Source: Sulfurospirillum sp. (lineage in GTDB: Bacteria; Campylobacterota; Campylobacteria; Campylobacterales; Sulfurospirillaceae). Taken from it: a stretch of DNA of 64,000 nucleotides. This document shows, piece by piece, positions 1-64,000 of this stretch (position 1 is its first letter; each line of letters opens with the position of its first letter). The DNA is taken from assembly GCA_016744795.1 (NCBI GenBank), contig JADGDR010000007.1, forward strand, positions 62,001 through 126,000, written 5' to 3'. Made by a program: the position numbers and the translations under genes. The notes beneath the pieces were generated by a model. It was not told where the DNA came from, did no database searches, and saw only the letters and a list, made by a program, of their open reading frames with translations.

Positions 1-595
1 TTCCATGAAATCTTGCATATATAGTATTTAAAGATATCTCTTTCCCATAAAGTTTATTTACTTTTTCCAAGTTACTCTGTATACCACTAATCAACCACTC
101 TTGGAGTTGGCTATAACTCTCAAACTCATACCCTAACTTCATAATTAGTCTATTGGTATAACTATCAACAACCATGGCTTCACGAAAACAAGCATAACAT
201 AAGATACAATCAGCACTCTCTTCACCAATACCTTTTTGGGACAATAACCAATCTCGGTTTACATGTAAAGAGAAGTTTTCAAAACTTTCAAACTCTTCAA
301 ATATATTTTGACATAACTTTTTTAAATTTTTTGCTTTTGTATTGTAAAATCCACTTGGTTTAATAAGAAGTGATAACTCTGTAACATCTAACTTTGCTAT
401 AGACTCTAAATTTAACAGATTTTGCTCTCTAAGATTTTCTAAACTTTTTTCAACCTTAATCCACTTTGCTTGTTGAGTTAAAATTGTACCAACGACAACT
501 TCAAAAGTCCCACTTTTAGGCCACCAAAGTTCTTCTCTTTCTTCTTTTATGTGTCCACTATTTTTCAGTGCGACAAGAAGTTCAAAGCTATCCAT
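1..595 (-). CDS. magIII: 3-methyladenine DNA glycosylase MagIII (partial at window edge)
   Basis: I translated this gene by hand; its 3' end lies beyond base 1. It should excise 3-methyladenine from alkylated DNA as the first step of base excision repair. The protein begins MDSFELLVALKNSG and has a WWPKSGTFEVVVG segment, the helix-hairpin-helix QKGIGEESADCILCY and the VVDSYTNRL segment carrying the catalytic Asp of the endonuclease III superfamily. This is the pattern of the Helicobacter MagIII class. The ATG at 595-593 overlaps the mfd stop by 8 bases (ATGGATAG), so the two repair genes are translationally coupled. One copy of the dispersed palindrome lies inside (258-269), encoding FSLHVN. 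The family is confident; substrate specificity is inferred from the family. Confidence 0.85.
   Translation of the reverse strand, partial: MDSFELLVALKNSGHIKEEREELWWPKSGTFEVVVGTILTQQAKWIKVEKSLENLREQNLLNLESIAKLDVTELSLLIKPSGFYNTKAKNLKKLCQNIFEEFESFENFSLHVNRDWLLSQKGIGEESADCILCYACFREAMVVDSYTNRLIMKLGYEFESYSQLQEWLISGIQSNLEKVNKLYGKEISLNTIYARFHG
258..269. repeat. Palindrome TTTACATGTAAA in magIII
   Basis: An exact 12-mer, read as SLHVNR on the minus strand. First copy in the window; the next is at 3844-3854 in the bactofilin gene (RLHVDG). Confidence 0.9.
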
Positions 596-3557
596 TTCTT
601 ACCTTTTTTCTTAAATGAGACAATACTGTCGCTATCACATCATCATCATCTTTACTTCTCGATTTTAAATAACTTTTCTGCTCATTTTTATCTTTTAAAG
701 TTATATTTTGTCCAAAATTAGAGATGCTTACTATGTCTATATTGGCTGAGAGAATTTTTATGGTAATAACATCTAAGAACTGTTTTGTATAAATATCAAG
801 CTTACCAAATCTGTCTACCATCTCTTCTTCCATATCAAGCACATCTCTAACACTCTCACATTTACTAAGACGACGATATAGCTCTAATCTAACTCTATCT
901 TCACTAACACAATCACTACTTATGAAGGCATTTATAGAGAGTTTTATCTCTACCTCTTTTTTCTTCACTGGAGTATTGTTCAAAAGCATGTTAATAGCAT
1001 CTTCAAGCATTCTCAAATAGAGTGAATACCCTATGTTTTTTATATGTCCACTTTGTGCCTCACCAATTAGATTCCCTCCTCCTCGTATCTCTAAATCATG
1101 ATAAGCCAAAACTGAGCCACTTCCTAAAAATGAGTTAGCTTCAAGTGCAATAAGTCTCTTTTTAGATTGCTCTGTTAATTGAGATTTATCTTTAACTAAA
1201 AAGTAACAATAACCTTGACGCTTACCACGGCCTACACGTCCTCTCATCTGATGAAGATCTGCTATACCAAAGTTATCACTTCCATCAATAATGATAGTAT
1301 TTACATTTGGTATATGAATGCCAGATTCAATTATTGAAGTTGAAAGTAATAAGTCATACTCTTTATTTTCAAAATTTATCATCTCTTTTTCTGTAACAGT
1401 TGCACTTATCTTTGAATGAAGTATTAAGATTTTAAGTCCTGGAAGAAGTTCTTGAAGCTCTTTTTTCTTATTATCTATACTTGCAATTCTATTATGTACA
1501 AAAAATACTTGTCCACCACGTCTAAATTCTCTACTTATTGCTTCTTTTAAAGATTTTTCTTCATACTCCTTTACAAAAGTTCTTATATCTTCTCTCTCGC
1601 TTGGAGGAGTTAATATCTGAGAATACTGCTTAATAGAGCTCAGAGCCATATTTAGACTTCTAGGAATTGGGGTTGCACTCATGCTCAATATATGAACGTC
1701 TTCTCTCATAAGTTTTAGTTTCTCTTTTTGTTTTACACCAAACTTATGTTCTTCATCAAGTATAATCAAAGCTGGATTTTTAAGCTCAACTCCTAGTAAA
1801 GAGTGCGTTCCAACACAAATTTTAAGCTCTCCACTTCTAAGGTCAGCCAAAATTTTACTTTTTTCTCTTGCCGTTGTAAAACGATCGAGCTTCTCAACTC
1901 TTATATCGTACTTCTTAAATCTCTCATTAAGCGATTTAAAATGCTGAGCACTAAGAAGTGTAGTTGGAGCCAACATAATGCTCTGATAGCCATTTATGGC
2001 ACTTAGAAACATTGCATTCATAGCTACTTCTGTTTTACCAAAACCAACATCACCACTTAAAAGTCTATCCATCATTTTTGATGATTTCAAATCTTCAAAT
2101 ATTTCATTAATTGATTTTGTTTGATCTTGCGTATACTCAAACCCAGCATCTTTTTGAAAATCTCTAATTTTTTCCTGAGTGTGTAAAGTTGTAGCTTCTA
2201 TCATCTCTCTTTTTGCGGCCACTGCTATAATTTCACTAGCAATTTCAAGAAGTTTAGCCCTTGTTTTTGCTTTTAGCTTTTGAAAGCTTCCTTTTCCTAG
2301 TTTATCTACTACTGCTAAGTGTCCACCATCACTAATGTAACGATCAATCACATCTAGATTTTCAACAGGAAGAAGAAGTCTATCATCTCCTTGATATTCA
2401 ACTACAACAAAATCTCTAGTACTACCTAAAACTGTTGTATTTTGTAGCCCTTTAAAAAGCCCTACTCCATAATTTTCATGTACTACCAAATCACCTATTT
2501 TAAGTTCATCTAAAATAATGGAAGCTTTTTTTCTTCTCTTCTTTTTTGATTGTTTATTTAGTGATATAATGACTTCGTTAGAGCTAATTATATTTACAAT
2601 CAGCTTACTTTGTTTAAAGCCAAAACTAGGGTCAATTTCCTCTTGTCTTAAAAGAATCTCACTTTTTGCTAGTATGGTTACTTTTTTGTTTTTATGAAAA
2701 TCTAAAAAGTTACTAACAGCAGCTATTTCAAGAGCTTTGAAGTTCTTTGCAATTGGGATTACTGATAAAGAGTTTAGTCTTTCACTTCCCTCTTTATCAA
2801 AAAAACCTATCTCTTGTATCTCTTCATCCAAAGAGTCTAATAACTTTATATCGAATTCTTCAAAATAGTTTTTACAAACATCTTTTAAAGCCCAAAGTCC
2901 TAAAGAGTGTATATCTTTTACAAAACTATCACTATCAATTTTCTCTATTTTTTCATTTAATTTATCAAACTCTTCACTACTTAGTGAAAAAAGTGCTGGA
3001 ACTACTTCAAATGATTCTAACTCTTCTTTTTGACTCTTTTGTGTTTCACACTCAAAATAGCGAATACTCTCTATATCTTCATCAAATAGAGATATTCTAA
3101 GAGCTAATTTAGAGTTAATAGGAAATATATCTATAATATCACCACGAAAAGAGACTTCTCCTTGTGATTCAACAACATCTACAATTGAATAACCCCAATT
3201 TAACATACTCTCTTTAAATTCGTTTAGCTTCAATGTAGCACCAAACTCTATGGGTTGAGTCTTAAAAAGATTTTTTGGAGGAAGAGGAGTAAAAAGTGTA
3301 CGCAAAGGAGCAATAAGAACTTTTTTTGTTGAGTTATCTTCATAATAACTTTTTAAAGTATTTAAAAGTTGTTGAAGTTCATCACTAAAAGAGAGCAAAT
3401 CATCACCAAAATTAGCTCTCAAGTCTGGTAGTACATATGCTTTTTTTTCTACATATTCAACAACTTGTGATACTAAAAAGGCATCTTTTTCAGTGGCAAC
3501 ACCAAAAACATCAGTATTACCACCATTTTTAAAAAATTCATAAACCGAAGATTGCAA
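588..3557 (-). CDS. mfd: Transcription-repair coupling factor Mfd
   Basis: Mfd is an ATP-driven DNA translocase that removes RNA polymerase stalled at lesions and recruits UvrA. The 989-residue protein is somewhat shorter than the E. coli form (about 1150), as is common in this phylum. It has an N-terminal UvrB-like region, a CarD-like polymerase-interacting domain around residue 350 (GDLVVHENYGVGLFKG), and an SF2 helicase core. The core shows Walker A SGDVGFGKTE near residue 500, a DEEH box (ILDEEHKFG), SMSATPIPRS, and the motif VI region HQMRGRVGRGKR near 775. The gene lies 2 bases downstream of the bactofilin gene and overlaps magIII, so it belongs to the same long minus-strand unit. No copy of the dispersed palindrome was seen in it. 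Confidence 0.97.
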   Translation of the reverse strand: MQSSVYEFFKNGGNTDVFGVATEKDAFLVSQVVEYVEKKAYVLPDLRANFGDDLLSFSDELQQLLNTLKSYYEDNSTKKVLIAPLRTLFTPLPPKNLFKTQPIEFGATLKLNEFKESMLNWGYSIVDVVESQGEVSFRGDIIDIFPINSKLALRISLFDEDIESIRYFECETQKSQKEELESFEVVPALFSLSSEEFDKLNEKIEKIDSDSFVKDIHSLGLWALKDVCKNYFEEFDIKLLDSLDEEIQEIGFFDKEGSERLNSLSVIPIAKNFKALEIAAVSNFLDFHKNKKVTILAKSEILLRQEEIDPSFGFKQSKLIVNIISSNEVIISLNKQSKKKRRKKASIILDELKIGDLVVHENYGVGLFKGLQNTTVLGSTRDFVVVEYQGDDRLLLPVENLDVIDRYISDGGHLAVVDKLGKGSFQKLKAKTRAKLLEIASEIIAVAAKREMIEATTLHTQEKIRDFQKDAGFEYTQDQTKSINEIFEDLKSSKMMDRLLSGDVGFGKTEVAMNAMFLSAINGYQSIMLAPTTLLSAQHFKSLNERFKKYDIRVEKLDRFTTAREKSKILADLRSGELKICVGTHSLLGVELKNPALIILDEEHKFGVKQKEKLKLMREDVHILSMSATPIPRSLNMALSSIKQYSQILTPPSEREDIRTFVKEYEEKSLKEAISREFRRGGQVFFVHNRIASIDNKKKELQELLPGLKILILHSKISATVTEKEMINFENKEYDLLLSTSIIESGIHIPNVNTIIIDGSDNFGIADLHQMRGRVGRGKRQGYCYFLVKDKSQLTEQSKKRLIALEANSFLGSGSVLAYHDLEIRGGGNLIGEAQSGHIKNIGYSLYLRMLEDAINMLLNNTPVKKKEVEIKLSINAFISSDCVSEDRVRLELYRRLSKCESVRDVLDMEEEMVDRFGKLDIYTKQFLDVITIKILSANIDIVSISNFGQNITLKDKNEQKSYLKSRSKDDDDVIATVLSHLRKKVRNG

Positions 3558-3559
3558 AC

Positions 3560-3958
3560 TTATTTGTCCTTTGGTTCAACTTTTTTTATAATATGAGTTT
3601 GATTATCTCTTTTTATCTTACTTTCGCCTTCAAACTCAGCTTTAGCTTCAATCATAAGTTCTTTTGACATAACTTTACCTAAAAACTTTCCACCAGCCAA
3701 TACTTCAACACCATTACAATCAGCATTACCCTGAAAAAGACCATTAACTATAAGTCTATTTGCAGTTACATTACCATTGATTTTTCCACCCTTACCTATG
3801 GTTACTATACTTTTAGAGTGAACTTCTCCTGTAATCTCTCCATCTACATGTAAGCGTGAAGCACAATTAAAAACTCCATCTATCTTAGCACCACTTGCTA
3901 TTATTGTTGTTTCGCTAGATGCAGGCGATTCTGCATTAGATTTATCAAAGATTGCCAT
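3560..3958 (-). CDS. ccmA: Bactofilin (CcmA family)
   Basis: This is a small polymerising cytoskeletal protein of 132 residues. A central right-handed beta-helix (about residues 15-110) shows the repeating hydrophobic/glycine pattern of bactofilins (SRLHVDGEITGEVHSKSI, IGKGGKINGNVTANRLIV), flanked by short polar tails. In Helicobacter the homologue CcmA acts with the M23 peptidases Csd1/Csd2 to set helical cell shape. Here the gene starts inside the 3' end of an M23 peptidase gene, with a 58-base overlap, and mfd follows. The ATG at 3958 is preceded by AAAGGAG about 11 bases upstream, which supports this start despite the overlap. The role in curvature is inferred from homology and context. 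Confidence 0.92.
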   Translation of the reverse strand: MAIFDKSNAESPASSETTIIASGAKIDGVFNCASRLHVDGEITGEVHSKSIVTIGKGGKINGNVTANRLIVNGLFQGNADCNGVEVLAGGKFLGKVMSKELMIEAKAEFEGESKIKRDNQTHIIKKVEPKDK

Positions 3959-4836
3959 GAAACTCTTTTCTCCTTTTTAAATATCTTCTCAAAATTAGAA
4001 CTATTCCACTTTATAAAGTTCAATGGATTTAAAGGTCTTGCAATAAATCTCACCTCATAATGAAGATGTGGACCAGTTGACATTCCACTGTTACCAGTGT
4101 AGGCTATAATATCACCTTTTTTTACAAAAGTACCTGATTTGACAGGAAACTTTTTACTAAGATGTGCATAAGTAGTCTTAAACCCATAATTATGTTCTAT
4201 TATAACTAAATTCCCAAAACCACTACTCTTATGATAACCAGCATATTCGACAACTCCATCAGCTGGTGCCCGAACTGGTGTCATCTTTTTTGCTCTTAAA
4301 TCCAAGCCTCTATGAAATTCTTTTCTTTTCAAAATTGGATGTTGTCTCCAACCAAACTTAGCACTATAACCATTATATGGTATAACTTTTCCATTTGGAA
4401 TATTATTAAAAAAGACTCTTTGTTGTTCTGATGTAAACTTTATATTTTGTAATCTAACATCAACCTCAGTTTCTAAAGATGGTGTTATACCAACAAGTGC
4501 TTCAATATTTGTTATCTTCTCTTTTATAGTATTAAGCGCTACGCTCTTTTCACCTATCTTTTTAGTTAAAATTTCTGTTTTAATATTAAGGTCTTTTATG
4601 AGCTTATCATTACTCAATTTTAAAACTTTTTGTTGTTCAATCATCTTAGTTTTTTTATCTTCTAAATGAGTAACTTCATCTATCAAAAATGAGATAAGAT
4701 AAGAACCAGTAACAATAAGAAAAATTACAAAAAGTGTAAAGTATAGGACAAAACGTTTAATAATCTGGTGCAGTAAATAGTGCTTAGAACCATTTATATC
4801 TGATATAGTTATAGTAAATTTATTTTTTACTGACAT
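3901..4836 (-). CDS. Membrane-anchored M23 (LytM) peptidoglycan endopeptidase, Csd1-like
   Basis: The 311-residue protein has a transmembrane segment at about residues 29-52, a predicted coiled coil at about 55-115, and a periplasmic LytM domain at about 165-265. The zinc ligands look intact: H and D in FHRGLDLRAK and HxH in GPHLHYEVRF. It should therefore cleave peptidoglycan cross-links, unlike degenerate family members. The neighbouring bactofilin gene points to a cell-shape role like Csd1/Csd2 of Helicobacter. Only one M23 gene is present here, where Helicobacter, as I recall, carries two. It overlaps folC by 10 bases and the bactofilin gene by 58. Which Csd protein it corresponds to is not decided. 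Confidence 0.9.
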   Translation of the reverse strand: MSVKNKFTITISDINGSKHYLLHQIIKRFVLYFTLFVIFLIVTGSYLISFLIDEVTHLEDKKTKMIEQQKVLKLSNDKLIKDLNIKTEILTKKIGEKSVALNTIKEKITNIEALVGITPSLETEVDVRLQNIKFTSEQQRVFFNNIPNGKVIPYNGYSAKFGWRQHPILKRKEFHRGLDLRAKKMTPVRAPADGVVEYAGYHKSSGFGNLVIIEHNYGFKTTYAHLSKKFPVKSGTFVKKGDIIAYTGNSGMSTGPHLHYEVRFIARPLNPLNFIKWNSSNFEKIFKKEKRVSWQSLINLMQNRLHLAKQQ

Positions 4837-5975
4837 AAGTGCAAAAACCTCTCAACGACTGAAAAAGAGCCAAATACTAAATACTCTTCATCTTCTTCTA
4901 TTTTTTTAAATATTGAGTACTTAGTACCTTGAGAAGTTAAAACATCTTCTAATTTACTTTCTAAAACTTTTCTTTCATTATCAATCTCTAATATCTGAAC
5001 TTCTTTAATAATTGGTTTCAAAATTTCCAAAATTGTACCATACTCTTTATCATTAAAGCTATTATAGAGTAAAACAACTTTTTTTTCTCTAAAATGCTCT
5101 AGTAAAGCCATTGCAGCCATAGGATTATGTCCTACATCTATGGTTATATTTGAAGCTATTTTTTGACATCTTCCATATAATTTCAAATTTTCTAATAAAT
5201 TAACATCAACTTCATAACCTAAAAGTGAATAAGCACAAAAGGCTGTTGAAAAATTATCTATGAAAAAAGCTGGATAATTTTTATATTTCACCCAACTCTT
5301 AAGCTCTTCATAAAACTCATCACTAAGATAACTCTGTGCTAAAAAAAGATTACTATTTACCTCTTTGACTCTATTATAAGCAAATGTATAAACTTCTTTT
5401 TCATACTGCTTTGCTAGAAGCAGATTTCCACTGACACTTCTAAGTTTTGTAGAGGCAATTTGTTCTATAGTAGACCCTAAAAAAGACTCATGGTCATATC
5501 CAATAGGTGTAATTATACTTAGGCATTTTTGAAAAACATTAGTTGCATCAAACTCTCCACCAAGACCAGCTTCTAAAACTACATAGTCGCATTTCTCACA
5601 AAAAATCAACATTGCTAGAAGTGTAGTATATTCAAAGTATGAAAGTGCCTTACTTTGCTCTTGTGAAAGTAAAACTTGAAGTCTTTTATGTGTAGTTTCT
5701 AGTAATTCATCACTTATATCTTCACCATCTATCCAAATTCGTTCGTTGAACCGCACTATGTGAGGAGAACTATAATGCCCTACATGTAAACCCTTTACAT
5801 GTAAAAGATGAGCTAAAGCACGACCAGTTGATCCTTTACCATTAGTTCCTACTATATGAACTATTTTAGGAAGTTTGAAATATTTTTTTATCTTTTTAAA
5901 AATATTTGGAAACCTATCGTAATTTATTGTTTTATAGTAAAGTGGTTTACTTTGTAAAAACTCTCCTAAAGTCAT
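4827..5975 (-). CDS. folC: Folylpolyglutamate synthase / dihydrofolate synthase
   Basis: FolC adds glutamate to dihydropteroate and folates in the cytoplasm. The 382-residue protein is a Mur-ligase-type enzyme with the P-loop IVGTNGKGSTGRALA near residue 45, the YSSPHIVRFNERI segment, and the EAGLGGEFDATNVF stretch with TPIGYDHESFLG that binds Mg and ATP. The C-terminal domain carries IDVGHNPMA. The length is slightly shorter than the roughly 420 residues of E. coli FolC. Two copies of the dispersed palindrome sit side by side near the P-loop, encoding LLHVKGLHVGHY. It overlaps the GGDEF gene upstream by 4 bases and the M23 gene downstream by 10. Confidence 0.95.
   Translation of the reverse strand: MTLGEFLQSKPLYYKTINYDRFPNIFKKIKKYFKLPKIVHIVGTNGKGSTGRALAHLLHVKGLHVGHYSSPHIVRFNERIWIDGEDISDELLETTHKRLQVLLSQEQSKALSYFEYTTLLAMLIFCEKCDYVVLEAGLGGEFDATNVFQKCLSIITPIGYDHESFLGSTIEQIASTKLRSVSGNLLLAKQYEKEVYTFAYNRVKEVNSNLFLAQSYLSDEFYEELKSWVKYKNYPAFFIDNFSTAFCAYSLLGYEVDVNLLENLKLYGRCQKIASNITIDVGHNPMAAMALLEHFREKKVVLLYNSFNDKEYGTILEILKPIIKEVQILEIDNERKVLESKLEDVLTSQGTKYSIFKKIEEDEEYLVFGSFSVVERFLHLCQ
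5781..5805. repeat. Two adjacent copies of the TTTACATGTAAA-type palindrome in folC
   Basis: The first copy is TACATGTAAA (5781-5790) and the second is the exact 12-mer (5794-5805), separated by CCC. Both are read in the LHV frame of folC on the minus strand. Confidence 0.9.
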
Positions 5976-7519
5976 TTAGCTTTTGGCATTACTTGATTTC
6001 TACCGCTATGCTTCGCTTTATAGAGCATCTTATCGGCACTAGTTATTGTCTCTTTTTCAGAACTACTAAGTGAACGTTGAGCCACACCACAACTTATTTT
6101 GACATCAATACGCTCATTTTTATAAACAAACTTATAGTTTTCTATGATTTTTCTTATTTTCTCTGCAAAAAGGACTCCTTGAGCCAAGTCTGTATTTGGA
6201 AGTATTGTTAAAAACTCCTCGCCACCATATCGACCAACAAAATCTACTTCTCTTAAGTATCTTCTTAAAATTTTTCCAAGAGTCGAGAGTATAACATCAC
6301 CAGCTTCATGTCCATATGTGTCATTTACCATTTTAAAGTGATCAATGTCTAAAAAGCAAAGTGTATAATCAATCTTATATCTTTTATATGCTTCTTCAAC
6401 TCTTTTAACTTCACTATTAAGTGCTCTTTTTGTTGCAACATTTGTTAAAAAGTCCTCTTTACTCTCTTTTTTTGCAAGCAGTAAAGCATTTTCAAGTTTT
6501 TTCACTCTTGTATGAAGTTTTGTGATAGTCTTTTGGTTATCTACCATTTTTAGGCTCAAACCTTTAGTTTCTAACTCCAAAGAAGTTGCAATATGAAGAA
6601 GTTTTTCCTGAACTGACTCAAAACTATCCTCTTTTAAATTTAAATTTGTTAAATCTTTTTTTATACCTCTTACTTGTTCTCCACTTATTTTGCTAGTATC
6701 AATCAAATCAAATATTTTTGAATTAATATCATTTAATAGCTTATCAAGTGTAGAAATTTTACTTTTTACTTCCTCTTTATCAAGCTCTATTCTTTTTTTG
6801 ATAAAACGTTTTATATCATCTTGCATCGCTGTTGAAGAGATTGCTTCGGGTGAGTTTCTAAGCTCATAACTAATGGTTGCCAAATCATCATTCATACTTG
6901 AAGCAATTGATGGAGTAAGGGTTGCTACTATTAAAGGTGCTACTATTTTATATATCTCACTATCATCATCTTTATCTAATAGTTTTGTTATATCAAATAC
7001 CATCTTCTCTACATCATCTTTATTTATTTTTCCATATTTGTCTAATTTTTTCAAAAATGTATCATCATAACCAGAAATAAAATCAAACCATTTGTCTCTA
7101 ATAGTCTCTATTGATTTTAAATCTTGTTTCATATCTAATCTATCTAAAGAAGCATTAGCAAGGGTTGTTGCTTTTTTATTGTGCAAAAGAGACAAAGCTT
7201 GAAGTGTACGTTTTGAAAGAAGAACAAGAGAAGTTATAAGCTGTTCACTCTGTTGAGCATTACTTCTATTTAATCTTGAAACAAAAAAAGCAAGCAGTTG
7301 GTCAACAGTAGATACATTAATTTTTTTAGCTTCTGCTGAGAGTTTGCTATCTAATTTTTTTATATATTTTGTTACTTTTTGACAATCTTCAACTACAACG
7401 CCTTTTTTCTTTGCAACTTGACAAAAGATTTTGTTGTAATTATCTGGTGTAAATATCAGATGTTCTGCCTTTAATTTTTCAAAACTCTCTTTGATTATCT
7501 CATTTATAGTACTTGCCAT
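5972..7519 (-). CDS. Diguanylate cyclase (soluble, GGDEF) with helical N-terminal region
   Basis: The C-terminal GGDEF domain (about residues 345-512) should make cyclic di-GMP from two GTP. It has the active-site loop GRYGGEEFLTI and, five residues upstream, the RxxD inhibitory site (REVD), so product inhibition is likely. There is no signal peptide or membrane segment. The first 330 residues are mostly helical with a predicted coiled coil just before the GGDEF domain, as in other Campylobacterota cyclases of this layout; I recognise no sensor domain. The gene lies between folC and lptE in an otherwise housekeeping operon and overlaps folC by 4 bases, so it is probably co-expressed with envelope and folate genes. 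Confidence 0.93.
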   Translation of the reverse strand: MASTINEIIKESFEKLKAEHLIFTPDNYNKIFCQVAKKKGVVVEDCQKVTKYIKKLDSKLSAEAKKINVSTVDQLLAFFVSRLNRSNAQQSEQLITSLVLLSKRTLQALSLLHNKKATTLANASLDRLDMKQDLKSIETIRDKWFDFISGYDDTFLKKLDKYGKINKDDVEKMVFDITKLLDKDDDSEIYKIVAPLIVATLTPSIASSMNDDLATISYELRNSPEAISSTAMQDDIKRFIKKRIELDKEEVKSKISTLDKLLNDINSKIFDLIDTSKISGEQVRGIKKDLTNLNLKEDSFESVQEKLLHIATSLELETKGLSLKMVDNQKTITKLHTRVKKLENALLLAKKESKEDFLTNVATKRALNSEVKRVEEAYKRYKIDYTLCFLDIDHFKMVNDTYGHEAGDVILSTLGKILRRYLREVDFVGRYGGEEFLTILPNTDLAQGVLFAEKIRKIIENYKFVYKNERIDVKISCGVAQRSLSSSEKETITSADKMLYKAKHSGRNQVMPKAK

Positions 7520-7532
7520 AATTACACCCTTT

Positions 7533-8048
7533 CTATTTCATACCTTTAATAGCAATTCTCGATACAAATTCATTTAATGCATCCAACGATGCTAATTTAA
7601 TAGCTTCAAATCTATTACTATCAGAAATCACACTATTCGTTTTTCCTTCATCATCCTCTGCTATAGAAAAATCATACTCTCCTATTGTTGAAAAACTCTC
7701 ACTCTTTCCGTCTTTAGTAACATATTTTATACTTAATGATACTTTTGTTTTATAAGCAGTTACATATCCATTTTTATTATACAATATTGGAGAAAATGAT
7801 ATTGAGCCAATTTTAACAAAAAGCTCACTTGTCGATGTCTCTTTTGAACTTAACTTTCCTCCAAGTCTTGTTATAATAGACTCATTAACTGCATCTTTTA
7901 TCAAAACACTATTTTTAGGGTCTTTTCTGCTTATGGTCACATCAACATGTATACGCTCACCTAAAGCTTCTCTAGTATAATGTGCTGCTGGTTTATATCC
8001 ACAAGCAGTTATAAAAACTATTATAAATAAAGACCACAAATACTTCAT
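7533..8048 (-). CDS. lptE: LPS-assembly lipoprotein LptE-like
   Basis: This is a 171-residue lipoprotein. The signal peptide MKYLWSLFIIVFITAC ends in a lipobox (ITAC) with Cys at residue 16, followed by GYKPAAHYTRE, the usual start of LptE/RlpB proteins in this phylum. The beta-rich remainder fits the LptE fold, which plugs the LptD barrel that inserts LPS into the outer membrane. It sits one base after leuS; lptE-leuS adjacency is widespread in proteobacteria and supports the call more than primary similarity does. A chance ACATGTA at about 7945 lacks the flanks of the dispersed palindrome. Confidence 0.8.
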   Translation of the reverse strand: MKYLWSLFIIVFITACGYKPAAHYTREALGERIHVDVTISRKDPKNSVLIKDAVNESIITRLGGKLSSKETSTSELFVKIGSISFSPILYNKNGYVTAYKTKVSLSIKYVTKDGKSESFSTIGEYDFSIAEDDEGKTNSVISDSNRFEAIKLASLDALNEFVSRIAIKGMK

Positions 8049-8049
8049 T

Positions 8050-10500
8050 TTATTTTACCACCAAGTTAACTAATTTATTTGGAACATAAATCTCTTTTAT
8101 TATACTCTTTTCTTCTATCCATTTGCTACTAACTTCTCTAGCTAATACTAAAATATCATCTTTAGAAGTCTGTTTTGCTACTTCTATTTCACATCTTCTT
8201 TTACCATTTATTGTAATTGGTAGAATCATAGTAGATTCTTCAAAAACTTCTTCTAAAAGTTCAAGTTTTCTAAAATTTTTAAGCTTAAAAAGATTAGAAC
8301 TCAATTCCCAACAAGTGTGAGGTATAATAGGCTCTAATACATTTGCTAATACAAAATAACCCTCAGTCCAGACATTTGCATCTTTTTGTGCACTTAAAGC
8401 ATTTAAAGCCTCCATACAAGCTGCTATTAACGTATTAAATGCATATCCACTTTCAAATACATCATTTGACTTTTTAAGTGCTTCATATACTTTTTTTCTA
8501 GCAAGCTGAGACTCTTTTGAAAGTTTTGAATGGTTTATTGAAGGTAACTCTTGCACACTATTTGCATTTGAACTTCTATCACTAAACTTTTTTATAAACT
8601 TATATGCACCCTCAACCCCACTATCATTCCACTCTAACTCTTTTTGAGGTGGAGCAGCAAAAAGTATAAAAAGTCTTGCGGTATCTGCACCGTACTTCTG
8701 TATGATTGCATCTGGGTCAACTGTATTACCTTTTGATTTACTCATTTTTGAGCCATCTTTTAAAACCATACCTTGAGTAAGTAGATTTTCAAAAGGCTCA
8801 TCAGCTGAACTGTATCCCATATCTCTTAAAACTTTAGTAAAAAATCTAGAATAAAGAAGATGTAAGATAGCGTGTTCAATTCCGCCTACATATTGGTCTA
8901 CATTCATCCAGTAATCACTACTTTTTTTATCAAATATTTTATCTTCCCACATAGATTTATCGGTAGTATATCTCATAAAATACCAGCTTGATTGGAAAAA
9001 AGTATCCATAGTGTCAGTTTCACGAACCCCATCACCTTTACATGTAGGGCAAGTTGTGTATTTCCAAGTAGAATGAGTGTCAAGAGGATTTCCCTCTCCA
9101 TTTATTTCAACATCGTCAGGAAGCCCTACTGGTAAATTTTCTATTGCTTCAGGAACCAATCCACATTTTTTACAATGAATCATAGGAATTGGAGCACCCC
9201 AGTAACGTTGACGGCTTATGCCCCAGTCTCTTAGTTTAAAGTTAATTACTTTTTTTCCAAGTTCGTTTTTTTCAAAATCGTAAATTATTGATTTTTGTGC
9301 TTTTTTAGAGCTCATTCCTGTATATTTATCTGAATTTACAAGTTTTCCATGTTCTGTTGTTGCTTTAGAGCCATCAAAACAATTTTTTTCAGTTTCTATA
9401 GATTGAACTATTGGTAAATTATATTTAGTAGCAAACTCAAAATCTCTCTCATCGTGAGCAGGAACAGCCATAACTGCACCCCCACCATACTCGATTAATA
9501 CAAAGTTAGCTACCCAAATAGGAATTTTTTTGCCAGTTAAAGGATGAATAACATCTATTTCTAAGCTAATACCCTCTTTATCATTTTGTGCACGTTCTCG
9601 TGAACCTACTGCTTGCATCTCTTTAATTTTTTTGATTTTTTCATCACTAATAAGTTTGTTATCACAAAGATACTTTACAATTGCATGTTCAGGAGCAAGT
9701 GCTGTGTAAGTAACTCCATATATGGTATCTGGACGAGTTGTAAAAACACTATATTTTTCAAACTTATTATCTAATTTCGCTTTTGTCTCATCACTAAGAG
9801 TAAAGTCAAACTCCAAACCTTCACTTCTTCCTATCCAATTGTTTTGCATAGTTAAAACTTGACTTGGCCAACCCTTTTCTAACTTTTTGGCATCATCTAA
9901 AAGTTCTTGTGCATACTGAGTTATTTTAAGATAATATCCTGGCATATTTCGTTGTTCTACAGGATTATCACATCTCCAACAACAACCCTCTTCTACTTGC
10001 TCGTTTGCCAAAACGGTATGACAAGTTTCACACCAGTTTAGAGTTGAGCTTTTTTGATAAACTAAGCCTTTTTTATACATCTCAATAAAAATATGCTGTT
10101 CATGTTTTGAGTAAAGCTCATCACTTGTAGCAAACTCTCTAGTTTTTGAAAATGATAAGCCAAGAGCATTTAACTCTTTTTTCATATAATCTATATTTTC
10201 ATAAGTCCATTTTTTTGGATGTGTACCATTTTTGATAGCTGCATTTTCTGCTGGCATACCAAAAGAATCCCATCCTATTGGATGAAGAACGTTAAATCCA
10301 AGTTTTCTAAAGTTACGAGCTATCGCATCACTAATGCTGTAGTTTCTAACATGTCCCATATGGATACGACCACTTGGGTATGGAAACATACTTAATATAT
10401 ATTTTTTATCTTTTTTAAAGTCATTTGCTGGCTCAAAGGAACTATTTTCATTCCAATAATTTTGCCACTTTTTTTCTATTGTACTTGGACTATAATCCAT
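8050..10500 (-). CDS. leuS: Leucyl-tRNA synthetase
   Basis: LeuRS charges tRNA-Leu with leucine in the cytoplasm. The 816-residue protein is a full-length class I synthetase with the HIGH-type motif [10 protein letters not shown] near residue 43 and KMSKS in [11 protein letters not shown] near 580. It also has a CP1 editing domain with the [11 protein letters not shown] threonine-rich strand and [14 protein letters not shown], and a zinc knuckle (CETCHTVL...CWRC). A second Cys pair, CPTCKGDG, is partly encoded by one copy of the dispersed palindrome (9037-9047) in the TCK frame. It is followed one base later by lptE and preceded by the DUF6394 gene with a 19-base gap. Confidence 0.98.
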
Positions 10501-10519
10501 TATTTGTTCATCCTATAAA

Positions 10520-10858
10520 TTAAAATTCTTCTTGTGTTTTTAGTGCCTCTATTAGTACTAATGCTAATGAAAACATATTCGCGACAATAGCACCAATTGC
10601 TAATGATATTGCCATGGTAACATTTCCCGAGAGTTGCATAAACAAAAATGCAGGAATTAGATGAAGATCTGCTACTAATGAACTCGCAAAAAGTTCTGCT
10701 GAAAGTATGTTTTTTACACCTATCTTAAGTAGTGTCGAAATCAGGTTAATACTAGCTGCTACAAAAAGTGCAACTTCGTTTTGCTCATATAAAAATCCAA
10801 CTGTCGTAGTCAAACTCATCAAGGCAAAAAAGATATATATTACTTTTCCCCAATCCAT
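10520..10858 (-). CDS. Conserved integral membrane protein (DUF6394-like)
   Basis: The protein has 112 residues and four predicted transmembrane helices (about 5-22, 28-46, 58-78, 82-106) with short loops and no signal peptide. It resembles the small membrane protein that, as I recall, lies between secF and leuS in Helicobacter and other Campylobacterota. Its function is unknown. Here it sits between secF (52-base gap) and leuS (19-base gap). The gap to secF contains an inverted repeat at 10877-10903. The position in a Sec/LPS operon hints at an envelope role, but nothing in the sequence shows an activity. Confidence 0.75.
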   Translation of the reverse strand: MDWGKVIYIFFALMSLTTTVGFLYEQNEVALFVAASINLISTLLKIGVKNILSAELFASSLVADLHLIPAFLFMQLSGNVTMAISLAIGAIVANMFSLALVLIEALKTQEEF

Positions 10859-10876
10859 AAGGTCTCCTTTTAAAAT

Positions 10877-10903
10877 CTCTACATGTAAACTTTACATGTA
10901 GAG
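10877..10903. repeat. Inverted repeat of two palindrome copies between secF and the DUF6394 gene
   Basis: The left arm CTCTACATGTAAA (10877-10889) and right arm TTTACATGTAGAG (10891-10903) are perfect reverse complements around a single C. Each arm is itself a copy of the dispersed palindrome. It is one of the few intergenic occurrences. It could fold as a hairpin in RNA, but no U-run follows on the minus strand, so terminator function is uncertain. Confidence 0.85.
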
Positions 10904-10910
10904 TTATTTT

Positions 10911-11882
10911 TTAAACAATACCTTTTTCGTATTGTGCTCTCATCTTCTCTTTTTCTATTCTTGCTATCTTCTTTTTAGATTCTTTTGACTTGTAATCTTC
11001 AACATCAAACTTTAACCACTTTAACATTGGAGATGCAACAAAGATAGAACTATATGTTCCTACTATAATACCTACTAAAAGTGTAAATCCAAATCCGTGA
11101 ATAATCTCTCCACCAAACATCCAAAGTGTTAAAACAACAAAGAATGTTGTTAATGAAGTTAAAAGTGTACGTGAAAGAGTTTTTGAAACTGAAAAGTTTA
11201 TAATATCAAATAGATCAAAACTTTTTGTTTTATTGACCTCTTCTCTAATCCTGTCAAATACAATAATTGTATCATTCAAAGAGTATCCAAGTAGGGTTAA
11301 AAGGGCAGCTAATATATCTAAATTTATATCGATTTGAAAAATTGCTAAAGCTCCCATCGCTATAGAAATATCATGTATTAAAGCGAGTATAGAAGCAACA
11401 GCGAATCTCCATTCAAATCTGACAGTAATATAGACAAGTATGGCCAAAATGGAAACAAGCATCGCCATAATACCTTTTTCTCTAAGTTCACCACCAACTT
11501 TGGGACCAACTATATCTACTCTTCTAATTTTAAATTCACCAGTTCCTTTTAACAAACCACTGATAATTTCGCTTAAATCTTCTTGTACAGAATCTGTACT
11601 ACTCATGAATCTAATAACAACTTCATCAGGAGCACCAAATTCAGTTATAGTTGCACTTTTAAACATTTTATTAACTGAGATTTGTTCTCTCATTTTTTGA
11701 ATAGGTGCTTTGCCTTCATATTTAATTTGAACTATCGTTCCACCAGAAAAATCTATACCATAGTTTAGACCTTTTGTACCTAGTGATACATAAGATGCCA
11801 TTATCATCATAAATGAAAGTATTATAAAAGGTAGGCTTTTGCCCATAAAATTATATGTTTTATCTTTTGAAAATATTTGCAT
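10911..11882 (-). CDS. secF: Protein translocase subunit SecF
   Basis: SecF forms a complex with SecD in the inner membrane that uses the proton motive force to complete export through SecYEG. I chose the ATG at 11882 (MQIFSKDKTYNFMG), giving 323 residues; the open frame extends 10 codons further into secD. With this start the ATG overlaps the secD stop by one base (TAATG), a standard coupling arrangement. The protein has the family signature NYGIDFSGGTIVQIKYEG near residue 35, a small periplasmic domain and five following helices, including LLGYSLNDTIIVFDRIREE. It precedes the DUF6394 gene. Confidence 0.96.
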   Translation of the reverse strand: MQIFSKDKTYNFMGKSLPFIILSFMMIMASYVSLGTKGLNYGIDFSGGTIVQIKYEGKAPIQKMREQISVNKMFKSATITEFGAPDEVVIRFMSSTDSVQEDLSEIISGLLKGTGEFKIRRVDIVGPKVGGELREKGIMAMLVSILAILVYITVRFEWRFAVASILALIHDISIAMGALAIFQIDINLDILAALLTLLGYSLNDTIIVFDRIREEVNKTKSFDLFDIINFSVSKTLSRTLLTSLTTFFVVLTLWMFGGEIIHGFGFTLLVGIIVGTYSSIFVASPMLKWLKFDVEDYKSKESKKKIARIEKEKMRAQYEKGIV

Positions 11883-13465
11883 TATTTTGCACTCCCTTTT
11901 ATACCAAACCATAGGCTCAAGTTTTTGCTTTTTTCAATTCTTGGCATCAAATACTGATAAATACCATGTGTTCCCAAAATCGCAGTTAACATTGAAGCTA
12001 AAATACCTATACTCATAGTAACAGCAAATCCTTTTATAGGACCTGTTCCATAAGCATAAAGAACAATAGCAGCAAGAAGCGTAGTTATGTTTGCATCAAG
12101 TATCGCACTCATTGCATTATCGTAACCTTTTTCAATCGCACGTGAGATGGAAGTTCCTTGACTAAACAGCTCTCTAATCCTCTCGTTTATAATAACGTTT
12201 GCATCAACTGCCATACCAACAGTAAGAACTATCCCAGCCATACCAGGAAGTGTAAGAGTTGCACCAAAAAGTGCCATAACTGCTAAAACTATAAATAAGT
12301 TTGCTATCAAAGCTGTATTTGCAATAACTCCAGCAAGACCATAATAAACAACCATAAAAATAACAACTAACATAAAACCTAAAGAAAGTGCAATAGTACT
12401 AGCCTTAATACTATCAGCTCCAAGGCTTGGTCCAACACTTCTTTTTTCTAGTAGTTTTACAGGGGCTAAAAGTGCACCACTTCTAAGAGCAATCGCTACA
12501 TCACTAGCCTCTTCCATGCTAAATGAACCACTTATTTGTCCACTACCACCACCGATTCTCTCACGGATAACTGGAGCAGAATAGACCTTATTATCAAGAA
12601 CGATAGCAAGATGAGCTCCTACATTTTTACCAGTAAAATCACCAAAAATTTTAGCACCTTCTGAATTAAGTGAAAAGTTAATAACGGCTTGACTCATCTT
12701 GTCAAAACCAACTTTTGCATCTGTCAGCATACTACCATCAAGGATAGGAACCTCTTTAAGAACATGTCTTTGTTTAGGGTTTCTAGCATCTGGTAAAATC
12801 ACATCACCATACTCAGCTGCTTCTTCATCACTCATGTCATATGCTCGATCACTTCTAAGCTCATCCACTGTCATCATCTGAAGATGTGCCGCTTTTGCTA
12901 TAAGCTCACGAGCTCTTTGTTCATCTTCACCAGTTTTAATTCCTGGAAGTTCTACTAGTATCTTATCTTTACCCTGTCTTGCAACATTAGGTTCAGCTAG
13001 ACCAAATTGGTCTAATCTATTTCTAATAGTCTCGACTGCTTGATTAATTGCATACTGTTTTGTAGCCTCTTTTTCAAGTTCATTTAAAGATAAAGTATAA
13101 TTAAGTCCATCTTTTTCAAGAATCATACCAGGAACTTTGTTTATCATTTCATCGAGATTTTTTTCTTCATCTGGATCTACCAAAGTCAAAGTTACACTCT
13201 CACCTTTAATTTTTAAACTATCTATTATAACATCATTTGCATCTGTAAAAAATTTAACACTTGATGCTATTGATTTGATTTTTGATTTTATCGCTTCGTT
13301 TGTTTTAACACCTAAAAGCATATAAAGACCCCCTTGGAGATCAAGTCCAAGGGATATCTTAGCGCCTTTTTCGGTTTGAAGGAATGTCGGAGCCGACAAA
13401 CCCAATCCAAAAACAACCGCAAGGAAGAAAATCACCAATCGGTAATTTAATCCACCTTTACTCAT
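11882..13465 (-). CDS. secD: Protein translocase subunit SecD
   Basis: SecD is the larger partner of SecF. I place the start at ATG 13465 (MSKGGLNYRLV), 527 residues; an in-frame GTG lies two codons upstream at 13471. The ATG overlaps the yajC stop by 8 bases. The protein has an N-terminal helix (about 10-28), the SLGLDLQGGLYMLLGV motif, a large periplasmic P1 domain with ETIRNRLDQFGLAEP, and five C-terminal helices with MAVDANVIINERIRE. The length fits Campylobacterota SecD, which lacks the extra region of E. coli SecD. The yajC-secD-secF order is the classical one. Confidence 0.97.
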   Translation of the reverse strand: MSKGGLNYRLVIFFLAVVFGLGLSAPTFLQTEKGAKISLGLDLQGGLYMLLGVKTNEAIKSKIKSIASSVKFFTDANDVIIDSLKIKGESVTLTLVDPDEEKNLDEMINKVPGMILEKDGLNYTLSLNELEKEATKQYAINQAVETIRNRLDQFGLAEPNVARQGKDKILVELPGIKTGEDEQRARELIAKAAHLQMMTVDELRSDRAYDMSDEEAAEYGDVILPDARNPKQRHVLKEVPILDGSMLTDAKVGFDKMSQAVINFSLNSEGAKIFGDFTGKNVGAHLAIVLDNKVYSAPVIRERIGGGSGQISGSFSMEEASDVAIALRSGALLAPVKLLEKRSVGPSLGADSIKASTIALSLGFMLVVIFMVVYYGLAGVIANTALIANLFIVLAVMALFGATLTLPGMAGIVLTVGMAVDANVIINERIRELFSQGTSISRAIEKGYDNAMSAILDANITTLLAAIVLYAYGTGPIKGFAVTMSIGILASMLTAILGTHGIYQYLMPRIEKSKNLSLWFGIKGSAK

Positions 13466-13742
13466 CAGCACTCTTTTCGATTTTTTTAGCTATATACTCT
13501 CTTGAGACTTTCACAACTGTGTCATCATTAAGTTTAACTTTGATAAAATCTTCTTCAGGTTTAACAACCTCACAAATCAAACCACCGTTAGTGATAACCT
13601 TGTCGCCTTTTTTCAGAGCGCCTATCATCTCCTTGTGTGCCTTAGCCTGCTTTTGTTGCGGTCTAATCACCAAGAAATAAAAAATCGCAAAAAGAACGAT
13701 TAATGGAAGTAAAGAAGCAAATATATCTGAGCCACCTTGCAT
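13458..13742 (-). CDS. yajC: Preprotein translocase accessory subunit YajC
   Basis: YajC is a single-pass inner-membrane protein associated with SecDF and YidC. The ATG at 13742 (MQGGSDIFASLLPL) is preferred over the upstream TTG at 13769 because AAAGGA lies just before it; it gives 94 residues. The protein has one transmembrane helix (about residues 8-27) followed by the diagnostic FYFLVIRPQQKQ and the soluble domain KKGDKVITNGGL. It heads the yajC-secD-secF unit and is divergent to lnt, whose open frame begins inside yajC. Confidence 0.95.
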   Translation of the reverse strand: MQGGSDIFASLLPLIVLFAIFYFLVIRPQQKQAKAHKEMIGALKKGDKVITNGGLICEVVKPEEDFIKVKLNDDTVVKVSREYIAKKIEKSADE

Positions 13743-14986
13743 ACGAATCCTTTGATAAAAAATTTTCAAGGAATTATTTTAGCACTTTTTTTATAATAAA
13801 AGGCTTTTTTATTGCACTTTGTCTCTCTGTTTTCATATATATGGAGTATTTTTCCGTACATGTAAAGATTTTTGATACTATTTTTGCAATAATTGGATTT
13901 TATGGACTTCTTACATGCGAAAAAAAAACTTTTACTTGGGTTGGATTTTTTATTGGTATTTTATGGTTTTATTGGATTGGATTTGGATTTGGATTTTATG
14001 ATTTAAATTATTTAATTCCTTTAGTTGTTATTGGATTTGGAATTATTTATGGTCTATTTTTTTGGTCTATAAGTAAACTTGGAATTACTCCTGAAATACG
14101 TGCTTTTTTTCTGTTTCTATTTGTTTTTTTCAAACCTTTTGGATTTAATTGGTTTAAACCTGAGCTAATTTTTATAAACTCTTACTTCTCTACAGATATA
14201 TATTTTTATGGACTATTTTTAATTGTTTTAACTCTTTGTGTAAGATTAAAAAAATTGTGGAAATTAATAGGAATTTTGCTGTTAATTACTTTGACTTTTT
14301 TTAACAAACCTTTACATGTAACCCTACCTAATCTTGATATTGCAATTCCTATCACAAATCTTGATCAAGGCAAAAAATGGAAAAAAGAGTTTCGCAACCA
14401 AATAGTAGAAAACAACTTTTTTCTCATTAAAGAAGCAATAAAAGCTAAAAAAGATTTAATTATTTTACATGAAAGTGCTTTTCCTCTTTATCTTAACCTT
14501 GATATAAAAACACTAAATAGACTAAAAAAACTCTCTTACGATATAGTGATTGTAACGGGAGGTTTACATGTAAAGGAAAATCTTGTTTATAACTCCTCAT
14601 ACTTGTTTCAAAATGGTGAATTTAAAATAGCCGACAAGGTTGTATTAGTTCCTTTTGGAGAAAAAATTCCACTTCCAAAATGGGCAGTAGACATCATTAA
14701 CAATCTATTTTTTAATGGAGCAGATGACTATAAAAATGCCCAAAATGTTTTTAATTTTGAGATAGAAAATTATACCTTTAGAAATGCTATTTGTTATGAA
14801 GCAACAACTGATAGACTTTATGAAAATAGTCCAAAATATATGATAGCCATAAGCAACAACGCATGGTTTACGCCCTCGATTGAGCCAACTTTACAAAACC
14901 TACTTTTAAAACTTTATGCAAAAAAGTACAAAACTATTATTTACCACAGTGCAAATAGTGGCATAAGTGGTATTATACTTCCGTAA
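13703..14986 (+). CDS. lnt: Apolipoprotein N-acyltransferase (start uncertain)
   Basis: Lnt adds the third acyl chain to lipoproteins in the inner membrane. An N-terminal multi-helix region (LWFYWIGFGFGFYDL) precedes a nitrilase-type domain. The catalytic triad is visible as Glu in ILHESAFPLY, Lys in PFGEKIPLP and Cys in NAICYEATTD. It is shorter than E. coli Lnt (512 residues), as usual here. The start is unclear. The longest frame begins at 13703 inside yajC without a good RBS. The ATG at 13841 would remove part of the first conserved helix, yet a TATAAT at 13792-13797 suggests transcription starts nearby. Palindrome copies lie at 13856, 14311 and 14563. A promoter-like TATAAT follows the stop. 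Confidence 0.88.
   Translation: MEVKKQIYLSHLAYESFDKKFSRNYFSTFFIIKGFFIALCLSVFIYMEYFSVHVKIFDTIFAIIGFYGLLTCEKKTFTWVGFFIGILWFYWIGFGFGFYDLNYLIPLVVIGFGIIYGLFFWSISKLGITPEIRAFFLFLFVFFKPFGFNWFKPELIFINSYFSTDIYFYGLFLIVLTLCVRLKKLWKLIGILLLITLTFFNKPLHVTLPNLDIAIPITNLDQGKKWKKEFRNQIVENNFFLIKEAIKAKKDLIILHESAFPLYLNLDIKTLNRLKKLSYDIVIVTGGLHVKENLVYNSSYLFQNGEFKIADKVVLVPFGEKIPLPKWAVDIINNLFFNGADDYKNAQNVFNFEIENYTFRNAICYEATTDRLYENSPKYMIAISNNAWFTPSIEPTLQNLLLKLYAKKYKTIIYHSANSGISGIILP
14563..14574. repeat. Palindrome TTTACATGTAAA in lnt
   Basis: An exact 12-mer, read as GGLHVKEN in lnt. A shorter copy at 14311 reads as PLHVTL and one at 13856 as SVHVKI. Confidence 0.9.
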
Positions 14987-14994
14987 AATTATAG

Positions 14995-15000
14995 TATAAT
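14995..15000 (+). promoter_or_regulatory. Probable -10 element upstream of the sensor kinase gene
   Basis: A TATAAT lies 8 bases after the lnt stop and 23 bases before the kinase ATG at 15024, with AAAGGA as RBS close to the start. No clear -35 box is seen, which is normal for sigma-70 promoters in this phylum. Read-through from lnt is also possible. Confidence 0.45.
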
Positions 15001-15023
15001 AGTTAAAGTATAAAAGGATTTTT

Positions 15024-16934
15024 ATGAATAAATTTTCTCTTAAAATACAAATAATACTACTAACAGTATTTTCACTAATTTTACTATCACTTGTTACTAC
15101 ATACATAGCTAATGAAAAAACAAAAGATGCACTAATCCAAAAAAATTATTCTGCTTTAACTGGAGCAAGAAATATAAAAAAGTATTTTATAGAAGCTTTT
15201 TTTAATGAGAAAATAAGTGATATAAAAATACTTGCAAAATCACAAGATGTAAAAAACATTGTAAGCGATATGAATCTTGCTTATAATGATTTAAAGATAA
15301 AAAAAAGTGATCCTTTTTTAATTAAACACCCTTTAGTAAAAAAAATAACTAAAAAATATGAATCCTTTTTTCATAAATACTTAGAGCTATATGGTTACTA
15401 TGATATATTTATCATTGGTATAAATGGGCAAGTGCTTTATACTGTTAACAAGGAGTCTGACTATGGTAAAAATCTATCAAATAGCTATCTAAAAAATAGT
15501 GGGTTAGGACAAGTTTATAAAAAAGCTTTACGCAATAAACGTCCCACTTTTGTAGATATGGAACCTTATAAACCAAGCAAAAATGAACCTGCTATGTTTT
15601 TAGCTACTCCTGTCAAAATTAATGGGGAAGTAAAAGCCGTTTTAGCATTTCAAATTAGTGATAAAGCTATAAATAACGTAATGCAATATCGTAATAACTA
15701 TGAAAAAACTCAAGAAGATTATCTTGTAGGTCATGATGGACTTATGCGAAGTGATAGTTATTTTGATAAAAAAAATCGCTCTCTTAGAGCATCATTTGCC
15801 AGTCCTGAAAATGGCTCAGTAAATACAGCTGCTACAGTAGAGGCATTAGCTGGAATTAGCAATACAAAAATAATTATTGGATTCGATGGAAAACCTGCTT
15901 TATCTTCTTACTCTTACATAAAAGTAGGCGAAGATTTCTCATGGGCAATACTCTCAGAAATTAAGTTAAAAGAAGTTCTTAAAACAACATACTCAATTAG
16001 CAAAGCTATTATTATTTCATCTGTCATCACTTTAATAATCATACTAATCATTACTCTAATAATGATAAATTTGAGTGTAATACGTCCCATAAATAAAATC
16101 AATACCACTATATTACAAATAGAAGCAAAGAATGACTTAACAATAAGAACAAATGAAAATGCCCCTTATGAACTATCAATAATAGCAAAAAGTCTAAATC
16201 ATATGATGAATGAAATTGATAAAAAAGACAAGCTTATAGTGAAGCAGTCTCGTTTAGCTGCTATGGGTGAAATGATAAGCATGATAGCTCATCAGTGGAG
16301 ACAACCATTAACAGGAATGGGAATGACAACTAATAATTTACTTTTTGATATAGAGCTGGAAGAAATTGATCCTAAAAAATTTAAAGAAAATTTAGAGATA
16401 ATAAATACACAGATTAATTTTCTATCAAATACTATAGATAACTTCAAAAACTTTTTTAAAACAACCAAAAGAGCTGAAAAAATTGATATAAATTCAGTTA
16501 TAGATGAAAGCCTTCTAATAATACAAAACAGCATAAAAAATGAAAATATCAATATTCAACTCAATACAAAAAAGAGTGTAAGCGCTATAACAAAAAAAAG
16601 TGAACTCATGCAAATCATTTTAAATCTGATAAAAAATGCAATGGATGCCTATAGAGATAGTAACATAGAAAAAAAAGATATAACTATTGCTTTAAATGAA
16701 ACATCTTCAAATATAACTATAAAAATAGATGATAATGCTGGTGGAATTCCTATTAAAATTATAGACAAAATATTTGAACCTTATTTTAGTACAAAGAAAA
16801 ATAAAAATGGAACTGGATTAGGGCTTTATATGTCCAAAATGATTGTTGAGGATCATTTAAGAGGAGAGTTATTTGTAAAAAGTGAAAATGGCTCAACAAC
16901 ATTTAGTGTAATCTTACCAAAAAAAGGAGTATAA
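15024..16934 (+). CDS. Sensor histidine kinase with periplasmic Cache domain
   Basis: This is a 636-residue membrane kinase. One transmembrane helix lies at about 7-27, a periplasmic dCache-type region follows to about 320, and a second helix is at about 325-350, followed by HAMP. The DHp domain carries the H-box IAHQWRQPL, the form typical of Campylobacterota kinases. The ATPase domain has the N box LIKNAMDAY, DDNAGGIP, and GTGLGLYMSK. It should autophosphorylate on the H-box histidine and pass phosphate to the response regulator encoded 2 bases downstream. The ligand cannot be read from sequence; Cache domains usually bind small metabolites. Nothing suggests truncation. Confidence 0.93.
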   Translation: MNKFSLKIQIILLTVFSLILLSLVTTYIANEKTKDALIQKNYSALTGARNIKKYFIEAFFNEKISDIKILAKSQDVKNIVSDMNLAYNDLKIKKSDPFLIKHPLVKKITKKYESFFHKYLELYGYYDIFIIGINGQVLYTVNKESDYGKNLSNSYLKNSGLGQVYKKALRNKRPTFVDMEPYKPSKNEPAMFLATPVKINGEVKAVLAFQISDKAINNVMQYRNNYEKTQEDYLVGHDGLMRSDSYFDKKNRSLRASFASPENGSVNTAATVEALAGISNTKIIIGFDGKPALSSYSYIKVGEDFSWAILSEIKLKEVLKTTYSISKAIIISSVITLIIILIITLIMINLSVIRPINKINTTILQIEAKNDLTIRTNENAPYELSIIAKSLNHMMNEIDKKDKLIVKQSRLAAMGEMISMIAHQWRQPLTGMGMTTNNLLFDIELEEIDPKKFKENLEIINTQINFLSNTIDNFKNFFKTTKRAEKIDINSVIDESLLIIQNSIKNENINIQLNTKKSVSAITKKSELMQIILNLIKNAMDAYRDSNIEKKDITIALNETSSNITIKIDDNAGGIPIKIIDKIFEPYFSTKKNKNGTGLGLYMSKMIVEDHLRGELFVKSENGSTTFSVILPKKGV

Positions 16935-16936
16935 TT

Positions 16937-18178
16937 ATGGATGTAAATATAGTAAAACTTAAGAAGTATGCTCAAAATTGTTCCGTTTTGTATGTAGAAG
17001 ATGATGAGTTAATACGAACACAAACAGCAAGTTTTTTAAACCGTTTTTTCCCCAATGTAGTTCAAGCAGAAGATGGGCAAATAGGACTAGAAAATTATAA
17101 AGAAAAAAAATTCGACATAGTAATAACTGATATAAATATGCCAAATTTAAATGGCATAGATATGATAAAAGCTATAAAAAAAGTAAATCAAGAACAGATT
17201 ATATTAGTAACCTCTGCACATAATGATAGTAAATATCTAGTAGAACTAATAAATGCTGGCGTTATGCACTTTGCTTTAAAACCATTTGATAACAAACAAT
17301 TTCTTTATACTCTATATAAAATAGCTAAAGAACTTAATTTTTCTAAAGAAAAAGAGTCTCTTAGGAAAAAATTTCAACTTATCATCAATCAAGTTAAAGT
17401 AGGTATAGCTGTTCTTAAAGATAATAAAATAGATATTGTAAATAAAGCATTTTTAAATATAGGTGATTTTGATTCTGTTGAAACATTAAAATTAGAAATG
17501 CCTAACATTGGAATTTTATTTGAAAAAGCTTCCCACTGTATTAGTGCAACAACAAATGGCGAACTAATTGAAGAACTAGAAAAAACAAAAAAAGAAGACC
17601 ATAAAGTCAGGATAATTAAAGATTCAAATACATATGAATATCAAATTGAAATTACAAAAACAGAAGAAGATAATAGTTGTATACTCACTTTTACTGACAT
17701 TACTGCTATACATAACTCTTTAAATAGTGATGAACATACAAAACTACCATCTAAAAAATTTGTTATTGAAAAAATTGAACTTCTAAAACAACTTAAAAGT
17801 GAGCTAAATGTAATAATATTAAGTATTAATCACTACGAAAGCATTACACAATGGTATGGTAAAAACAAAGCAAAAAATTTGGAAATAATATTTTCAGAAA
17901 CTTTAAAACATATCATTGCAAAGTACTTACCAGATACATTTATAGGATATTTTGGAGAAAATAAATTTGTGATAATACCCAATGAAGATAATATAGAATC
18001 ATTTTATAAAGCTCTTAAGAATATAAATATATCATCTTTTGAATTTTTTAAAAATCATGATAACTCAGAAATAAAGTTTAATCCATCTATTAGCATAAAA
18101 AATGAAAAACTAAATACAAACAAAAACCTGATAGAAATAGAAGTTGATTTAATCAATGCTTTTGACTTGTTAAATTAA
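16937..18178 (+). CDS. Response regulator with degenerate GGDEF output domain
   Basis: The N-terminal receiver domain (about 13-130) has the acidic pair in YVEDDE, the phospho-acceptor Asp in VITDINMPNLNG, Thr/Ser in LVTSAH and Lys in ALKPFD, so it should be phosphorylatable. A central PAS-like region (about 145-260) is followed by a GGDEF-like domain (about 265-410). Its signature loop is GYFGENKFVII instead of GG[D/E]EF and it lacks the RxxD site. It is therefore unlikely to make cyclic di-GMP and may bind nucleotide or serve as an interaction module. It is the obvious partner of the kinase 2 bases upstream. The next gene, 217 bases on, is an intact cyclase. Confidence 0.88.
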   Translation: MDVNIVKLKKYAQNCSVLYVEDDELIRTQTASFLNRFFPNVVQAEDGQIGLENYKEKKFDIVITDINMPNLNGIDMIKAIKKVNQEQIILVTSAHNDSKYLVELINAGVMHFALKPFDNKQFLYTLYKIAKELNFSKEKESLRKKFQLIINQVKVGIAVLKDNKIDIVNKAFLNIGDFDSVETLKLEMPNIGILFEKASHCISATTNGELIEELEKTKKEDHKVRIIKDSNTYEYQIEITKTEEDNSCILTFTDITAIHNSLNSDEHTKLPSKKFVIEKIELLKQLKSELNVIILSINHYESITQWYGKNKAKNLEIIFSETLKHIIAKYLPDTFIGYFGENKFVIIPNEDNIESFYKALKNINISSFEFFKNHDNSEIKFNPSISIKNEKLNTNKNLIEIEVDLINAFDLLN

Positions 18179-18395
18179 AAAATATTTAGCTTTTACATCA
18201 CCGTAATTTATATATCCTTAAAAATTTCAAGTATTAGATACTTTAATATACTTATCATAGCAGAGTTGATATAATTATAAAATTCATAAAATCACTATAT
18301 ATAATCATATTTATGTAGCAAGATTATAGATAAAAATGACCATTTATAGGTTTAATAAGTAAGTTGAATAACCATATAGAATATAAAAAGGATTT

Positions 18396-20258
18396 TTGAT
18401 GATTAATAAAAAATATCACTTAATTTTTTCACTTTACTTCTTAGCTTTTGGTATTTTAATTGCGCTTATTGTTTCATTCATTAATTATCAATCAAACTTT
18501 ATTAATATGGAAAACAAAATACATAATATGGCAGATGGTGAAATAGCCGATAAGCGTGCTTATTTACGTCAATATATTCAACAAACTCAGATGTTATTAG
18601 ACTCTATAGTAAAAAGTGATTTTACAATAAAATATATACAATCTAAAAGTAAAATAAATCAAAAAAATCTAAATAATCTTTTTTATGCACTTGCAAAATC
18701 AAATAAAGATATTATGCAACTTAGGTATATAAACTCTTCAGGCAAAGAACTAATAAGAATTGATAGAGATAAAACGTCAACAAATTTGAAAATAGTCCGA
18801 GATGATAAACTTCAAGAGAAAAAAAATAGATACTATTTTGAAGAAACCTCATTGCTGAGTGGAAATCAATTTTGGCACTCTAATATTGACCTAAATATTG
18901 AAAATGGAAGAATAGAAAGACCTTTAAAACCTACTTTTAGAGTTGCTAAAAAGCTTGTTGTTGATGGAAAATTTCAAGGTATTATCATTGCCAATTTCCT
19001 CTTTAAAGATAGTTTAGAAATTTTATCTAAATCTTTAATTTTTAATGTGCTTCTAATTGATAATGATGGTGAAATTATCCATGCACCAAATAATAAAAAT
19101 TTATGGAGTAAATATTTAGAAGAGGAGAGTTCCTTTGGGAAAATGTTTCCAAAAAATAGTAAAAATATACTTAAAAACAAAAATTTCAACACGGACAAAT
19201 TATACTCTTTCTACTTAGGCGATATATTTAATAATAATGAAAACTTAAAGATTATTTTTCGTACAAAAAGAACTGCTATTAATATAATAAAAAAAGAAAA
19301 CACTTTTACAGCCTTAATTATTGCTCTAACTGTAATCATTGTAGCTTTTCCTCTTTCGTGGATAATTAGCATAATCCCATCTAATCTTCAAAAAAAACTT
19401 TCAGAATCTTATGAAAAAATAAAAAAAGACTCTCAAATCATAGACCAATATGTCATGATTTCAAAGACAAATAAAAATGGAATAACAACTGATGTAAGTA
19501 AAAAATTTACTGCCATAACAGGATATAGTTATGATGACATAGTGGGTAAAAACCACACAATTTTAAGTCATCCTGACACTCCCAACCAAGTATATAAAGA
19601 TTTATGGAAAACCATACAAAATGGAAATGTATGGGAAAATGAAATTAAAGACTTAAGCAAATCTGGAGAAGAATTTTGGGTGTATATAATAATATCTCCT
19701 GAATTTAATAAAAAAAATGAAATCCAAGGTTATACAGCAATTGCCCAAGATATAACAGACAAAAAAACCATTGAACAACTCTCTAAAACTGACTTCCTAA
19801 CAAAACTTTACAACAGAGAAGAGATACAAAGAGTACTTGAAATAGAGATTAACAGAACAAATAGATACAATACAAATTTTTCAATTTTATTTATAGATAT
19901 AGATAAATTCAAAACCATAAATGACACTTTTGGACATAATGTTGGTGATGATGTATTAGTTGAACTCTCTAAAATATTAAAAGATAACTCAAGAAAAACT
20001 GATACCATAGGACGTTGGGGAGGAGAAGAGTTCATCATTGTCTGTACCCAAACTGATATAAAGGAAGCTTTTGACTTCGCAGATCATCTTAGAAAAATAA
20101 TAGAAAATCATAAGTTTCCAACAGTAAAACAAGTTACAATAAGTTGTGGTGTTGCTCAATACGAAAAAGATGATACTTCTTCAAAAATAATTTCAAAAGC
20201 AGATGCTGCCCTATATATTGCTAAAGAAGAAGGAAGAAACAGAGTTATCGAAGGATAA
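18396..20258 (+). CDS. Membrane diguanylate cyclase (Cache-PAS-GGDEF)
   Basis: The 620-residue protein has helices at about 10-28 and 303-325 that flank a periplasmic Cache-like sensor. A cytoplasmic PAS domain (about 345-450: AITGYSYDDIVGKNHTIL, ending in AIAQDITDKK) and a C-terminal GGDEF domain follow. The active loop GRWGGEEFIIV and an RxxD site (RKTD) five residues before it are intact, so cyclase activity with product inhibition is expected. The 217-base gap upstream is AT-rich and holds no gene that I see; it probably contains this gene's own promoter. A short AGGAT/ATCCT hairpin followed by T-rich sequence at 20252-20265 overlaps the stop and may terminate transcription. Confidence 0.93.
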   Translation: MMINKKYHLIFSLYFLAFGILIALIVSFINYQSNFINMENKIHNMADGEIADKRAYLRQYIQQTQMLLDSIVKSDFTIKYIQSKSKINQKNLNNLFYALAKSNKDIMQLRYINSSGKELIRIDRDKTSTNLKIVRDDKLQEKKNRYYFEETSLLSGNQFWHSNIDLNIENGRIERPLKPTFRVAKKLVVDGKFQGIIIANFLFKDSLEILSKSLIFNVLLIDNDGEIIHAPNNKNLWSKYLEEESSFGKMFPKNSKNILKNKNFNTDKLYSFYLGDIFNNNENLKIIFRTKRTAINIIKKENTFTALIIALTVIIVAFPLSWIISIIPSNLQKKLSESYEKIKKDSQIIDQYVMISKTNKNGITTDVSKKFTAITGYSYDDIVGKNHTILSHPDTPNQVYKDLWKTIQNGNVWENEIKDLSKSGEEFWVYIIISPEFNKKNEIQGYTAIAQDITDKKTIEQLSKTDFLTKLYNREEIQRVLEIEINRTNRYNTNFSILFIDIDKFKTINDTFGHNVGDDVLVELSKILKDNSRKTDTIGRWGGEEFIIVCTQTDIKEAFDFADHLRKIIENHKFPTVKQVTISCGVAQYEKDDTSSKIISKADAALYIAKEEGRNRVIEG

Positions 20259-20287
20259 TAATCCTAAATTTTTAATAGATTATTAAA

Positions 20288-20974
20288 TTAACATGTAAGG
20301 CTCATTTCATAAACCCATTTTTGTAATTTTGCCATATCTTGATAAACACTAAAAACTCTGTCTACAATATCGATACTAAAAAATGTATCGTCAATTCTAT
20401 ATTCAATATATGCAAACATGGAGGCTTGTTTAGTGAGATACGCATAATCTATATTTTTGTCAAACTCAGTTGGTACTCTTTTATATTTTGCTTCTGGAAA
20501 ACTATAGCCTTTTTGTTTTAACTCTTCAAGAATTACATGTAAAGATTCCCTATGTTTTTTGTGCTTAATGTACTTTCGATATGTTTTTAGTAATGGTGGT
20601 TTAAATCCTCTTATTCCACTTGCTATAAAATAACTATCTTTATCGTAATGCATATAAAAACTACTGCTTTGCATACGATGAGCTTGTCCCTGCCAAAATA
20701 AAAGACCAATTTTACTTTTCATAGGAGTTTTGTCTTTAGAAAATCTAACATCACGATATATTCTAAAAAGTGAACCTGAAACTTTTGGTTTAAAATGAAT
20801 AGTAGGAATTAGAATTTGTAAGGTTTCGCCCATCTCTTGAACGAAGTTTGTATTTGGGAGAAGAATATGTTTCTCCCAAATAGTTCGGTTATTTTCAAAC
20901 CAAACCTTAGTATTGTTAACTTCGAGCTTTTTTAAAAACTCTATGCCTTCTTTACTAAAGCCATTAAATTGCAT
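20288..20974 (-). CDS. DUF2461 family protein
   Basis: The protein has 228 residues. The opening FSKEGIEFLKKLEVNNTK and WFENNRTIWEK, then FRIYRDVRFSKDKTPMKS and FYMHYDKDSYFIASGIRGF, match the DUF2461 (TIGR02453) family, which has no assigned function. It appears cytosolic, with no signal peptide or membrane helix. It ends next to the convergent cyclase gene and begins 6 bases after the metK stop, so it is probably transcribed as the distal gene of a metK operon. One palindrome copy at 20532-20544 reads as SLHVIL. I cannot name a reaction for it. Confidence 0.8.
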   Translation of the reverse strand: MQFNGFSKEGIEFLKKLEVNNTKVWFENNRTIWEKHILLPNTNFVQEMGETLQILIPTIHFKPKVSGSLFRIYRDVRFSKDKTPMKSKIGLLFWQGQAHRMQSSSFYMHYDKDSYFIASGIRGFKPPLLKTYRKYIKHKKHRESLHVILEELKQKGYSFPEAKYKRVPTEFDKNIDYAYLTKQASMFAYIEYRIDDTFFSIDIVDRVFSVYQDMAKLQKWVYEMSLTC

Positions 20975-20980
20975 ATATTA

Positions 20981-22183
20981 TTATTTTAGAGCTTCAAAAA
21001 GTTCTAAAGAATCCAATTTTTCCCATGGATAATCACTCTGTCCAACTTGTCCACGAGCTGCAACATCTGCGTAAAGAAAAGTGTCACTACTTGGACAATC
21101 AAGACCAAATTTTTCTGTAATCCACTTTGGAGTTAAACTAAATGAATTTATTACAAATGCTGAAAGCTCATCATCGTTAACACTACTAAATGTTCCAAAA
21201 GTGTCAACACTTACAGAAACTGGTTTAGCAACTCCAATTGCATATGAAAGCTGAACTGAACATTTTTTAGCAAGTCCTGCTCCAACTATGTGTTTAGCTA
21301 TCCAACGTCCTGCATAAAGACCACTTCTATCTACTTTTGTATAATCTTTACTTGATTGTGCTCCACCACCGATTGGAGAATATCCACCAAAACTATCAAC
21401 TATTAGCTTACGTCCTGTTAGACCTGAGTCATGAAGTGGACTATGATTTACATAACGTCCTGTTGGATTTATATGAATGATTGTATCAGCTGGGTCATAA
21501 AGTTTACTTGGAAGTCCTGCGTCATCGATTAGACTTTTAATAAGAGTTCTTACCTCTTCAATTGGCATTGAATCTGTCGAAGGAGCTGAAACAACTATGG
21601 TATGAATTTTTTGAGGTTTGCAATTTTCAAAGTTTACTTTAGTACCATAATCAACAGTAACTTGTGTCTTAATGTCAACACCAAGCTTTTGGTTATTTTT
21701 TAATGCATAGTTATATACTTTGTCACTTAACATTCTTGCGTACATGATTGCCGCGGGCATCAGTTCTTTAGTTTCACTTGAAGCAAAACCAAACATGATA
21801 CCTTGATCACCTGCTCCAATTTCTCCACTACTCTGATCAACACCTTGATTAATGTCAGGGCTTTGTTGATTTAAAAGTACTTGAACATCTACATCTTCAG
21901 GGTAAAGACATTGCTCTCTCGTGAAAGCTGATTCTCCATCATATCCAATTTTGACTAAGGCTTGTTTTACTATTTCTACATAATCTGGGTGATCTTTACT
22001 TGCTACTTCACCACCAACTATAACGTGCTTTCCAGCAACAAAAACTTCACTTGCTACGCGTGAATTTTTATCATTAATTAATAGAGCATCGACAATACTA
22101 TCTGAGATAATATCTGCACATTTGTCGGGGTGTCCTGCACTTACTACTTCACTAGTAAAAAGGTATTGAGTTTTGTTTTGCAT
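20981..22183 (-). CDS. metK: S-adenosylmethionine synthetase
   Basis: MetK makes SAM from methionine and ATP. The 400-residue protein shows the family signatures GHPDKCADIISDSIVDA (about 17-33), GAGDQGIMFGFA and GGGAQSSKDYTKVDRSG; the usual glycine-rich loop has Gln-Ser-Ser in place of the more common Phe-Ser-Gly. The start ATG at 22183 (MQNKTQYLFTSE) is fixed by the conserved N-terminus. The DNA just upstream is unusual: the start-codon segment ATGCAAAACAAA is repeated as ATGGAAAAC several times in the leader, and a short upstream ORF overlaps this start in another frame. Expression may be controlled at translation initiation. Confidence 0.97.
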   Translation of the reverse strand: MQNKTQYLFTSEVVSAGHPDKCADIISDSIVDALLINDKNSRVASEVFVAGKHVIVGGEVASKDHPDYVEIVKQALVKIGYDGESAFTREQCLYPEDVDVQVLLNQQSPDINQGVDQSSGEIGAGDQGIMFGFASSETKELMPAAIMYARMLSDKVYNYALKNNQKLGVDIKTQVTVDYGTKVNFENCKPQKIHTIVVSAPSTDSMPIEEVRTLIKSLIDDAGLPSKLYDPADTIIHINPTGRYVNHSPLHDSGLTGRKLIVDSFGGYSPIGGGAQSSKDYTKVDRSGLYAGRWIAKHIVGAGLAKKCSVQLSYAIGVAKPVSVSVDTFGTFSSVNDDELSAFVINSFSLTPKWITEKFGLDCPSSDTFLYADVAARGQVGQSDYPWEKLDSLELFEALK

Positions 22184-22256
22184 TCTTTGTTTTCCATTTC
22201 TTTGTTTTCCATAGAGAAAGTTTCTCTAGTCGTTTTCCATTCTTTTGTTTTCCATT
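22184..22256 (-). promoter_or_regulatory. Repeated metK leader with two short upstream ORFs and a hairpin
   Basis: Read on the minus strand, ATGGAAAAC occurs four times (ATGs at 22255, 22240, 22212 and 22197), in two pairs with 15-base spacing. The metK start ATGCAAAACAAA is a fifth, slightly diverged copy. Between the pairs lies a hairpin with arms TAGAGAAA/TTTCTCTA (22212-22228). The first pair encodes a 9-codon ORF (MENKRMEND, stop at 22226). The second encodes a 22-codon ORF (MENKEMENKE...) that reads through the metK ATG out of frame and stops at 22144. No known SAM riboswitch class is recognisable. Confidence 0.7.
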
Positions 22257-22343
22257 TTATAAAAAATAAAATTAAAAAGTTTGAACCAGAGCTTTAAGCT
22301 CACCTGTTTTCATAAGAGAGTATTTTACTCCTTTTAACTTATA

Positions 22344-23009
22344 TTAAAATAATTTCATTTTTTTATCTCTACATGTAAAGAGTAAATTTAAAAAATCTTC
22401 TCTATTTGCCACCTGAGCACCTAAACTTATAAGGTGGTTTGTTGGCATTTGACAGTCTATAAAATCACCGCCATTTTTTTGCATTAAATCACACAACTCC
22501 CAAAGAGCAACTTTGGAAGCATCACTTACTTCACTAAACATAGATTCACCACAAAAAACAGAACCTATTTGTACACCATATAAGCCACCTACAAGTTTAT
22601 CGTTTTCGTAGCACTCTATAGATTTTGCATAACCCTTTACATGTAAAGATATATATGCCTGTTTCATCTCTTCGCTTATCCAAGTGTCCGCTCGTAAGTC
22701 TTTACATGTAGAGATAACTTCTTCAAAATTTGTATTGTACCTAAGGGTGAATTTTTTTCTTGATTTTTTTAATGATTTTGTAACTTTAAATTCTTGCGGA
22801 AAAAGTAAAAGTCTTGGATTTGGTGACCACCAAAGTAATGGATCATCTTTACTGTACCATGGGAAAATACCACTTCTATAAGCACTTAAAAGTCTCTGCT
22901 CGCACAAATCACCTCCCCAAGCTAAAAGCCCCTTATCGGTCGCTTTATAAGGATTGGGGAAGACGTACTCGTCATCGAAAAGTTTAGGAATCTCTACTGT
23001 TGTACTCAA
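22344..23009 (-). CDS. aat: Leucyl/phenylalanyl-tRNA-protein transferase
   Basis: Aat transfers Leu or Phe from tRNA to proteins with N-terminal Lys or Arg, creating a type 2 degron that ClpS delivers to ClpAP. The 221-residue protein has the family core AWGGDL, AYRSGIFPWYS, LLWWSPNPRLLLFP, WISEEMKQAY, and VGGLYGVQIGSVFCGESMF. It is encoded directly after clpA, with a 26-base overlap, and clpS precedes clpA, so the whole N-end-rule pathway is one unit. Three palindrome copies lie inside or at its end (22367, 22635, 22700), one encoding SLHVKG. The 160 bases between aat and the metK leader hold no gene. Confidence 0.95.
   Translation of the reverse strand: MSTTVEIPKLFDDEYVFPNPYKATDKGLLAWGGDLCEQRLLSAYRSGIFPWYSKDDPLLWWSPNPRLLLFPQEFKVTKSLKKSRKKFTLRYNTNFEEVISTCKDLRADTWISEEMKQAYISLHVKGYAKSIECYENDKLVGGLYGVQIGSVFCGESMFSEVSDASKVALWELCDLMQKNGGDFIDCQMPTNHLISLGAQVANREDFLNLLFTCRDKKMKLF
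22635..22648. repeat. Palindrome CTTTACATGTAAAG in aat
   Basis: A perfect 14-bp palindrome, read as LHVK in aat. Related forms CTCTACATGTAAAG (22367-22380) and CTTTACATGTAGAG (22700-22713) lie within 350 bases. Confidence 0.9.
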
Positions 23010-25188
23010 ACTCTAACACTTTTTTCTTATAATCAATTTTTACTATTCCACCATTTTTAAGTTTACCAAAAAGTATTTCATCACTAAGTGTAGTTTTTAC
23101 CTCATCACTAATAACTCTTTGCATAACTCTTGCACCAAGATCTTTTGAGTAGCCTTTTTCTGCCAAGTATTTTTTAGCTCTTTGCGTAGCTTCAATCTTA
23201 ATATTTTTCTCTTTTAGTTGCTCTTCAAGTTGAGTTAAAAGTTTTTCTACCACAAATACCATTACATCAGTTTTTAAAGAACTAAAGTTAACTATTGCAT
23301 CAAGTCTATTCCTAAACTCTGGAGCAAAAAAATCTTTTATAGCATTATTTGTTTGATGAGCTTCAACCTTTGTAAAACCAACTTGTGATGCCTCTTTTGT
23401 TCCAAGATTTGAAGTCATGATAATGATAACATTTCTAAAGTCTGTTTTATTTCCATCATTGTCTGTCAAAGTTGCACTATCAAATACTTGCAAAAGAATA
23501 TTAAGCAAATCAGGGTGAGCTTTTTCTATTTCATCAAGTAAAAGTACACTATAAGGATGCTTTTTAATAATCTCTGTAAGCTGTCCACCCTCTTCATAAC
23601 CCACATAACCTGGAGGAGCACCAATGAGTCTACTTACTGTATGTTTTTCCATATATTCACTCATGTCGAATCTCTCAAAGTGAATGCCTAGTTGCTCGGC
23701 TAACTGTTTTGCAACTTCTGTTTTACCAACTCCAGTTGGACCACTAAACAAAAATGAACCAACAGGACTATCAGGGTTAGACAAACCAGCACGACTTCTT
23801 TTTATAGCAGTTACTAAATTCTTAATCGCCTCATCTTGTCCAAAAACTTTTGTTTTTAGTTTACTCTCTAAGTCTCTCATTAACTCAGTTTCATCACTGC
23901 TCACACTTCTGCTTGGTATGTTTGCCACGCGAGCCAATATAGTCTCTATATCATAAATGCTTACTACTTTTCTTTTTCTTTTTTGAAGATGAAAAGATGC
24001 TCCAACTTCATCTATAAGATCAATGGCAGAATCTGGTAAAAATTTATCATTTATATATTTTTTAGCAAGTTCAACTGAACTTCTTAGAACTTTTTGAGGG
24101 TATTTTACCCCATGATGCTCTTCATAACGACTTTTTAGTCCAAGTAAGATTTCATAAGCATCATCCGTACTTGGTTCACTAACGTCAAGCTTTGAAAAAC
24201 GACGAGACAAAGCTCTATCTTTATCAAAAAAGTTTCTATATTCGCTATAAGTTGTAGCACCTATGCACTTTATTTCCCCAGTTGCTAAAGATGGCTTCAA
24301 TAAGTTTGATAAGTCCATAGAACCCCCACTTGTTGCACCTGCTCCAACTATAGTATGAATTTCATCTATAAAAAGTATAGAATTTGGTTTTGATTTTAGT
24401 TCACTCAAAACATCTTTAAGTCTCTTTTCAAAATCTCCTCTATATTTTGCACCACTAAGAAGTGAGCCAATGTCCAAAGCATAAAGTTTTGCATCTTCAA
24501 GAACTTTAGGAGTCTCATTAGCAGCAATTTTAAGAGCAAGACCTTCAACTATTGCAGTCTTCCCCACTCCGGCTTCACCAACTAAAATAGGATTGTTTTT
24601 TTTACGCCTACACAAAACTTGCATAACACGTTGAACTTCATCAACTCTGCCTATAAGTGGATCTATTTTATTTTTAAGTGCTAATTCAACAAGATTGACA
24701 GTGTACATTTCTAATGCACTTTTTTTATCTTCTCCCGTTGTCTCATCTTTTATTGATGGATCTTCATGATTTGTTATGATTTCCAATATATCTAACTTCT
24801 CTACACCATACTGTTTTAATAATATTACACTATATGAATGTTCTTCATCAAACAAAGCTATCAGCATATCTGTTAGTTTTGCCTCACTCTTACCAGAACC
24901 ACGTACTTGTATCATCATGTTTTCTATTACTCTTGTTAATGAAACTGTTTCAAATGGCTCAAAATTATTTGTTAAAGAAATCTTCTCTACATTTTGCACA
25001 AAATACGTTTGTAAACTATGTCTAAGTGCTTCGACATCAACGCTACACTCACTAAGAATTTCTACTATATTTTGATTATGAATAAGTGCAAAAAAGATAT
25101 GTTCTACTGTTATATACTCATGTCTGTTCTCTTTAGCAAAACTAATAGCATCACTAAAAATAGAATTAAGTTCGCTACTTACCATCAC
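22984..25188 (-). CDS. clpA: ATP-dependent Clp protease ATPase subunit ClpA
   Basis: ClpA unfolds substrates and feeds them to ClpP. The 734-residue protein has the N-domain (about 1-145) that binds ClpS and two AAA+ modules. Walker A motifs are GEAGVGKTA and [10 protein letters not shown], and Walker B motifs are LFIDEIHT and LLLDEIEK. The pore-loop region [14 protein letters not shown] lies in D2. No middle coiled coil of the ClpB type is present, which separates it from ClpB. It overlaps clpS by 4 bases upstream and aat by 26 downstream. clpP is not in the window. No dispersed palindrome was seen in this long gene. Confidence 0.96.
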
Positions 25189-25487
25189 TCTTCCTCCATC
25201 ACTGCTCTTAAAGGAAATTTACTCTTTTTGGCTGAATTTAACACTTGAGCTACTTTTGTCTCAGCTATCTCATGTGTAAAAACACCACAAAGTCCACTTC
25301 CACTGTTATGGATGTACATTGTTATCTTGTAAGCATCCTCTTCACTCTTATGGAATATCCCCATAAGAGTACTAATTACAAACTCCATACTAGTAAAATC
25401 GTCATTGAGGAGCATTACCTTATACATCTTTGGTTTTTTTAGCTCAATCTCCTCACTTAGTTCACTCTGAATCTCATATTCAATCAT
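25185..25487 (-). CDS. clpS: ClpAP adaptor ClpS
   Basis: ClpS recognises N-end-rule degrons and docks on the ClpA N-domain. The 100-residue protein has a flexible acidic N-terminal tail (SELSEEIELKKP) and the conserved core YKVMLLNDDFTSMEFVI, in which the ND dipeptide contacts the substrate alpha-amino group. GSGLCGVFTHEIAETK replaces the more usual GxGxCGxYTxExAExK with minor changes. It overlaps the lipoprotein gene upstream and clpA downstream by 4 bases each, so clpS, clpA and aat are translationally coupled. Confidence 0.95.
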   Translation of the reverse strand: MIEYEIQSELSEEIELKKPKMYKVMLLNDDFTSMEFVISTLMGIFHKSEEDAYKITMYIHNSGSGLCGVFTHEIAETKVAQVLNSAKKSKFPLRAVMEEE

Positions 25488-26077
25488 TTTGTTTTTATCT
25501 TTTCTATGTCTTTTTTTATAACGTCTGTTTCTATCGCACCAATATAAAATTTGTTATTTGGATTTGACTCATAAATATCTGTTACTTTTTGGTACTTGCT
25601 GTCTTTAAGAACGACTTTAAAAGGTACTTGAATTGCTCGTTCATAACCTATGTCTTTCAATATTGTATTTACAATTTTGTCATTATCAGGAGAATTTACA
25701 ATAAAATAATAAGCATTAAATTTTGAAGAAAAATTATCTACTACGTATTGATCTGTTACAGATTCCAAATGAGTAAAACCAATTAAAAGAACATCTTTGT
25801 CATTTTTTAATTGAAAGTCCATAAGATTTGCAGCCTCTTCTTGACAAGGTTTACAAAAAGTTCCAAAGATATCAAGTATAAGTATTTTACTCTCATCACT
25901 TTCCAAAACAAAACCACCGTTTTTACGTAAAAGCGTTATTTTACTTCCTACTACACTAGTAAGTTCTAACTTGTCTCCATTTTTATAAACAGGTTTTGAA
26001 GCACTTCCCTCTTCAACACCACATCCCACAAAAACTAAAACCAATAATAAACTCACTATTACTTTCAAAAACTTCAT
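25484..26077 (-). CDS. Thioredoxin-fold lipoprotein (TlpA-like)
   Basis: The 197-residue exported protein has signal peptide MKFLKVIVSLLLVLVFVGC with a lipobox (VFVGC), so it should be anchored to a membrane by its Cys. A thioredoxin-like domain follows (LILDIFGTFCKPCQEEA) with an intact CxxC (CKPC). It probably reduces or isomerises disulfides in periplasmic proteins, in the manner of TlpA/ResA; a link to cytochrome c maturation is possible but not shown by neighbours. It is followed by clpS with a 4-base overlap. The 121 bases to smpB hold no gene. Confidence 0.85.
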   Translation of the reverse strand: MKFLKVIVSLLLVLVFVGCGVEEGSASKPVYKNGDKLELTSVVGSKITLLRKNGGFVLESDESKILILDIFGTFCKPCQEEAANLMDFQLKNDKDVLLIGFTHLESVTDQYVVDNFSSKFNAYYFIVNSPDNDKIVNTILKDIGYERAIQVPFKVVLKDSKYQKVTDIYESNPNNKFYIGAIETDVIKKDIEKIKTK

Positions 26078-26198
26078 ACTCTTTCCTTCTTTATGCTTTA
26101 GTACATTGATTGTATCAACAAATAGTAAATACTTTATTTATAGTTTTTGAGGACAGGCAACTTTTAAAAGCTAAAACCAGCAAGTCCCGCTATTACCA

Positions 26199-26660
26199 TT
26201 ATTTATAAAAATGATTTTTCATTGCTGTTTGTGCTTCTCGATTTGCTGTTCTTGTTTTCAAGTCTTGTCTCTTATCGTGAAGTTTTTTACCTTTTGCTAA
26301 TGCTATTTTTATTTTAACAAAGTTTTTATGATTAAAGTACAAACTAGTTGGCACTATGCTTAGTCCATCTTTTGTTGTTTTTTCAAATAACTTTGCTATC
26401 TCTTTGTTATGTAAAAGTAACTTTCTATCTCGTCTCTCTTCTGGTCTAAAGTGAGAATGAGTAGTTTCAAGGTTAGATATATGCATATTTAACACAAATG
26501 CTTCGCCCTTGATAACCTTCACAAAAGAGTCTTTTAGGTTTACTCTTCCCATCCTTATAGCTTTTACTTCACTACCTCTTAAAACCATACCTGCTTCATA
26601 AGAATCAAGTATTTCGTAATCATGATACGCTTTTTTGTTTCTTGCTACTGTTTCACCCAT
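26199..26660 (-). CDS. smpB: SsrA-binding protein SmpB
   Basis: SmpB binds tmRNA and brings it to stalled ribosomes for trans-translation. The 153-residue length is typical. Signatures are [41 protein letters not shown], and the basic C-terminal tail [15 protein letters not shown]..., which enters the mRNA channel. The tmRNA gene itself was not found in the window. A promoter-like TATAAT lies about 45 bases upstream on the minus strand. It is probably transcribed with the lipoprotein-clpS-clpA-aat genes, linking trans-translation to ClpAP degradation. Confidence 0.97.
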
Positions 26661-26703
26661 ATCTGTTTTTTATCCTCAATTCTATATTTTGAAATATATT
26701 ACT

Positions 26704-26709
26704 ATTATA
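26704..26709 (-). promoter_or_regulatory. Probable -10 element for smpB
   Basis: ATTATA on the plus strand reads TATAAT on the minus strand, about 44 bases upstream of the smpB ATG at 26660. The intergenic position supports it; no -35 box is evident. Confidence 0.45.
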
Positions 26710-27338
26710 GCTGTATTTCTATTTCAAACCAATTTTAACTCTTTTAATATATCTTATGTAAATTTAATCCGTTGTTCTTTTGTTTGCACTATTAGTGTAT
26801 TTTAGCTTTACAAATAATAGCAAAATCAAAGTGCATTAAAAAACTCACACTTCTTACAAATTTCTCTTTTATATAATAAAATTATAAATATCATTATATA
26901 TACCTTTATTACTCACATACAACTATCCAAGATAATTATTTAAAATTAATTTAATTTTTTGATAAAAATTATATTATTTACTACAACTCATATTACTACT
27001 AAGCATTATTTAGAATTTTGCAACTGTCATAAAAGCATTTCAAGCATTTTGACAACTAGCATATGATTTTATAGGATTTGTTAATTTATAGTTAGGTTTT
27101 AAATAAATTTTATTTTGAACTATAATGATAATAATTAACTTAATAATTTAATTTAATTTGAAAATTTACTTAAAATTATTATTATTTGTCGAAAAAGAAG
27201 AAAAACAATAAATGAAATAAAAAATTGAAAAATATTGAAAATTTATCTTATTTTTTATTAATTTATAATTTTTTTTCAGCTATGATTTTTTTTGGTTTAA
27301 AATAAAAAATTCATATTTTAAACATAAAGGATATTTTT
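26710..27338. other. Long AT-rich intergenic region between divergent smpB and the DASS transporter gene
   Basis: I see no gene in these roughly 630 bases. Two inverted repeats stand out: TGTCA (27025-27029) with TGACA (27050-27054), enclosing two copies of AAGCATTT; and TTATAGTT (27086-27093) with AACTATAA (27118-27125). They resemble regulator-binding sites for the downstream transporter gene. Below 27125 the sequence is almost pure A/T. An AAAGGA RBS precedes the transporter ATG at 27339. Confidence 0.5.
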
Positions 27339-28745
27339 ATGAACAAAACAGTTAGAATGGTTTTACCAATAATAATTGGTATTATGATTGCCGCTTACCC
27401 AACACCTGCTGGACTAAGCACAAACGCTCATTATTTCTTTGCAATATTTATAGGACTTGTTGCAGCCCTGATTTTAGAACCTCTTCCTGGACCATTGCTT
27501 GGTCTAATAAGTGTTATGCTTGTTGCTGGTTTTGGACTAATAGGCGAAACGGCAAAAGCATCTCGTTCTTGGGCACTAAGTGGTTTTGCTAGTGGAACCG
27601 TTTGGTTGATTTTTGCAGCATTTATGTTTGCTCTTGGTTATAAAAAAAGTGGTTTGGGCAAAAGAATAGCCCTAATACTTATAAAATTATTTGGTAAGAC
27701 TTCACTAGGTCTTGGTTATGCAGTTGCTTTTGCAGATTTATTGCTATCTCCATTCATACCTTCAAATACGGCAAGAAGTGGTGGTACAATTTTCCCAATT
27801 GCTATTAATATTCCTCAACTATTTGATTCAACTCCAAATCATGAACCACGAAAAATGGGTTCTTACATAACATGGGTTGCACTTGCTACAACATGTGTTA
27901 CAAGTTCAATGTTTTTAACTGCTCTTGCACCAAATGTTCTAGCAATTGCTTTAGTAGAAAAAAGTACTGGTATTTTAATAAATTGGAATGAATGGTTTAG
28001 TACAATGGCAGTTATTACCGTTCCTTTGTTTCTATCAATACCACTGATAACCTATATAATTTATCCTCCTGAACAAAAATATTCACCAGAAGCTCCAGCT
28101 TGGGCAGCTAAAGAATTAAAAAAACTAGGATCAATTACAAAAAAAGAGTCTCTAATGTTAGGTCTTGGACTTTTAGCAGTTTTTATGTGGATTTTTAGTA
28201 AAGAAATTGGAATAAATGGAACAATTTCTGCAATTATTATTTTATGTCTTTTAATATTAACCAATGTATTTACTTGGAATGATGTTATTTCAAACAAAAG
28301 TGCTTTTCATGTATTTATTTTCGTTGCAACATTAGTTACAATGGCAGGTGGATTAAAAAAAGTAGGATTTTTAGATTGGGCTTCAGGACTTATTGCTGGT
28401 AATTTAGCTGGTTTAACACCAATGACAGTTGCAATTTCACTAATAGTGTTGTTCTTTGTATTTCATTATTTCTTTGCAAGTATAACAGCTCATACAGTAG
28501 CTCTATTACCACTATTTTTAGGAATAGCTGCGAATATTGTGCCTACTGATATGATTCAACCTCTTTCAATGATACTTGTTGGTTCATTAGGATTTATGGG
28601 AGTTTTAACCCCTTACACAACAGGACCAGCTCAAATTTGGTATGGTGAAGGATATATAAAATCTTCTACTTGGTGGACTCTAGGTGCAATCTTTGGTGCA
28701 ATCTTCTTAAGTTCATTATTATTTCTTGGATTTTTGATTCTATAA
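27339..28745 (+). CDS. DASS (SLC13) family anion/dicarboxylate transporter
   Basis: The 468-residue inner-membrane protein has about 12 helices. It matches the divalent-anion:sodium symporter or CitT-type exchanger family. The first substrate motif is FIPSNTARSGGTIFPIA (SNT near residue 138) and the second is LTPYTTGPAQIWYG near 430, the paired pseudo-symmetric motifs of the family. Likely substrates are C4- or tri-carboxylates such as malate, 2-oxoglutarate or citrate; the residues do not settle which. It is transcribed alone, with a long upstream region containing inverted repeats, and ends at a strong hairpin (28751-28778). Confidence 0.88.
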   Translation: MNKTVRMVLPIIIGIMIAAYPTPAGLSTNAHYFFAIFIGLVAALILEPLPGPLLGLISVMLVAGFGLIGETAKASRSWALSGFASGTVWLIFAAFMFALGYKKSGLGKRIALILIKLFGKTSLGLGYAVAFADLLLSPFIPSNTARSGGTIFPIAINIPQLFDSTPNHEPRKMGSYITWVALATTCVTSSMFLTALAPNVLAIALVEKSTGILINWNEWFSTMAVITVPLFLSIPLITYIIYPPEQKYSPEAPAWAAKELKKLGSITKKESLMLGLGLLAVFMWIFSKEIGINGTISAIIILCLLILTNVFTWNDVISNKSAFHVFIFVATLVTMAGGLKKVGFLDWASGLIAGNLAGLTPMTVAISLIVLFFVFHYFFASITAHTVALLPLFLGIAANIVPTDMIQPLSMILVGSLGFMGVLTPYTTGPAQIWYGEGYIKSSTWWTLGAIFGAIFLSSLLFLGFLIL

Positions 28746-28750
28746 AAATT

Positions 28751-28778
28751 AAGAAGAGAGTTTTAAAACTCTCTTCTT
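28751..28778. terminator. Bidirectional terminator hairpin between the DASS gene and ispE
   Basis: AAGAAGAGAGTTTT (28751-28764) is followed directly by its exact reverse complement (28765-28778), giving a 28-base perfect palindrome between two convergent genes. It overlaps the last codons of ispE. A-rich and T-rich flanks suit Rho-independent termination in both directions. Confidence 0.8.
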
Positions 28779-29530
28779 ATAAAAAAACTGCTCCCGCTTC
28801 CGCTAAAAAACCAATCTTTTTTTCTGTACTCTTCTAACTCTGGATAAACTCTCAAAGAGGCTCCAAAAAGGTCATTCAATATTACATCATCATAACTCTG
28901 TAATAACTCAATAGAACTCATTTTAGCCATCGTTTCAGCTAAGTTTACATCTACCTTGTAATTATCTCTAAAAGCCTTGTAAACTGCTTTTGTGTCGCAC
29001 TTTATATTTGGTGTTATGGTCTTTACATGTAGAGGTTTTTCTTTAAATTCTTCAACAATTTCACCTATGCCACTTACATTTGCACTGTCGTAACCGTAAA
29101 TAAAGAATGGAACGTCAGCTCCTACTTCTAGTCCAATACTAGCTAACTCATCATTTGATAGTCCAAGATTTACCTCTTTATTTATCATGTGTAAAAAAGT
29201 GGCTGCATCGCTACTCCCTCCACCTAAACCAGCAAATGAGGGTATATTTTTTTTTACATGTAAAGCTTTACATGTAAAGAACTCTTTTAACTCTTTTTCA
29301 AATCCTGCTTTACATGTAGATAAGTATGCTTTAAAAATTGTGTTTGATTCTAAAGTACATCCAAACTCTCCATGAAGTTCAAACTCTTTGTTTGTTTGTT
29401 TTATTTTAAATTCCATCTCGTCGTAAAGATTTTTTACTAAAACAAAACGAGAAAGAAGTTCATGATAATTCCCCCGCTTAGCAACTATTTTTAAAAAAAT
29501 ATTAACTTTAGCGTAAGCTCTGTTTATCAT
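28763..29530 (-). CDS. ispE: 4-diphosphocytidyl-2-C-methyl-D-erythritol kinase
   Basis: IspE is a GHMP kinase that phosphorylates CDP-methylerythritol in the MEP isoprenoid pathway. The 255-residue protein has the start INRAYAKVNIFLKI with the substrate-binding Lys, the ATP loop PSFAGLGGGSSDAATFLH (about 95-112) and the conserved GADVPFFIYG with the catalytic Asp. It overlaps csrA by 4 bases. The gene holds four or five copies of the dispersed palindrome, including a tandem pair just before the ATP loop (29253-29278) that encodes FTCKALHVKK. This is the highest density in the window, yet the enzyme looks intact. Confidence 0.94.
   Translation of the reverse strand: MINRAYAKVNIFLKIVAKRGNYHELLSRFVLVKNLYDEMEFKIKQTNKEFELHGEFGCTLESNTIFKAYLSTCKAGFEKELKEFFTCKALHVKKNIPSFAGLGGGSSDAATFLHMINKEVNLGLSNDELASIGLEVGADVPFFIYGYDSANVSGIGEIVEEFKEKPLHVKTITPNIKCDTKAVYKAFRDNYKVDVNLAETMAKMSSIELLQSYDDVILNDLFGASLRVYPELEEYRKKDWFFSGSGSSFFIRREF
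29253..29278. repeat. Tandem palindromes in ispE forming one larger palindrome
   Basis: Two exact TTTACATGTAAA copies (29253-29264 and 29267-29278) are joined by GC, so the whole 26-base stretch is itself a perfect palindrome. One copy is read as FTCK and the other as LHVK on the minus strand. Further copies lie at 29021-29034 and 29308-29320. Confidence 0.9.
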
Positions 29531-29763
29531 TTTCTCTTAAATCTCTTACTCAAATCTTTTAGTTCTGACATATACTCTGCACTTTTTTTTGCTTCGATAT
29601 TGGCTTTTTTTATCTCTTCTTCTAACTCTTCACGAAGTATGAGCATGTCATTTGGAGCATCAAAACCTATGCGAACTACACCTTTAGATATATCAATTAC
29701 TCTTACTGTTATCTTCTCGTCTAAAACAACTGCTTCGCCTATCTTCCTTGATAGTATTAACAT
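29527..29763 (-). CDS. csrA: Carbon storage regulator CsrA
   Basis: CsrA is a small dimeric RNA-binding protein that blocks translation at GGA motifs. In Campylobacterota it is antagonised by FliW and controls flagellin. The 78-residue sequence starts MLILSRKIGEAVVLDEKI with the RNA-contacting first strand, and contains GFDAPNDMLILREELEEE, where the RNA-binding Arg lies in the last strand. The C-terminal helix is extended and ends in KRFKRK. It overlaps ispE by 4 bases and truB by 7. fliW is not in the window. Confidence 0.97.
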   Translation of the reverse strand: MLILSRKIGEAVVLDEKITVRVIDISKGVVRIGFDAPNDMLILREELEEEIKKANIEAKKSAEYMSELKDLSKRFKRK

Positions 29764-30584
29764 AATTTAACCTTATTTAATATGTATTGAACTCTTGTTT
29801 CACCTTCGCTAATCTCAACTAAACTCAACTCATCTTTAAGAACTATTTTGTAAAGCCCCACTTCTTTTTTCTTAAAATTATCAACATATATTTTTCTGCC
29901 TAACTCTATATCTTCTATATTTCCTAAATACTCATTGTCCTGTATATTTATAAAATCAAGTGGATTTAGTTCTTTTTCATCTTCATATACAAACGAACCT
30001 TCACTTAAACGCTCCAATGCACTCAAACAACCATCAAAGCCAAACTTGTTAGCTATAATCTGCCCCATACTTCGAATGTAACCGCCTTCGCTAATGGTTA
30101 TATCAAAAGTTAAAAATGGGTGCATATAATGAATAATTTTAAAATCATAAATCGTACTTTTAATGGCTTTTAGTTCAAACTCTTTATTTTCACGCGCTAA
30201 GGCATAAGCACGTTTACCGTTAACTTTTTTAGCACAGTATTTTGGAGGAAGATACTCTATTTCACCTTTCATACTCTCTTCAATAATCTTCAAAGATGAA
30301 GGTGCAAAAGGTATCATTTCTACTACTTCCTCAACTTTTTCAATATCAAGTGTTGGACTTGAGGCTCCCAACCATAAGGTTGCACGATATGATTTTTTCT
30401 TTTTATTTAAAAAACGAAACAATTTTGTGTACTGTCCAAAAGCAACAATAAGAGCTCCTTTTGCAAAAGGGTCAAGTGTTCCAGAAAATCCTGCTTTTTT
30501 TACATTATACTTATGTTTTATACGACCTAAAAACCTGTTAGATGACATACCAGTAGGTTTATTTACAACAAATAATCTATTCAT
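29757..30584 (-). CDS. truB: tRNA pseudouridine-55 synthase TruB
   Basis: TruB converts U55 in the T-loop of tRNA to pseudouridine. The 275-residue protein opens with NRLFVVNKPTGMSSN and has the catalytic Asp in SGTLDPFAKGALIVAFG (about residue 37), followed by YRATLWLGASSPTLD with the active-site aromatic. SEGGYIRSMGQII is a further family motif. It is shorter than E. coli TruB (314), with a reduced C-terminal PUA-like part. It overlaps the uvrD-like gene by one base and csrA by 7, in the conserved uvrD-truB-csrA-ispE order. Confidence 0.96.
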   Translation of the reverse strand: MNRLFVVNKPTGMSSNRFLGRIKHKYNVKKAGFSGTLDPFAKGALIVAFGQYTKLFRFLNKKKKSYRATLWLGASSPTLDIEKVEEVVEMIPFAPSSLKIIEESMKGEIEYLPPKYCAKKVNGKRAYALARENKEFELKAIKSTIYDFKIIHYMHPFLTFDITISEGGYIRSMGQIIANKFGFDGCLSALERLSEGSFVYEDEKELNPLDFINIQDNEYLGNIEDIELGRKIYVDNFKKKEVGLYKIVLKDELSLVEISEGETRVQYILNKVKLC

Positions 30585-32626
30585 TAAATTTTCTCTACAA
30601 AAGATGCAACAATATCTCTTTTTGTTCCTGAAAAGTTAATCTTTAGTTTAAATTCTCTTTTCACTTTGCTTATCTCAAAGACACGACCAATGCCAAAAAT
30701 TTTATGTTTTACTAGGTCGCCTTTTCTGTAAGATGTAGTTTTTTCTAACACAAGTGAGCCTTGACAAACTCCACTCTCTTTCAAAAATCTACTCTTTGAA
30801 AGCTCTGTTCTTCGCCCTTTATAGAATCTGCTTTCAGAATAACTCAAGGTTAACTCTTCTTTGGCTCTTGTAATTGCCACGTAACCTAAACGTCTCTCTT
30901 CTTCTATATCACTTCCGTCTCCAACAAGTGGTAAGAAGCCCTCCTCCATGCCAATAACAAACAAGTAATCAAACTCTAAACCCTTACTAGCATGTATGCT
31001 CATAATAGAGATGTTTTCAGTATCCATGCCATCTTGGTCACTTTGAAGAGCTAGTTCATTCAAAAACTCATCTATGCTCATTTCAGGATTTTGTTTTACC
31101 ATGTCTCTAAAAAGACCATAAAATTCATCTATATTTGAAACACGTTCAAGTGAATCAGGAAGTTGATCATAGTACTTTTTTACACCAAAAAGGTTTTCTA
31201 GCTCATCTATAATGTTATATGTTGCTTCATTTGATACTTCTATAAGTCTTTCTAAATTCTGAGCAAACTCTATAAGTGCCTTGTAAGACTTTTTGCTTAC
31301 CAAATCTTTTAGATCATCTTTTTTTCTTGTTATATATCCATAAATTGAGAGATGATTTTCGTATGCACTTTTTAATATCTTATCTAATGTTACTTTTCCT
31401 AGTCCACGTTTTGGTCTATTTATAATTCTTTTGATAGAGAAATCATCATTTGGATTTGCAATAATTCTTAAGTATGAAATCAAATCTTTTATCTCTGTTC
31501 TTTCATAAAACTTTACGCCTCCAACCATATTGTACGGGACACCTATGCGGTTCAAGCCCTCTTCAAGTGAACGACTAAGTGCATTTATGCGGTAAAGTAT
31601 TGCTATATTTTTAGGACTTGCACCCTTATCAATAAGTACTTTTATTCTTTTGGCTACTATGGTTGACTCATTTTTTTCATCATGAGACTCTATAATAGAG
31701 ATAGCAGTTCCCTCACCTTTTGTACTTTTTAAAACTTTCCCTAAACGAGAACGATTATGTTCAATAAGCTCATTTGCTGCTTTTAAAATATTTGTTGTTG
31801 AGCGGTAATTATTTTCTAGTTTTATTATCTTTGTATTTTTAAATTCATCTTTAAAATCTAAAATATTTTTTATGTTTGCTCCACGCCAACCATAGATACT
31901 TTGATCGTCATCACCAACAACACAAATATTTTCATGAGTTGAGCATATCTTACGGATAAGTCTATATTGTAAGTCATTTGTATCTTGGTACTCGTCTACC
32001 ATCACATACTGATATCTTTGGCTTGTCTCTTTACATAAATCTTCATTTTGATCTAAAATCTTATATGGAAGAACAAGCAAATCATCAAAATCAACTAAGT
32101 TATTCTCTTGTATATACTTCTCATACTGCTCATAAGTTTGGGCTATTTTTTTGTAATTTGGTTGTTCTGCTTTCTCCCAAGCTAACGCAGGATCCATCAA
32201 AGAGTTTTTATATCTTGAAATTTCATTTGCCACCAAACCAACTGGCATATCTATGCCAAAACTTTTTATAATTCTTTTTTTATCATCACTATCAATAACA
32301 ACAAAACTATTTCTACGACCTAGTTTTTCCATATGAAATTTTAAAAACAGTAGTCCAAACTTGTGAAATGTACAAAGCAGTGGAGGATATGTCTTATCTT
32401 CTATAAGATTCATAGCGCGTTCACGCATCTCAGCCGCAGCTTTATTTGTAAAAGTAAGAGTCAAAATACTAGAAGCTGGAATTCCTTGAGCTAAAAGATA
32501 TGCAAGTCTTGATGTAATTGTTTTTGTTTTTCCACTTCCAGCACCAGCAAGAATAAGCACTGGTCCATCTATGGTTTTAACAGCATCTTGTTGTGCCTCA
32601 TTAAGTGATTCTAATATCTTTTCCAT
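30584..32626 (-). CDS. uvrD: UvrD/PcrA-type SF1 DNA helicase
   Basis: The 680-residue 3'-5' helicase acts in nucleotide excision repair and replication-fork repair. Motif I is LAGAGSGKTKT (about 27), Ia LTFTNKAAAEMRER, II VDEYQDTND, III VVGDDDQSIYGWRGA, IV KLENNYRST, V MSIHASKGLEFDYLF, and VI RLGYVAITRAKEEL. The C-terminal KGDLVKHKIFGIGRV is the Tudor-like RNA-polymerase-binding tail found in PcrA/UvrD, which favours this call over Rep. It is the first gene of the truB-csrA-ispE unit and is divergent to a LysR gene. The upstream 130 bases hold both promoters. Confidence 0.95.
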   Translation of the reverse strand: MEKILESLNEAQQDAVKTIDGPVLILAGAGSGKTKTITSRLAYLLAQGIPASSILTLTFTNKAAAEMRERAMNLIEDKTYPPLLCTFHKFGLLFLKFHMEKLGRRNSFVVIDSDDKKRIIKSFGIDMPVGLVANEISRYKNSLMDPALAWEKAEQPNYKKIAQTYEQYEKYIQENNLVDFDDLLVLPYKILDQNEDLCKETSQRYQYVMVDEYQDTNDLQYRLIRKICSTHENICVVGDDDQSIYGWRGANIKNILDFKDEFKNTKIIKLENNYRSTTNILKAANELIEHNRSRLGKVLKSTKGEGTAISIIESHDEKNESTIVAKRIKVLIDKGASPKNIAILYRINALSRSLEEGLNRIGVPYNMVGGVKFYERTEIKDLISYLRIIANPNDDFSIKRIINRPKRGLGKVTLDKILKSAYENHLSIYGYITRKKDDLKDLVSKKSYKALIEFAQNLERLIEVSNEATYNIIDELENLFGVKKYYDQLPDSLERVSNIDEFYGLFRDMVKQNPEMSIDEFLNELALQSDQDGMDTENISIMSIHASKGLEFDYLFVIGMEEGFLPLVGDGSDIEEERRLGYVAITRAKEELTLSYSESRFYKGRRTELSKSRFLKESGVCQGSLVLEKTTSYRKGDLVKHKIFGIGRVFEISKVKREFKLKINFSGTKRDIVASFVEKI

Positions 32627-32727
32627 CTTCTCTTCTTTTTTAATAAATAAATAGTATTGATTATATCTAAAAATATTTAATATAAAATTTAATTAAATTT
32701 ACACTTGTAATTATTATTATTGTTTGT

Positions 32728-32733
32728 TATAAT
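32728..32733 (+). promoter_or_regulatory. Probable -10 element of the LysR-type gene
   Basis: TATAAT sits 25 bases before the ATG at 32759, in a T-rich context typical of Campylobacterota promoters. The RBS is AAAAGGGT, close to the ATG. Confidence 0.5.
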
Positions 32734-32758
32734 AGTCTAAAATAAAAAAGGGTCCAAT

Positions 32759-33661
32759 ATGCTAAGAGACTTTAACAAAATAGAAACGTTTTTAACAGTG
32801 GTTAAGGAAAAAAGTTTTTCAAAAGCTTCAAAAAAACTAGGCATTAGCCAACCAGCAGTTACACAACAGATGAAAATTTTAGAAGATTACCTAGACACAA
32901 AAATTGTGGATAGAAAAAAAAATGGAATCAAACTAACTAAAACAGGTGAGCAATTCTACAAAGTAGTAATCAAACTAGAAAAAAGTATAGCAAATGCAGA
33001 AAAAGAGGTTATTAAAATCATAAATAAAGAGTTAGTTTTTATACTTGGTGCTTCTTTTATGATAGGAAATTATATCTTACCAGACTTTTTAATGGAAATT
33101 CAAGATGCCATAAAAAACGATGTTATGATAAAAGTAAATGATTCTGAACGCATAACAGAAGAGTTAATGGATAAAAAAATAGATCTTGCTCTTTTAGAAT
33201 CTCCTGTTTTCCAAGATGGTATCATATATAGAGAGTGGATGGATGATGAGCTTGTACTAGTAAGTCGAACAGCTCTTCCTAAAACGGTAAAAGCAGATGA
33301 ACTCAACTCTTTTAGATGGGTATGCCGAGAAGAAGAGTCACATACAAGACAAATCATAAAAGCTGAATTTGAAAAATTTGGAATTGACTGTGCATCCTTT
33401 GATATTAGAAGTATAGTTACTAGTTCAACTGCTGTTAAGCAAACTATCTTAAAATCTTCTATAATTGATGGTACTCCTACAGTTTCTATCATTTCTAAAC
33501 ATATGATTGAAGACAGAGTAGAAAAAGGTGAACTATTTTATTCCAGAGTAAAAGGTGTTAAACTAATGCGTAAACTATATCTTGCTTACTCAAAAGAGAA
33601 AAAAACTGATGCCTTTATGGATAGTGTTATAAACTATATCGTCAGTAAACGCAAGGTATAA
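32759..33661 (+). CDS. LysR-type transcriptional regulator
   Basis: The 300-residue protein has an N-terminal winged helix-turn-helix (about 3-62: ETFLTVVKEKSFSKASKKLG, ISQPAVTQQMKILE, KLTKTGEQF) and a periplasmic-binding-like effector domain (about 90-295). It is divergent from the uvrD-like gene and convergent with tonB. Its target cannot be read from position: neither neighbour is an obvious metabolic target. It could be autoregulatory or control the adjacent metal-uptake operon, but no operator evidence links them. The length and both domains look complete. Confidence 0.88.
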   Translation: MLRDFNKIETFLTVVKEKSFSKASKKLGISQPAVTQQMKILEDYLDTKIVDRKKNGIKLTKTGEQFYKVVIKLEKSIANAEKEVIKIINKELVFILGASFMIGNYILPDFLMEIQDAIKNDVMIKVNDSERITEELMDKKIDLALLESPVFQDGIIYREWMDDELVLVSRTALPKTVKADELNSFRWVCREEESHTRQIIKAEFEKFGIDCASFDIRSIVTSSTAVKQTILKSSIIDGTPTVSIISKHMIEDRVEKGELFYSRVKGVKLMRKLYLAYSKEKKTDAFMDSVINYIVSKRKV

Positions 33662-33665
33662 TTAT

Positions 33666-34346
33666 TTAGTATAACCTATAATATATAGGTATTTTCATAG
33701 TAATTGGTTTTTGTGTATTGGGAAAATATACGGATGCTTTTTCTATTGTTTGAAGTGAGTGTTTATCTAAAAAAGGATACTTTGAACTTTGAACAATAAT
33801 TAAGTTTGTAATTTTCCCATCTGCGCCTAATGTAAATTGTATTGTTACTTTTCCTTCTATTTTCATCAATTTTGCTCGTTTTGGATAACTTTTATATTGA
33901 AGAATTGTTTTGTGAATTTTTGCAATTAATTCTTTTATTTCATCTAATTTTTCTTTATTTCTTTCAGCTTCTTTATTAACATTAGACGTGTTTTTTACTT
34001 TTTGTATCTTTATTGAGTTTTTTTCATCTGAGTGTTTAAATTTTTGTTTTATTGGTTCGATTTTAGGCTTTATTATCTCTTTTTTCTTTGATACAATTTT
34101 TGGTTTTATCTTAGATTGTATTATCTCTTTTTTCTTTGGTATAATTTTTGGTTTTATCTTAGGCTTTTGTTCTATCTTAGAAAAAGTAGACTTTTTTGTT
34201 TGTATTTTATTTACAGATAAATCAATAGTCCTAAAATCTAAAGTCTCTTTTATTAAAGTTTTTTGCCAAAATATTAAATAAAATGCTATTCCAAAACAGT
34301 GAATTACTGCTGAAACAATCAATCCAAATAAAAACCTATTTTTCAT
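33666..34346 (-). CDS. tonB: TonB energy-transducing protein
   Basis: TonB couples the proton motive force harvested by ExbB/ExbD to outer-membrane receptors. I start at MKNRFLFG (ATG 34346), four codons inside the longest frame; it overlaps exbD by 11 bases. The N-terminal helix carries the SxxxH motif needed for energy coupling (SAVIH). A Lys/Pro/Ile-rich periplasmic spacer has imperfect repeats (IKPKI, IPKKKEIIQSK, KPKIVSKKKEI). The C-terminal domain has KIEGKVTIQFTLGADGKI. It closes the exbB-exbD-tonB unit downstream of a TonB-dependent receptor operon. Confidence 0.92.
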   Translation of the reverse strand: MKNRFLFGLIVSAVIHCFGIAFYLIFWQKTLIKETLDFRTIDLSVNKIQTKKSTFSKIEQKPKIKPKIIPKKKEIIQSKIKPKIVSKKKEIIKPKIEPIKQKFKHSDEKNSIKIQKVKNTSNVNKEAERNKEKLDEIKELIAKIHKTILQYKSYPKRAKLMKIEGKVTIQFTLGADGKITNLIIVQSSKYPFLDKHSLQTIEKASVYFPNTQKPITMKIPIYYRLY

Positions 34347-34722
34347 CTTTAACAACAATTTGAAAATTTTTATGCTCTTTTACTTTTAACAAATCTATTA
34401 TACTAATGAAAATTTTAAACTTACTATTTTCATCACTTTTCAAAATAATAGGAAAATCTTTTTCAATTTTTTGAAGTTTTGTATCTAATTGATCTAAACT
34501 AACTTCTTTGTCATTTACATATATTAAATTTTCACTATTAACAAGAATTTCAAAAGCTTTTTTTTGAATATTTTTTTCACTAGAAGTAGCTTTAGGGATA
34601 TTAATATGTATTTTACCTTGATTAAGAAAAGTTGAAACTGTTAGAACAATTGCCAATAAAACTAACATAATATCTATAAAAGGAACAACATTTAAACCCT
34701 CTGAGCGTTTAAGATGTAGCAT
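34336..34722 (-). CDS. exbD: Biopolymer transport protein ExbD
   Basis: This is a 128-residue inner-membrane protein with one helix (about 12-30) containing the proton-carrying Asp in [13 protein letters not shown], followed by a periplasmic domain. The N-terminus [14 protein letters not shown] matches the ExbD/TolR family. The context of exbB before it (14-base overlap) and tonB after it favours ExbD over TolR. It should form the ion-driven motor with ExbB that energises TonB. Confidence 0.93.
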
Positions 34723-35137
34723 TTACACTTTTCCATTTATTTAAAAAAACATCTACTTTTCTTAAATATGCAGTATATATCCCAAGAGTTGGAATAGCGA
34801 CCAATAGACCTAGTGCTGTTGCTTTTAATGCCATAGATAAACCAACTAGTATATTGTTTGTTTCAATACCACTTCCATTTCCCATATCAAAAAAAGTAAC
34901 CATAATGCCAATTACTGTACCTAAAAGACCAACATATGGTGCATTTGAATATATAATATAAAGAATTGTTAGATTTTTAGTTAAATCTATTTCTAGTATA
35001 TTAATATCTTTATAAGTTTCAATTTTACATGAACGATAATACAACCAACGCTCAATAGCATAAGCTAAAGCTAAAAAGCTCATCAGTCCTAAAACACTAA
35101 AAACAGCATAATCCATATATTCTTTAATCCACAACAA
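34709..35137 (-). CDS. exbB: Biopolymer transport protein ExbB
   Basis: The 142-residue protein has three helices; it is a short ExbB of the type common in Campylobacterota. The first helix is near residues 10-28, and the family core is [21 protein letters not shown] and [17 protein letters not shown], with the conserved Thr facing ExbD. Translation appears to start at TTG 35137 with AAAAGGAT just upstream. That RBS can pair with the sequence immediately before it (35143-35160), so initiation may be controlled by RNA structure. It is the first gene after the methyltransferase terminator-like hairpin. Confidence 0.9.
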
Positions 35138-35142
35138 TATTT

Positions 35143-35184
35143 ATCCTTTTTAAAAAGGATCTTTATTTTACAAAAGATCCTTTT
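35143..35184 (-). terminator. Terminator-like hairpin that overlaps an alternative RBS-blocking hairpin for exbB
   Basis: On the minus strand, AAAAGGATCTTT (35184-35173) pairs with AAAGATCCTTTT (35164-35153), followed by further U residues. This is a good Rho-independent terminator after the methyltransferase gene. The 3' arm region ATCCTTTTT (35160-35152) can instead pair with AAAAAGGAT (35151-35143), which holds the exbB RBS. The two folds exclude each other. It could be a simple terminator or an attenuator setting the ratio of receptor operon to exbBD-tonB. Confidence 0.65.
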
Positions 35185-35200
35185 AAGTAGCTAATAACTC

Positions 35201-36001
35201 TTATTTAGTCCAAGAAATAAGTGCCCAACGGTTGTCTCTTAAAGGAGGAGTTATTTTATTATCAATACACTTCATATAAAAAGCTTTAATTAATTTTTCC
35301 TCATCTTCAGAAGTACCATCTAAACTCCAAGAAATTGAGTCTATATATTCATCAACAGATGCAATATTTGAGCATTTATTATCTGTAGGAATTATAAATT
35401 CAACTTTAGCATGAATCCCTAATTGGTAAAGAACATTAATTAAATAAATATAATCTGGTTTAGGAACAATATCTCTTCCCATAACCTGAAGAATTTCTTC
35501 ATTCAAATAACTTTTACCAACTTTAAAGGTCAAATAAACAGCTTTTTTTGCATGTTTATCAAGCTTTATTAAAGCTGCTTTTATATCATCTACCTCTAAA
35601 CAACGTGAAGCTAATACAATGTCACATACAGGAACATTTTCCCATGTTCCTTCTATATCTTTTTGTATAGTCTCTATATTGTTTAAATTCAGTTCTTTTG
35701 CATTTTTTTCTAAAGCATCTAACATGTTTTCAGAAAAATCAAAAGCATATACTTTTTTTACTTTTGGAGCAAATCTTAAAGCAAAAGTTCCTGGTCCACA
35801 TCCAACATCAAGGATATCTTCCACTTCTTCTAACTTCACTTTTTCTTCTATAGTATCATTATAGGTTCCATTGTGAATTTTATTATTCATCTCTTTTGCT
35901 TTTTTATTCCAAGAGTCTTTATCTTTTGTCTTATGTGAAGATGCACGTTTTTGTATGCTATATAACTTACTAAAGTCAATTGCTTCAATGTTACTATACA
36001 T
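35201..36001 (-). CDS. Class I SAM-dependent methyltransferase in metal/metallophore uptake operon
   Basis: The 266-residue protein has the Rossmann methyltransferase motif I ILDVGCGPGTFALRFA (about 65-80), the acidic end of strand 2 in VYAFDFSENMLDAL, and CDIVLASRCLEVDD further on. The first 55 residues are charged and contain SSHKTKDKDSWNKKAKEMN, seen in related enzymes that I associate with FecCD-type transport clusters. There is no signal peptide, so it acts in the cytoplasm, possibly on the imported ligand. It follows the TonB-dependent receptor by 15 bases. The substrate is unknown; a role in modifying or releasing metal from an imported chelate is inference. Confidence 0.8.
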   Translation of the reverse strand: MYSNIEAIDFSKLYSIQKRASSHKTKDKDSWNKKAKEMNNKIHNGTYNDTIEEKVKLEEVEDILDVGCGPGTFALRFAPKVKKVYAFDFSENMLDALEKNAKELNLNNIETIQKDIEGTWENVPVCDIVLASRCLEVDDIKAALIKLDKHAKKAVYLTFKVGKSYLNEEILQVMGRDIVPKPDYIYLINVLYQLGIHAKVEFIIPTDNKCSNIASVDEYIDSISWSLDGTSEDEEKLIKAFYMKCIDNKITPPLRDNRWALISWTK

Positions 36002-36016
36002 ATTTATTACTCATTA

Positions 36017-37993
36017 TTAAAATGTATAACGTAAATTTGCATAGTAATTACGTCCAGCTTCTGGTTGTCCTTCTGTATAGTAATAGTACTCATCAGTTAT
36101 ATTATTAATACCAGCAGAAAACTCAAGGTTTTTAACCATTTCATAAGTAACTTTTAAATCAATCAATACAAACTCTTTTGTTGTTGGATTACTTACTTTA
36201 TTATCAACATAACGCTCACTCTCATATCTTACAGAAGGAATTACTTTCCATTTGCTTATAGGAGTATATTTTAGTCTTGCAGAAAAAGTATGCTCTGGAA
36301 TTCTAATTATATATTTTACAGCAGGATCAGCACTTTTTGTTAAATCAGAGTTCACATAACCATAAGCAATATTAGTACTAATTTTATCATTCCAATAAGA
36401 ATCAATAGAAATATCTACACCTTCATATTCAGCTTCTCCAATATTTTGACTTTGATCTTTGCCACTACTTAATTTAACTTCATCAATAAAATCTTTTGTT
36501 TTAGTAAAATAAAAAGCCGTTTTTATTAAATGCTGTTGATTAAACATATGTTCAAACCCAACTTCATAATTCATTGATACTTCTGCTTCTAATTCAGGAT
36601 TTGGAACAACTGAACCAAACCTTGTAGAATATCTCTTATCTAATGAAGGCATGTTAGTTCTTTTTCCTACTGAGCCATAAACCATTGTCTCATCACTATA
36701 TTGATAGTATAAAGCAGTTTGTGGAGATATTGCATCTGTACTATAGTTATCATATTCACCAATATTGCCCCCGTCTCTATATTCGGCTTTTAATACTTTA
36801 TTCTTATCATAAGAAGCACCTAAAACCCATTTTAATTTATTATTTACCTTCAAAGCGTACTCTAATCCTAAAGATTGAGTCATTCCTTCTACTTTAATAT
36901 CTTGCCCAACATTAAATGAAAAAAAGTTTTTATGATAATCATTTTTTTGCATCATAGAAATTTTTAAACTTTGAGTATCATTGATTTTTAAATCTAATTC
37001 AACATTACCACCAATACTATGGTCATCATATTTTGAAGTCCATTTTTCTTTAACTAAATCAGTAGATTTATATTGAACTAATTTATTATAAAATTTATCG
37101 TAATAAAAACGAGTTTTTATTGTATGTTCGCCTAATGCTGTTTTTGAAATAAAATAGTAACTTGTTTTATCCCAATCTGGCCATCTCCATGTACGATTTC
37201 TAAATCTAAAGCTTGAACCTTCATTTCCATCTTCATAATCACTTGCATAAAAAGGATTACCTTTTTGGGCTCTTTGATTAATATAATTAAAAGAGTATTC
37301 ATCAGTATCATTAGGAGTAAAACCAATCTTCAAATTCAATTTTCTATCTTTTGAATCTGAATTTTCTCTTTTTCCGCCATCTTCCATTCCTGCTGATTGA
37401 AAATCTGAAGGTAATCTAAAATAGTCTCTTTGATAATTTGAAATTGATAACAATCCATAATATAAACCTTGATTAGTTCCAAGAGTTACATGCTCTTCAT
37501 GACCATTTCCACCAAATATGCCTGCACTAATTTGACCTTCAAATTCTTTAGTTGGCTTTTGTGTAATTATATTTACAGCACCACCAAGAGTATTTGCTCC
37601 AAACATTGGAGATACATAACCTTTAGAAACACTAATTTCTGATACATCATATGTTGTATATCTGCTTAAATCTGTTCCTTTATCATATGGGGTATACACA
37701 GGTATACCATCAATAAATATTGGTATATGACTACTTTCAAATCCACGAATACGAATATCTGTTTCATTTTTTCTGCCGACTTTTTGAACTGAAATTCCTG
37801 GTAAACTTGTTAAGGCTTCAACAATATTTTTACTGTTTGTGTCCTCAATAACTTCTCTATCAACTGTTTGTGTAGTTTGATTTTGACTAATATCTGCCTT
37901 ATCAATTACCTCTATTCTTCCTAAATCATAAACTGATTCACCCGCGTACAATCCTGTAGCTAAAACTAAACTTCCTAAAAGCATTTGTTTCAT
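36017..37993 (-). CDS. TonB-dependent outer-membrane receptor
   Basis: The 658-residue protein has signal peptide MKQMLLGSLVLATGLYAGES, then a plug domain (about 40-150: NIVEALTSLPGISVQKVG, ETDIRIRGFESSHIPIFIDG, GANTLGGAVNIIT), then a 22-strand barrel ending in the outer-membrane signature YYANLRYTF. A likely TonB box lies near the N-terminus (IEVIDKAD). It resembles receptors for siderophores, cobalamin or nickel chelates of the BtuB/CirA type; the ligand cannot be read. Context (FecCD permease, ATPase and binding protein immediately upstream, TonB system downstream) makes this a complete uptake path. Confidence 0.92.
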   Translation of the reverse strand: MKQMLLGSLVLATGLYAGESVYDLGRIEVIDKADISQNQTTQTVDREVIEDTNSKNIVEALTSLPGISVQKVGRKNETDIRIRGFESSHIPIFIDGIPVYTPYDKGTDLSRYTTYDVSEISVSKGYVSPMFGANTLGGAVNIITQKPTKEFEGQISAGIFGGNGHEEHVTLGTNQGLYYGLLSISNYQRDYFRLPSDFQSAGMEDGGKRENSDSKDRKLNLKIGFTPNDTDEYSFNYINQRAQKGNPFYASDYEDGNEGSSFRFRNRTWRWPDWDKTSYYFISKTALGEHTIKTRFYYDKFYNKLVQYKSTDLVKEKWTSKYDDHSIGGNVELDLKINDTQSLKISMMQKNDYHKNFFSFNVGQDIKVEGMTQSLGLEYALKVNNKLKWVLGASYDKNKVLKAEYRDGGNIGEYDNYSTDAISPQTALYYQYSDETMVYGSVGKRTNMPSLDKRYSTRFGSVVPNPELEAEVSMNYEVGFEHMFNQQHLIKTAFYFTKTKDFIDEVKLSSGKDQSQNIGEAEYEGVDISIDSYWNDKISTNIAYGYVNSDLTKSADPAVKYIIRIPEHTFSARLKYTPISKWKVIPSVRYESERYVDNKVSNPTTKEFVLIDLKVTYEMVKNLEFSAGINNITDEYYYYTEGQPEAGRNYYANLRYTF

Positions 37994-39019
37994 CTATTCT
38001 CCTCTAATTAATTTTTTAACGTCTTTACTGCTTAAATCTATGTGTAAAAATAACTTATAAAATGATTTTATTTCTTCTTCTATATTAATTTTAAAATGTT
38101 CAGGATATAAAATATGGTGCATCCAAACTATTCCTAAAATTCTCATCAAAGAAGGTGGGCGACTTACCCAATTAAAAGGAGAAATTGGCGAAAAATATAT
38201 TTGTTTATTTCTAAAAGCTTTTAGCTTTCTCCAAGAACTGTTTTTATTGAGTGTTTCAAAAAAAGCTTTATTTGATACAAATATAACATCAGGGTCATAT
38301 ATGTACAGTTTTTCTAAGCTAATCTTACTTTTTTTAGTACTTCCTTTAAATGAAGCATCACACTGATAGACATTAATTCCTCCTACTAATGGAATTATTT
38401 GTGATTGCATATTTCCACTACATTCAGATGTTAATCCATCAACACCTTGTGCAAAATAGACACTTTTTTTCTGTTTTTTTTCCAACGATATAACGCTATT
38501 TTTAACTCTTTGAAGGTTATTTTGAGCATAATCAATAAGTTTTTTAGCACGTTTTTCTTTTTTTAAAAATATTCCCATAACATGAAGTGCTTCTTTAGTC
38601 TCTTCTATTGTACTTTGCCCTATATATGCAACAGGAATTTTAAAATGACCAAGTGTCTCTTCAAAATATTTTCCATTTTTACGAACTATGTCCCACATAA
38701 AAATCATATCTGGCTTTAAAGCAATAACTTTTTCTAAGTTAGCTTGATTCCCAGCACTGTAAAAACTTCCTAAAACAGGAAGATTACTTACCTTTGGCAA
38801 CATATACTTTTTTTCTTCTTCAAAAAATCTGTAATTTACTCCAATCATCTTTTCAGGAGCTAATGCATATAACAAAGCTGTCATAGGAGGTGAAGCTGAA
38901 AAAACTTTTTCTGTCTTTTGCGGTACTATTACCTCTCTTCCAACCATATCAATAGAGCTTTTAGCAAACAAAGCACTCTCAAATACTAAAACAGACAAAA
39001 CACTTATAAATATTTTCAC
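37994..39019 (-). CDS. ABC transporter periplasmic binding protein (FecB/BtuF/NiuB-like)
   Basis: The 341-residue protein has signal peptide MKIFISVLSVLVFESALFA. The two-lobed helical-backbone fold is suggested by DMVGREVIVPQKTEKVF at the start, LKPDMIFMWD in the first lobe and DPDVIFVSN in the second. Two Cys (SEC and YQC, about 20 residues apart) could form a disulfide. The late segment PFNWVSRPPSLMRILGI and the YPEHFKINIEEEIKSFYKLF tail resemble binding proteins I associate with nickel/cobalt uptake in Helicobacter (NiuB type), but siderophore binding is equally possible. It overlaps the ATPase gene by one base and abuts the receptor gene. Confidence 0.85.
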   Translation of the reverse strand: MKIFISVLSVLVFESALFAKSSIDMVGREVIVPQKTEKVFSASPPMTALLYALAPEKMIGVNYRFFEEEKKYMLPKVSNLPVLGSFYSAGNQANLEKVIALKPDMIFMWDIVRKNGKYFEETLGHFKIPVAYIGQSTIEETKEALHVMGIFLKKEKRAKKLIDYAQNNLQRVKNSVISLEKKQKKSVYFAQGVDGLTSECSGNMQSQIIPLVGGINVYQCDASFKGSTKKSKISLEKLYIYDPDVIFVSNKAFFETLNKNSSWRKLKAFRNKQIYFSPISPFNWVSRPPSLMRILGIVWMHHILYPEHFKINIEEEIKSFYKLFLHIDLSSKDVKKLIRGE

Positions 39020-39798
39020 TAATTTTCCTTTTTTATAAATCCATATGACAACAAATGTGTCATACCTCTTTTGTGTGTAAATAATTCAGACTCAACTTGA
39101 TAAACTTTTCTAATGTTTTCAGGACTTACAACTACATTTGGTTCTCCAAATGACAAAATATTACGCTTATGTATCCATACAACTTTTTGAGATACTCTCA
39201 AAGCATGATTAGGATTATGTGTAGTTTGAACAATTGTATGTCCTAAAAAAGTGAGTTCTTCCATTAAGTCTAAAAGCCGTATTTGATTTCCAAGGTCAAG
39301 ACCAGTAACAGGTTCATCCATTATTATGAGTTCACTTTGTTGTGCCAACGCCCTTGCAATAAGTACTAATTGTCTTTGTCCACCACTTAAGTATCGATAA
39401 ATTTTCTCAGAAAAAGATTCTATACCAACTTGTGACAATGCTTTAAAAGCAATATTTCTATCGTTTGCACTGTAACTTAACCCAAATGACGAAGCATGAA
39501 ATCGTCCCATTAAAACAACTTCTAATACGTTAAATTCAAAAGGAATTACAGTACTTTGAGGAACATAGGAAATTAAACTAGCACGTTTTTTAGTAGTAAG
39601 TTTTTTTGATTCAACCCCATCCAACAACAAAGTACCAGCATAAGGAAGAAGTCCAACAATTGCCTTTAGTAAAGTACTTTTACCACTTCCATTTGCACCC
39701 AATATTGAAAGTATTTCACCTTTTTTGACGTTAAATGTTATATTTTCTATAATATTTTTTTTACCGTAGTTACATGAAATATTTTCTAATTTAAGCAT
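39019..39798 (-). CDS. ABC transporter ATP-binding protein (FecE/BtuD type)
   Basis: The 259-residue ATPase powers the FecCD-type permease. Walker A is LGANGSGKSTLLKA (about 34-47), the Q-loop is SYVPQST, the signature is LSGGQRQLVLIARAL, Walker B is LIIMDEPVTGLD and the H-loop is VQTTHNP. This motif set is typical of metal-chelate importers (FecE, BtuD, FhuC). It lies 11 bases after the permease gene and overlaps the binding-protein gene by one base. Confidence 0.94.
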   Translation of the reverse strand: MLKLENISCNYGKKNIIENITFNVKKGEILSILGANGSGKSTLLKAIVGLLPYAGTLLLDGVESKKLTTKKRASLISYVPQSTVIPFEFNVLEVVLMGRFHASSFGLSYSANDRNIAFKALSQVGIESFSEKIYRYLSGGQRQLVLIARALAQQSELIIMDEPVTGLDLGNQIRLLDLMEELTFLGHTIVQTTHNPNHALRVSQKVVWIHKRNILSFGEPNVVVSPENIRKVYQVESELFTHKRGMTHLLSYGFIKKEN

Positions 39799-39809
39799 AT
39801 TTGAACTCT

Positions 39810-40856
39810 CTACCTTTTCGCACTATGTCTTAATACAATTAAAAAAACTGGAATACCCACAAGTGAAGTTAATATGCCAAGTGGAATTTCTGTAGTGAAG
39901 AAACCTCTTGAAACTGTGTCAACTATAAGTAAAAAAGCTCCCCCTAAGAGAGCACTCATGGGAATTAAAAACGTATGATTAGCACCAACTAAAAAACGAG
40001 CTATATGAGGAATAACTAAACCAATCCAACCAATCATGCCTGCCATCATAACGCTTAATGCACTAAGAAAAGTTGCCAAGAATATCATTAGCAATCTTAT
40101 TTTCTTTACATCTAAACCTAAGGTTTTAGCATCTTCCTCTCCTAAGCTCATTAAATTCAAATGTTTTCCAAAGCTTATCAATATAAAAATACAAACTATT
40201 ATCCAAGGGGCAACAATAAGAATACTTTGAAGTTTTACACTAGAGAGTGAACCCATAAGCCAATAAACAATGGAAGGAAGTGTGCTGTATGGATCGGCAG
40301 TATATTTTACTAAAGAGAGCAAAGCACTAAAAAGAGAAGAACTTATAACACCACCAAGAACAAGCATTAACAGAGTATTACCTTGCCCATATAAGCGACT
40401 AATAAATAGTGCAAAGATTACAGCTAAAAAACCAAATATAAAAGCAGTACATTGTATAAAAAACAAAGACTGTTCTAAAAGCATGCCTAAGGCTGCACCA
40501 AAAGAAGCCCCTGCTAGAACACCTAATATACCAGGAGATACTAAGGGATTGACAAATATACCTTGAAAAACAACACCTGAAACAGATAAAGCCGCTCCTA
40601 TTAAAATTGAAGCTATAATTCTAGGCAAACGCATTTCTTGTAAAATAATTGTAGTAAATTTAGCTTTTTCTATAGTATCAGCATCTATATCAAAATTGAA
40701 CCAATAAAAAAGTACATCTCTATACTCATCTAAAGATACAGGATATTGTCCAATACAAAATGCATTTATAATACTTAATAAAAGTAATCCAAGTGCACTA
40801 AATAGATAAATTCGTTTTTTAATAAGCACTATATAAAGACCTTTATTAATATGCAT
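39810..40856 (-). CDS. FecCD-family ABC transporter permease
   Basis: The 348-residue inner-membrane protein has about 10 helices and the family signatures LRLPRIIASILIGAALSVSG, QGIFVNPLVSPGILGVLAGASFGAA (split here by a loop), and GMIGWIGLVIPHIARFLVGANH near the C-terminus. It should import an iron-siderophore, cobalamin or nickel/cobalt chelate with its ATPase. It is the first gene of the operon permease-ATPase-binding protein-receptor-methyltransferase. A 13-bp tandem repeat and a sigma-70-like promoter lie just upstream. Confidence 0.93.
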   Translation of the reverse strand: MHINKGLYIVLIKKRIYLFSALGLLLLSIINAFCIGQYPVSLDEYRDVLFYWFNFDIDADTIEKAKFTTIILQEMRLPRIIASILIGAALSVSGVVFQGIFVNPLVSPGILGVLAGASFGAALGMLLEQSLFFIQCTAFIFGFLAVIFALFISRLYGQGNTLLMLVLGGVISSSLFSALLSLVKYTADPYSTLPSIVYWLMGSLSSVKLQSILIVAPWIIVCIFILISFGKHLNLMSLGEEDAKTLGLDVKKIRLLMIFLATFLSALSVMMAGMIGWIGLVIPHIARFLVGANHTFLIPMSALLGGAFLLIVDTVSRGFFTTEIPLGILTSLVGIPVFLIVLRHSAKR

Positions 40857-40893
40857 TTATTGCATATTTCATATCATTAATATTAATTCTTAA

Positions 40894-40919
40894 GATAAAA
40901 TATTAAGATAAAATATTAA
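40894..40919. promoter_or_regulatory. 13-bp tandem repeat, putative operator of the uptake operon
   Basis: GATAAAATATTAA occurs twice head to tail without a gap (40894-40906 and 40907-40919). It lies between the probable promoter (40935-40963, minus strand) and the permease start at 40856, close to where transcription would begin. A repressor such as Fur or NikR could bind here; the match to either consensus is not convincing. Confidence 0.5.
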
Positions 40920-40934
40920 ATTAATTTAAAGTGA

Positions 40935-40963
40935 ATACTATCATATATAGTTACTCATGTCAA
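40935..40963 (-). promoter_or_regulatory. Sigma-70-like promoter of the uptake operon
   Basis: On the minus strand TTGACA (40963-40958) is followed after 17 bases by TAGTAT (40940-40935). Spacing and direction fit the permease-led operon. The promoter is just beyond the 3' end of the neighbouring gene at 40971. Confidence 0.5.
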
Positions 40964-40970
40964 GAGATTT

Positions 40971-41414
40971 TTATAAGAGTTTCTTATTTTCAGGATTTGA
41001 GAGAAGTGCTTCCATACTCCTTTTGATTCCTTTTGAGACTGGTTTTGGTCTCTCTTCCACATCGACACTAAGATTTATTAATATTGGTGTATCATCGACT
41101 ATTATTTGAAGTACTGAAAGAAGTGGAACACATACTAAAGAACCATAGTTCTCATGTCCAAAACCAGCTTCAAAACTTACTCCCCACTCATCTACAATAC
41201 AACTTTCAAAAGTATACCCTGCTAAAACAAACATTGTTATAGGCTTAAAAGTAGAGCTAATTTCTGAAGGAAGTTCTGGTTCAAAACTTATCTCAGATAT
41301 ATTAGTCAGTATTGAAAAATTTGTTCCTTTTTTTAAAAGAATCTCTAAAACACCCCTTACATGCCTTTTCATCTCTTTGCTAAAATTTGGATCATTTAAT
41401 ACATCTTGAAGCAT
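40971..41414 (-). CDS. Conserved hypothetical protein
   Basis: The protein has 147 residues with no signal peptide or membrane helix. It starts with a helical stretch (DPNFSKEMKRHVRGVLEILLKKG), followed by a beta-rich part (FVLAGYTFESCIVDEWGVSFEAGFG, LVCVPLLSVLQIIVDDTPILINLSVD). The ending (KGIKRSMEALLSNPENKKLL) is basic. I do not recognise a named family, but a gene of this size next to pepF is, as I recall, present in other Campylobacterota. It overlaps the pepF stop by one base, so it is translationally coupled to it. Function unknown. Confidence 0.7.
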   Translation of the reverse strand: MLQDVLNDPNFSKEMKRHVRGVLEILLKKGTNFSILTNISEISFEPELPSEISSTFKPITMFVLAGYTFESCIVDEWGVSFEAGFGHENYGSLVCVPLLSVLQIIVDDTPILINLSVDVEERPKPVSKGIKRSMEALLSNPENKKLL

Positions 41415-43126
41415 TACTTAAACTCCTTTAAAAGTTTTCTTATTTCATCAATTCCTATTTTCCAAAACTCTCTATCGTCTATATCGAAGCCAAACTTATC
41501 TATAAGCACTTTTGGGCTTTTACTTCCACCGGCACTCAAAAATGCAGTATAAATCTCTATAAAGTTTTCGCACTTTCCACTCTTGTAAAGCCCATAAAGA
41601 GCAAGAACTAAAAGCTGCCCATACGAGTAAGAGTAGCAGTAAAATGGAGAGTGTATAAAGTGTGGAATATAACTCCACCACATTTCATAACTTTTTCCTA
41701 ATGTTATGCTATCACCAAACATTTTTTTACTTTCTTCAAGCCAATACTTGTTAAAAGTAGCTAAATCAAGTTCCCCATCATGCCCATGAACACGTCTCTC
41801 AAAAGTAGTAAAGTTTATTTGTCTATACAGAGTTGCAAAAATATCTTCTATTTTTCCCGCATATAAAGACATTTTTTCATCTTCATTCAATCCATCTTTT
41901 ATATAATCAAACACAAGCATTTCAGCAAAAACTGAAGCAGTTTCAGAAGTAGTTAGTGGAGTGTCAGAAGCTATATAACCAACATCACGAGAAAGATACT
42001 GGTGAATAGCATGTCCAAGTTCATGTGCTAAAGTAAATAAATCTCTTCTTCTATTTGTATGATTTAAAAGAACATAAGGATGGGTATCAGGAGTTGCAGG
42101 ATGTGAAAATGCCCCTCCTCTTTTACCATCATATGGCATAACATCTATCCAACCCTCATCAAAAGCTTTTTTTGCAATGCAAGCAAACTTTGGACTAAAT
42201 TTTTCAAATGCTTTTAAAACTATTGTCTTTGATTTTTCAAAACTATAAACTTCTTCTGTAGTCTCAATCGGAGCATATCTATCATAATCATGAAGCTGAT
42301 CAAGTCCTAAGAGTTTTGCTTTTTTAACATAATAATCTTGAACCAAATCAAAACTCTCTTCAGCCGCATCTACCAAAGCATCAACGCTAGTTTGACTTAT
42401 CTTATTATCCATATGGCGAGATTGTTCAGGTGAGCTATAGTTTCTTAGTTCACAATCACTTTTATTATCTGTTTTTATCATATTGTAAATATATCCAAGA
42501 AGTGGTTGGTGAGGTTTAAGCCCTTTACTAAAAGCCATAGAAGCTTTCTTCCTTACCTCTCTATCAGGATTATGTAAAAGTGAAAGTATTTCCTCTTCAG
42601 AAATCTTTTTGCCTTCGTAAGCAAACTTTAGTCTGCTAAAATGCTCATCAAATAATCTACTAAAAGCACTTCCACCTGTTGTACTCTTTTTAAGAAGAAT
42701 TCTCTCTTCTTTTGCTGTTAATTGGTATGGTTTTTCTTCTTGAAGTGATTGAAGATAAAAAGTATATCCATTAGAATTGTCTATAAACTCTTTTTGTTTA
42801 GGTTTACCAAGACGATTAAATTCTAATTCAAAAAAGAGTAAAAATTCACTTACATTTGCATACTCATTTTGATATTTTGCATAAAGTGGACCATTGTCGC
42901 TATTAGTTGCAAACTTTAAAAAAGCATATGTCATTATTTTACCCAGTATTTGAGAGATAATCTCGTACTCTCTAATAGCTTCTAAAAACTCACTAGGATT
43001 AAGGTTTTTAAGCCCATTCTTGTACATCTTTTCAAAATTCTGTGCTTTTATTTTTGCTTTATCTAAATCTATATCTAATTCATCATCACTTTTATATAGT
43101 GCGTTCAAGTCCCAATTCAAATTCAA
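41414..43126 (-). CDS. pepF: Oligoendopeptidase F (M3 family metallopeptidase)
   Basis: The 570-residue cytosolic zinc peptidase should degrade short peptides. The active site HELGH lies in FTLAHELGHAIHQYLSRD near residue 360, with the downstream zinc ligand Glu in SETASVFAEML. The segment HSPFYCYSYSYGQLLVLALYG is typical of PepF rather than thimet oligopeptidase. The start ATG at 43126 lies inside the 3' end of pabC (35-base overlap). It is followed by a coupled gene of unknown function. There is no sign of export. Confidence 0.94.
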   Translation of the reverse strand: MNLNWDLNALYKSDDELDIDLDKAKIKAQNFEKMYKNGLKNLNPSEFLEAIREYEIISQILGKIMTYAFLKFATNSDNGPLYAKYQNEYANVSEFLLFFELEFNRLGKPKQKEFIDNSNGYTFYLQSLQEEKPYQLTAKEERILLKKSTTGGSAFSRLFDEHFSRLKFAYEGKKISEEEILSLLHNPDREVRKKASMAFSKGLKPHQPLLGYIYNMIKTDNKSDCELRNYSSPEQSRHMDNKISQTSVDALVDAAEESFDLVQDYYVKKAKLLGLDQLHDYDRYAPIETTEEVYSFEKSKTIVLKAFEKFSPKFACIAKKAFDEGWIDVMPYDGKRGGAFSHPATPDTHPYVLLNHTNRRRDLFTLAHELGHAIHQYLSRDVGYIASDTPLTTSETASVFAEMLVFDYIKDGLNEDEKMSLYAGKIEDIFATLYRQINFTTFERRVHGHDGELDLATFNKYWLEESKKMFGDSITLGKSYEMWWSYIPHFIHSPFYCYSYSYGQLLVLALYGLYKSGKCENFIEIYTAFLSAGGSKSPKVLIDKFGFDIDDREFWKIGIDEIRKLLKEFK

Positions 43127-43679
43127 TCTCTGCCCTTATTACTTTAAAATCTATTAAGGCATTCATTATAGCAAAATTTTGAGCTTTTTTTAAATCTTCT
43201 ATTGTTAAATCTTCACACTTTAAAAAACCACGCTCTATTAATCTTGCCCTAGTAGTACCTTGTAAGAGTGGAGTTTTTGGAGTTAACCAAATACCGTCTA
43301 CTCTTATCGCTATATTAGCAATAGACGTGTCTGTTAAAAACCCGTCTTTAACGATTATTATCTCTGTTTCATCAACCTTTAAAGCATCAATTTCATCTCT
43401 ATTAGCATACTTATGTCTATATTCTATATCAGATTCAACAATTTTAAACTCTTTAAACTCTCGCTTCAAAAATTCTTTACATGTAAAGCCCTCTAAAGTC
43501 TTGGCATAATCAATTCTAAGCCTAAATTCACCTTTTTTCGGCAGATTAAGAATCTGTTTTTTTAACTCTAATTTATCAGTAAATCCAAAAAAACTTCTCG
43601 TATAATCAACTCTTTGCTGATGGTACTTTATATTTAAAAGTTTTCCATTTTCTACTTTTATAGTTTCAAAACATAACAT
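43092..43679 (-). CDS. pabC: Aminotransferase class IV, probable aminodeoxychorismate lyase
   Basis: The enzyme releases pyruvate from aminodeoxychorismate to give p-aminobenzoate for folate. At 195 residues it is a short class IV PLP enzyme. The probable Schiff-base Lys is in YRHKYANRDEID, the cofactor-phosphate region is DTSIANIAIRVDGIWLTPKT, and LLQGTTRARLIERG is the conserved late motif. pabB lies 2.7 kb away on the same strand, which supports the PABA role. A branched-chain or D-amino-acid aminotransferase cannot be excluded from sequence alone. A damaged second copy lies at 44229-44806. The palindrome at 43475-43488 encodes FTCK. Confidence 0.82.
   Translation of the reverse strand: MLCFETIKVENGKLLNIKYHQQRVDYTRSFFGFTDKLELKKQILNLPKKGEFRLRIDYAKTLEGFTCKEFLKREFKEFKIVESDIEYRHKYANRDEIDALKVDETEIIIVKDGFLTDTSIANIAIRVDGIWLTPKTPLLQGTTRARLIERGFLKCEDLTIEDLKKAQNFAIMNALIDFKVIRAEIEFELGLERTI
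43475..43488. repeat. Palindrome CTTTACATGTAAAG in pabC
   Basis: A perfect 14-bp palindrome, read as FTCKE. The same element is at 44567-44580 in the broken copy, where the following 10 bases are deleted. Confidence 0.9.
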
Positions 43680-43754
43680 TCTATAACTAACCTTTTTTAG
43701 TACTTTATAGTTTTATTACTACACTATTCCTCATGAAAGAAATATCAAAATAAT

Positions 43755-43991
43755 TTATATATGGGCATCTCTATGTTTTTTACCATTAAATGTGAAAATT
43801 AAATCAAGCCTTATTTTCTCACCACTATCTAAAATCAAAAATTCTTTGCAATTAAATACACACATTGTTTTAACAATACCTTTTGTGCTCTCTTTTTGCT
43901 CATTTTTTAAATAAACAATAGTTGAAGGAATTTTCCTTTGAATTGCTACTTCCAATTGGTCATAAAATTCACAAGATATTGGTTCGTACAT
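43755..43991 (-). CDS. Rho-binding antiterminator-like protein (Rof/YaeO family)
   Basis: The protein has 78 residues. The opening MYEPISCEFYDQLEVAIQRK matches the start of E. coli Rof (YxPInCDDYDnLElAcq), and CKEFLILDSGEKIRLDLI matches its later (E)YLVVE...LRLDKI part. Rof binds Rho and inhibits transcription termination; the homologue here may do the same. It lies between pabC and its broken duplicate, in a region that has been rearranged. The downstream 237 bases (43992-44228) hold no convincing gene; a tiny plus-strand ORF near 44068 looks like a remnant at most. Confidence 0.65.
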   Translation of the reverse strand: MYEPISCEFYDQLEVAIQRKIPSTIVYLKNEQKESTKGIVKTMCVFNCKEFLILDSGEKIRLDLIFTFNGKKHRDAHI

Positions 43992-44390
43992 TTAAACCTC
44001 TTTTTTTGCAATATTATAACAAATTCTAGTAAGTTACACTATTTTCTACAAAAAGTCATATGTTTATGAGTGATGAAAATGTTGATAGATTATGGAAAAT
44101 CATGTTAGAAGGATTTTAAAAATTTGGATATTCTTTAGTTTAAGATTGATACTGAATTTCTAACACTTACTATACTGTTAATGTGATTTGTATAGAACAC
44201 TTTAATTAAAAGTAAATACATGACCCTGTTATTCTCTGCCTATTACTTTAACGTTCATTAAAGCAAAATTTTGAGCTTTTTTTAAATCTTCTATTGTTAA
44301 ATCTTCACACTTTAAAAAACCACGCTCTATTAATCTTGCCCTAGTAGTACCTTGTAAGAGTGGAGTTTTTGGAGTTAACCAAATACCGTC

Positions 44391-44400
44391 TACATGTAAA
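44391..44400. repeat. Palindrome copy present only in the duplicated pabC
   Basis: The bases are TACATGTAAA. The matching place in the intact pabC (near 43292) reads TACTCTTATCG-type sequence, encoding IRV rather than LHV, while both flanks match almost perfectly. Confidence 0.85.
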
Positions 44401-44566
44401 CCTATATTAGCAATAGACGTGTCTGTTAAAAGCCCATCTTTGAGTATAATTATCTCTTTATCATCAACCTTTAAAGCATCAATTTCATCTCTATTAGCAT
44501 ACTTATGTCTATATTCTATATCAGATTCGACAATTATAAACTCTTTAAACTCTCGCTTCACAAATT

Positions 44567-44580
44567 CTTTACATGTAAAG
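44567..44580. repeat. Palindrome CTTTACATGTAAAG at the deletion point of the pabC duplicate
   Basis: The 14-base palindrome is kept, but the 10 bases following it in the intact copy are missing. The deletion removes one of two AAAG repeats. Confidence 0.9.
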
Positions 44581-44783
44581 TCTTGGCATAATCAATTCTA
44601 AGCCTAAATTCACCTTTTTGAGGCAGATTAAGAATCTGTTTTTTTAACTCAAATTTATCAGTAAATCCAAAAAAACTTCTCGTATAATCAACTCTTTGCT
44701 GATGGTACTTTATATTTAAAAGTTTTCCATTTTCTACTTTTATGGTTTCAAAACATATTTTTAATATATTATCCCCCTTTAAA

Positions 44784-45482
44784 CTAGCTATTTTTAACTT
44801 TTTCATATTTATTTTCTATACTATAGCCATCAGAAAACTTTGTTATAAATGAACCATTTTTATTAAAAAAAGCAATATTGTTATTAGAATATATTACAAG
44901 TATTCCCTCATAAATTTTATCTCCTTTTTTTGACTTTAATATTTTACAATTACTCCAAACTTTACCTTTCTCAACATAACACCCATCTTCTATAAATTTT
45001 TCTACAGATTTAGAAGAATAATATTCTCCTCCTTTCATCGAAAGTACTCCAAGTAATACACTAATGAATCCTACATTCATTAAGAAAAAAAATATAGAAG
45101 AAATTATGTATGAAAATATTCCTGTAATTCCTACTGCTTTAGTAAAGTCATTATTTTTACTATCTAAATAGCTTAGAACTTTTTTTAAAAATACTAATTT
45201 TATAGGATTATGAAATTTATTTTTTATTTTCAATATTTTTATGTAAATATAAATAACCAAAACGACTATCATTAATATCATTATGATGATCTTGAAATTT
45301 GAAGGATTTTGTAAAAAAATTATACATTTTAAAAATATTTCAATTAGTGAAACTGTAATATGAATAAGTAAATTATATGTACTTAAATATACTTCATAAG
45401 TACTAAGTTTAAATAAATCAGCATCTATTCCATAACCTTTTAAATAGCCTATATTAAAATAATAGCCGGATATATATCCCAA
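44784..45482 (-). CDS. Hypothetical membrane protein, apparently 5'-frameshifted
   Basis: The open frame gives 232 residues with about four predicted helices (near 35-55, 63-83, 118-140 and 142-160) and a polar C-terminal half (YVEKGKVWSNCKILKSKKGDKIYEGILVIYS). I do not recognise the family by name. There is no ATG; the frame opens at a TTG after GYISGYYF-type sequence that looks internal. Upstream, another frame from ATG 45592 encodes MTAMRRKMEFKNRNKEKNNNK...IDLLIK. Adding one A in the AAAA run at 45503-45506 would join the two. The gene is either broken, shifted by a sequencing error, or genuinely short. It overlaps the pabC duplicate by 23 bases. Confidence 0.55.
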   Translation of the reverse strand: MGYISGYYFNIGYLKGYGIDADLFKLSTYEVYLSTYNLLIHITVSLIEIFLKCIIFLQNPSNFKIIIMILMIVVLVIYIYIKILKIKNKFHNPIKLVFLKKVLSYLDSKNNDFTKAVGITGIFSYIISSIFFFLMNVGFISVLLGVLSMKGGEYYSSKSVEKFIEDGCYVEKGKVWSNCKILKSKKGDKIYEGILVIYSNNNIAFFNKNGSFITKFSDGYSIENKYEKVKNS

Positions 45483-45658
45483 TGGTGCAAAATAGCAAAA
45501 ACTTTTATTAGTAAATCAATAATTCTAATTTTATTATTATTTTTTTCTTTATTTCTATTTTTAAATTCCATTTTTCTTCGCATCGCAGTCATTCTTATTT
45601 TCCTATTTCCATGAATATATAAATTGTATTAAAGTATTAAATTGCTCATCACAATAAA

Positions 45659-46042
45659 CTATCTCTCACCTACATCAAATATAATCTGCTTCGTTACATG
45701 TAATAACTCTTCTATATTGTTTTTACATATCTCAAAAATAATCTCTGCATCTAAATCAAAATAGTGATGAGACAATATATCTCGAATGCCTTTAACTTGT
45801 TTCCATGGTATGGTGGGGTAGTTTTTTAAAAGTTTGTTTTGTGAAAGTTTATCTATGTTTTTAAACCCTTCACCAATAGCAATAAGTCTCATTGAAATGC
45901 TATCAAGTTTTTCTAAACCTTCATCATCTTTTAGAAAATCATCACAAGAAGTTATCTCTTTACATCTTCTTTTTATCAACTCTAATGAAAATTTCACATC
46001 TTCTAAGGTTGATGAAATCATCTTTTTATTATCACTAAGCAT
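45659..46042 (-). CDS. hepT: HepT-like HEPN toxin of HepT-MntA pair
   Basis: This is a 127-residue HEPN-domain protein (DUF86 type). The ribonuclease motif R-x4-H-x-Y is present as RDILSHHY within KQVKGIRDILSHHYFDLDAE, so it is likely active. In known pairs the MntA nucleotidyltransferase AMPylates the Tyr of this motif and so neutralises the toxin. It overlaps mntA by 8 bases, with mntA first, the usual order. The pair lies between pabB and the rearranged pabC region. One palindrome copy (45693-45704) reads as LLHVTKQ. Confidence 0.88.
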   Translation of the reverse strand: MLSDNKKMISSTLEDVKFSLELIKRRCKEITSCDDFLKDDEGLEKLDSISMRLIAIGEGFKNIDKLSQNKLLKNYPTIPWKQVKGIRDILSHHYFDLDAEIIFEICKNNIEELLHVTKQIIFDVGER

Positions 46043-46322
46043 AAATTAAATCTTTTTTTATCATATCTAGGAAAAATGGCTTTATATTTTTATGTTCTCT
46101 TATGATGTCTACTCTCATATGCAAATCTTCTTCTATCTGTTCTTTTACAGCAATCATATCAAACATGCTAGGTTTCATCTGTACAAATATATCTATATCG
46201 CTACTTTGTGTAGCTTCTTCTCTCGCATAGCTACCAAATATTCCTATTTTTTCAACAGCATATTTAGAACGAAACTCCGCAGAGTGTTCTTTAAGATAAT
46301 TCAATATTTCATTTTTTGTCAC
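46035..46322 (-). CDS. mntA: MntA-like nucleotidyltransferase antitoxin
   Basis: The 95-residue minimal nucleotidyltransferase has the active site GSYAREEATQSSDIDIFVQM, the GS-x10-DxD pattern with both Asp present. A third acidic residue is in MRVDIIRE. It should transfer AMP to HepT and detoxify it. The start MTKNEILNYLKEHSAEF fits the family. A 34-base gap separates it from pabB. Confidence 0.9.
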   Translation of the reverse strand: MTKNEILNYLKEHSAEFRSKYAVEKIGIFGSYAREEATQSSDIDIFVQMKPSMFDMIAVKEQIEEDLHMRVDIIREHKNIKPFFLDMIKKDLIYA

Positions 46323-46356
46323 GATAAACTCCTAAAATATTTTTATTATTATAACA

Positions 46357-47292
46357 TTATACATAAACCTTATCTTTCATCTCTTCGTACTCACTTAAGG
46401 CATCACTCTCTATGGTAATCCCTCCTCCGCTTTTAAAAACGTAAGCATCTTCTGTTTTTTCTATAAAACGTATCATTACAGCACTATCAAAACTTTTTCC
46501 GTCGTAGTAGCCAAAAATGCCTGTGAAGAAACCTCTTTCGTAGTTTTCAATTTCTTTTATAATCTCTACTGTTTTTTTCTTTGGTGTTCCTGTAATTGAG
46601 CCTGCTGGGAGCATTGAGAAAATTAAGTCGCCTAATTTTTCATGCCAATTATCTTGTAAATCTGCTGTTATTTTTGAGCTGACTTGGAGTAGTTCTTTTT
46701 TTCCCGCATTTATCGAATCAATATATCTGAATTTTTCTACTTGAATATTCTTAGCTACTATGCCGAGGTCATTTCTAAGAAGATCCACCACCATAGTGTG
46801 TTCACTCATCTCTTTTTGATTTGCTAAGATTCTTTCCATTGCATGAGGTATACTTGCTTCAATAGTCCCTTTCATAGGATATGTACTTATCTGATTATCT
46901 TTTATTTGAACAAATCGTTCAGGAGAGAAACAGACAAATTTATTTTTTACATGTAGTTTAAAAGGAGCATTTGCACTATGAAAAATATCTTCTAAGTCTA
47001 TCTCACCTTCCAACTTCGTTTCAAATGTGAGATTGAGTAAATAGGTATTGCCTTTTTTTATCTCATTTTTGACTTTTTTAAGACCTTTTTTGTACTCATC
47101 AAAGCTTACATGTAAACGTTTTGTAATATTGGTTTTTTTCTTAGTTTTTTTCTTTATGTAGTTTCTAAAATTACCTAGTTGAAACTGGACATTTTCATCT
47201 TCTAAAATCCAGTTTTTCATCTCAAAATCAATGGCAAAAAAAATAGGTTTTCTTTTTTTACCGCACTCATTTAACCTCTCAATTAGCTCCAA
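46357..47292 (-). CDS. pabB: Aminodeoxychorismate synthase component I
   Basis: PabB converts chorismate with ammonia to aminodeoxychorismate, the precursor of PABA. The 311-residue protein is a compact chorismate-binding domain. It shows [28 protein letters not shown] (the metal-binding region), [18 protein letters not shown] and [17 protein letters not shown] at the C-terminus. The TIEAS version of the PxKGT motif and the size favour PabB over TrpE. It overlaps pyrB by 14 bases. pabC is 2.7 kb downstream on the same strand. Palindrome copies at 46946 and 47105 read as LHVKNK and RLHVSF. Confidence 0.9.
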
Positions 47293-48154
47293 TGAGCTTC
47301 TCCAGCACCGCCATCCTTACTGCAACTCCATTTTTGACTTGTTCGAGTACTTTGCATCTAGAATCTCTAAGCATTGCATCATCAATGTCCACATTTCTAT
47401 GAACTGGTCCAGGATGAAGTAAAAGTATGTTTTTATCTCCAACTAACTCTTGTGTTATACAAAAATCCGTTGCATAATCTTTTAGAGAACCATATATTTG
47501 GTTTTTATGACGTTCTGTTTGTGTTCTTAGGCTCATCACTATTTGAACCTCTTCAATTACTTCTTTAAGATTATGGCTAGTTTTTAACGTAGTTTCAGGT
47601 AAAAAATGAGGAGGCGCTACTAATGTAACATCAAGTCCATAACGTGTCAAAAGTTCAATATTCGAGTTTGCTACGCGTGAGTTTTTTATGTCTCCAACTA
47701 TTGCTATCTTTACGCCTTTTAGGTCTTTGAAGTATCTGGTCATTGTGAACAAATCTAAAAGTGCTTGAGTAGGGTGTGCATGAGGTCCATCTCCACCGTT
47801 TAAGATTGGACAATTTACATAATTTGAAAGCATATGAGGAACACCTGAATTTTTATGTCTGACAACTATGGCATCTGGTCCCATAGCATCAAGGTTTGCA
47901 GCTGTATCAAAAAGAGTTTCACCCTTACTTGATGAACTTTTTGAAACATCAAGACTAACCACATTTGCACCAAGTCTTTTTGCTGCTACTTCAAAGCTAC
48001 TTCTTGTTCTTGTTGAATTTTCAAAGAAAATTGTGATAATCATTTTATCTTTTAAAATCTCTCTTTGTTTTTCATCCAAAAATTCTTCAGCTCTTTTAAA
48101 AAGGGCGTTAACCTCATCTATTGAAAAGTCTCTAGTATTGATTAGGTGTTGCAA
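47279..48154 (-). CDS. pyrB: Aspartate carbamoyltransferase catalytic subunit
   Basis: PyrB condenses carbamoyl phosphate and aspartate in pyrimidine synthesis. The 291-residue protein has the carbamoyl-phosphate loop [20 protein letters not shown] (about 47-66), the SSSKGET loop, and [13 protein letters not shown]; the aspartate-side loop ends [14 protein letters not shown]. No regulatory PyrI gene is visible. It overlaps pabB and lies 19 bases after bioD, so pyrimidine, folate and biotin genes share an operon. Confidence 0.97.
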
Positions 48155-48173
48155 TGTTAATCCTCTTATGATA

Positions 48174-48812
48174 TTAAATAGATTTTAGCAAATTTTGACT
48201 TAATAATCTTATATCGTCTTGTAAATTAATGATTTTTTTATAGTATGGCAAAGTTGTAATTTCAAAACTCTCTTTGTTATCTCTAAAATTTACACACCAT
48301 TCATACTCTACATGTAAAGAATCTAACAAGTTAATATTGAGTAAAGTGTCATTTATGCAACCAAGATTAGCATGGCTAACTAAAAGAGTAACTGCATTAA
48401 ATTCTTTTATAAAATCATACATGTAAAGCTTTTCATCAACAGGAACCATGATTCCACCAGCACCCTCAATAAGTACTATGTCACTTACTTTTGCTATCTT
48501 TTCAAATGCCTCATGTATGGCTTTCATATCTATTTTTTCTTCACCTTTAGATACACAAGGAGCCGCGGGAAGTTCATATTGAATTGGCACAATATCTTTA
48601 CATGTAAAGCTTTTTAGATTTGAATTATACTTTTGTGCCGTTTCTAAAAGAAGCTTACCGTCCACAGGATACTCTACTACGCCAGTTTCTATAGGTTTAA
48701 AAACTCCTACATTTAAGCCTTGTCTGCTCAACTCTTTTATGAGTTTACATGTAGCGTATGTTTTTCCTACATCTGTGTTTGTTGCTGTTATAAAAACTGG
48801 TCTGTATTTCAT
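48174..48812 (-). CDS. bioD: Dethiobiotin synthetase
   Basis: BioD closes the ureido ring of dethiobiotin with CO2 and ATP. The 212-residue protein has the P-loop [27 protein letters not shown] with the catalytic Lys, and [13 protein letters not shown]. It overlaps the deaminase gene by 4 bases. Palindrome copies at 48306, 48418, 48596 and 48744 make it the second most motif-rich gene; they read as SLHVEY, LYMYD, FTCKD and ATCK. The other bio genes are not in the window. Confidence 0.95.
48596..48609. repeat. Palindrome CTTTACATGTAAAG in bioD
   Basis: A perfect 14-bp palindrome, read as SFTCKD. Variants lie nearby at 48306, 48418 and 48744. Confidence 0.9.
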
Positions 48813-49771
48813 GAAATTTTTCCTTCTAAAAAAGAAGCATCAAATGAATTTTGAATAAGCTTTTTTAATTCATCTTCATTCATATTTAAATCTTTTACTA
48901 AGGCTTCATAATTTTCATTTAAATAACCCCCAAAATATGCTGGGTCATCAGAGTTTACCATTACATGTAAACCTTTTTTTAATAGCTTTAATATATTATG
49001 ATTTTTCATACTCTTCACTGCTTTTAGTTTTGTATTTGATAAAGGACAGACCGTTAAAGGGATTTTGTTTTGTTTAAGATACTCTAATAGTTTTTCATCT
49101 TCATCACATCTTATACCATGGTCTATTCTGTCTACATGTAAAAGATTTATTGCTTCCCAAATGTAACTCGCATCTCCCTCTTCTCCTGCATGAGCTACTA
49201 GTTTATAACTTTGTTTTTTTGCCTCTTCAAAAACTTCTTTAAACTTAGATGGAGGGTTTCCTAGTTCACTTGAATCTAAACCTACGGCTATTATTTTATT
49301 TTTAAAAGGTTCAGCTTCTTTTAGAGTTTCAAATGCCTCTTTTTGACTTAGGTGTCTTAAAAAACTCATGATTAAAAATGAACTTATTTCTAATTCATTT
49401 TTTGCTTTTTCTAATGCCCTACTAATACCATTAATAACAGTTTCAAACTTTACTCCTCTACTCGTGTGAGTTTGAGGATCAAACATTATCTCTGTATGAA
49501 CTATATTTTGTTCTTTACATGTAAGCAAATATTCCCAAGTTAACTCAAAAAAATCTTGCTCTTTTATGAGTACAGTTGCTCCTGCATAATAGATATCTAA
49601 AAAAGACTGCAAAGAGTTAAAATTATAAGCTTCTTTTACTTCAGCTACGGTTTTAAAGGGTATCTTGATTTTGTTTTTTTTAGCCAATCTAAACATAAGT
49701 TTAGGTTCTAAAGTACCTTCAATATGTAAATGGAGTTCTGCTTTTGGTAGTTTTTGGATTAAATTTTTCAT
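48809..49771 (-). CDS. Adenine/adenosine deaminase family protein
   Basis: The 320-residue metal-dependent deaminase has the first zinc ligands in [13 protein letters not shown], the next in [11 protein letters not shown] with the catalytic Glu, then [18 protein letters not shown] and [15 protein letters not shown] with the metal-binding Asp pair. The DPAYFGGY...N ending is characteristic of the adenine deaminase branch, so hypoxanthine production from adenine is the likelier reaction; adenosine as substrate is the alternative. It overlaps bioD by 4 bases. Palindrome copies at 48960, 49132 and 49513 read as GLHVMV, LLHVDR and LLTCKE. Confidence 0.85.
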
Positions 49772-49836
49772 AAAATTATTATAGCAAAATTTATATTTTC
49801 TATATAAGAGTACTTTTAGGAATACAAAACTTATGC

Positions 49837-49842
49837 TATAAT
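49837..49842 (+). promoter_or_regulatory. Extended -10 promoter of the NhaC-type gene
   Basis: TGCTATAAT (49834-49842) is an extended -10 element. The start codon lies 27 bases downstream, preceded by AGGAGG. Confidence 0.6.
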
Positions 49843-49868
49843 TTACAGTTAATTTTTAGGAGGATTTT

Positions 49869-51569
49869 TTGAATAGTAGATTTAAATTAATTTTTGCATT
49901 ACTTTTTTTACCATTAGTACTTTTTGCTGATGCCAAAAGCAATGCTGAGACATACGGCATATTAACGTTGATTCCACCTTTTGTGGCAATAGCTTTAGCA
50001 TTTATAACAAAAAACGTTATTTTTTCACTATTTATGGGTATTTTTAGTGGAACATTTCTTATAAATATATCTGGAAACAATATATTTGCTGCGTTATACA
50101 GTGCTTTTATAGACCTTGTAAGCAAAATGGTAGGAAGCATGGCAGATTCTTGGAATGCAGGAATTATACTTCAGGTACTAACTATTGGTGGACTTATAGC
50201 AGTCATCACCAAGATGGGTGGACCACGTGCTATCGCTGAAAAACTAGCTAAAAAAGCAAAAACTCAGCGTTCAGCTCAAATATACACTTGGGTTATGGGA
50301 TTTTTTATCTTTTTTGATGATTATGCAAACTCACTTATCATTGGTCCTATTATGAGACCAGTTACAGATAAACTTAAAGTTAGTCGTGAGAAACTTGCTT
50401 TCATCATAGATGCAACTGCAGCTCCTGTTGCAGGAATTGCACTAATTTCAACGTGGATTGGTTATGAGATTTCACTTATAAAAGACGCTTATGCAATGAT
50501 AGGACAAGTTGACGTAAATGCATATGCTATCTTTGTTGAAACCATACCTTATAGATTTTACAATATTTTAATGTTAGCTTTTGTATTTTTTACAGCGTAC
50601 TTTTTACGTGAGTTTGGTCCTATGCACAAAGCAGCAAGTAGAGCAATTTCAACTGGTCAAGTTTATCATCCAGATGCAAATGTTATGATGAACCAAGAGA
50701 GTGCAACCCTCGAGCCTAAAGATAATCTTCAACACTCTATTTGGAATGCAATCATACCCATAGCAACTCTAATTGCAGTGGCATTTTTTGGATTTTATTT
50801 TAATGGATATCACGCTCTTGATGAAGCAGCAATGAAAATTGTTGATGCTAATCCATATGCTTTTTCATCAATCAGAGACTGCTTTGGTGGAGCTGATGCT
50901 TCTATTGTTCTTTTTGAAGCAGCTCTTTTTGCTTCAATTGTAGCAATTGGAATGGGTATGCAACAAAAAATGTTCAACCTTAGTGAAGCTTTGGAAACTT
51001 GGGTTCTTGGTGTAAAAGCCTTAGTTATTACAGGTGTTATTCTTATACTTGCTTGGTCTATCAGTGCTGTTATAAAAGAGCTTGGAACATCTACTTACTT
51101 AGTTTCAATTTTAACAGATGCAACTCCACAGATACTTTTACCTTCTATTATATTTATACTAGGTTCAATCATCTCTTTTGCAACTGGAACATCTTATGGA
51201 ACAATGGGAATCTTAATGCCTTTAGCAATTCCAATTGCAAATGCGGTAGGAATTCATACAGGACTTGAAGGCACTGAACTTCAAAACTATATTGTTCTAA
51301 ATATAAGTTCTGTTTTAACTGGTGCTATATTTGGTGATCATTGTTCCCCTATATCTGATACTTCCATACTCTCTTCCATGGGAGCATCTTGTGACCATAT
51401 GGATCACATTAAAACTCAGCTTTTCTATGCTCTGTTTGTAGGTATGGTAGCAATTATATTTGGTTATATACCAGCAGCTATGGGATTTTCTATGTATGTA
51501 GTTCTTCCTCTTGCACTTCTTGTTGTTGCTTTAACTGTAAGATTTTACGGTAAAAAAGTAGTAGCATAA
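49869..51569 (+). CDS. nhaC: NhaC family Na+/H+ antiporter
   Basis: The 566-residue membrane protein has about 11-12 helices. Translation starts at TTG 49869, supported by AGGAGG at 49859-49864. Family features are GGPRAIAEKLAKKAKT, the FIFFDDYANSLIIGPIMRPVTDK segment with the charged pair used by this family, and FGDHCSPISDTSILSSMGASCDH near the C-terminus. It should exchange Na+ for H+; similar proteins can instead carry malate/lactate or amino acids, so the substrate is inferred. It is transcribed alone and ends at a hairpin (51574-51600). Confidence 0.87.
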   Translation: MNSRFKLIFALLFLPLVLFADAKSNAETYGILTLIPPFVAIALAFITKNVIFSLFMGIFSGTFLINISGNNIFAALYSAFIDLVSKMVGSMADSWNAGIILQVLTIGGLIAVITKMGGPRAIAEKLAKKAKTQRSAQIYTWVMGFFIFFDDYANSLIIGPIMRPVTDKLKVSREKLAFIIDATAAPVAGIALISTWIGYEISLIKDAYAMIGQVDVNAYAIFVETIPYRFYNILMLAFVFFTAYFLREFGPMHKAASRAISTGQVYHPDANVMMNQESATLEPKDNLQHSIWNAIIPIATLIAVAFFGFYFNGYHALDEAAMKIVDANPYAFSSIRDCFGGADASIVLFEAALFASIVAIGMGMQQKMFNLSEALETWVLGVKALVITGVILILAWSISAVIKELGTSTYLVSILTDATPQILLPSIIFILGSIISFATGTSYGTMGILMPLAIPIANAVGIHTGLEGTELQNYIVLNISSVLTGAIFGDHCSPISDTSILSSMGASCDHMDHIKTQLFYALFVGMVAIIFGYIPAAMGFSMYVVLPLALLVVALTVRFYGKKVVA

Positions 51570-51573
51570 TCTC

Positions 51574-51600
51574 AAAGGAGGCAAATAAATTGCCTCCTTT
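51574..51600. terminator. Hairpin terminator between the nhaC gene and the XRE gene
   Basis: AAAGGAGGCAA (51574-51584), loop ATAAA, then TTGCCTCCTTT (51590-51600). The 11-bp perfect stem lies between convergent genes and can serve both. Confidence 0.85.
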
Positions 51601-51605
51601 ATAAC

Positions 51606-51857
51606 TTACTCCAAAAATCTATTTATATCTATTTTTAGTGACTTAGAAATTTTATATAAATGTTCTAAATTAAAACGTTTATTATATTTGTTATTCTCAC
51701 AATTTGAATAAAAAGCAACAGATTTTATGCCAATATCTAAGGCCAAATCAGATTGTGTTATATTTTTACTCTCTCTATAAAATCTTACTTTTTTTGAAAT
51801 ACTCTTATGGAAATATTTGATTTCCTCTTCATTTGAATTACTAAAATCATTTTTCAT
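51606..51857 (-). CDS. XRE-family helix-turn-helix regulator
   Basis: The 83-residue DNA-binding protein contains a single Cro/C1-type HTH (about 20-80): KKVRFYRESKNITQSDLALDIG and SVAFYSNCENNKYNKRFNLEHLYKISKSL. There is no effector domain. It is transcribed alone, convergent with nhaC, with its promoter in the 127-base gap before the MCP gene. The target is unknown. Nothing nearby (no toxin, no phage gene) suggests a mobile element. Confidence 0.8.
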   Translation of the reverse strand: MKNDFSNSNEEEIKYFHKSISKKVRFYRESKNITQSDLALDIGIKSVAFYSNCENNKYNKRFNLEHLYKISKSLKIDINRFLE

Positions 51858-51984
51858 CTTATTTATCCTATAGGATTAATTTAATTTTAAACCTTATGGT
51901 TATATAATTTTAAAATATTTTACCTAAAGAATAAATTTAATCTAAAATTCTATTTTTTTTTAAAGTAAACACAAAAGGATTGTT

Positions 51985-53676
51985 ATGAATATTGCGTCAC
52001 GTGTTATCTCTATAGTTGTTGTATCTTTAGTTATACTGGGTTTATCATTGTCATGGTCTGCAAAAAGTAGTATTGAGCAAATGTCAAAAGATTTTTTTGT
52101 TAATTACGAGAAAAATATTTATTTAGAAAAAAAAATGAAACTAAAAGATGTAGTTTTAGTTGTTAATAGTATGGTAAAATCCATCTATGATATTCAAAAG
52201 AGTTTTGGAAAATCTGATGATGTTATTAAAAACATCATCAAAAAAGAGTTAAGAAATATCTCTTTTTTAAAAAATAATAGTGGATATATTTTTATTTTTG
52301 ATTATAATGGCAACTCAATATTAAATCCAAAAGATAAAAGTAAAGAGGGTTCAAATCTTTTATCTTTACAAGATACAAATGGAAAACATTATATTAAAGA
52401 ACTAATTAAAAAAGGTAAAACTGGTGGTGGAATAGTAGAATATATTTATGCAAAAGGTGTAGGACAAAAACGAGAACAAAAATTTAGCTATGCATTAAAT
52501 TTTGAACCTTTTTCTTGGATAATAGGAACAGGAATGTACGTAGGTGACGTTAAACAAAGTTTAGATGTCTTGGAAAAAAATTCAAAAATTAAAGAAAACA
52601 AGGAAATCATATCTTTATTAGTTATAACTCTGGGTATCATGCTCATAATAACAATAATAAGCATAATTCTTATTCGTAAAAATATAGTTGGTCCTTTAAG
52701 AAAAATGATAGATCATACAAAAGAGCTTTCAAGTGGAGATGGAGATTTAACAAAAAAACTTGAAGTAGTTGGAAAAGATGAAATTGCACAAGCTTGTATT
52801 GAGATAAACAAATTTATAGAAAAAGTAAAAAAATTAATAGCAGATGCAAAAAATCTTTCAAGTGAAAACTCTTCAATCTCACATGAATTATCTACAACTT
52901 CACTAAGTGTTGGCAAACTATTAGAAGATTCAACAAATGTAGTAAATAATGCAACTCAACAAGCTTCTACCGTAAAAGATGAAATGACTATTAGTATAAA
53001 TGAAGCAAAAGTATCAAAAAAAGAGTTAGTAGAAGCTAATGGTTTTTTAAGTGAAGCAAACCAATCAATTTTAAACTTAACAAAAGAGATAAAAATAAGT
53101 GCAACAACAGAAGTAGAACTTGCTCATAAAATTCAACAACTTAGTAGCGATACAGAACAAGTAAAAAATGTACTTTTAGTTATTGGTGATATTGCAGATC
53201 AAACAAACCTGCTAGCATTAAATGCTGCTATTGAAGCTGCACGTGCAGGTGACCACGGACGTGGATTTGCAGTTGTTGCAGATGAAGTAAGACAGTTAGC
53301 TGAGAGAACTCAAAAAAGTCTCATTGAAATAAATGCGACAATAAATGTTATAATTCAATCAATTATGGATTCAAGTGAGCAAATGACCACAAATAGTAAA
53401 AAAGTAGAAGAGTTAAGCCTAACAGCTGTAAATGTAGAACAGAAGATTACAGAACTTTCAACGGTTATGGGAAAGGCAACTAATATGGCAGATAAAACAG
53501 TTACAAGCTATATTCAAACGGGTGATGATATGACTGTTATAATTAAAAGTATAGGACAAATCAATGGTCTATCAACTCAAAATACAAGAAGTGTTGAAGA
53601 GATTGCAGCTGCAGCTGAGCATATGAATAAAATGACTGAAACACTTAACAACAAACTCTCAGAGTTTAGGACATGA
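51985..53676 (+). CDS. Methyl-accepting chemotaxis protein with single Cache sensor
   Basis: The 563-residue receptor has a helix at about 5-25, a periplasmic sCache-like domain (about 35-200: [40 protein letters not shown]), a second helix at about 212-232, HAMP, and the signalling domain. Its hairpin tip is [35 protein letters not shown]. The C-terminus has no CheR-binding pentapeptide. It should report a small periplasmic ligand to CheA/CheW. The next gene, a globin-EAL protein, starts 4 bases after its stop, so chemotaxis and cyclic di-GMP turnover are co-expressed here. Confidence 0.95.
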
Positions 53677-53680
53677 TTAT

Positions 53681-54865
53681 ATGAAAGAAGATTTAAGATT
53701 AAAATTACAGCATTATAAGTTTACAAAAGATGATGCTTTAATCTTAAAAGAATTACAAAATACTGCAGAAGAAAATTTAGAAGATTTTGTTAAAGGATTT
53801 TATGAATTCATATTTGAATTTAAGCATGCAAAAATTTTCATTAGTAATAATGATATTTTAAAAAAACATGAAAATGCCATTAAAAATTGGTTTTTAAATC
53901 TCTTTTGTGGAGTCTATGATAAAAATTATTTTAAAAATTTGCATAAAGTAAGTAAAACTCATATAAAAATACACTTACCAGCAAATTATGTTAATGCCTC
54001 CTTTGGTTATGTCAGAGGATTTGTTAGAGATATGTTAATTAAACATAAAAAGTATGAGGAAATAGCTTCATTTGATAAAATATTAGATATAAATCTAGAT
54101 ATTTTAATAATAACATCAAAAATAAAAGAACAAGAAAATGTTTTGAATGAAGTTATTTTTTTAAGAAAATGCATAGAAGAAAAAAATATTGAACCATATT
54201 TTCAGCCAATGTACTGTGTTAAAAACCCAACTTACATAAAGTATGAAGCACTAATGCGTTTAATAGATATTGATAATGAGAAAGTATTTTCGGTTTTTCC
54301 ATACCTTTCAATAGCTAAAAAAATTAAATTATATAAACAGATGACAAGGATTATGGTTGAAAAGGTTTTTGCTAAATTTCAAAATCATGATATAGAGTTT
54401 AGTGTTAACCTATGTTACGAAGACATAGAAGACATACGTTTTACTGATTATATGATTCAAAAGGTCAAAAATTTTCCTTATCCTAAAAATATAATATTCG
54501 AAATTGTTGAAACAGATTTTGTAAAAGATTTTTCTATTGTAGAAAGTTTTACATCTTCTGTAAGACAACTTGGGTGCAAAATAGCTATAGATGATTTTGG
54601 TAGTGGTTTTTCTAGTATGGAAAATATTTTAAAACTAAAACCTGATTTTATTAAAATAGACGGTTCTTTAATAAAAAACTTAGACACTTCTAATAAATCT
54701 AAAATTATAGTAAAAAGCATAGTAAATATGGCAAGAGATTTGGGTGTAGAAACAGTAGCTGAATACGTTCATTCAAAAGAAATTAAAGATATAGTTATAG
54801 ATTTAGGCGTAGACTATTTACAAGGATTTTATTTGGGAGAACCAAAACCTTATCTTTTGTCATAA
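53681..54865 (+). CDS. Protoglobin-like globin-coupled EAL phosphodiesterase
   Basis: The 394-residue soluble protein has an N-terminal region (about 1-150) that resembles the protoglobin/globin-coupled sensor fold. The segment HKVSKTHIKIHLPANYVNASFGYVRG carries a candidate proximal heme His. The C-terminal EAL domain (about 165-390) keeps the catalytic residues: YEALMRL, FSVNLCYEDIE, FEIVETD, IDDFGSGFSSM, KIDGSLIK, VAEYVHSKE and LQGFYLGEP. It should hydrolyse cyclic di-GMP, perhaps gated by O2, NO or redox state. Heme binding is inference from the fold pattern. It lies 4 bases after the MCP gene. Confidence 0.8.
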   Translation: MKEDLRLKLQHYKFTKDDALILKELQNTAEENLEDFVKGFYEFIFEFKHAKIFISNNDILKKHENAIKNWFLNLFCGVYDKNYFKNLHKVSKTHIKIHLPANYVNASFGYVRGFVRDMLIKHKKYEEIASFDKILDINLDILIITSKIKEQENVLNEVIFLRKCIEEKNIEPYFQPMYCVKNPTYIKYEALMRLIDIDNEKVFSVFPYLSIAKKIKLYKQMTRIMVEKVFAKFQNHDIEFSVNLCYEDIEDIRFTDYMIQKVKNFPYPKNIIFEIVETDFVKDFSIVESFTSSVRQLGCKIAIDDFGSGFSSMENILKLKPDFIKIDGSLIKNLDTSNKSKIIVKSIVNMARDLGVETVAEYVHSKEIKDIVIDLGVDYLQGFYLGEPKPYLLS

Positions 54866-54939
54866 CAATATATCTATCTATTCACAATCATTTCACTTTT
54901 TTATTTTAAACTTTCCTTATCAAAACAAAAGGATTTAAA

Positions 54940-55452
54940 ATGAAAAAGATAACAATAATTTTAACAACAGCAATTTTAACTCTCCAAGCAGGTTCATTAA
55001 CTCTAAGAGATGAAGTAAAAGTTACAAGTTCAACTCCAACCTATAAAACAATTACTAAAAGAGTTCCTTACCAAGAGTGTTGGAATGAAAATGTACCAGT
55101 TCAAAAATCTAGTGGATATACAGATGACTTTCCAATAGGAACAATCATAGGAGGAGTTGCAGGAGGAGTTATAGGACATCAAGTTGGAGGAGGAAGAGGA
55201 AAAGACTTGGCAACAGTTGGAGGAGCTATTATCGGCTCTATTGTTGGACATAATTTTTCAAAAAACGACTATAGGAGAGATTCTTACACAACTTACGAAA
55301 GCCAAAAAAGATGTGTTACAAGGTATAACGAAAATGAAGAAGAAAAATTTATAGGCTATAAAAACATAGCTCATTATAAGGGAAAAAGAATCACAAAAAT
55401 TTCAAATAGACGATTAAGATACATACCTATTACTATAAGAGTACATTACTAA
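54940..55452 (+). CDS. Glycine-zipper outer-membrane-type protein
   Basis: The 170-residue exported protein has signal peptide MKKITIILTTAILTLQAGS without a lipobox. The middle carries a glycine zipper (IGTIIGGVAGGVIGHQVGGGRG... VGGAIIGSIVGHNFSK), as in the 17-kDa surface antigen / SlyB family (2TM_glycine_zip). Pairs of Cys (QECW, KRCV) flank it. Such proteins sit in the outer membrane or periplasm; the function here is unknown. It has its own start region with AAAGGA and precedes the RND gene by 62 bases. Confidence 0.78.
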   Translation: MKKITIILTTAILTLQAGSLTLRDEVKVTSSTPTYKTITKRVPYQECWNENVPVQKSSGYTDDFPIGTIIGGVAGGVIGHQVGGGRGKDLATVGGAIIGSIVGHNFSKNDYRRDSYTTYESQKRCVTRYNENEEEKFIGYKNIAHYKGKRITKISNRRLRYIPITIRVHY

Positions 55453-55461
55453 CATTATAAG

Positions 55462-55508
55462 TCTGTTAACACAGATACGTTAAAATGCCCTAACTTATAT
55501 ATTTAGGG
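55462..55508. promoter_or_regulatory. Two inverted repeats upstream of the RND gene
   Basis: TCTGT-TAAC-ACAGA (55462-55475) and CCCTAA (55488-55493) with TTAGGG (55503-55508) lie in the 62-base gap before the ATG at 55515. The first could be an operator or weak terminator. The second ends 6 bases before the start codon and could hide it in RNA. Confidence 0.4.
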
Positions 55509-55514
55509 TAGTTC

Positions 55515-58500
55515 ATGGAAAAGTTTTTAAGATTCTTTGTTAACAATTCAAGGATGAATTATGTATTATTTATTTTAGTTGTTTTAATTGGTTTTTACTC
55601 TTATAGTAAAACTCCTAAGGAAATATTTCCATCATTTGAACTAGATATTATCAATATAAATGGTAGTTACAGTGGTGCTTCCATCGATATGATGAACAAA
55701 ATAGCAGTAAGAGATATAGAAGATGAATTAAAAAGTATAGAGGGCATTGATGAGATGACTTCTATTATAACTCCTGGCACTTTTAACATAACAGTAGAAC
55801 TTCTTAAAGATGTAAATAAGTATGATACTTCCGCAAAAATAAAAGATGCTATCGACAAAGTAAAACAAAATTTTCCAGACGACATGAATGACCCAAAAGT
55901 TACTGTTATAACTACGGGAAAAAGTATTCTTCAGGTCTCTTTATCTTCAACAGAGCTAACTCGTTCACAACTTAAAGACTTTGCTAAAAAATTTAAAACT
56001 AAGATTCTCTCAGTACCTGACATCTCAGAAGTTATCATTTACGGTGACTCTGACATGTATTACAATATAAAAATAGATGAAAAAAAGCTAGATAGTTTTG
56101 GTATAAATAAAACCACAGCCTTTAATGCTATAAGCGGACTCTCTTATATATTTCCTGTAGGAAAAATCGAGGGTAAAAATAAGCACTATTTTATTTCAAC
56201 TTATAATGGTAAAAAAACAGCAGATGCTATGAAAAATACACTTTTAAGTATAAATGGTAAAAAGATTTATCTCTCAGACATAGCCATGGTTGAAAAAAAG
56301 TATGAAGACTCTACAACACTTTCAACCTTTAACGGTAAAACATCGCTCTCACTCGCAGTCTCTCAAACAAAAAGAGGAAATGCTTTAGTAGCAGACCAAA
56401 ATATAAAAAAACTTTTAGAAAAAATATCTAAAAACAATCCAAAAATAGACTTTACCATACATGAAAATCGCTCTGATAGGATTAAAGATAGACTCAATGT
56501 TGTAATGTCAAATATCTTTTTTGGTCTTATTATGGTATCAATCTTACTCGCACTATTAATTAACATAAGAATGGCGGCCATAGTTGCTATTGGTATTCCG
56601 ACCTCTTTTATAATGGGGGCTATATATCTTTATTTCTTTGGGTACACCATAAATATGGTCTCACTTATAGGAGTTTTAGTTGCTCTTGGTATCGTTGTTG
56701 ATGATGCCATAGTTGTGGCTGAAAATATACAACAAAAACTTGAAGATGGACTAAACCCAAAAGAAGCAGCAATAGTTGGAACAAAAGAGATGGCACTACC
56801 TGTTTTTGTAGCATCCATAACAACAATCTTCGCTTTTTTACCTTCTATTATGATAGGTGGAACTATGGGAGAATTCATAAAACTAATCCCTATCGCAGTC
56901 TCAGCACTTATAGTCGCTTCACTCATAGAGTCATTTGTCTTTTTACCAATTCATGCTGCTCATACACTAAAAGTAGAGTCAAGAGTTCTTTCATGGTCAA
57001 AGGCGAATGCAAGCTATAGTTGGATTATACATAAACTTATGACTTACAAAAAAACTTTTCTGTTTTTATTTATTATTTTAGTTCCACTTTTAACAGTAGT
57101 TGCCCTTAAAAACTCAAAATTCCAAATGTTTCCAAAATTTGACTCAACAACTATGAACATTTCCATAAAAGCTGATGTAAATACAAAAATAGAAGACTCA
57201 TTTAAAATCGTAGATGCAATCTCTAAAGATATACTAAAAAACAAAGAAAAATTTAGCATAAAAACTATCTCAACTATCTCTGGGTACAGAAAAGATGTGG
57301 AATCAAGAAGTGAGAGGTATCCTTATGTTATGTATATTTCACTAGAACTTTATAAAATGGTTCCTATAAATTTTATAGACAAATATGTAACACCTTATCT
57401 AAGTCCATATGAAGACAATATGCAAAGAAGTAGAACTGATACTTCACAAGTAGTTGCAAAAAAACTTCGCAAATTTCTAAAAAACAAAGATTATAAAAGC
57501 AAATATGAATTAAAAGAAATTTTCGTGGCAGAACGAAGAGCTGGTCCAGTAAAATCAGATATAAAAATAGGTGTAATCTCAAATAACACTCAACATACTC
57601 TTAGTGCAATAAAGACATTAAAAACTGCACTTCTTGACATAAAAGGTGTAAAAACAGTGTCGGACACAGCAAAAATGGGTACAGATGAGATAAAAATAAA
57701 AATAAATCGCTATGGAGAACAGTTAGGCTTAGATGAAGCAACAATAGGTCGAGTCCTTTCAAATATGTTCTTATCAAAAAAGAAAGGTACTGCTTTTGAT
57801 GAAAATTCTCTTCTAGAAATAAAAGTTGAGAGTATGAATAAAGATGATCTTCAAGCACTTAAAAACTTAAAAATACCACTTGAGACTGGTCAAAATGTAG
57901 CACTTAAAGATGTAGTTACATTTGAAACACTGCAATCTTTTGAAAAAGTTATAAAAGATTATGGTGAGACAGTATTTTATGTTATTGCTAATGTAAATCC
58001 ATCAATTATAACCTCAGGAGAAGTTATTGAAAAGATGAAACCAACTCTTGAGCAACTAAAAAAAGGTAATGTAGAAATTAAGCTACTTGGAGAAAATAAG
58101 AAAAAAGCAGAACTTATGGGTGACATGATAAATGCATCTGCATTGGCACTGTTTCTTATCATGCTTTCAATGTTATACCTTTTTAACTCATTTAAAGACA
58201 CCTTTATACTAATGTCAGTTATACCTTTTTCATTTCTTGGAGTTCTTGGCGGTCACTACATAATGGGTATGAACCTAAGTATGCCTTCACTTATTGGTGC
58301 TCTTGGACTAGCGGGAGTTGTTATAAACGATGGTATTATTATGATGACTTATCTTAAAAAGACCTATACTCTTGATGATTTGTTTATTCAAGCAACTAAA
58401 AGATTACGTCCAATTTTTATGACAACTTTGACCACTATAATTGGTCTTATGACTCTTATCTTTTTTGCAACAGGGCAGGCAATAATTTTTCAACCACTTG

Positions 58501-58634
58501 CAATTTCTCTTGGATTTGGACTAGCATGGGGAACTGTACTAAATCTTCTTTATGTTCCTACAATATTTGCTTTGCTTCATAGCAAAAGGTTTGAAAAAAA
58601 CAAAAGAGAACAAAATATGAAAGAAAAAAGTTAA
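55515..58634 (+). CDS. RND (AcrB-type) inner-membrane efflux transporter
   Basis: The 1039-residue protein has the 12-helix, two-repeat layout of RND pumps: first helix near 15-32, large periplasmic loops (about 40-330 and 540-850). The proton-relay Asp pair lies in helix 4 (GIVVDDAIVVAENI, near 398). The second half has GLAGVVINDGIIMMTYLKK and RLRPIFMTTLTTIIG. It should export a drug, lipid or metal in a tripartite complex. No membrane fusion protein or TolC gene lies next to it, so its partners are elsewhere or it uses shared ones. It is convergent with a LysR gene and the stops overlap by 4 bases. Confidence 0.92.
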   Translation: MEKFLRFFVNNSRMNYVLFILVVLIGFYSYSKTPKEIFPSFELDIININGSYSGASIDMMNKIAVRDIEDELKSIEGIDEMTSIITPGTFNITVELLKDVNKYDTSAKIKDAIDKVKQNFPDDMNDPKVTVITTGKSILQVSLSSTELTRSQLKDFAKKFKTKILSVPDISEVIIYGDSDMYYNIKIDEKKLDSFGINKTTAFNAISGLSYIFPVGKIEGKNKHYFISTYNGKKTADAMKNTLLSINGKKIYLSDIAMVEKKYEDSTTLSTFNGKTSLSLAVSQTKRGNALVADQNIKKLLEKISKNNPKIDFTIHENRSDRIKDRLNVVMSNIFFGLIMVSILLALLINIRMAAIVAIGIPTSFIMGAIYLYFFGYTINMVSLIGVLVALGIVVDDAIVVAENIQQKLEDGLNPKEAAIVGTKEMALPVFVASITTIFAFLPSIMIGGTMGEFIKLIPIAVSALIVASLIESFVFLPIHAAHTLKVESRVLSWSKANASYSWIIHKLMTYKKTFLFLFIILVPLLTVVALKNSKFQMFPKFDSTTMNISIKADVNTKIEDSFKIVDAISKDILKNKEKFSIKTISTISGYRKDVESRSERYPYVMYISLELYKMVPINFIDKYVTPYLSPYEDNMQRSRTDTSQVVAKKLRKFLKNKDYKSKYELKEIFVAERRAGPVKSDIKIGVISNNTQHTLSAIKTLKTALLDIKGVKTVSDTAKMGTDEIKIKINRYGEQLGLDEATIGRVLSNMFLSKKKGTAFDENSLLEIKVESMNKDDLQALKNLKIPLETGQNVALKDVVTFETLQSFEKVIKDYGETVFYVIANVNPSIITSGEVIEKMKPTLEQLKKGNVEIKLLGENKKKAELMGDMINASALALFLIMLSMLYLFNSFKDTFILMSVIPFSFLGVLGGHYIMGMNLSMPSLIGALGLAGVVINDGIIMMTYLKKTYTLDDLFIQATKRLRPIFMTTLTTIIGLMTLIFFATGQAIIFQPLAISLGFGLAWGTVLNLLYVPTIFALLHSKRFEKNKREQNMKEKS

Positions 58635-59485
58635 AACCCTCTTTTTGCAAACTGTTTGAACTTCTCAAACAGTTTGCTTCTATATTTGTTTTTATGAAAT
58701 ATACAATAAAAATTTCTTTTAATAACTATATTTTTTAATCTTATTTCTCTTAATCCCTTTTGCAAGGCTACTTTTGGCATACATGTAATGGCATCATGAT
58801 TTGTTTGGAGTAACATTTTAACTTCTTCAAAATCTAAATATTCCATAAATATTTTTAAATCTTTAGATAAATCCCCAATTGCTTTTAAAAAAACCTCTCT
58901 TGTCCCTGAGCCTTTTTCTCTTAATATCCATTTTTTAGAAAATAACTCATCAATATAAACCTCATCAGCTAAAGTTTTATCACAACTAACAATAACAAGT
59001 TCATCTTCTCCCATAATCTCTTTTATTAACTCGTTTTCATTACAATCAGATTCTATAAAACCCATATCTAACTTTCCATCTTTTACCATTTGAATTATTT
59101 GTGAAGAGTTTTTTATCTGTTTTTTAATTGTAATATTTTCATATTTTCCCAAAAATTCAAAAATAATTTGAGGCATTATAAAGTTACCTATGGTTTTACT
59201 CGAAGCTACATGTAAAGTCCCTGAAAATGTATCTTTTTTAAAAAGGTTTTGGGCATCTTTAAGATCTAAAAAACTTGTGTATGTTTTTTCTTTAAAAACT
59301 CTTCCTCTCTCATTTAACACAAGTTTTTTACCTATCCTATCAAAAAGAGGTTCACCGAGCTTATTTTCTAAAGATTTAATGGCTAAAGATATTGCAGATT
59401 GGCTAAGAACAAGTTTTTTTGAAAGTTGAGATACATGAGGATTTTCACTAAGATAATAAAAAAGTTCTATCTCTTTGAGAGTCAT
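58631..59485 (-). CDS. LysR-type regulator (probable YeiH-partner)
   Basis: The 284-residue protein has an N-terminal HTH (about 3-60: EIELFYYLSENPHVSQLSKKL, LSQSAISLAIKSLE, EPLFDRIGKKLVLNERG) and a substrate-binding domain (about 88-280: TLHVASSKTIGNFIMPQII, REKGSGTREVF). It is divergent from the YeiH gene with a 101-base gap, the classic arrangement in which the regulator controls the neighbour. The similarity to the CysB/YeiE-like group is suggestive only. Palindrome copies at 58781 and 59206 read as CMPK-region and TLHVAS. A terminator hairpin for the RND gene lies within its 3' end. Confidence 0.88.
   Translation of the reverse strand: MTLKEIELFYYLSENPHVSQLSKKLVLSQSAISLAIKSLENKLGEPLFDRIGKKLVLNERGRVFKEKTYTSFLDLKDAQNLFKKDTFSGTLHVASSKTIGNFIMPQIIFEFLGKYENITIKKQIKNSSQIIQMVKDGKLDMGFIESDCNENELIKEIMGEDELVIVSCDKTLADEVYIDELFSKKWILREKGSGTREVFLKAIGDLSKDLKIFMEYLDFEEVKMLLQTNHDAITCMPKVALQKGLREIRLKNIVIKRNFYCIFHKNKYRSKLFEKFKQFAKRGF
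58648..58678. terminator. Hairpin terminator inside the 3' end of the LysR gene
   Basis: GCAAACTGTTTGA (58648-58660), loop ACTTC, TCAAACAGTTTGC (58666-58678): a perfect 13-bp stem. It follows the RND stop by 14 bases with T-rich sequence after it, and encodes the last residues of the convergent LysR gene (FEKFKQFAK). Confidence 0.75.
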
Positions 59486-59586
59486 CTAGTTTCCTTATTT
59501 AAAATTTCAATGATTATATCAAGTTTAATATATTTTACATATTTATTTAATTGGCGTAAAATTCCATAAATACAAAAGGAATAAAA

Positions 59587-60609
59587 ATGTCATTTTCAAA
59601 ACAAAATAGAGGTAATACATTAAGTGGAGTACTTTTCGTTGCACTTTTTGCAACAGCAGCAACATTTATAGCTGAGTTTAGTTTTTTCCGACACCTAAGC
59701 ATAAGCCCACTCATAATAGGAATTACACTTGGTATTGTTTATGCAAATACCCTACGAAATAATTTACCGCAAGAATGGGTTAAAGGTATATATTTTTCAA
59801 CAAAAGTACTTTTAAGAGCAGCTATTGTTTTTTATGGATTTAGAATTACCTTTCAAAACATAGCTCAAGTAGGTATATCTGGAGTTTTAACAAGTGCCTT
59901 AGTAGTAACTTTAACGTTTTTTATTGGTTATTTTATAGGAACAAAACTTTTAAAACTTGATAGAGATACAACTATTTTAGTAACAGCAGGAAGTTCAATT
60001 TGTGGAGCAGCAGCCATACTTGCAACTGAACCCATTTTAAAAAGTGAACCACATAAAAGTGCTATTGCTGTCTCAACAGTTGTAGTGTTTGGAACAATTG
60101 CTATGTTTTTGTACCCATTTTTATATAAAGCTGGGTACATAGACCTTTCACCTCAAGGCATGGGTATATTCATTGGAGGAACCATACATGAAGTTGCTCA
60201 TGTTGCGGCTGCTAGCAATACTTTAGGCGCAGAAATATCAAACAATGCGGTAATTGTAAAAATGCTTAGAGTTATGATGATTGCTCCTTTTTTAATATTT
60301 TTAGGGTTATGGTTATCTAAAAAGAAAACAGGGAAAAAAGCAAAAATTACTATTCCTTGGTTTGCCGTAGGTTTTATTGGTATTGCTGGATTTAACTCTT
60401 TTGATTTAGTGCCTCATTCTATTCTTAAAGATATAAATGCTCTTGATACCTTTGCTCTAACAATGGCCATGAGTGCGTTAGGAATGGAAACAAGCTTTTC
60501 AAAATTCAAAAGTGTAGGTATGAAACCCATATACTTAGCAAGCATTCTTTTTGTTTGGTTAATCATTGGAGGATACTATATAACAAAATTTTCTATAAGT
60601 TTAGTATAA
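59587..60609 (+). CDS. yeiH: YeiH-family (UPF0324) membrane protein, putative sulfate/anion exporter
   Basis: The 340-residue inner-membrane protein has about 9-10 helices. Family signatures are FYGFRITFQNIAQVG, AGSSICGAAAILATEP (a conserved loop), FIGGTIHEVAHVAAASN, and the C-terminal ALTMAMSALGMETSF. YeiH proteins are thought to export small anions such as sulfate or sulfite-derived products; direct evidence is limited. In a sulfur-oxidising organism this would be sensible, but that is inference. A LysR gene is divergent upstream. Confidence 0.87.
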   Translation: MSFSKQNRGNTLSGVLFVALFATAATFIAEFSFFRHLSISPLIIGITLGIVYANTLRNNLPQEWVKGIYFSTKVLLRAAIVFYGFRITFQNIAQVGISGVLTSALVVTLTFFIGYFIGTKLLKLDRDTTILVTAGSSICGAAAILATEPILKSEPHKSAIAVSTVVVFGTIAMFLYPFLYKAGYIDLSPQGMGIFIGGTIHEVAHVAAASNTLGAEISNNAVIVKMLRVMMIAPFLIFLGLWLSKKKTGKKAKITIPWFAVGFIGIAGFNSFDLVPHSILKDINALDTFALTMAMSALGMETSFSKFKSVGMKPIYLASILFVWLIIGGYYITKFSISLV

Positions 60610-60689
60610 TATTTAAATAATATGTCAAACTTTAATAATAAATATAATAAAATACAAAAGATATTTAACTATATAAAGGATACAATATA

Positions 60690-61031
60690 ATGGCTTTACT
60701 AGACAATGAAAAAGGTATTTTACCGCTTAGTAGCATTGCAGAAGTTCTAAGTACAAAAGTTAGAACACTAAAAATGTATGAAGATAAAAACTTTTTTCCA
60801 AAAAAAGAAAATCGTACTAAAAAACTATATTCAATAAATGATGTACAAATCATAGCTTTCGTACACTATCTTGCAAGTGTAAAAAAAATAAATGCAAATG
60901 GCATAAAATACATACTAGAAATGCTTCACAATAATATGGATGAAAGTAATAGAAATGATTTCTTAGCAATCATAGAAACAAAACTAGAATCTCTCTCAGG
61001 AAAAGATATACAAGACGTAGAAAGTATATAG
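60690..61031 (+). CDS. MerR-type regulator without effector domain
   Basis: The 113-residue protein has the MerR winged helix (about 10-78): LPLSSIAEVLSTKVRTLKMY, EDKNFFPKKENRTKKLYSINDV, then IKYILEMLHNNMDE as the start of the dimer helix. There is no Cys metal-binding loop or ligand domain, so it resembles HspR/GlnR-like members more than metal sensors. It is 148 bases before the BCCT gene on the same strand, which may be its target. The palindromic operator expected for the family was not found. Confidence 0.8.
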   Translation: MALLDNEKGILPLSSIAEVLSTKVRTLKMYEDKNFFPKKENRTKKLYSINDVQIIAFVHYLASVKKINANGIKYILEMLHNNMDESNRNDFLAIIETKLESLSGKDIQDVESI

Positions 61032-61178
61032 AATTTCAATTATCCCCCCAAAAGAGTACTTTTTTAGACTTTGTAACCTAGATTTAAGTAAAATTGTAAT
61101 ATTTTGACACTCAAATAAATAAATTTTTACATATAGTATGTAAGTTTAATACATACTTTATGTAAATAATGGAGAGTT

Positions 61179-62726
61179 ATGTCGAAAAATAATTACACAA
61201 TAGGGCAAGATAATTTACAAAAATTTGGTTTAGATATTCACAATCCTGTATTTGGCATTAGTGCTATAGTGATTTTGGTTTTTGTTATAGGAACTATTAT
61301 GTTCCCCACAATAACAAAAGAGGTACTAGATGGAGCAAAATGGTGGTCCATAAATAATTTTGATTGGTTATTTATGATTTCTGGAAATATTTTCGTAATA
61401 TTCTGTTTGCTTTTAATTGTCTTACCAATTGGTAAGATACGACTTGGAGGAGAAGATGCAAAAACAGATTTTTCTACACTCTCTTGGTTTTCAATGCTTT
61501 TCGCTGCTGGAATGGGAATAGGTCTTATGTATTGGTCAGTTGCTGAACCTGTTGCATACTATACTGCATGGTGGCATACTCCACTAAATGTAGTTGAAAG
61601 AACACAAGAAGCAAAAGAGATAGCAATGGGTGCTACCATGTTTCATTGGGGTTTACATCCTTGGGCAATATATGCTGTTGTTGGTTTATCTTTAGCATTT
61701 TTTTCATATAGCAAAAAACTACCACTAACAATGAGATCTGCTTTTTATCCAATTTTAAAAGAAAAAGTTTGGGGCTGGCCTGGACATATCATAGATATTT
61801 TAGCTGTATTTGCAACTATTTTTGGACTTGCAACCTCTTTGGGACTAGGAGCTCAACAAGTTGCTTCTGGATTAAATTTCTTATTCGATATAAGCAAAGG
61901 AGTTGAAACTCAAATCACTATCATCGCTGTAATTACTACCTTAGCTATTATCTCTGTTGTAAGAGGATTAGAAGGTGGTGTAAAAGTTTTAAGTAATTTT
62001 AATATAATTTTAGCATTTATCTTGGTTCTTTTCATCATTATTGTAGGACCAACTCTAAATATTTTAACAGGTATTGGAACAACATTGAGTAATTACGCTT
62101 CAAATATTTTTGAGCTAAGTAACCCAATAGGAAGAACTGATAGTGATTGGTATCATGGTTGGACAATTTTTTACTGGGCTTGGTGGATAGCATGGTCTCC
62201 TTTTGTAGGTATGTTTATAGCTAGAATTTCAAAAGGAAGAACTGTAAGAGAATTTTTAATTGCAGTTTTATTAATTCCAACATTTGTAACGGCTATTTGG
62301 ATGAGTACTTTTGGACTAACCGCACTGAATCAAGTAGTAAATAAAGTAGGTGCACTAAGCAATGGAATTGGTGATAAATCGTTAGCAATGTTCCAAATGT
62401 TAGAAAATCTTCCTTTTTCTTCAATTACATCATTTTTGGCAATATTCTTAATCATTATATTTTTTGTAACTTCATCTGATTCAGGTTCGTTAGTAATTGA
62501 CAGTATCACAGCAGGTGGTAAACTTGATGTTCCCGTTGCACAAAGAGTATTTTGGGCAGCTTTAGAAGGTCTTGTTGCTATTGCCTTACTTTATGCAGGT
62601 GGAAAAGAAGCATTAACCTCATTACAAGCAGGCTCAATTGCTACAGCCTTGCCTTTTACTATTATTCTTCTTGTTATGTGTTATAGTTTATATATAGGAT
62701 TAAAAACCGAGCTTAAAAAGGCTTAA
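61179..62726 (+). CDS. BCCT family betaine/choline/carnitine transporter
   Basis: The 515-residue protein has 12 predicted helices. The glycine-rich stretch of helix 3 (FAAGMGIGLMYWSVAEP) and the Trp-rich signature (FYWAWWIAWSPFVGMFIARISKGRTVREF) are those of Na+-coupled betaine carriers such as BetP; the GMGIG form fits sodium coupling. It should take up glycine betaine or choline for osmoprotection, fitting a marine or brackish organism. The N- and C-terminal tails are short, without the long sensor tail of BetP. It is convergent with the AraC gene, one base apart. Confidence 0.92.
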   Translation: MSKNNYTIGQDNLQKFGLDIHNPVFGISAIVILVFVIGTIMFPTITKEVLDGAKWWSINNFDWLFMISGNIFVIFCLLLIVLPIGKIRLGGEDAKTDFSTLSWFSMLFAAGMGIGLMYWSVAEPVAYYTAWWHTPLNVVERTQEAKEIAMGATMFHWGLHPWAIYAVVGLSLAFFSYSKKLPLTMRSAFYPILKEKVWGWPGHIIDILAVFATIFGLATSLGLGAQQVASGLNFLFDISKGVETQITIIAVITTLAIISVVRGLEGGVKVLSNFNIILAFILVLFIIIVGPTLNILTGIGTTLSNYASNIFELSNPIGRTDSDWYHGWTIFYWAWWIAWSPFVGMFIARISKGRTVREFLIAVLLIPTFVTAIWMSTFGLTALNQVVNKVGALSNGIGDKSLAMFQMLENLPFSSITSFLAIFLIIIFFVTSSDSGSLVIDSITAGGKLDVPVAQRVFWAALEGLVAIALLYAGGKEALTSLQAGSIATALPFTIILLVMCYSLYIGLKTELKKA

Positions 62727-62727
62727 A

Positions 62728-63585
62728 TTATTTATATCGAATTGGTACGTAAAAGTCCAATTCAAACTTTCCATCTTCCCTAATAAAATGATTCTTGTGA
62801 TAAAGAGCCATTGAAGGAAGATGGACTTTTTCATACTTTGACTTTGGAATCCATTCATAATAAATATAATCCATATATTTCATTAAATCCCCGTACTTAC
62901 CTTCTAATTTAAATTTTGCACAAAACATTTTTGGTATTTCCATAACACCAATTTCACCACTACGAAAATGAACAAAATCATCAGTTAATTCTAAACAAGC
63001 CACATAATGACAGTCTTCTTTTTTTACTATATTAGGATTAGAGTGATGAAGTCCTATCATTGGAAGATTTGAAAAATCAAGTCCATTTTGCAGAGTCCAC
63101 TCTTCCATCCTTTGCCAAGCCTCTTTTATGCTTCTATTGTAACCACGGTGCCGAACATAGGCCACTCTTTTTTTAGGTACATAAGAAATTTCTACATGTA
63201 AGGGATTTATCTTGATTATGTTTTCACTTACATGTAAAGGAGTATCAATCTCTCTCCACTTACTTGGTGTAACTCTAAAACAATCTTTAAAAGCATGAGT
63301 AAAAGAGGAGTTCGAAACAAAACCTGCTTCACTAAATATTTGCGTTATTGTTGAATTTGGATTAAATATTAAAGCATTTGCACAGTGTTCTAAGCGTACT
63401 CTTCTTATGTATGAGTGCAGACTCTCCCCTGTCACATCTTTAAATACTCTATTAAAGTGAAATGGTGACATAGAAGCTATACTGGATAAAGACTTTACAC
63501 TATGTTCAGAAGCTATATCAAAGTGAATCTCAAACAAGACTTCATTGACTCTTTGCCTATGGTCATTTTTTGTGTTTTTTTTCAT
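62728..63585 (-). CDS. AraC-type regulator with GyrI-like effector domain
   Basis: The 285-residue protein has an N-terminal double HTH (about 10-110: LSSIASMSPFHFNRVFKDVTG, ITQIFSEAGFVSNSSFTHAFKDCFRVTPSKWRE) and a C-terminal GyrI/SbmC-like small-molecule domain (about 125-285: KRVAYVRHRGYN, CHYVACLEL, YIYYEWIPKS), the layout of Rob-like regulators. It may sense hydrophobic compounds or drugs. The ATG at 63585 lies only 5 bases after a TATAAT, so the mRNA may have no leader. Palindromes at 63192 and 63227 read as PLHVEI and PLHVSE. Confidence 0.88.
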   Translation of the reverse strand: MKKNTKNDHRQRVNEVLFEIHFDIASEHSVKSLSSIASMSPFHFNRVFKDVTGESLHSYIRRVRLEHCANALIFNPNSTITQIFSEAGFVSNSSFTHAFKDCFRVTPSKWREIDTPLHVSENIIKINPLHVEISYVPKKRVAYVRHRGYNRSIKEAWQRMEEWTLQNGLDFSNLPMIGLHHSNPNIVKKEDCHYVACLELTDDFVHFRSGEIGVMEIPKMFCAKFKLEGKYGDLMKYMDYIYYEWIPKSKYEKVHLPSMALYHKNHFIREDGKFELDFYVPIRYK

Positions 63586-63590
63586 TCTTA

Positions 63591-63596
63591 ATTATA
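63591..63596 (-). promoter_or_regulatory. Extended -10 element of the araC-type gene
   Basis: On the minus strand TGCTATAAT is followed by TAAGA and then the ATG at 63585. Transcription starting 6-8 bases after the element would begin at or next to the ATG, giving a leaderless mRNA. Confidence 0.5.
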
Positions 63597-63617
63597 GCAC
63601 ATTTCAACAAATATACC

Positions 63618-63629
63618 TTTACATGTAAA
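63618..63629. repeat. Intergenic palindrome TTTACATGTAAA between the araC-type gene and the autotransporter-like gene
   Basis: An exact 12-mer 8 bases beyond the stop of the upstream gene (63637, minus strand) and about 20 bases before the AraC -10 element. One of few non-coding copies. Confidence 0.9.
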
Positions 63630-63636
63630 AGCTATA

Positions 63637-64000
63637 CTAAAAAGACAAAAAGTACTTAGCTCCTATCCAGTATTGAGGATCTGAACTCTTTGTAGTGGAA
63701 TTCAGTGTTAGGGTAAATTCTCCAACATGGGAAGTACTCTGTATTCCTAGAGTTGCTTTTACCCAATTTTGTTTGTATTCCTCTTTAGCTAAATTAAATG
63801 AGTTAAAGCCTATTAACGTTCCACTTATTCCATTTGATTCTTTTTCCATACGGTGTATACCTTCAAGGCTTGTTATTATCTTATTTTTTTCATTTAGTTT
63901 AAAATTAGAATCAAATCCTACTCTTATATCATTTATACTCTCTTTGCTTTTATTAAAACTAGCAGGAAATCCCCCACTTGTTTCTGTATATGCGTTTGTT
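63637..64000 (-). CDS. Autotransporter-like outer-membrane barrel protein (C-terminal part)
   Basis: The frame is open from the window edge (base 64000) to the stop at 63637, 120 residues in all; the start lies outside. Alternating strands (NDIRVGFDSNFKLNEKNKII, NWVKATLGIQSTSHVGEFTL, DPQYWIGAKYFLSF) and the terminal Phe are those of an outer-membrane barrel. The pattern (WVKATLGI..., then WIGAKYFLSF) is like the last strands of autotransporter beta-domains. The passenger and exact family cannot be judged from this fragment. It ends 51 bases before the araC-type gene on the same strand. Confidence 0.6.
   Translation of the reverse strand, partial: TNAYTETSGGFPASFNKSKESINDIRVGFDSNFKLNEKNKIITSLEGIHRMEKESNGISGTLIGFNSFNLAKEEYKQNWVKATLGIQSTSHVGEFTLTLNSTTKSSDPQYWIGAKYFLSF

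Follow-up and report, generated by a model that had tools for sequence, protein, structure and literature searches.

The window analysed here, a 64,000-nucleotide stretch (C29:62001-126000) of the genome of a Sulfurospirillum sp. that the nearest records place close to S. arcachonense, gave 0 matches in an Rfam search. It contains an intact pabC gene (43092..43679, minus strand) for a class IV aminotransferase of 195 aa, which overlaps the start of pepF. A degenerate second pabC copy spans approximately 44229-44806 on the same strand, in a register shifted by 1,092 bp, and is split into a C-terminal ORF of 110 aa (44229..44561, minus strand) and an N-terminal ORF of 82 aa (44558..44806, minus strand) that runs out of frame past a 10-bp deletion. 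This copy is a frameshifted pseudogene. The 10-bp deletion (GAGGGCTTTA, between CTTTA repeats) adjoins a TTTACATGTAAA copy, which codes for FTCK and is common to both genes (43476..43487, with its counterpart in the duplicate at 44568-44579). A second deletion, of 12 bp, lies near the 3' end of the duplicate, and the two copies otherwise differ by 24 substitutions, an overall divergence of about 5%. The duplicate lies in a segment of about 2.7 kb (43680..46345) without a homologue at this place in the sister species (G002) and in genome G001 (77.6% identical in the alignment below). The segment also holds a Rof-like ORF, an unknown ORF of 232 aa and a HepT/MNT pair.

At one site the two copies differ abruptly. 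The intact gene reads CTACTCTTATCGCTAT on the plus strand (43298..43313, coding on the minus strand for AIRVDG), and the duplicate reads CTACATGTAAACCTAT (44390..44405, coding on the minus strand for GLHVDG), so that the palindrome TACATGTA is present at 44391-44398 in the C-terminal ORF of the duplicate only. The first-pass annotation, made from the sequence of the window, had quoted both strings, and both are present exactly; the protein change that it described is also borne out, from A-I-R-V-D-G to G-L-H-V-D-G. The differences lie at 43302-43304 and 43307-43309, where 6 of 8 adjacent bases are changed and the duplicate version creates TACATGTA. Six substitutions in 9 bp are more clustered than neutral point mutation would leave them (permutation p = 1e-4). 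The direction of the change was read from relatives, a check that the same annotation had proposed. The sister species (G002; loci L004 and L011) reads GCGATAAGAG, exactly like the intact pabC, where the duplicate reads GGTTTACATG, and the motif was thus gained in the duplicate. The alternative that the duplicate keeps the ancestral state is rejected, as the outgroups match the intact copy. Genome G004 (L005/L008) carries the motif at the same pabC codons in different flanks, either as a parallel gain or as an old presence; conversion of the duplicate from such an allele was rejected because the flanks do not match. None of the genus g4 genomes has the motif at that pabC site. The observation itself is confirmed and polarised.

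The flanks of the site had been described as matching over long stretches. This holds on one side only; on the other, a cluster of eight substitutions lies 31-59 bp away. A divergent tract of 67 bp (43302..43368, minus strand) holds 14 of the 24 substitutions, and eight of these, in 29 bp, are unrelated to the motif. This second cluster is significant alone (8 substitutions in 30 bp, p = 1.5e-4). Divergence between the copies is 20.9% in the 67-bp tract, 27.6% in the 29-bp sub-tract, which is a between-species level, and 1.4-2.7% elsewhere. Both copies are affected: against G002 the sub-tract has four changes in each copy, and both copies are 20.7% from G002. The intact gene has four derived changes in the tract and three in the remaining ~449 bp (p = 0.007). 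The pair thus bears the marks of a gene-conversion or micro-import patch: clustered differences, a coalescence deeper than that of the surroundings and an effect on both copies. Between the two islands lie 30 bp (43310-43339) in which the copies are identical to each other, yet 23% from G002. A single import of 67 bp does not fit this identical core; the pattern would take either two events or one interspersed import. Such short patches are documented: in Helicobacter pylori, which also belongs to the Campylobacterota, imports average 28 bp (PMC4917963), and mosaic imports with interspersions of recipient sequence are also described (PMC2582958). The pabC islands resemble the H. pylori micro-imports in patch size, mosaic pattern and phylum, and differ in being known from sequence alone.

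Given the mosaic pattern, the absence of the insert from this place in G002 and G001 and the 28-bp imports of H. pylori, the patch looks like an island of a diverged allele, either a short-tract import or an unconverted remnant, with the motif as a passenger or as part of the history of that lineage. The duplicate would have arrived with, or would sit in, an inserted segment. It is mostly near-identical to the intact gene, and the two islands (about 10 and 29 bp, with the 30 identical bases between them) would come from a diverged pabC lineage. The motif would already have been present in that lineage, or have been built up there, and may have reached the locus when a short tract recombined, by micro-import or by a gene conversion left incomplete. 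A mechanism that writes the motif as a block would then be unnecessary for the pabC pair. The genus and family pabC genes compared include no donor allele that carries the motif in exactly this context, and some multi-base gains elsewhere, in clean flanks, fit poorly with islands as the only explanation, which we count against it. We give about an even chance to the combined reading that the pair differs because the duplicate holds small islands of diverged pabC brought by short-tract recombination, while the iterated palindrome itself is held family-wide. Correction of a quasi-palindrome from the local right arm was also considered and rejected, as the left flank seen is GGTTTACA and not CCGTCTACA.

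The palindrome gained in the duplicate is one of 36 dispersed TACATGTA sites in the window (from 260 to 63627), where 1.6 are expected, and the genome contains 1,297 against 74 of the reversed word; both counts reject chance occurrence. Across 44 Sulfurospirillaceae genomes, TTACATGTAR exceeds its backward control in nearly all, with 7-1,557 copies per strand; the poorest genome (G015) has 7 against 4 for the backward word. Three lineages (G026, G034 and G039) are naturally low in the motif. Depending on genome and model order, the palindrome stands at 19-73 times the Markov expectation, and at 33-73 times the order-3 expectation when its own copies are masked, and words with one mismatch are at 1.04-1.06 of the order-3 expectation. 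The fuller consensus is approximately CTTTACATGTAAAG, and the core is followed by A in 94% of the sites in G020. Copy density is about 480-500 per Mb, and the plasmids of S. diekertiae carry the motif at nearly chromosomal density. Of 456 copies examined in the genome of the window (G000), 364 are coding (~80%) and 86 intergenic, the intergenic DNA having more copies than its share; coding copies are read mostly as L-H-V and next most often as (F/S)-T-C. Gains of the motif are mostly replacements without length change.

The palindrome is actively maintained across the family. Between genomes G020 and G021 (96.6% identical, 318 kb aligned), 155 of 164 sites were shared, where the local flanks predict 131.6; for G000 and G001 (77.6% identical, 212 kb) it was 57 of 112 (19.5 expected), and between G000 and G002 it was 31 of 41 (10.2 expected). 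Changes of one or two bases at motif sites were strongly suppressed in the 318-kb and 212-kb alignments (5 vs. 29.6 and 29 vs. 63.2 expected, respectively), and changes of at least three bases occurred at the background rate (4 vs. 2.9 and 26 vs. 29.2). The enrichment and the conservation of TACATGTA together make it a highly iterated palindrome of the Sulfurospirillaceae, kept at about 500 per Mb by a pressure on the exact sequence, whose agent may be linked to adenine methylation of the CATG core.

How individual sites arise was weighed between gradual and one-step origins. The first-pass annotation had read the pabC pair as block writing, in which templated conversion or replacement places a whole palindrome of about 8-12 bp at a new site and leaves the length unaltered, and this reading is partly supported. 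Besides the 6 of 8 bp changed in the duplicate, other sites differ in the motif and little else, the kind of pair that the annotation had proposed to search for: pabC of G025 reads CTTACATGTAAGG where G022 has CTCTCGTGTGGCG and G023 CTCTCTTGCGGCG, with 6 of 10 bp changed in nearly identical surroundings; one G020/G021 site reads GACGGCTA in one genome and TACATGTA in the other, with four bases changed within a span of six and a single further change in 50 bp; and G002 has a second motif in pabC at which almost all core bases are different in G000. Changes of at least four bases in clean flanks numbered 4 against 0.5 expected (G000-G001) and 1 against 0.03 (G020-G021), which are small numbers. 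Among changed sites, changes of at least three bases were in excess in three sets of counts (4 vs. 0.8, 26 vs. 16.7, and 8 vs. 3.7) but not in G000-G002 (1 vs. 2.2). This conditional excess is what the suppression of small changes would give by itself, and without that condition multi-base changes are as frequent at motif sites as in the background in both large alignments, which argues against block gain as a general rule. The pabC pair itself does not support a writing of the motif as such, since the motif lies within the wider divergent tract, where changes unrelated to the motif affect both copies. The longest other match to the motif context of the duplicate was 18 bp in 850 kb (about a third of the genome), so that there is no obvious template in the sequence searched. 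Block writing is on balance unlikely. A stronger form, in which an active process, perhaps tied to mismatch repair and to an adenine methyltransferase of the CATG type, converts 8-12 bp, whatever their sequence, into CTTTACATGTAAAG in a single step, is quite improbable; if it were true, the palindrome would behave as a mobile sequence smaller than a gene that leaves no footprint in length, and the pabC duplicate and the G025 pabC would be snapshots of the process.

The opposite possibility is that sites arise stepwise by point mutation from near-motif sequence under a sequence-specific pressure (selection, or a repair or methylation bias in the style of HIP1) and are then protected, the relaxed pseudogene having reached the motif over several steps. 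Graded series of point substitutions, the very outcome that had been named as contrary to block gain, occur at other motif sites: at column 1309 (TTACAAGTAAG, TTACAGGTTAG, TTGCATGTCAG, TTACATGTCAG, TTACATGTAAG), at column 2335 (TTGCATGTCAA to TTACATGTAAA) and in G027, which has the intermediate GTGACATGTAAA. G020 and G021 differ in motif state at nine ungapped sites, mostly unpolarised, and at five of these by a single base; at least three (three or four) of the six lineage-specific gains in G000 and G002 are separated from a relative by just one or two substitutions. Decay by one or two bases is seen in the motif-poor genomes G026 and G034 at column 1968, a site conserved elsewhere. Set against these series are the six substitutions in 9 bp of the pabC site at an overall divergence of ~5%, the clean multi-base gains described above (G025, G020/G021 and the second G002 pabC site), and the one-mismatch words, which are not enriched and thus offer no visible pool of intermediates. 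We regard a stepwise origin, that of the pabC site included, as possible but rather unlikely.

A role in DNA uptake was also considered. The palindrome would mark self DNA for natural transformation and accumulate by uptake bias, and could thereby explain recombined patches that carry it. Its density of ~480 per Mb is of a similar order to that of uptake sequences already known. Placement in coding and intergenic DNA and the recombined look of the pabC patch point the same way, and the DUS/USS of Neisseria and Haemophilus are similar in copy density, conserved positions and a tie to recombining genomes. Unlike those elements, the palindrome is fully palindromic and has no halo of one-mismatch forms. 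A graded enrichment of mismatched forms is described for uptake sequences (PMC1939737), but one-mismatch forms are at expectation here, and the nearly chromosomal density on the S. diekertiae plasmids also speaks against uptake. We consider this function highly improbable.

The closest analogue is HIP1 (GCGATCGC) with the alternate HIPs of cyanobacteria (Elhai 2015, PMC4390886). Shared features are an 8-bp palindrome repeated about once every 1-2 kb and found mainly in coding DNA, family-wide presence, a fuller flank consensus, loss in some lineages, and a core that belongs to a class of methyltransferase targets (CGATCG/GATC in HIP1; here CATG, with a candidate adenine enzyme). The present palindrome differs in belonging to A+T-rich Campylobacterota and not to cyanobacteria, in its CATG core, and in a methyltransferase link that is only partial. 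It appears to work like HIP1 without being the cyanobacterial element itself. In Elhai's model, iterated palindromes are tied to methyltransferases that act on the internal sequence (PMC4390886), and the palindrome described here resembles that model, a resemblance that falls short of proof.

A candidate enzyme was found by family search: a D12-class adenine methyltransferase of ~320-346 aa that adjoins trmA in G000 (L198:1495-2457). A regex scan for methyltransferases in partial genomes had returned no D12 enzyme. Its full-length phage relatives (41% identity) are annotated as ulcer-associated adenine methyltransferase, which we take to be the name of H. pylori M.HpyI. M.HpyI methylates CATG (PMC4450513), the sequence at the core of the palindrome; the annotation of these relatives suggests a CATG specificity for the D12 enzyme. 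In genus g4 the median density was 453 motif copies per Mb in genomes with the D12 ortholog and 95 in those without it (p = 0.002, with no correction for kinship). No relation between ortholog and density was seen in genera g1 and g2. G001 and G030 are motif-rich without the gene, and genus g2 is motif-poor despite having it. A CATG-type adenine methyltransferase is possibly the partner of the palindrome, and m6A would then be expected at CATG or specifically at TTACATGTAA.

The literature searched gave no earlier account of TACATGTA as an iterated palindrome, and this HIP-like palindrome of the Sulfurospirillaceae, undescribed in that literature, is the larger finding. The origin and persistence of highly iterated palindromes such as HIP1 is an open question. 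The Sulfurospirillaceae provide a second, independent and family-wide case, with genome pairs that are 78-97% identical, lineages low in the motif (G026, G034 and G039) and a gain in a pseudogene. It makes testable whether such motifs are gained stepwise or in a block-like manner, and whether a methyltransferase keeps them up.

The pabC pseudogene lies in an accessory segment (43680-46345) that is without counterpart in the sister species G002 and in the related genome G001. This segment, with a G+C content of about 25%, also carries a Rof-like ORF, a 232-aa ORF and a HepT/MNT toxin-antitoxin pair. The frameshift of the pabC duplicate was caused by a 10-bp deletion between CTTTA repeats (44558-44579), the second of which is an arm of a TTTACATGTAAA copy. 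HIP1, the highly iterated palindrome of cyanobacteria, reportedly promotes excision, as the title of a 1997 paper by Robinson, listed among the references of PMC4390886, indicates.

Mean spacing of TACATGTA is approximately 2 kb in the genome, whereas two long stretches of the window (29319-43477 and 49524-58779) are free of copies. In another Sulfurospirillaceae genome, 13 motif copies were located on one strand, approximately 69 bp apart (G007:C10:16770-17608), perhaps as part of a tandem array, CRISPR or otherwise, whose repeat unit contains the palindrome.

In the part of the genome sequence examined for the source genome (G000) and G001, GATC reached 0.32-0.37 of its expected frequency, which hints at GATC restriction, whether former or current; CATG outside the motif reached 0.68-0.75. 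A D12 adenine methyltransferase gene (L198:1495-2457, corresponding to G000:C23:205771-206730) encodes a candidate CATG enzyme. In G000 it is flanked by a response-regulator gene and trmA, and no restriction enzyme gene was found nearby in the 3.8 kb read. Within a motif-rich genus, three species are motif-poor, with 61 (G026), 263 (G034) and 198 (G039) copies compared to approximately 1,200, and these would represent natural losses of whichever agent keeps the palindrome in place.
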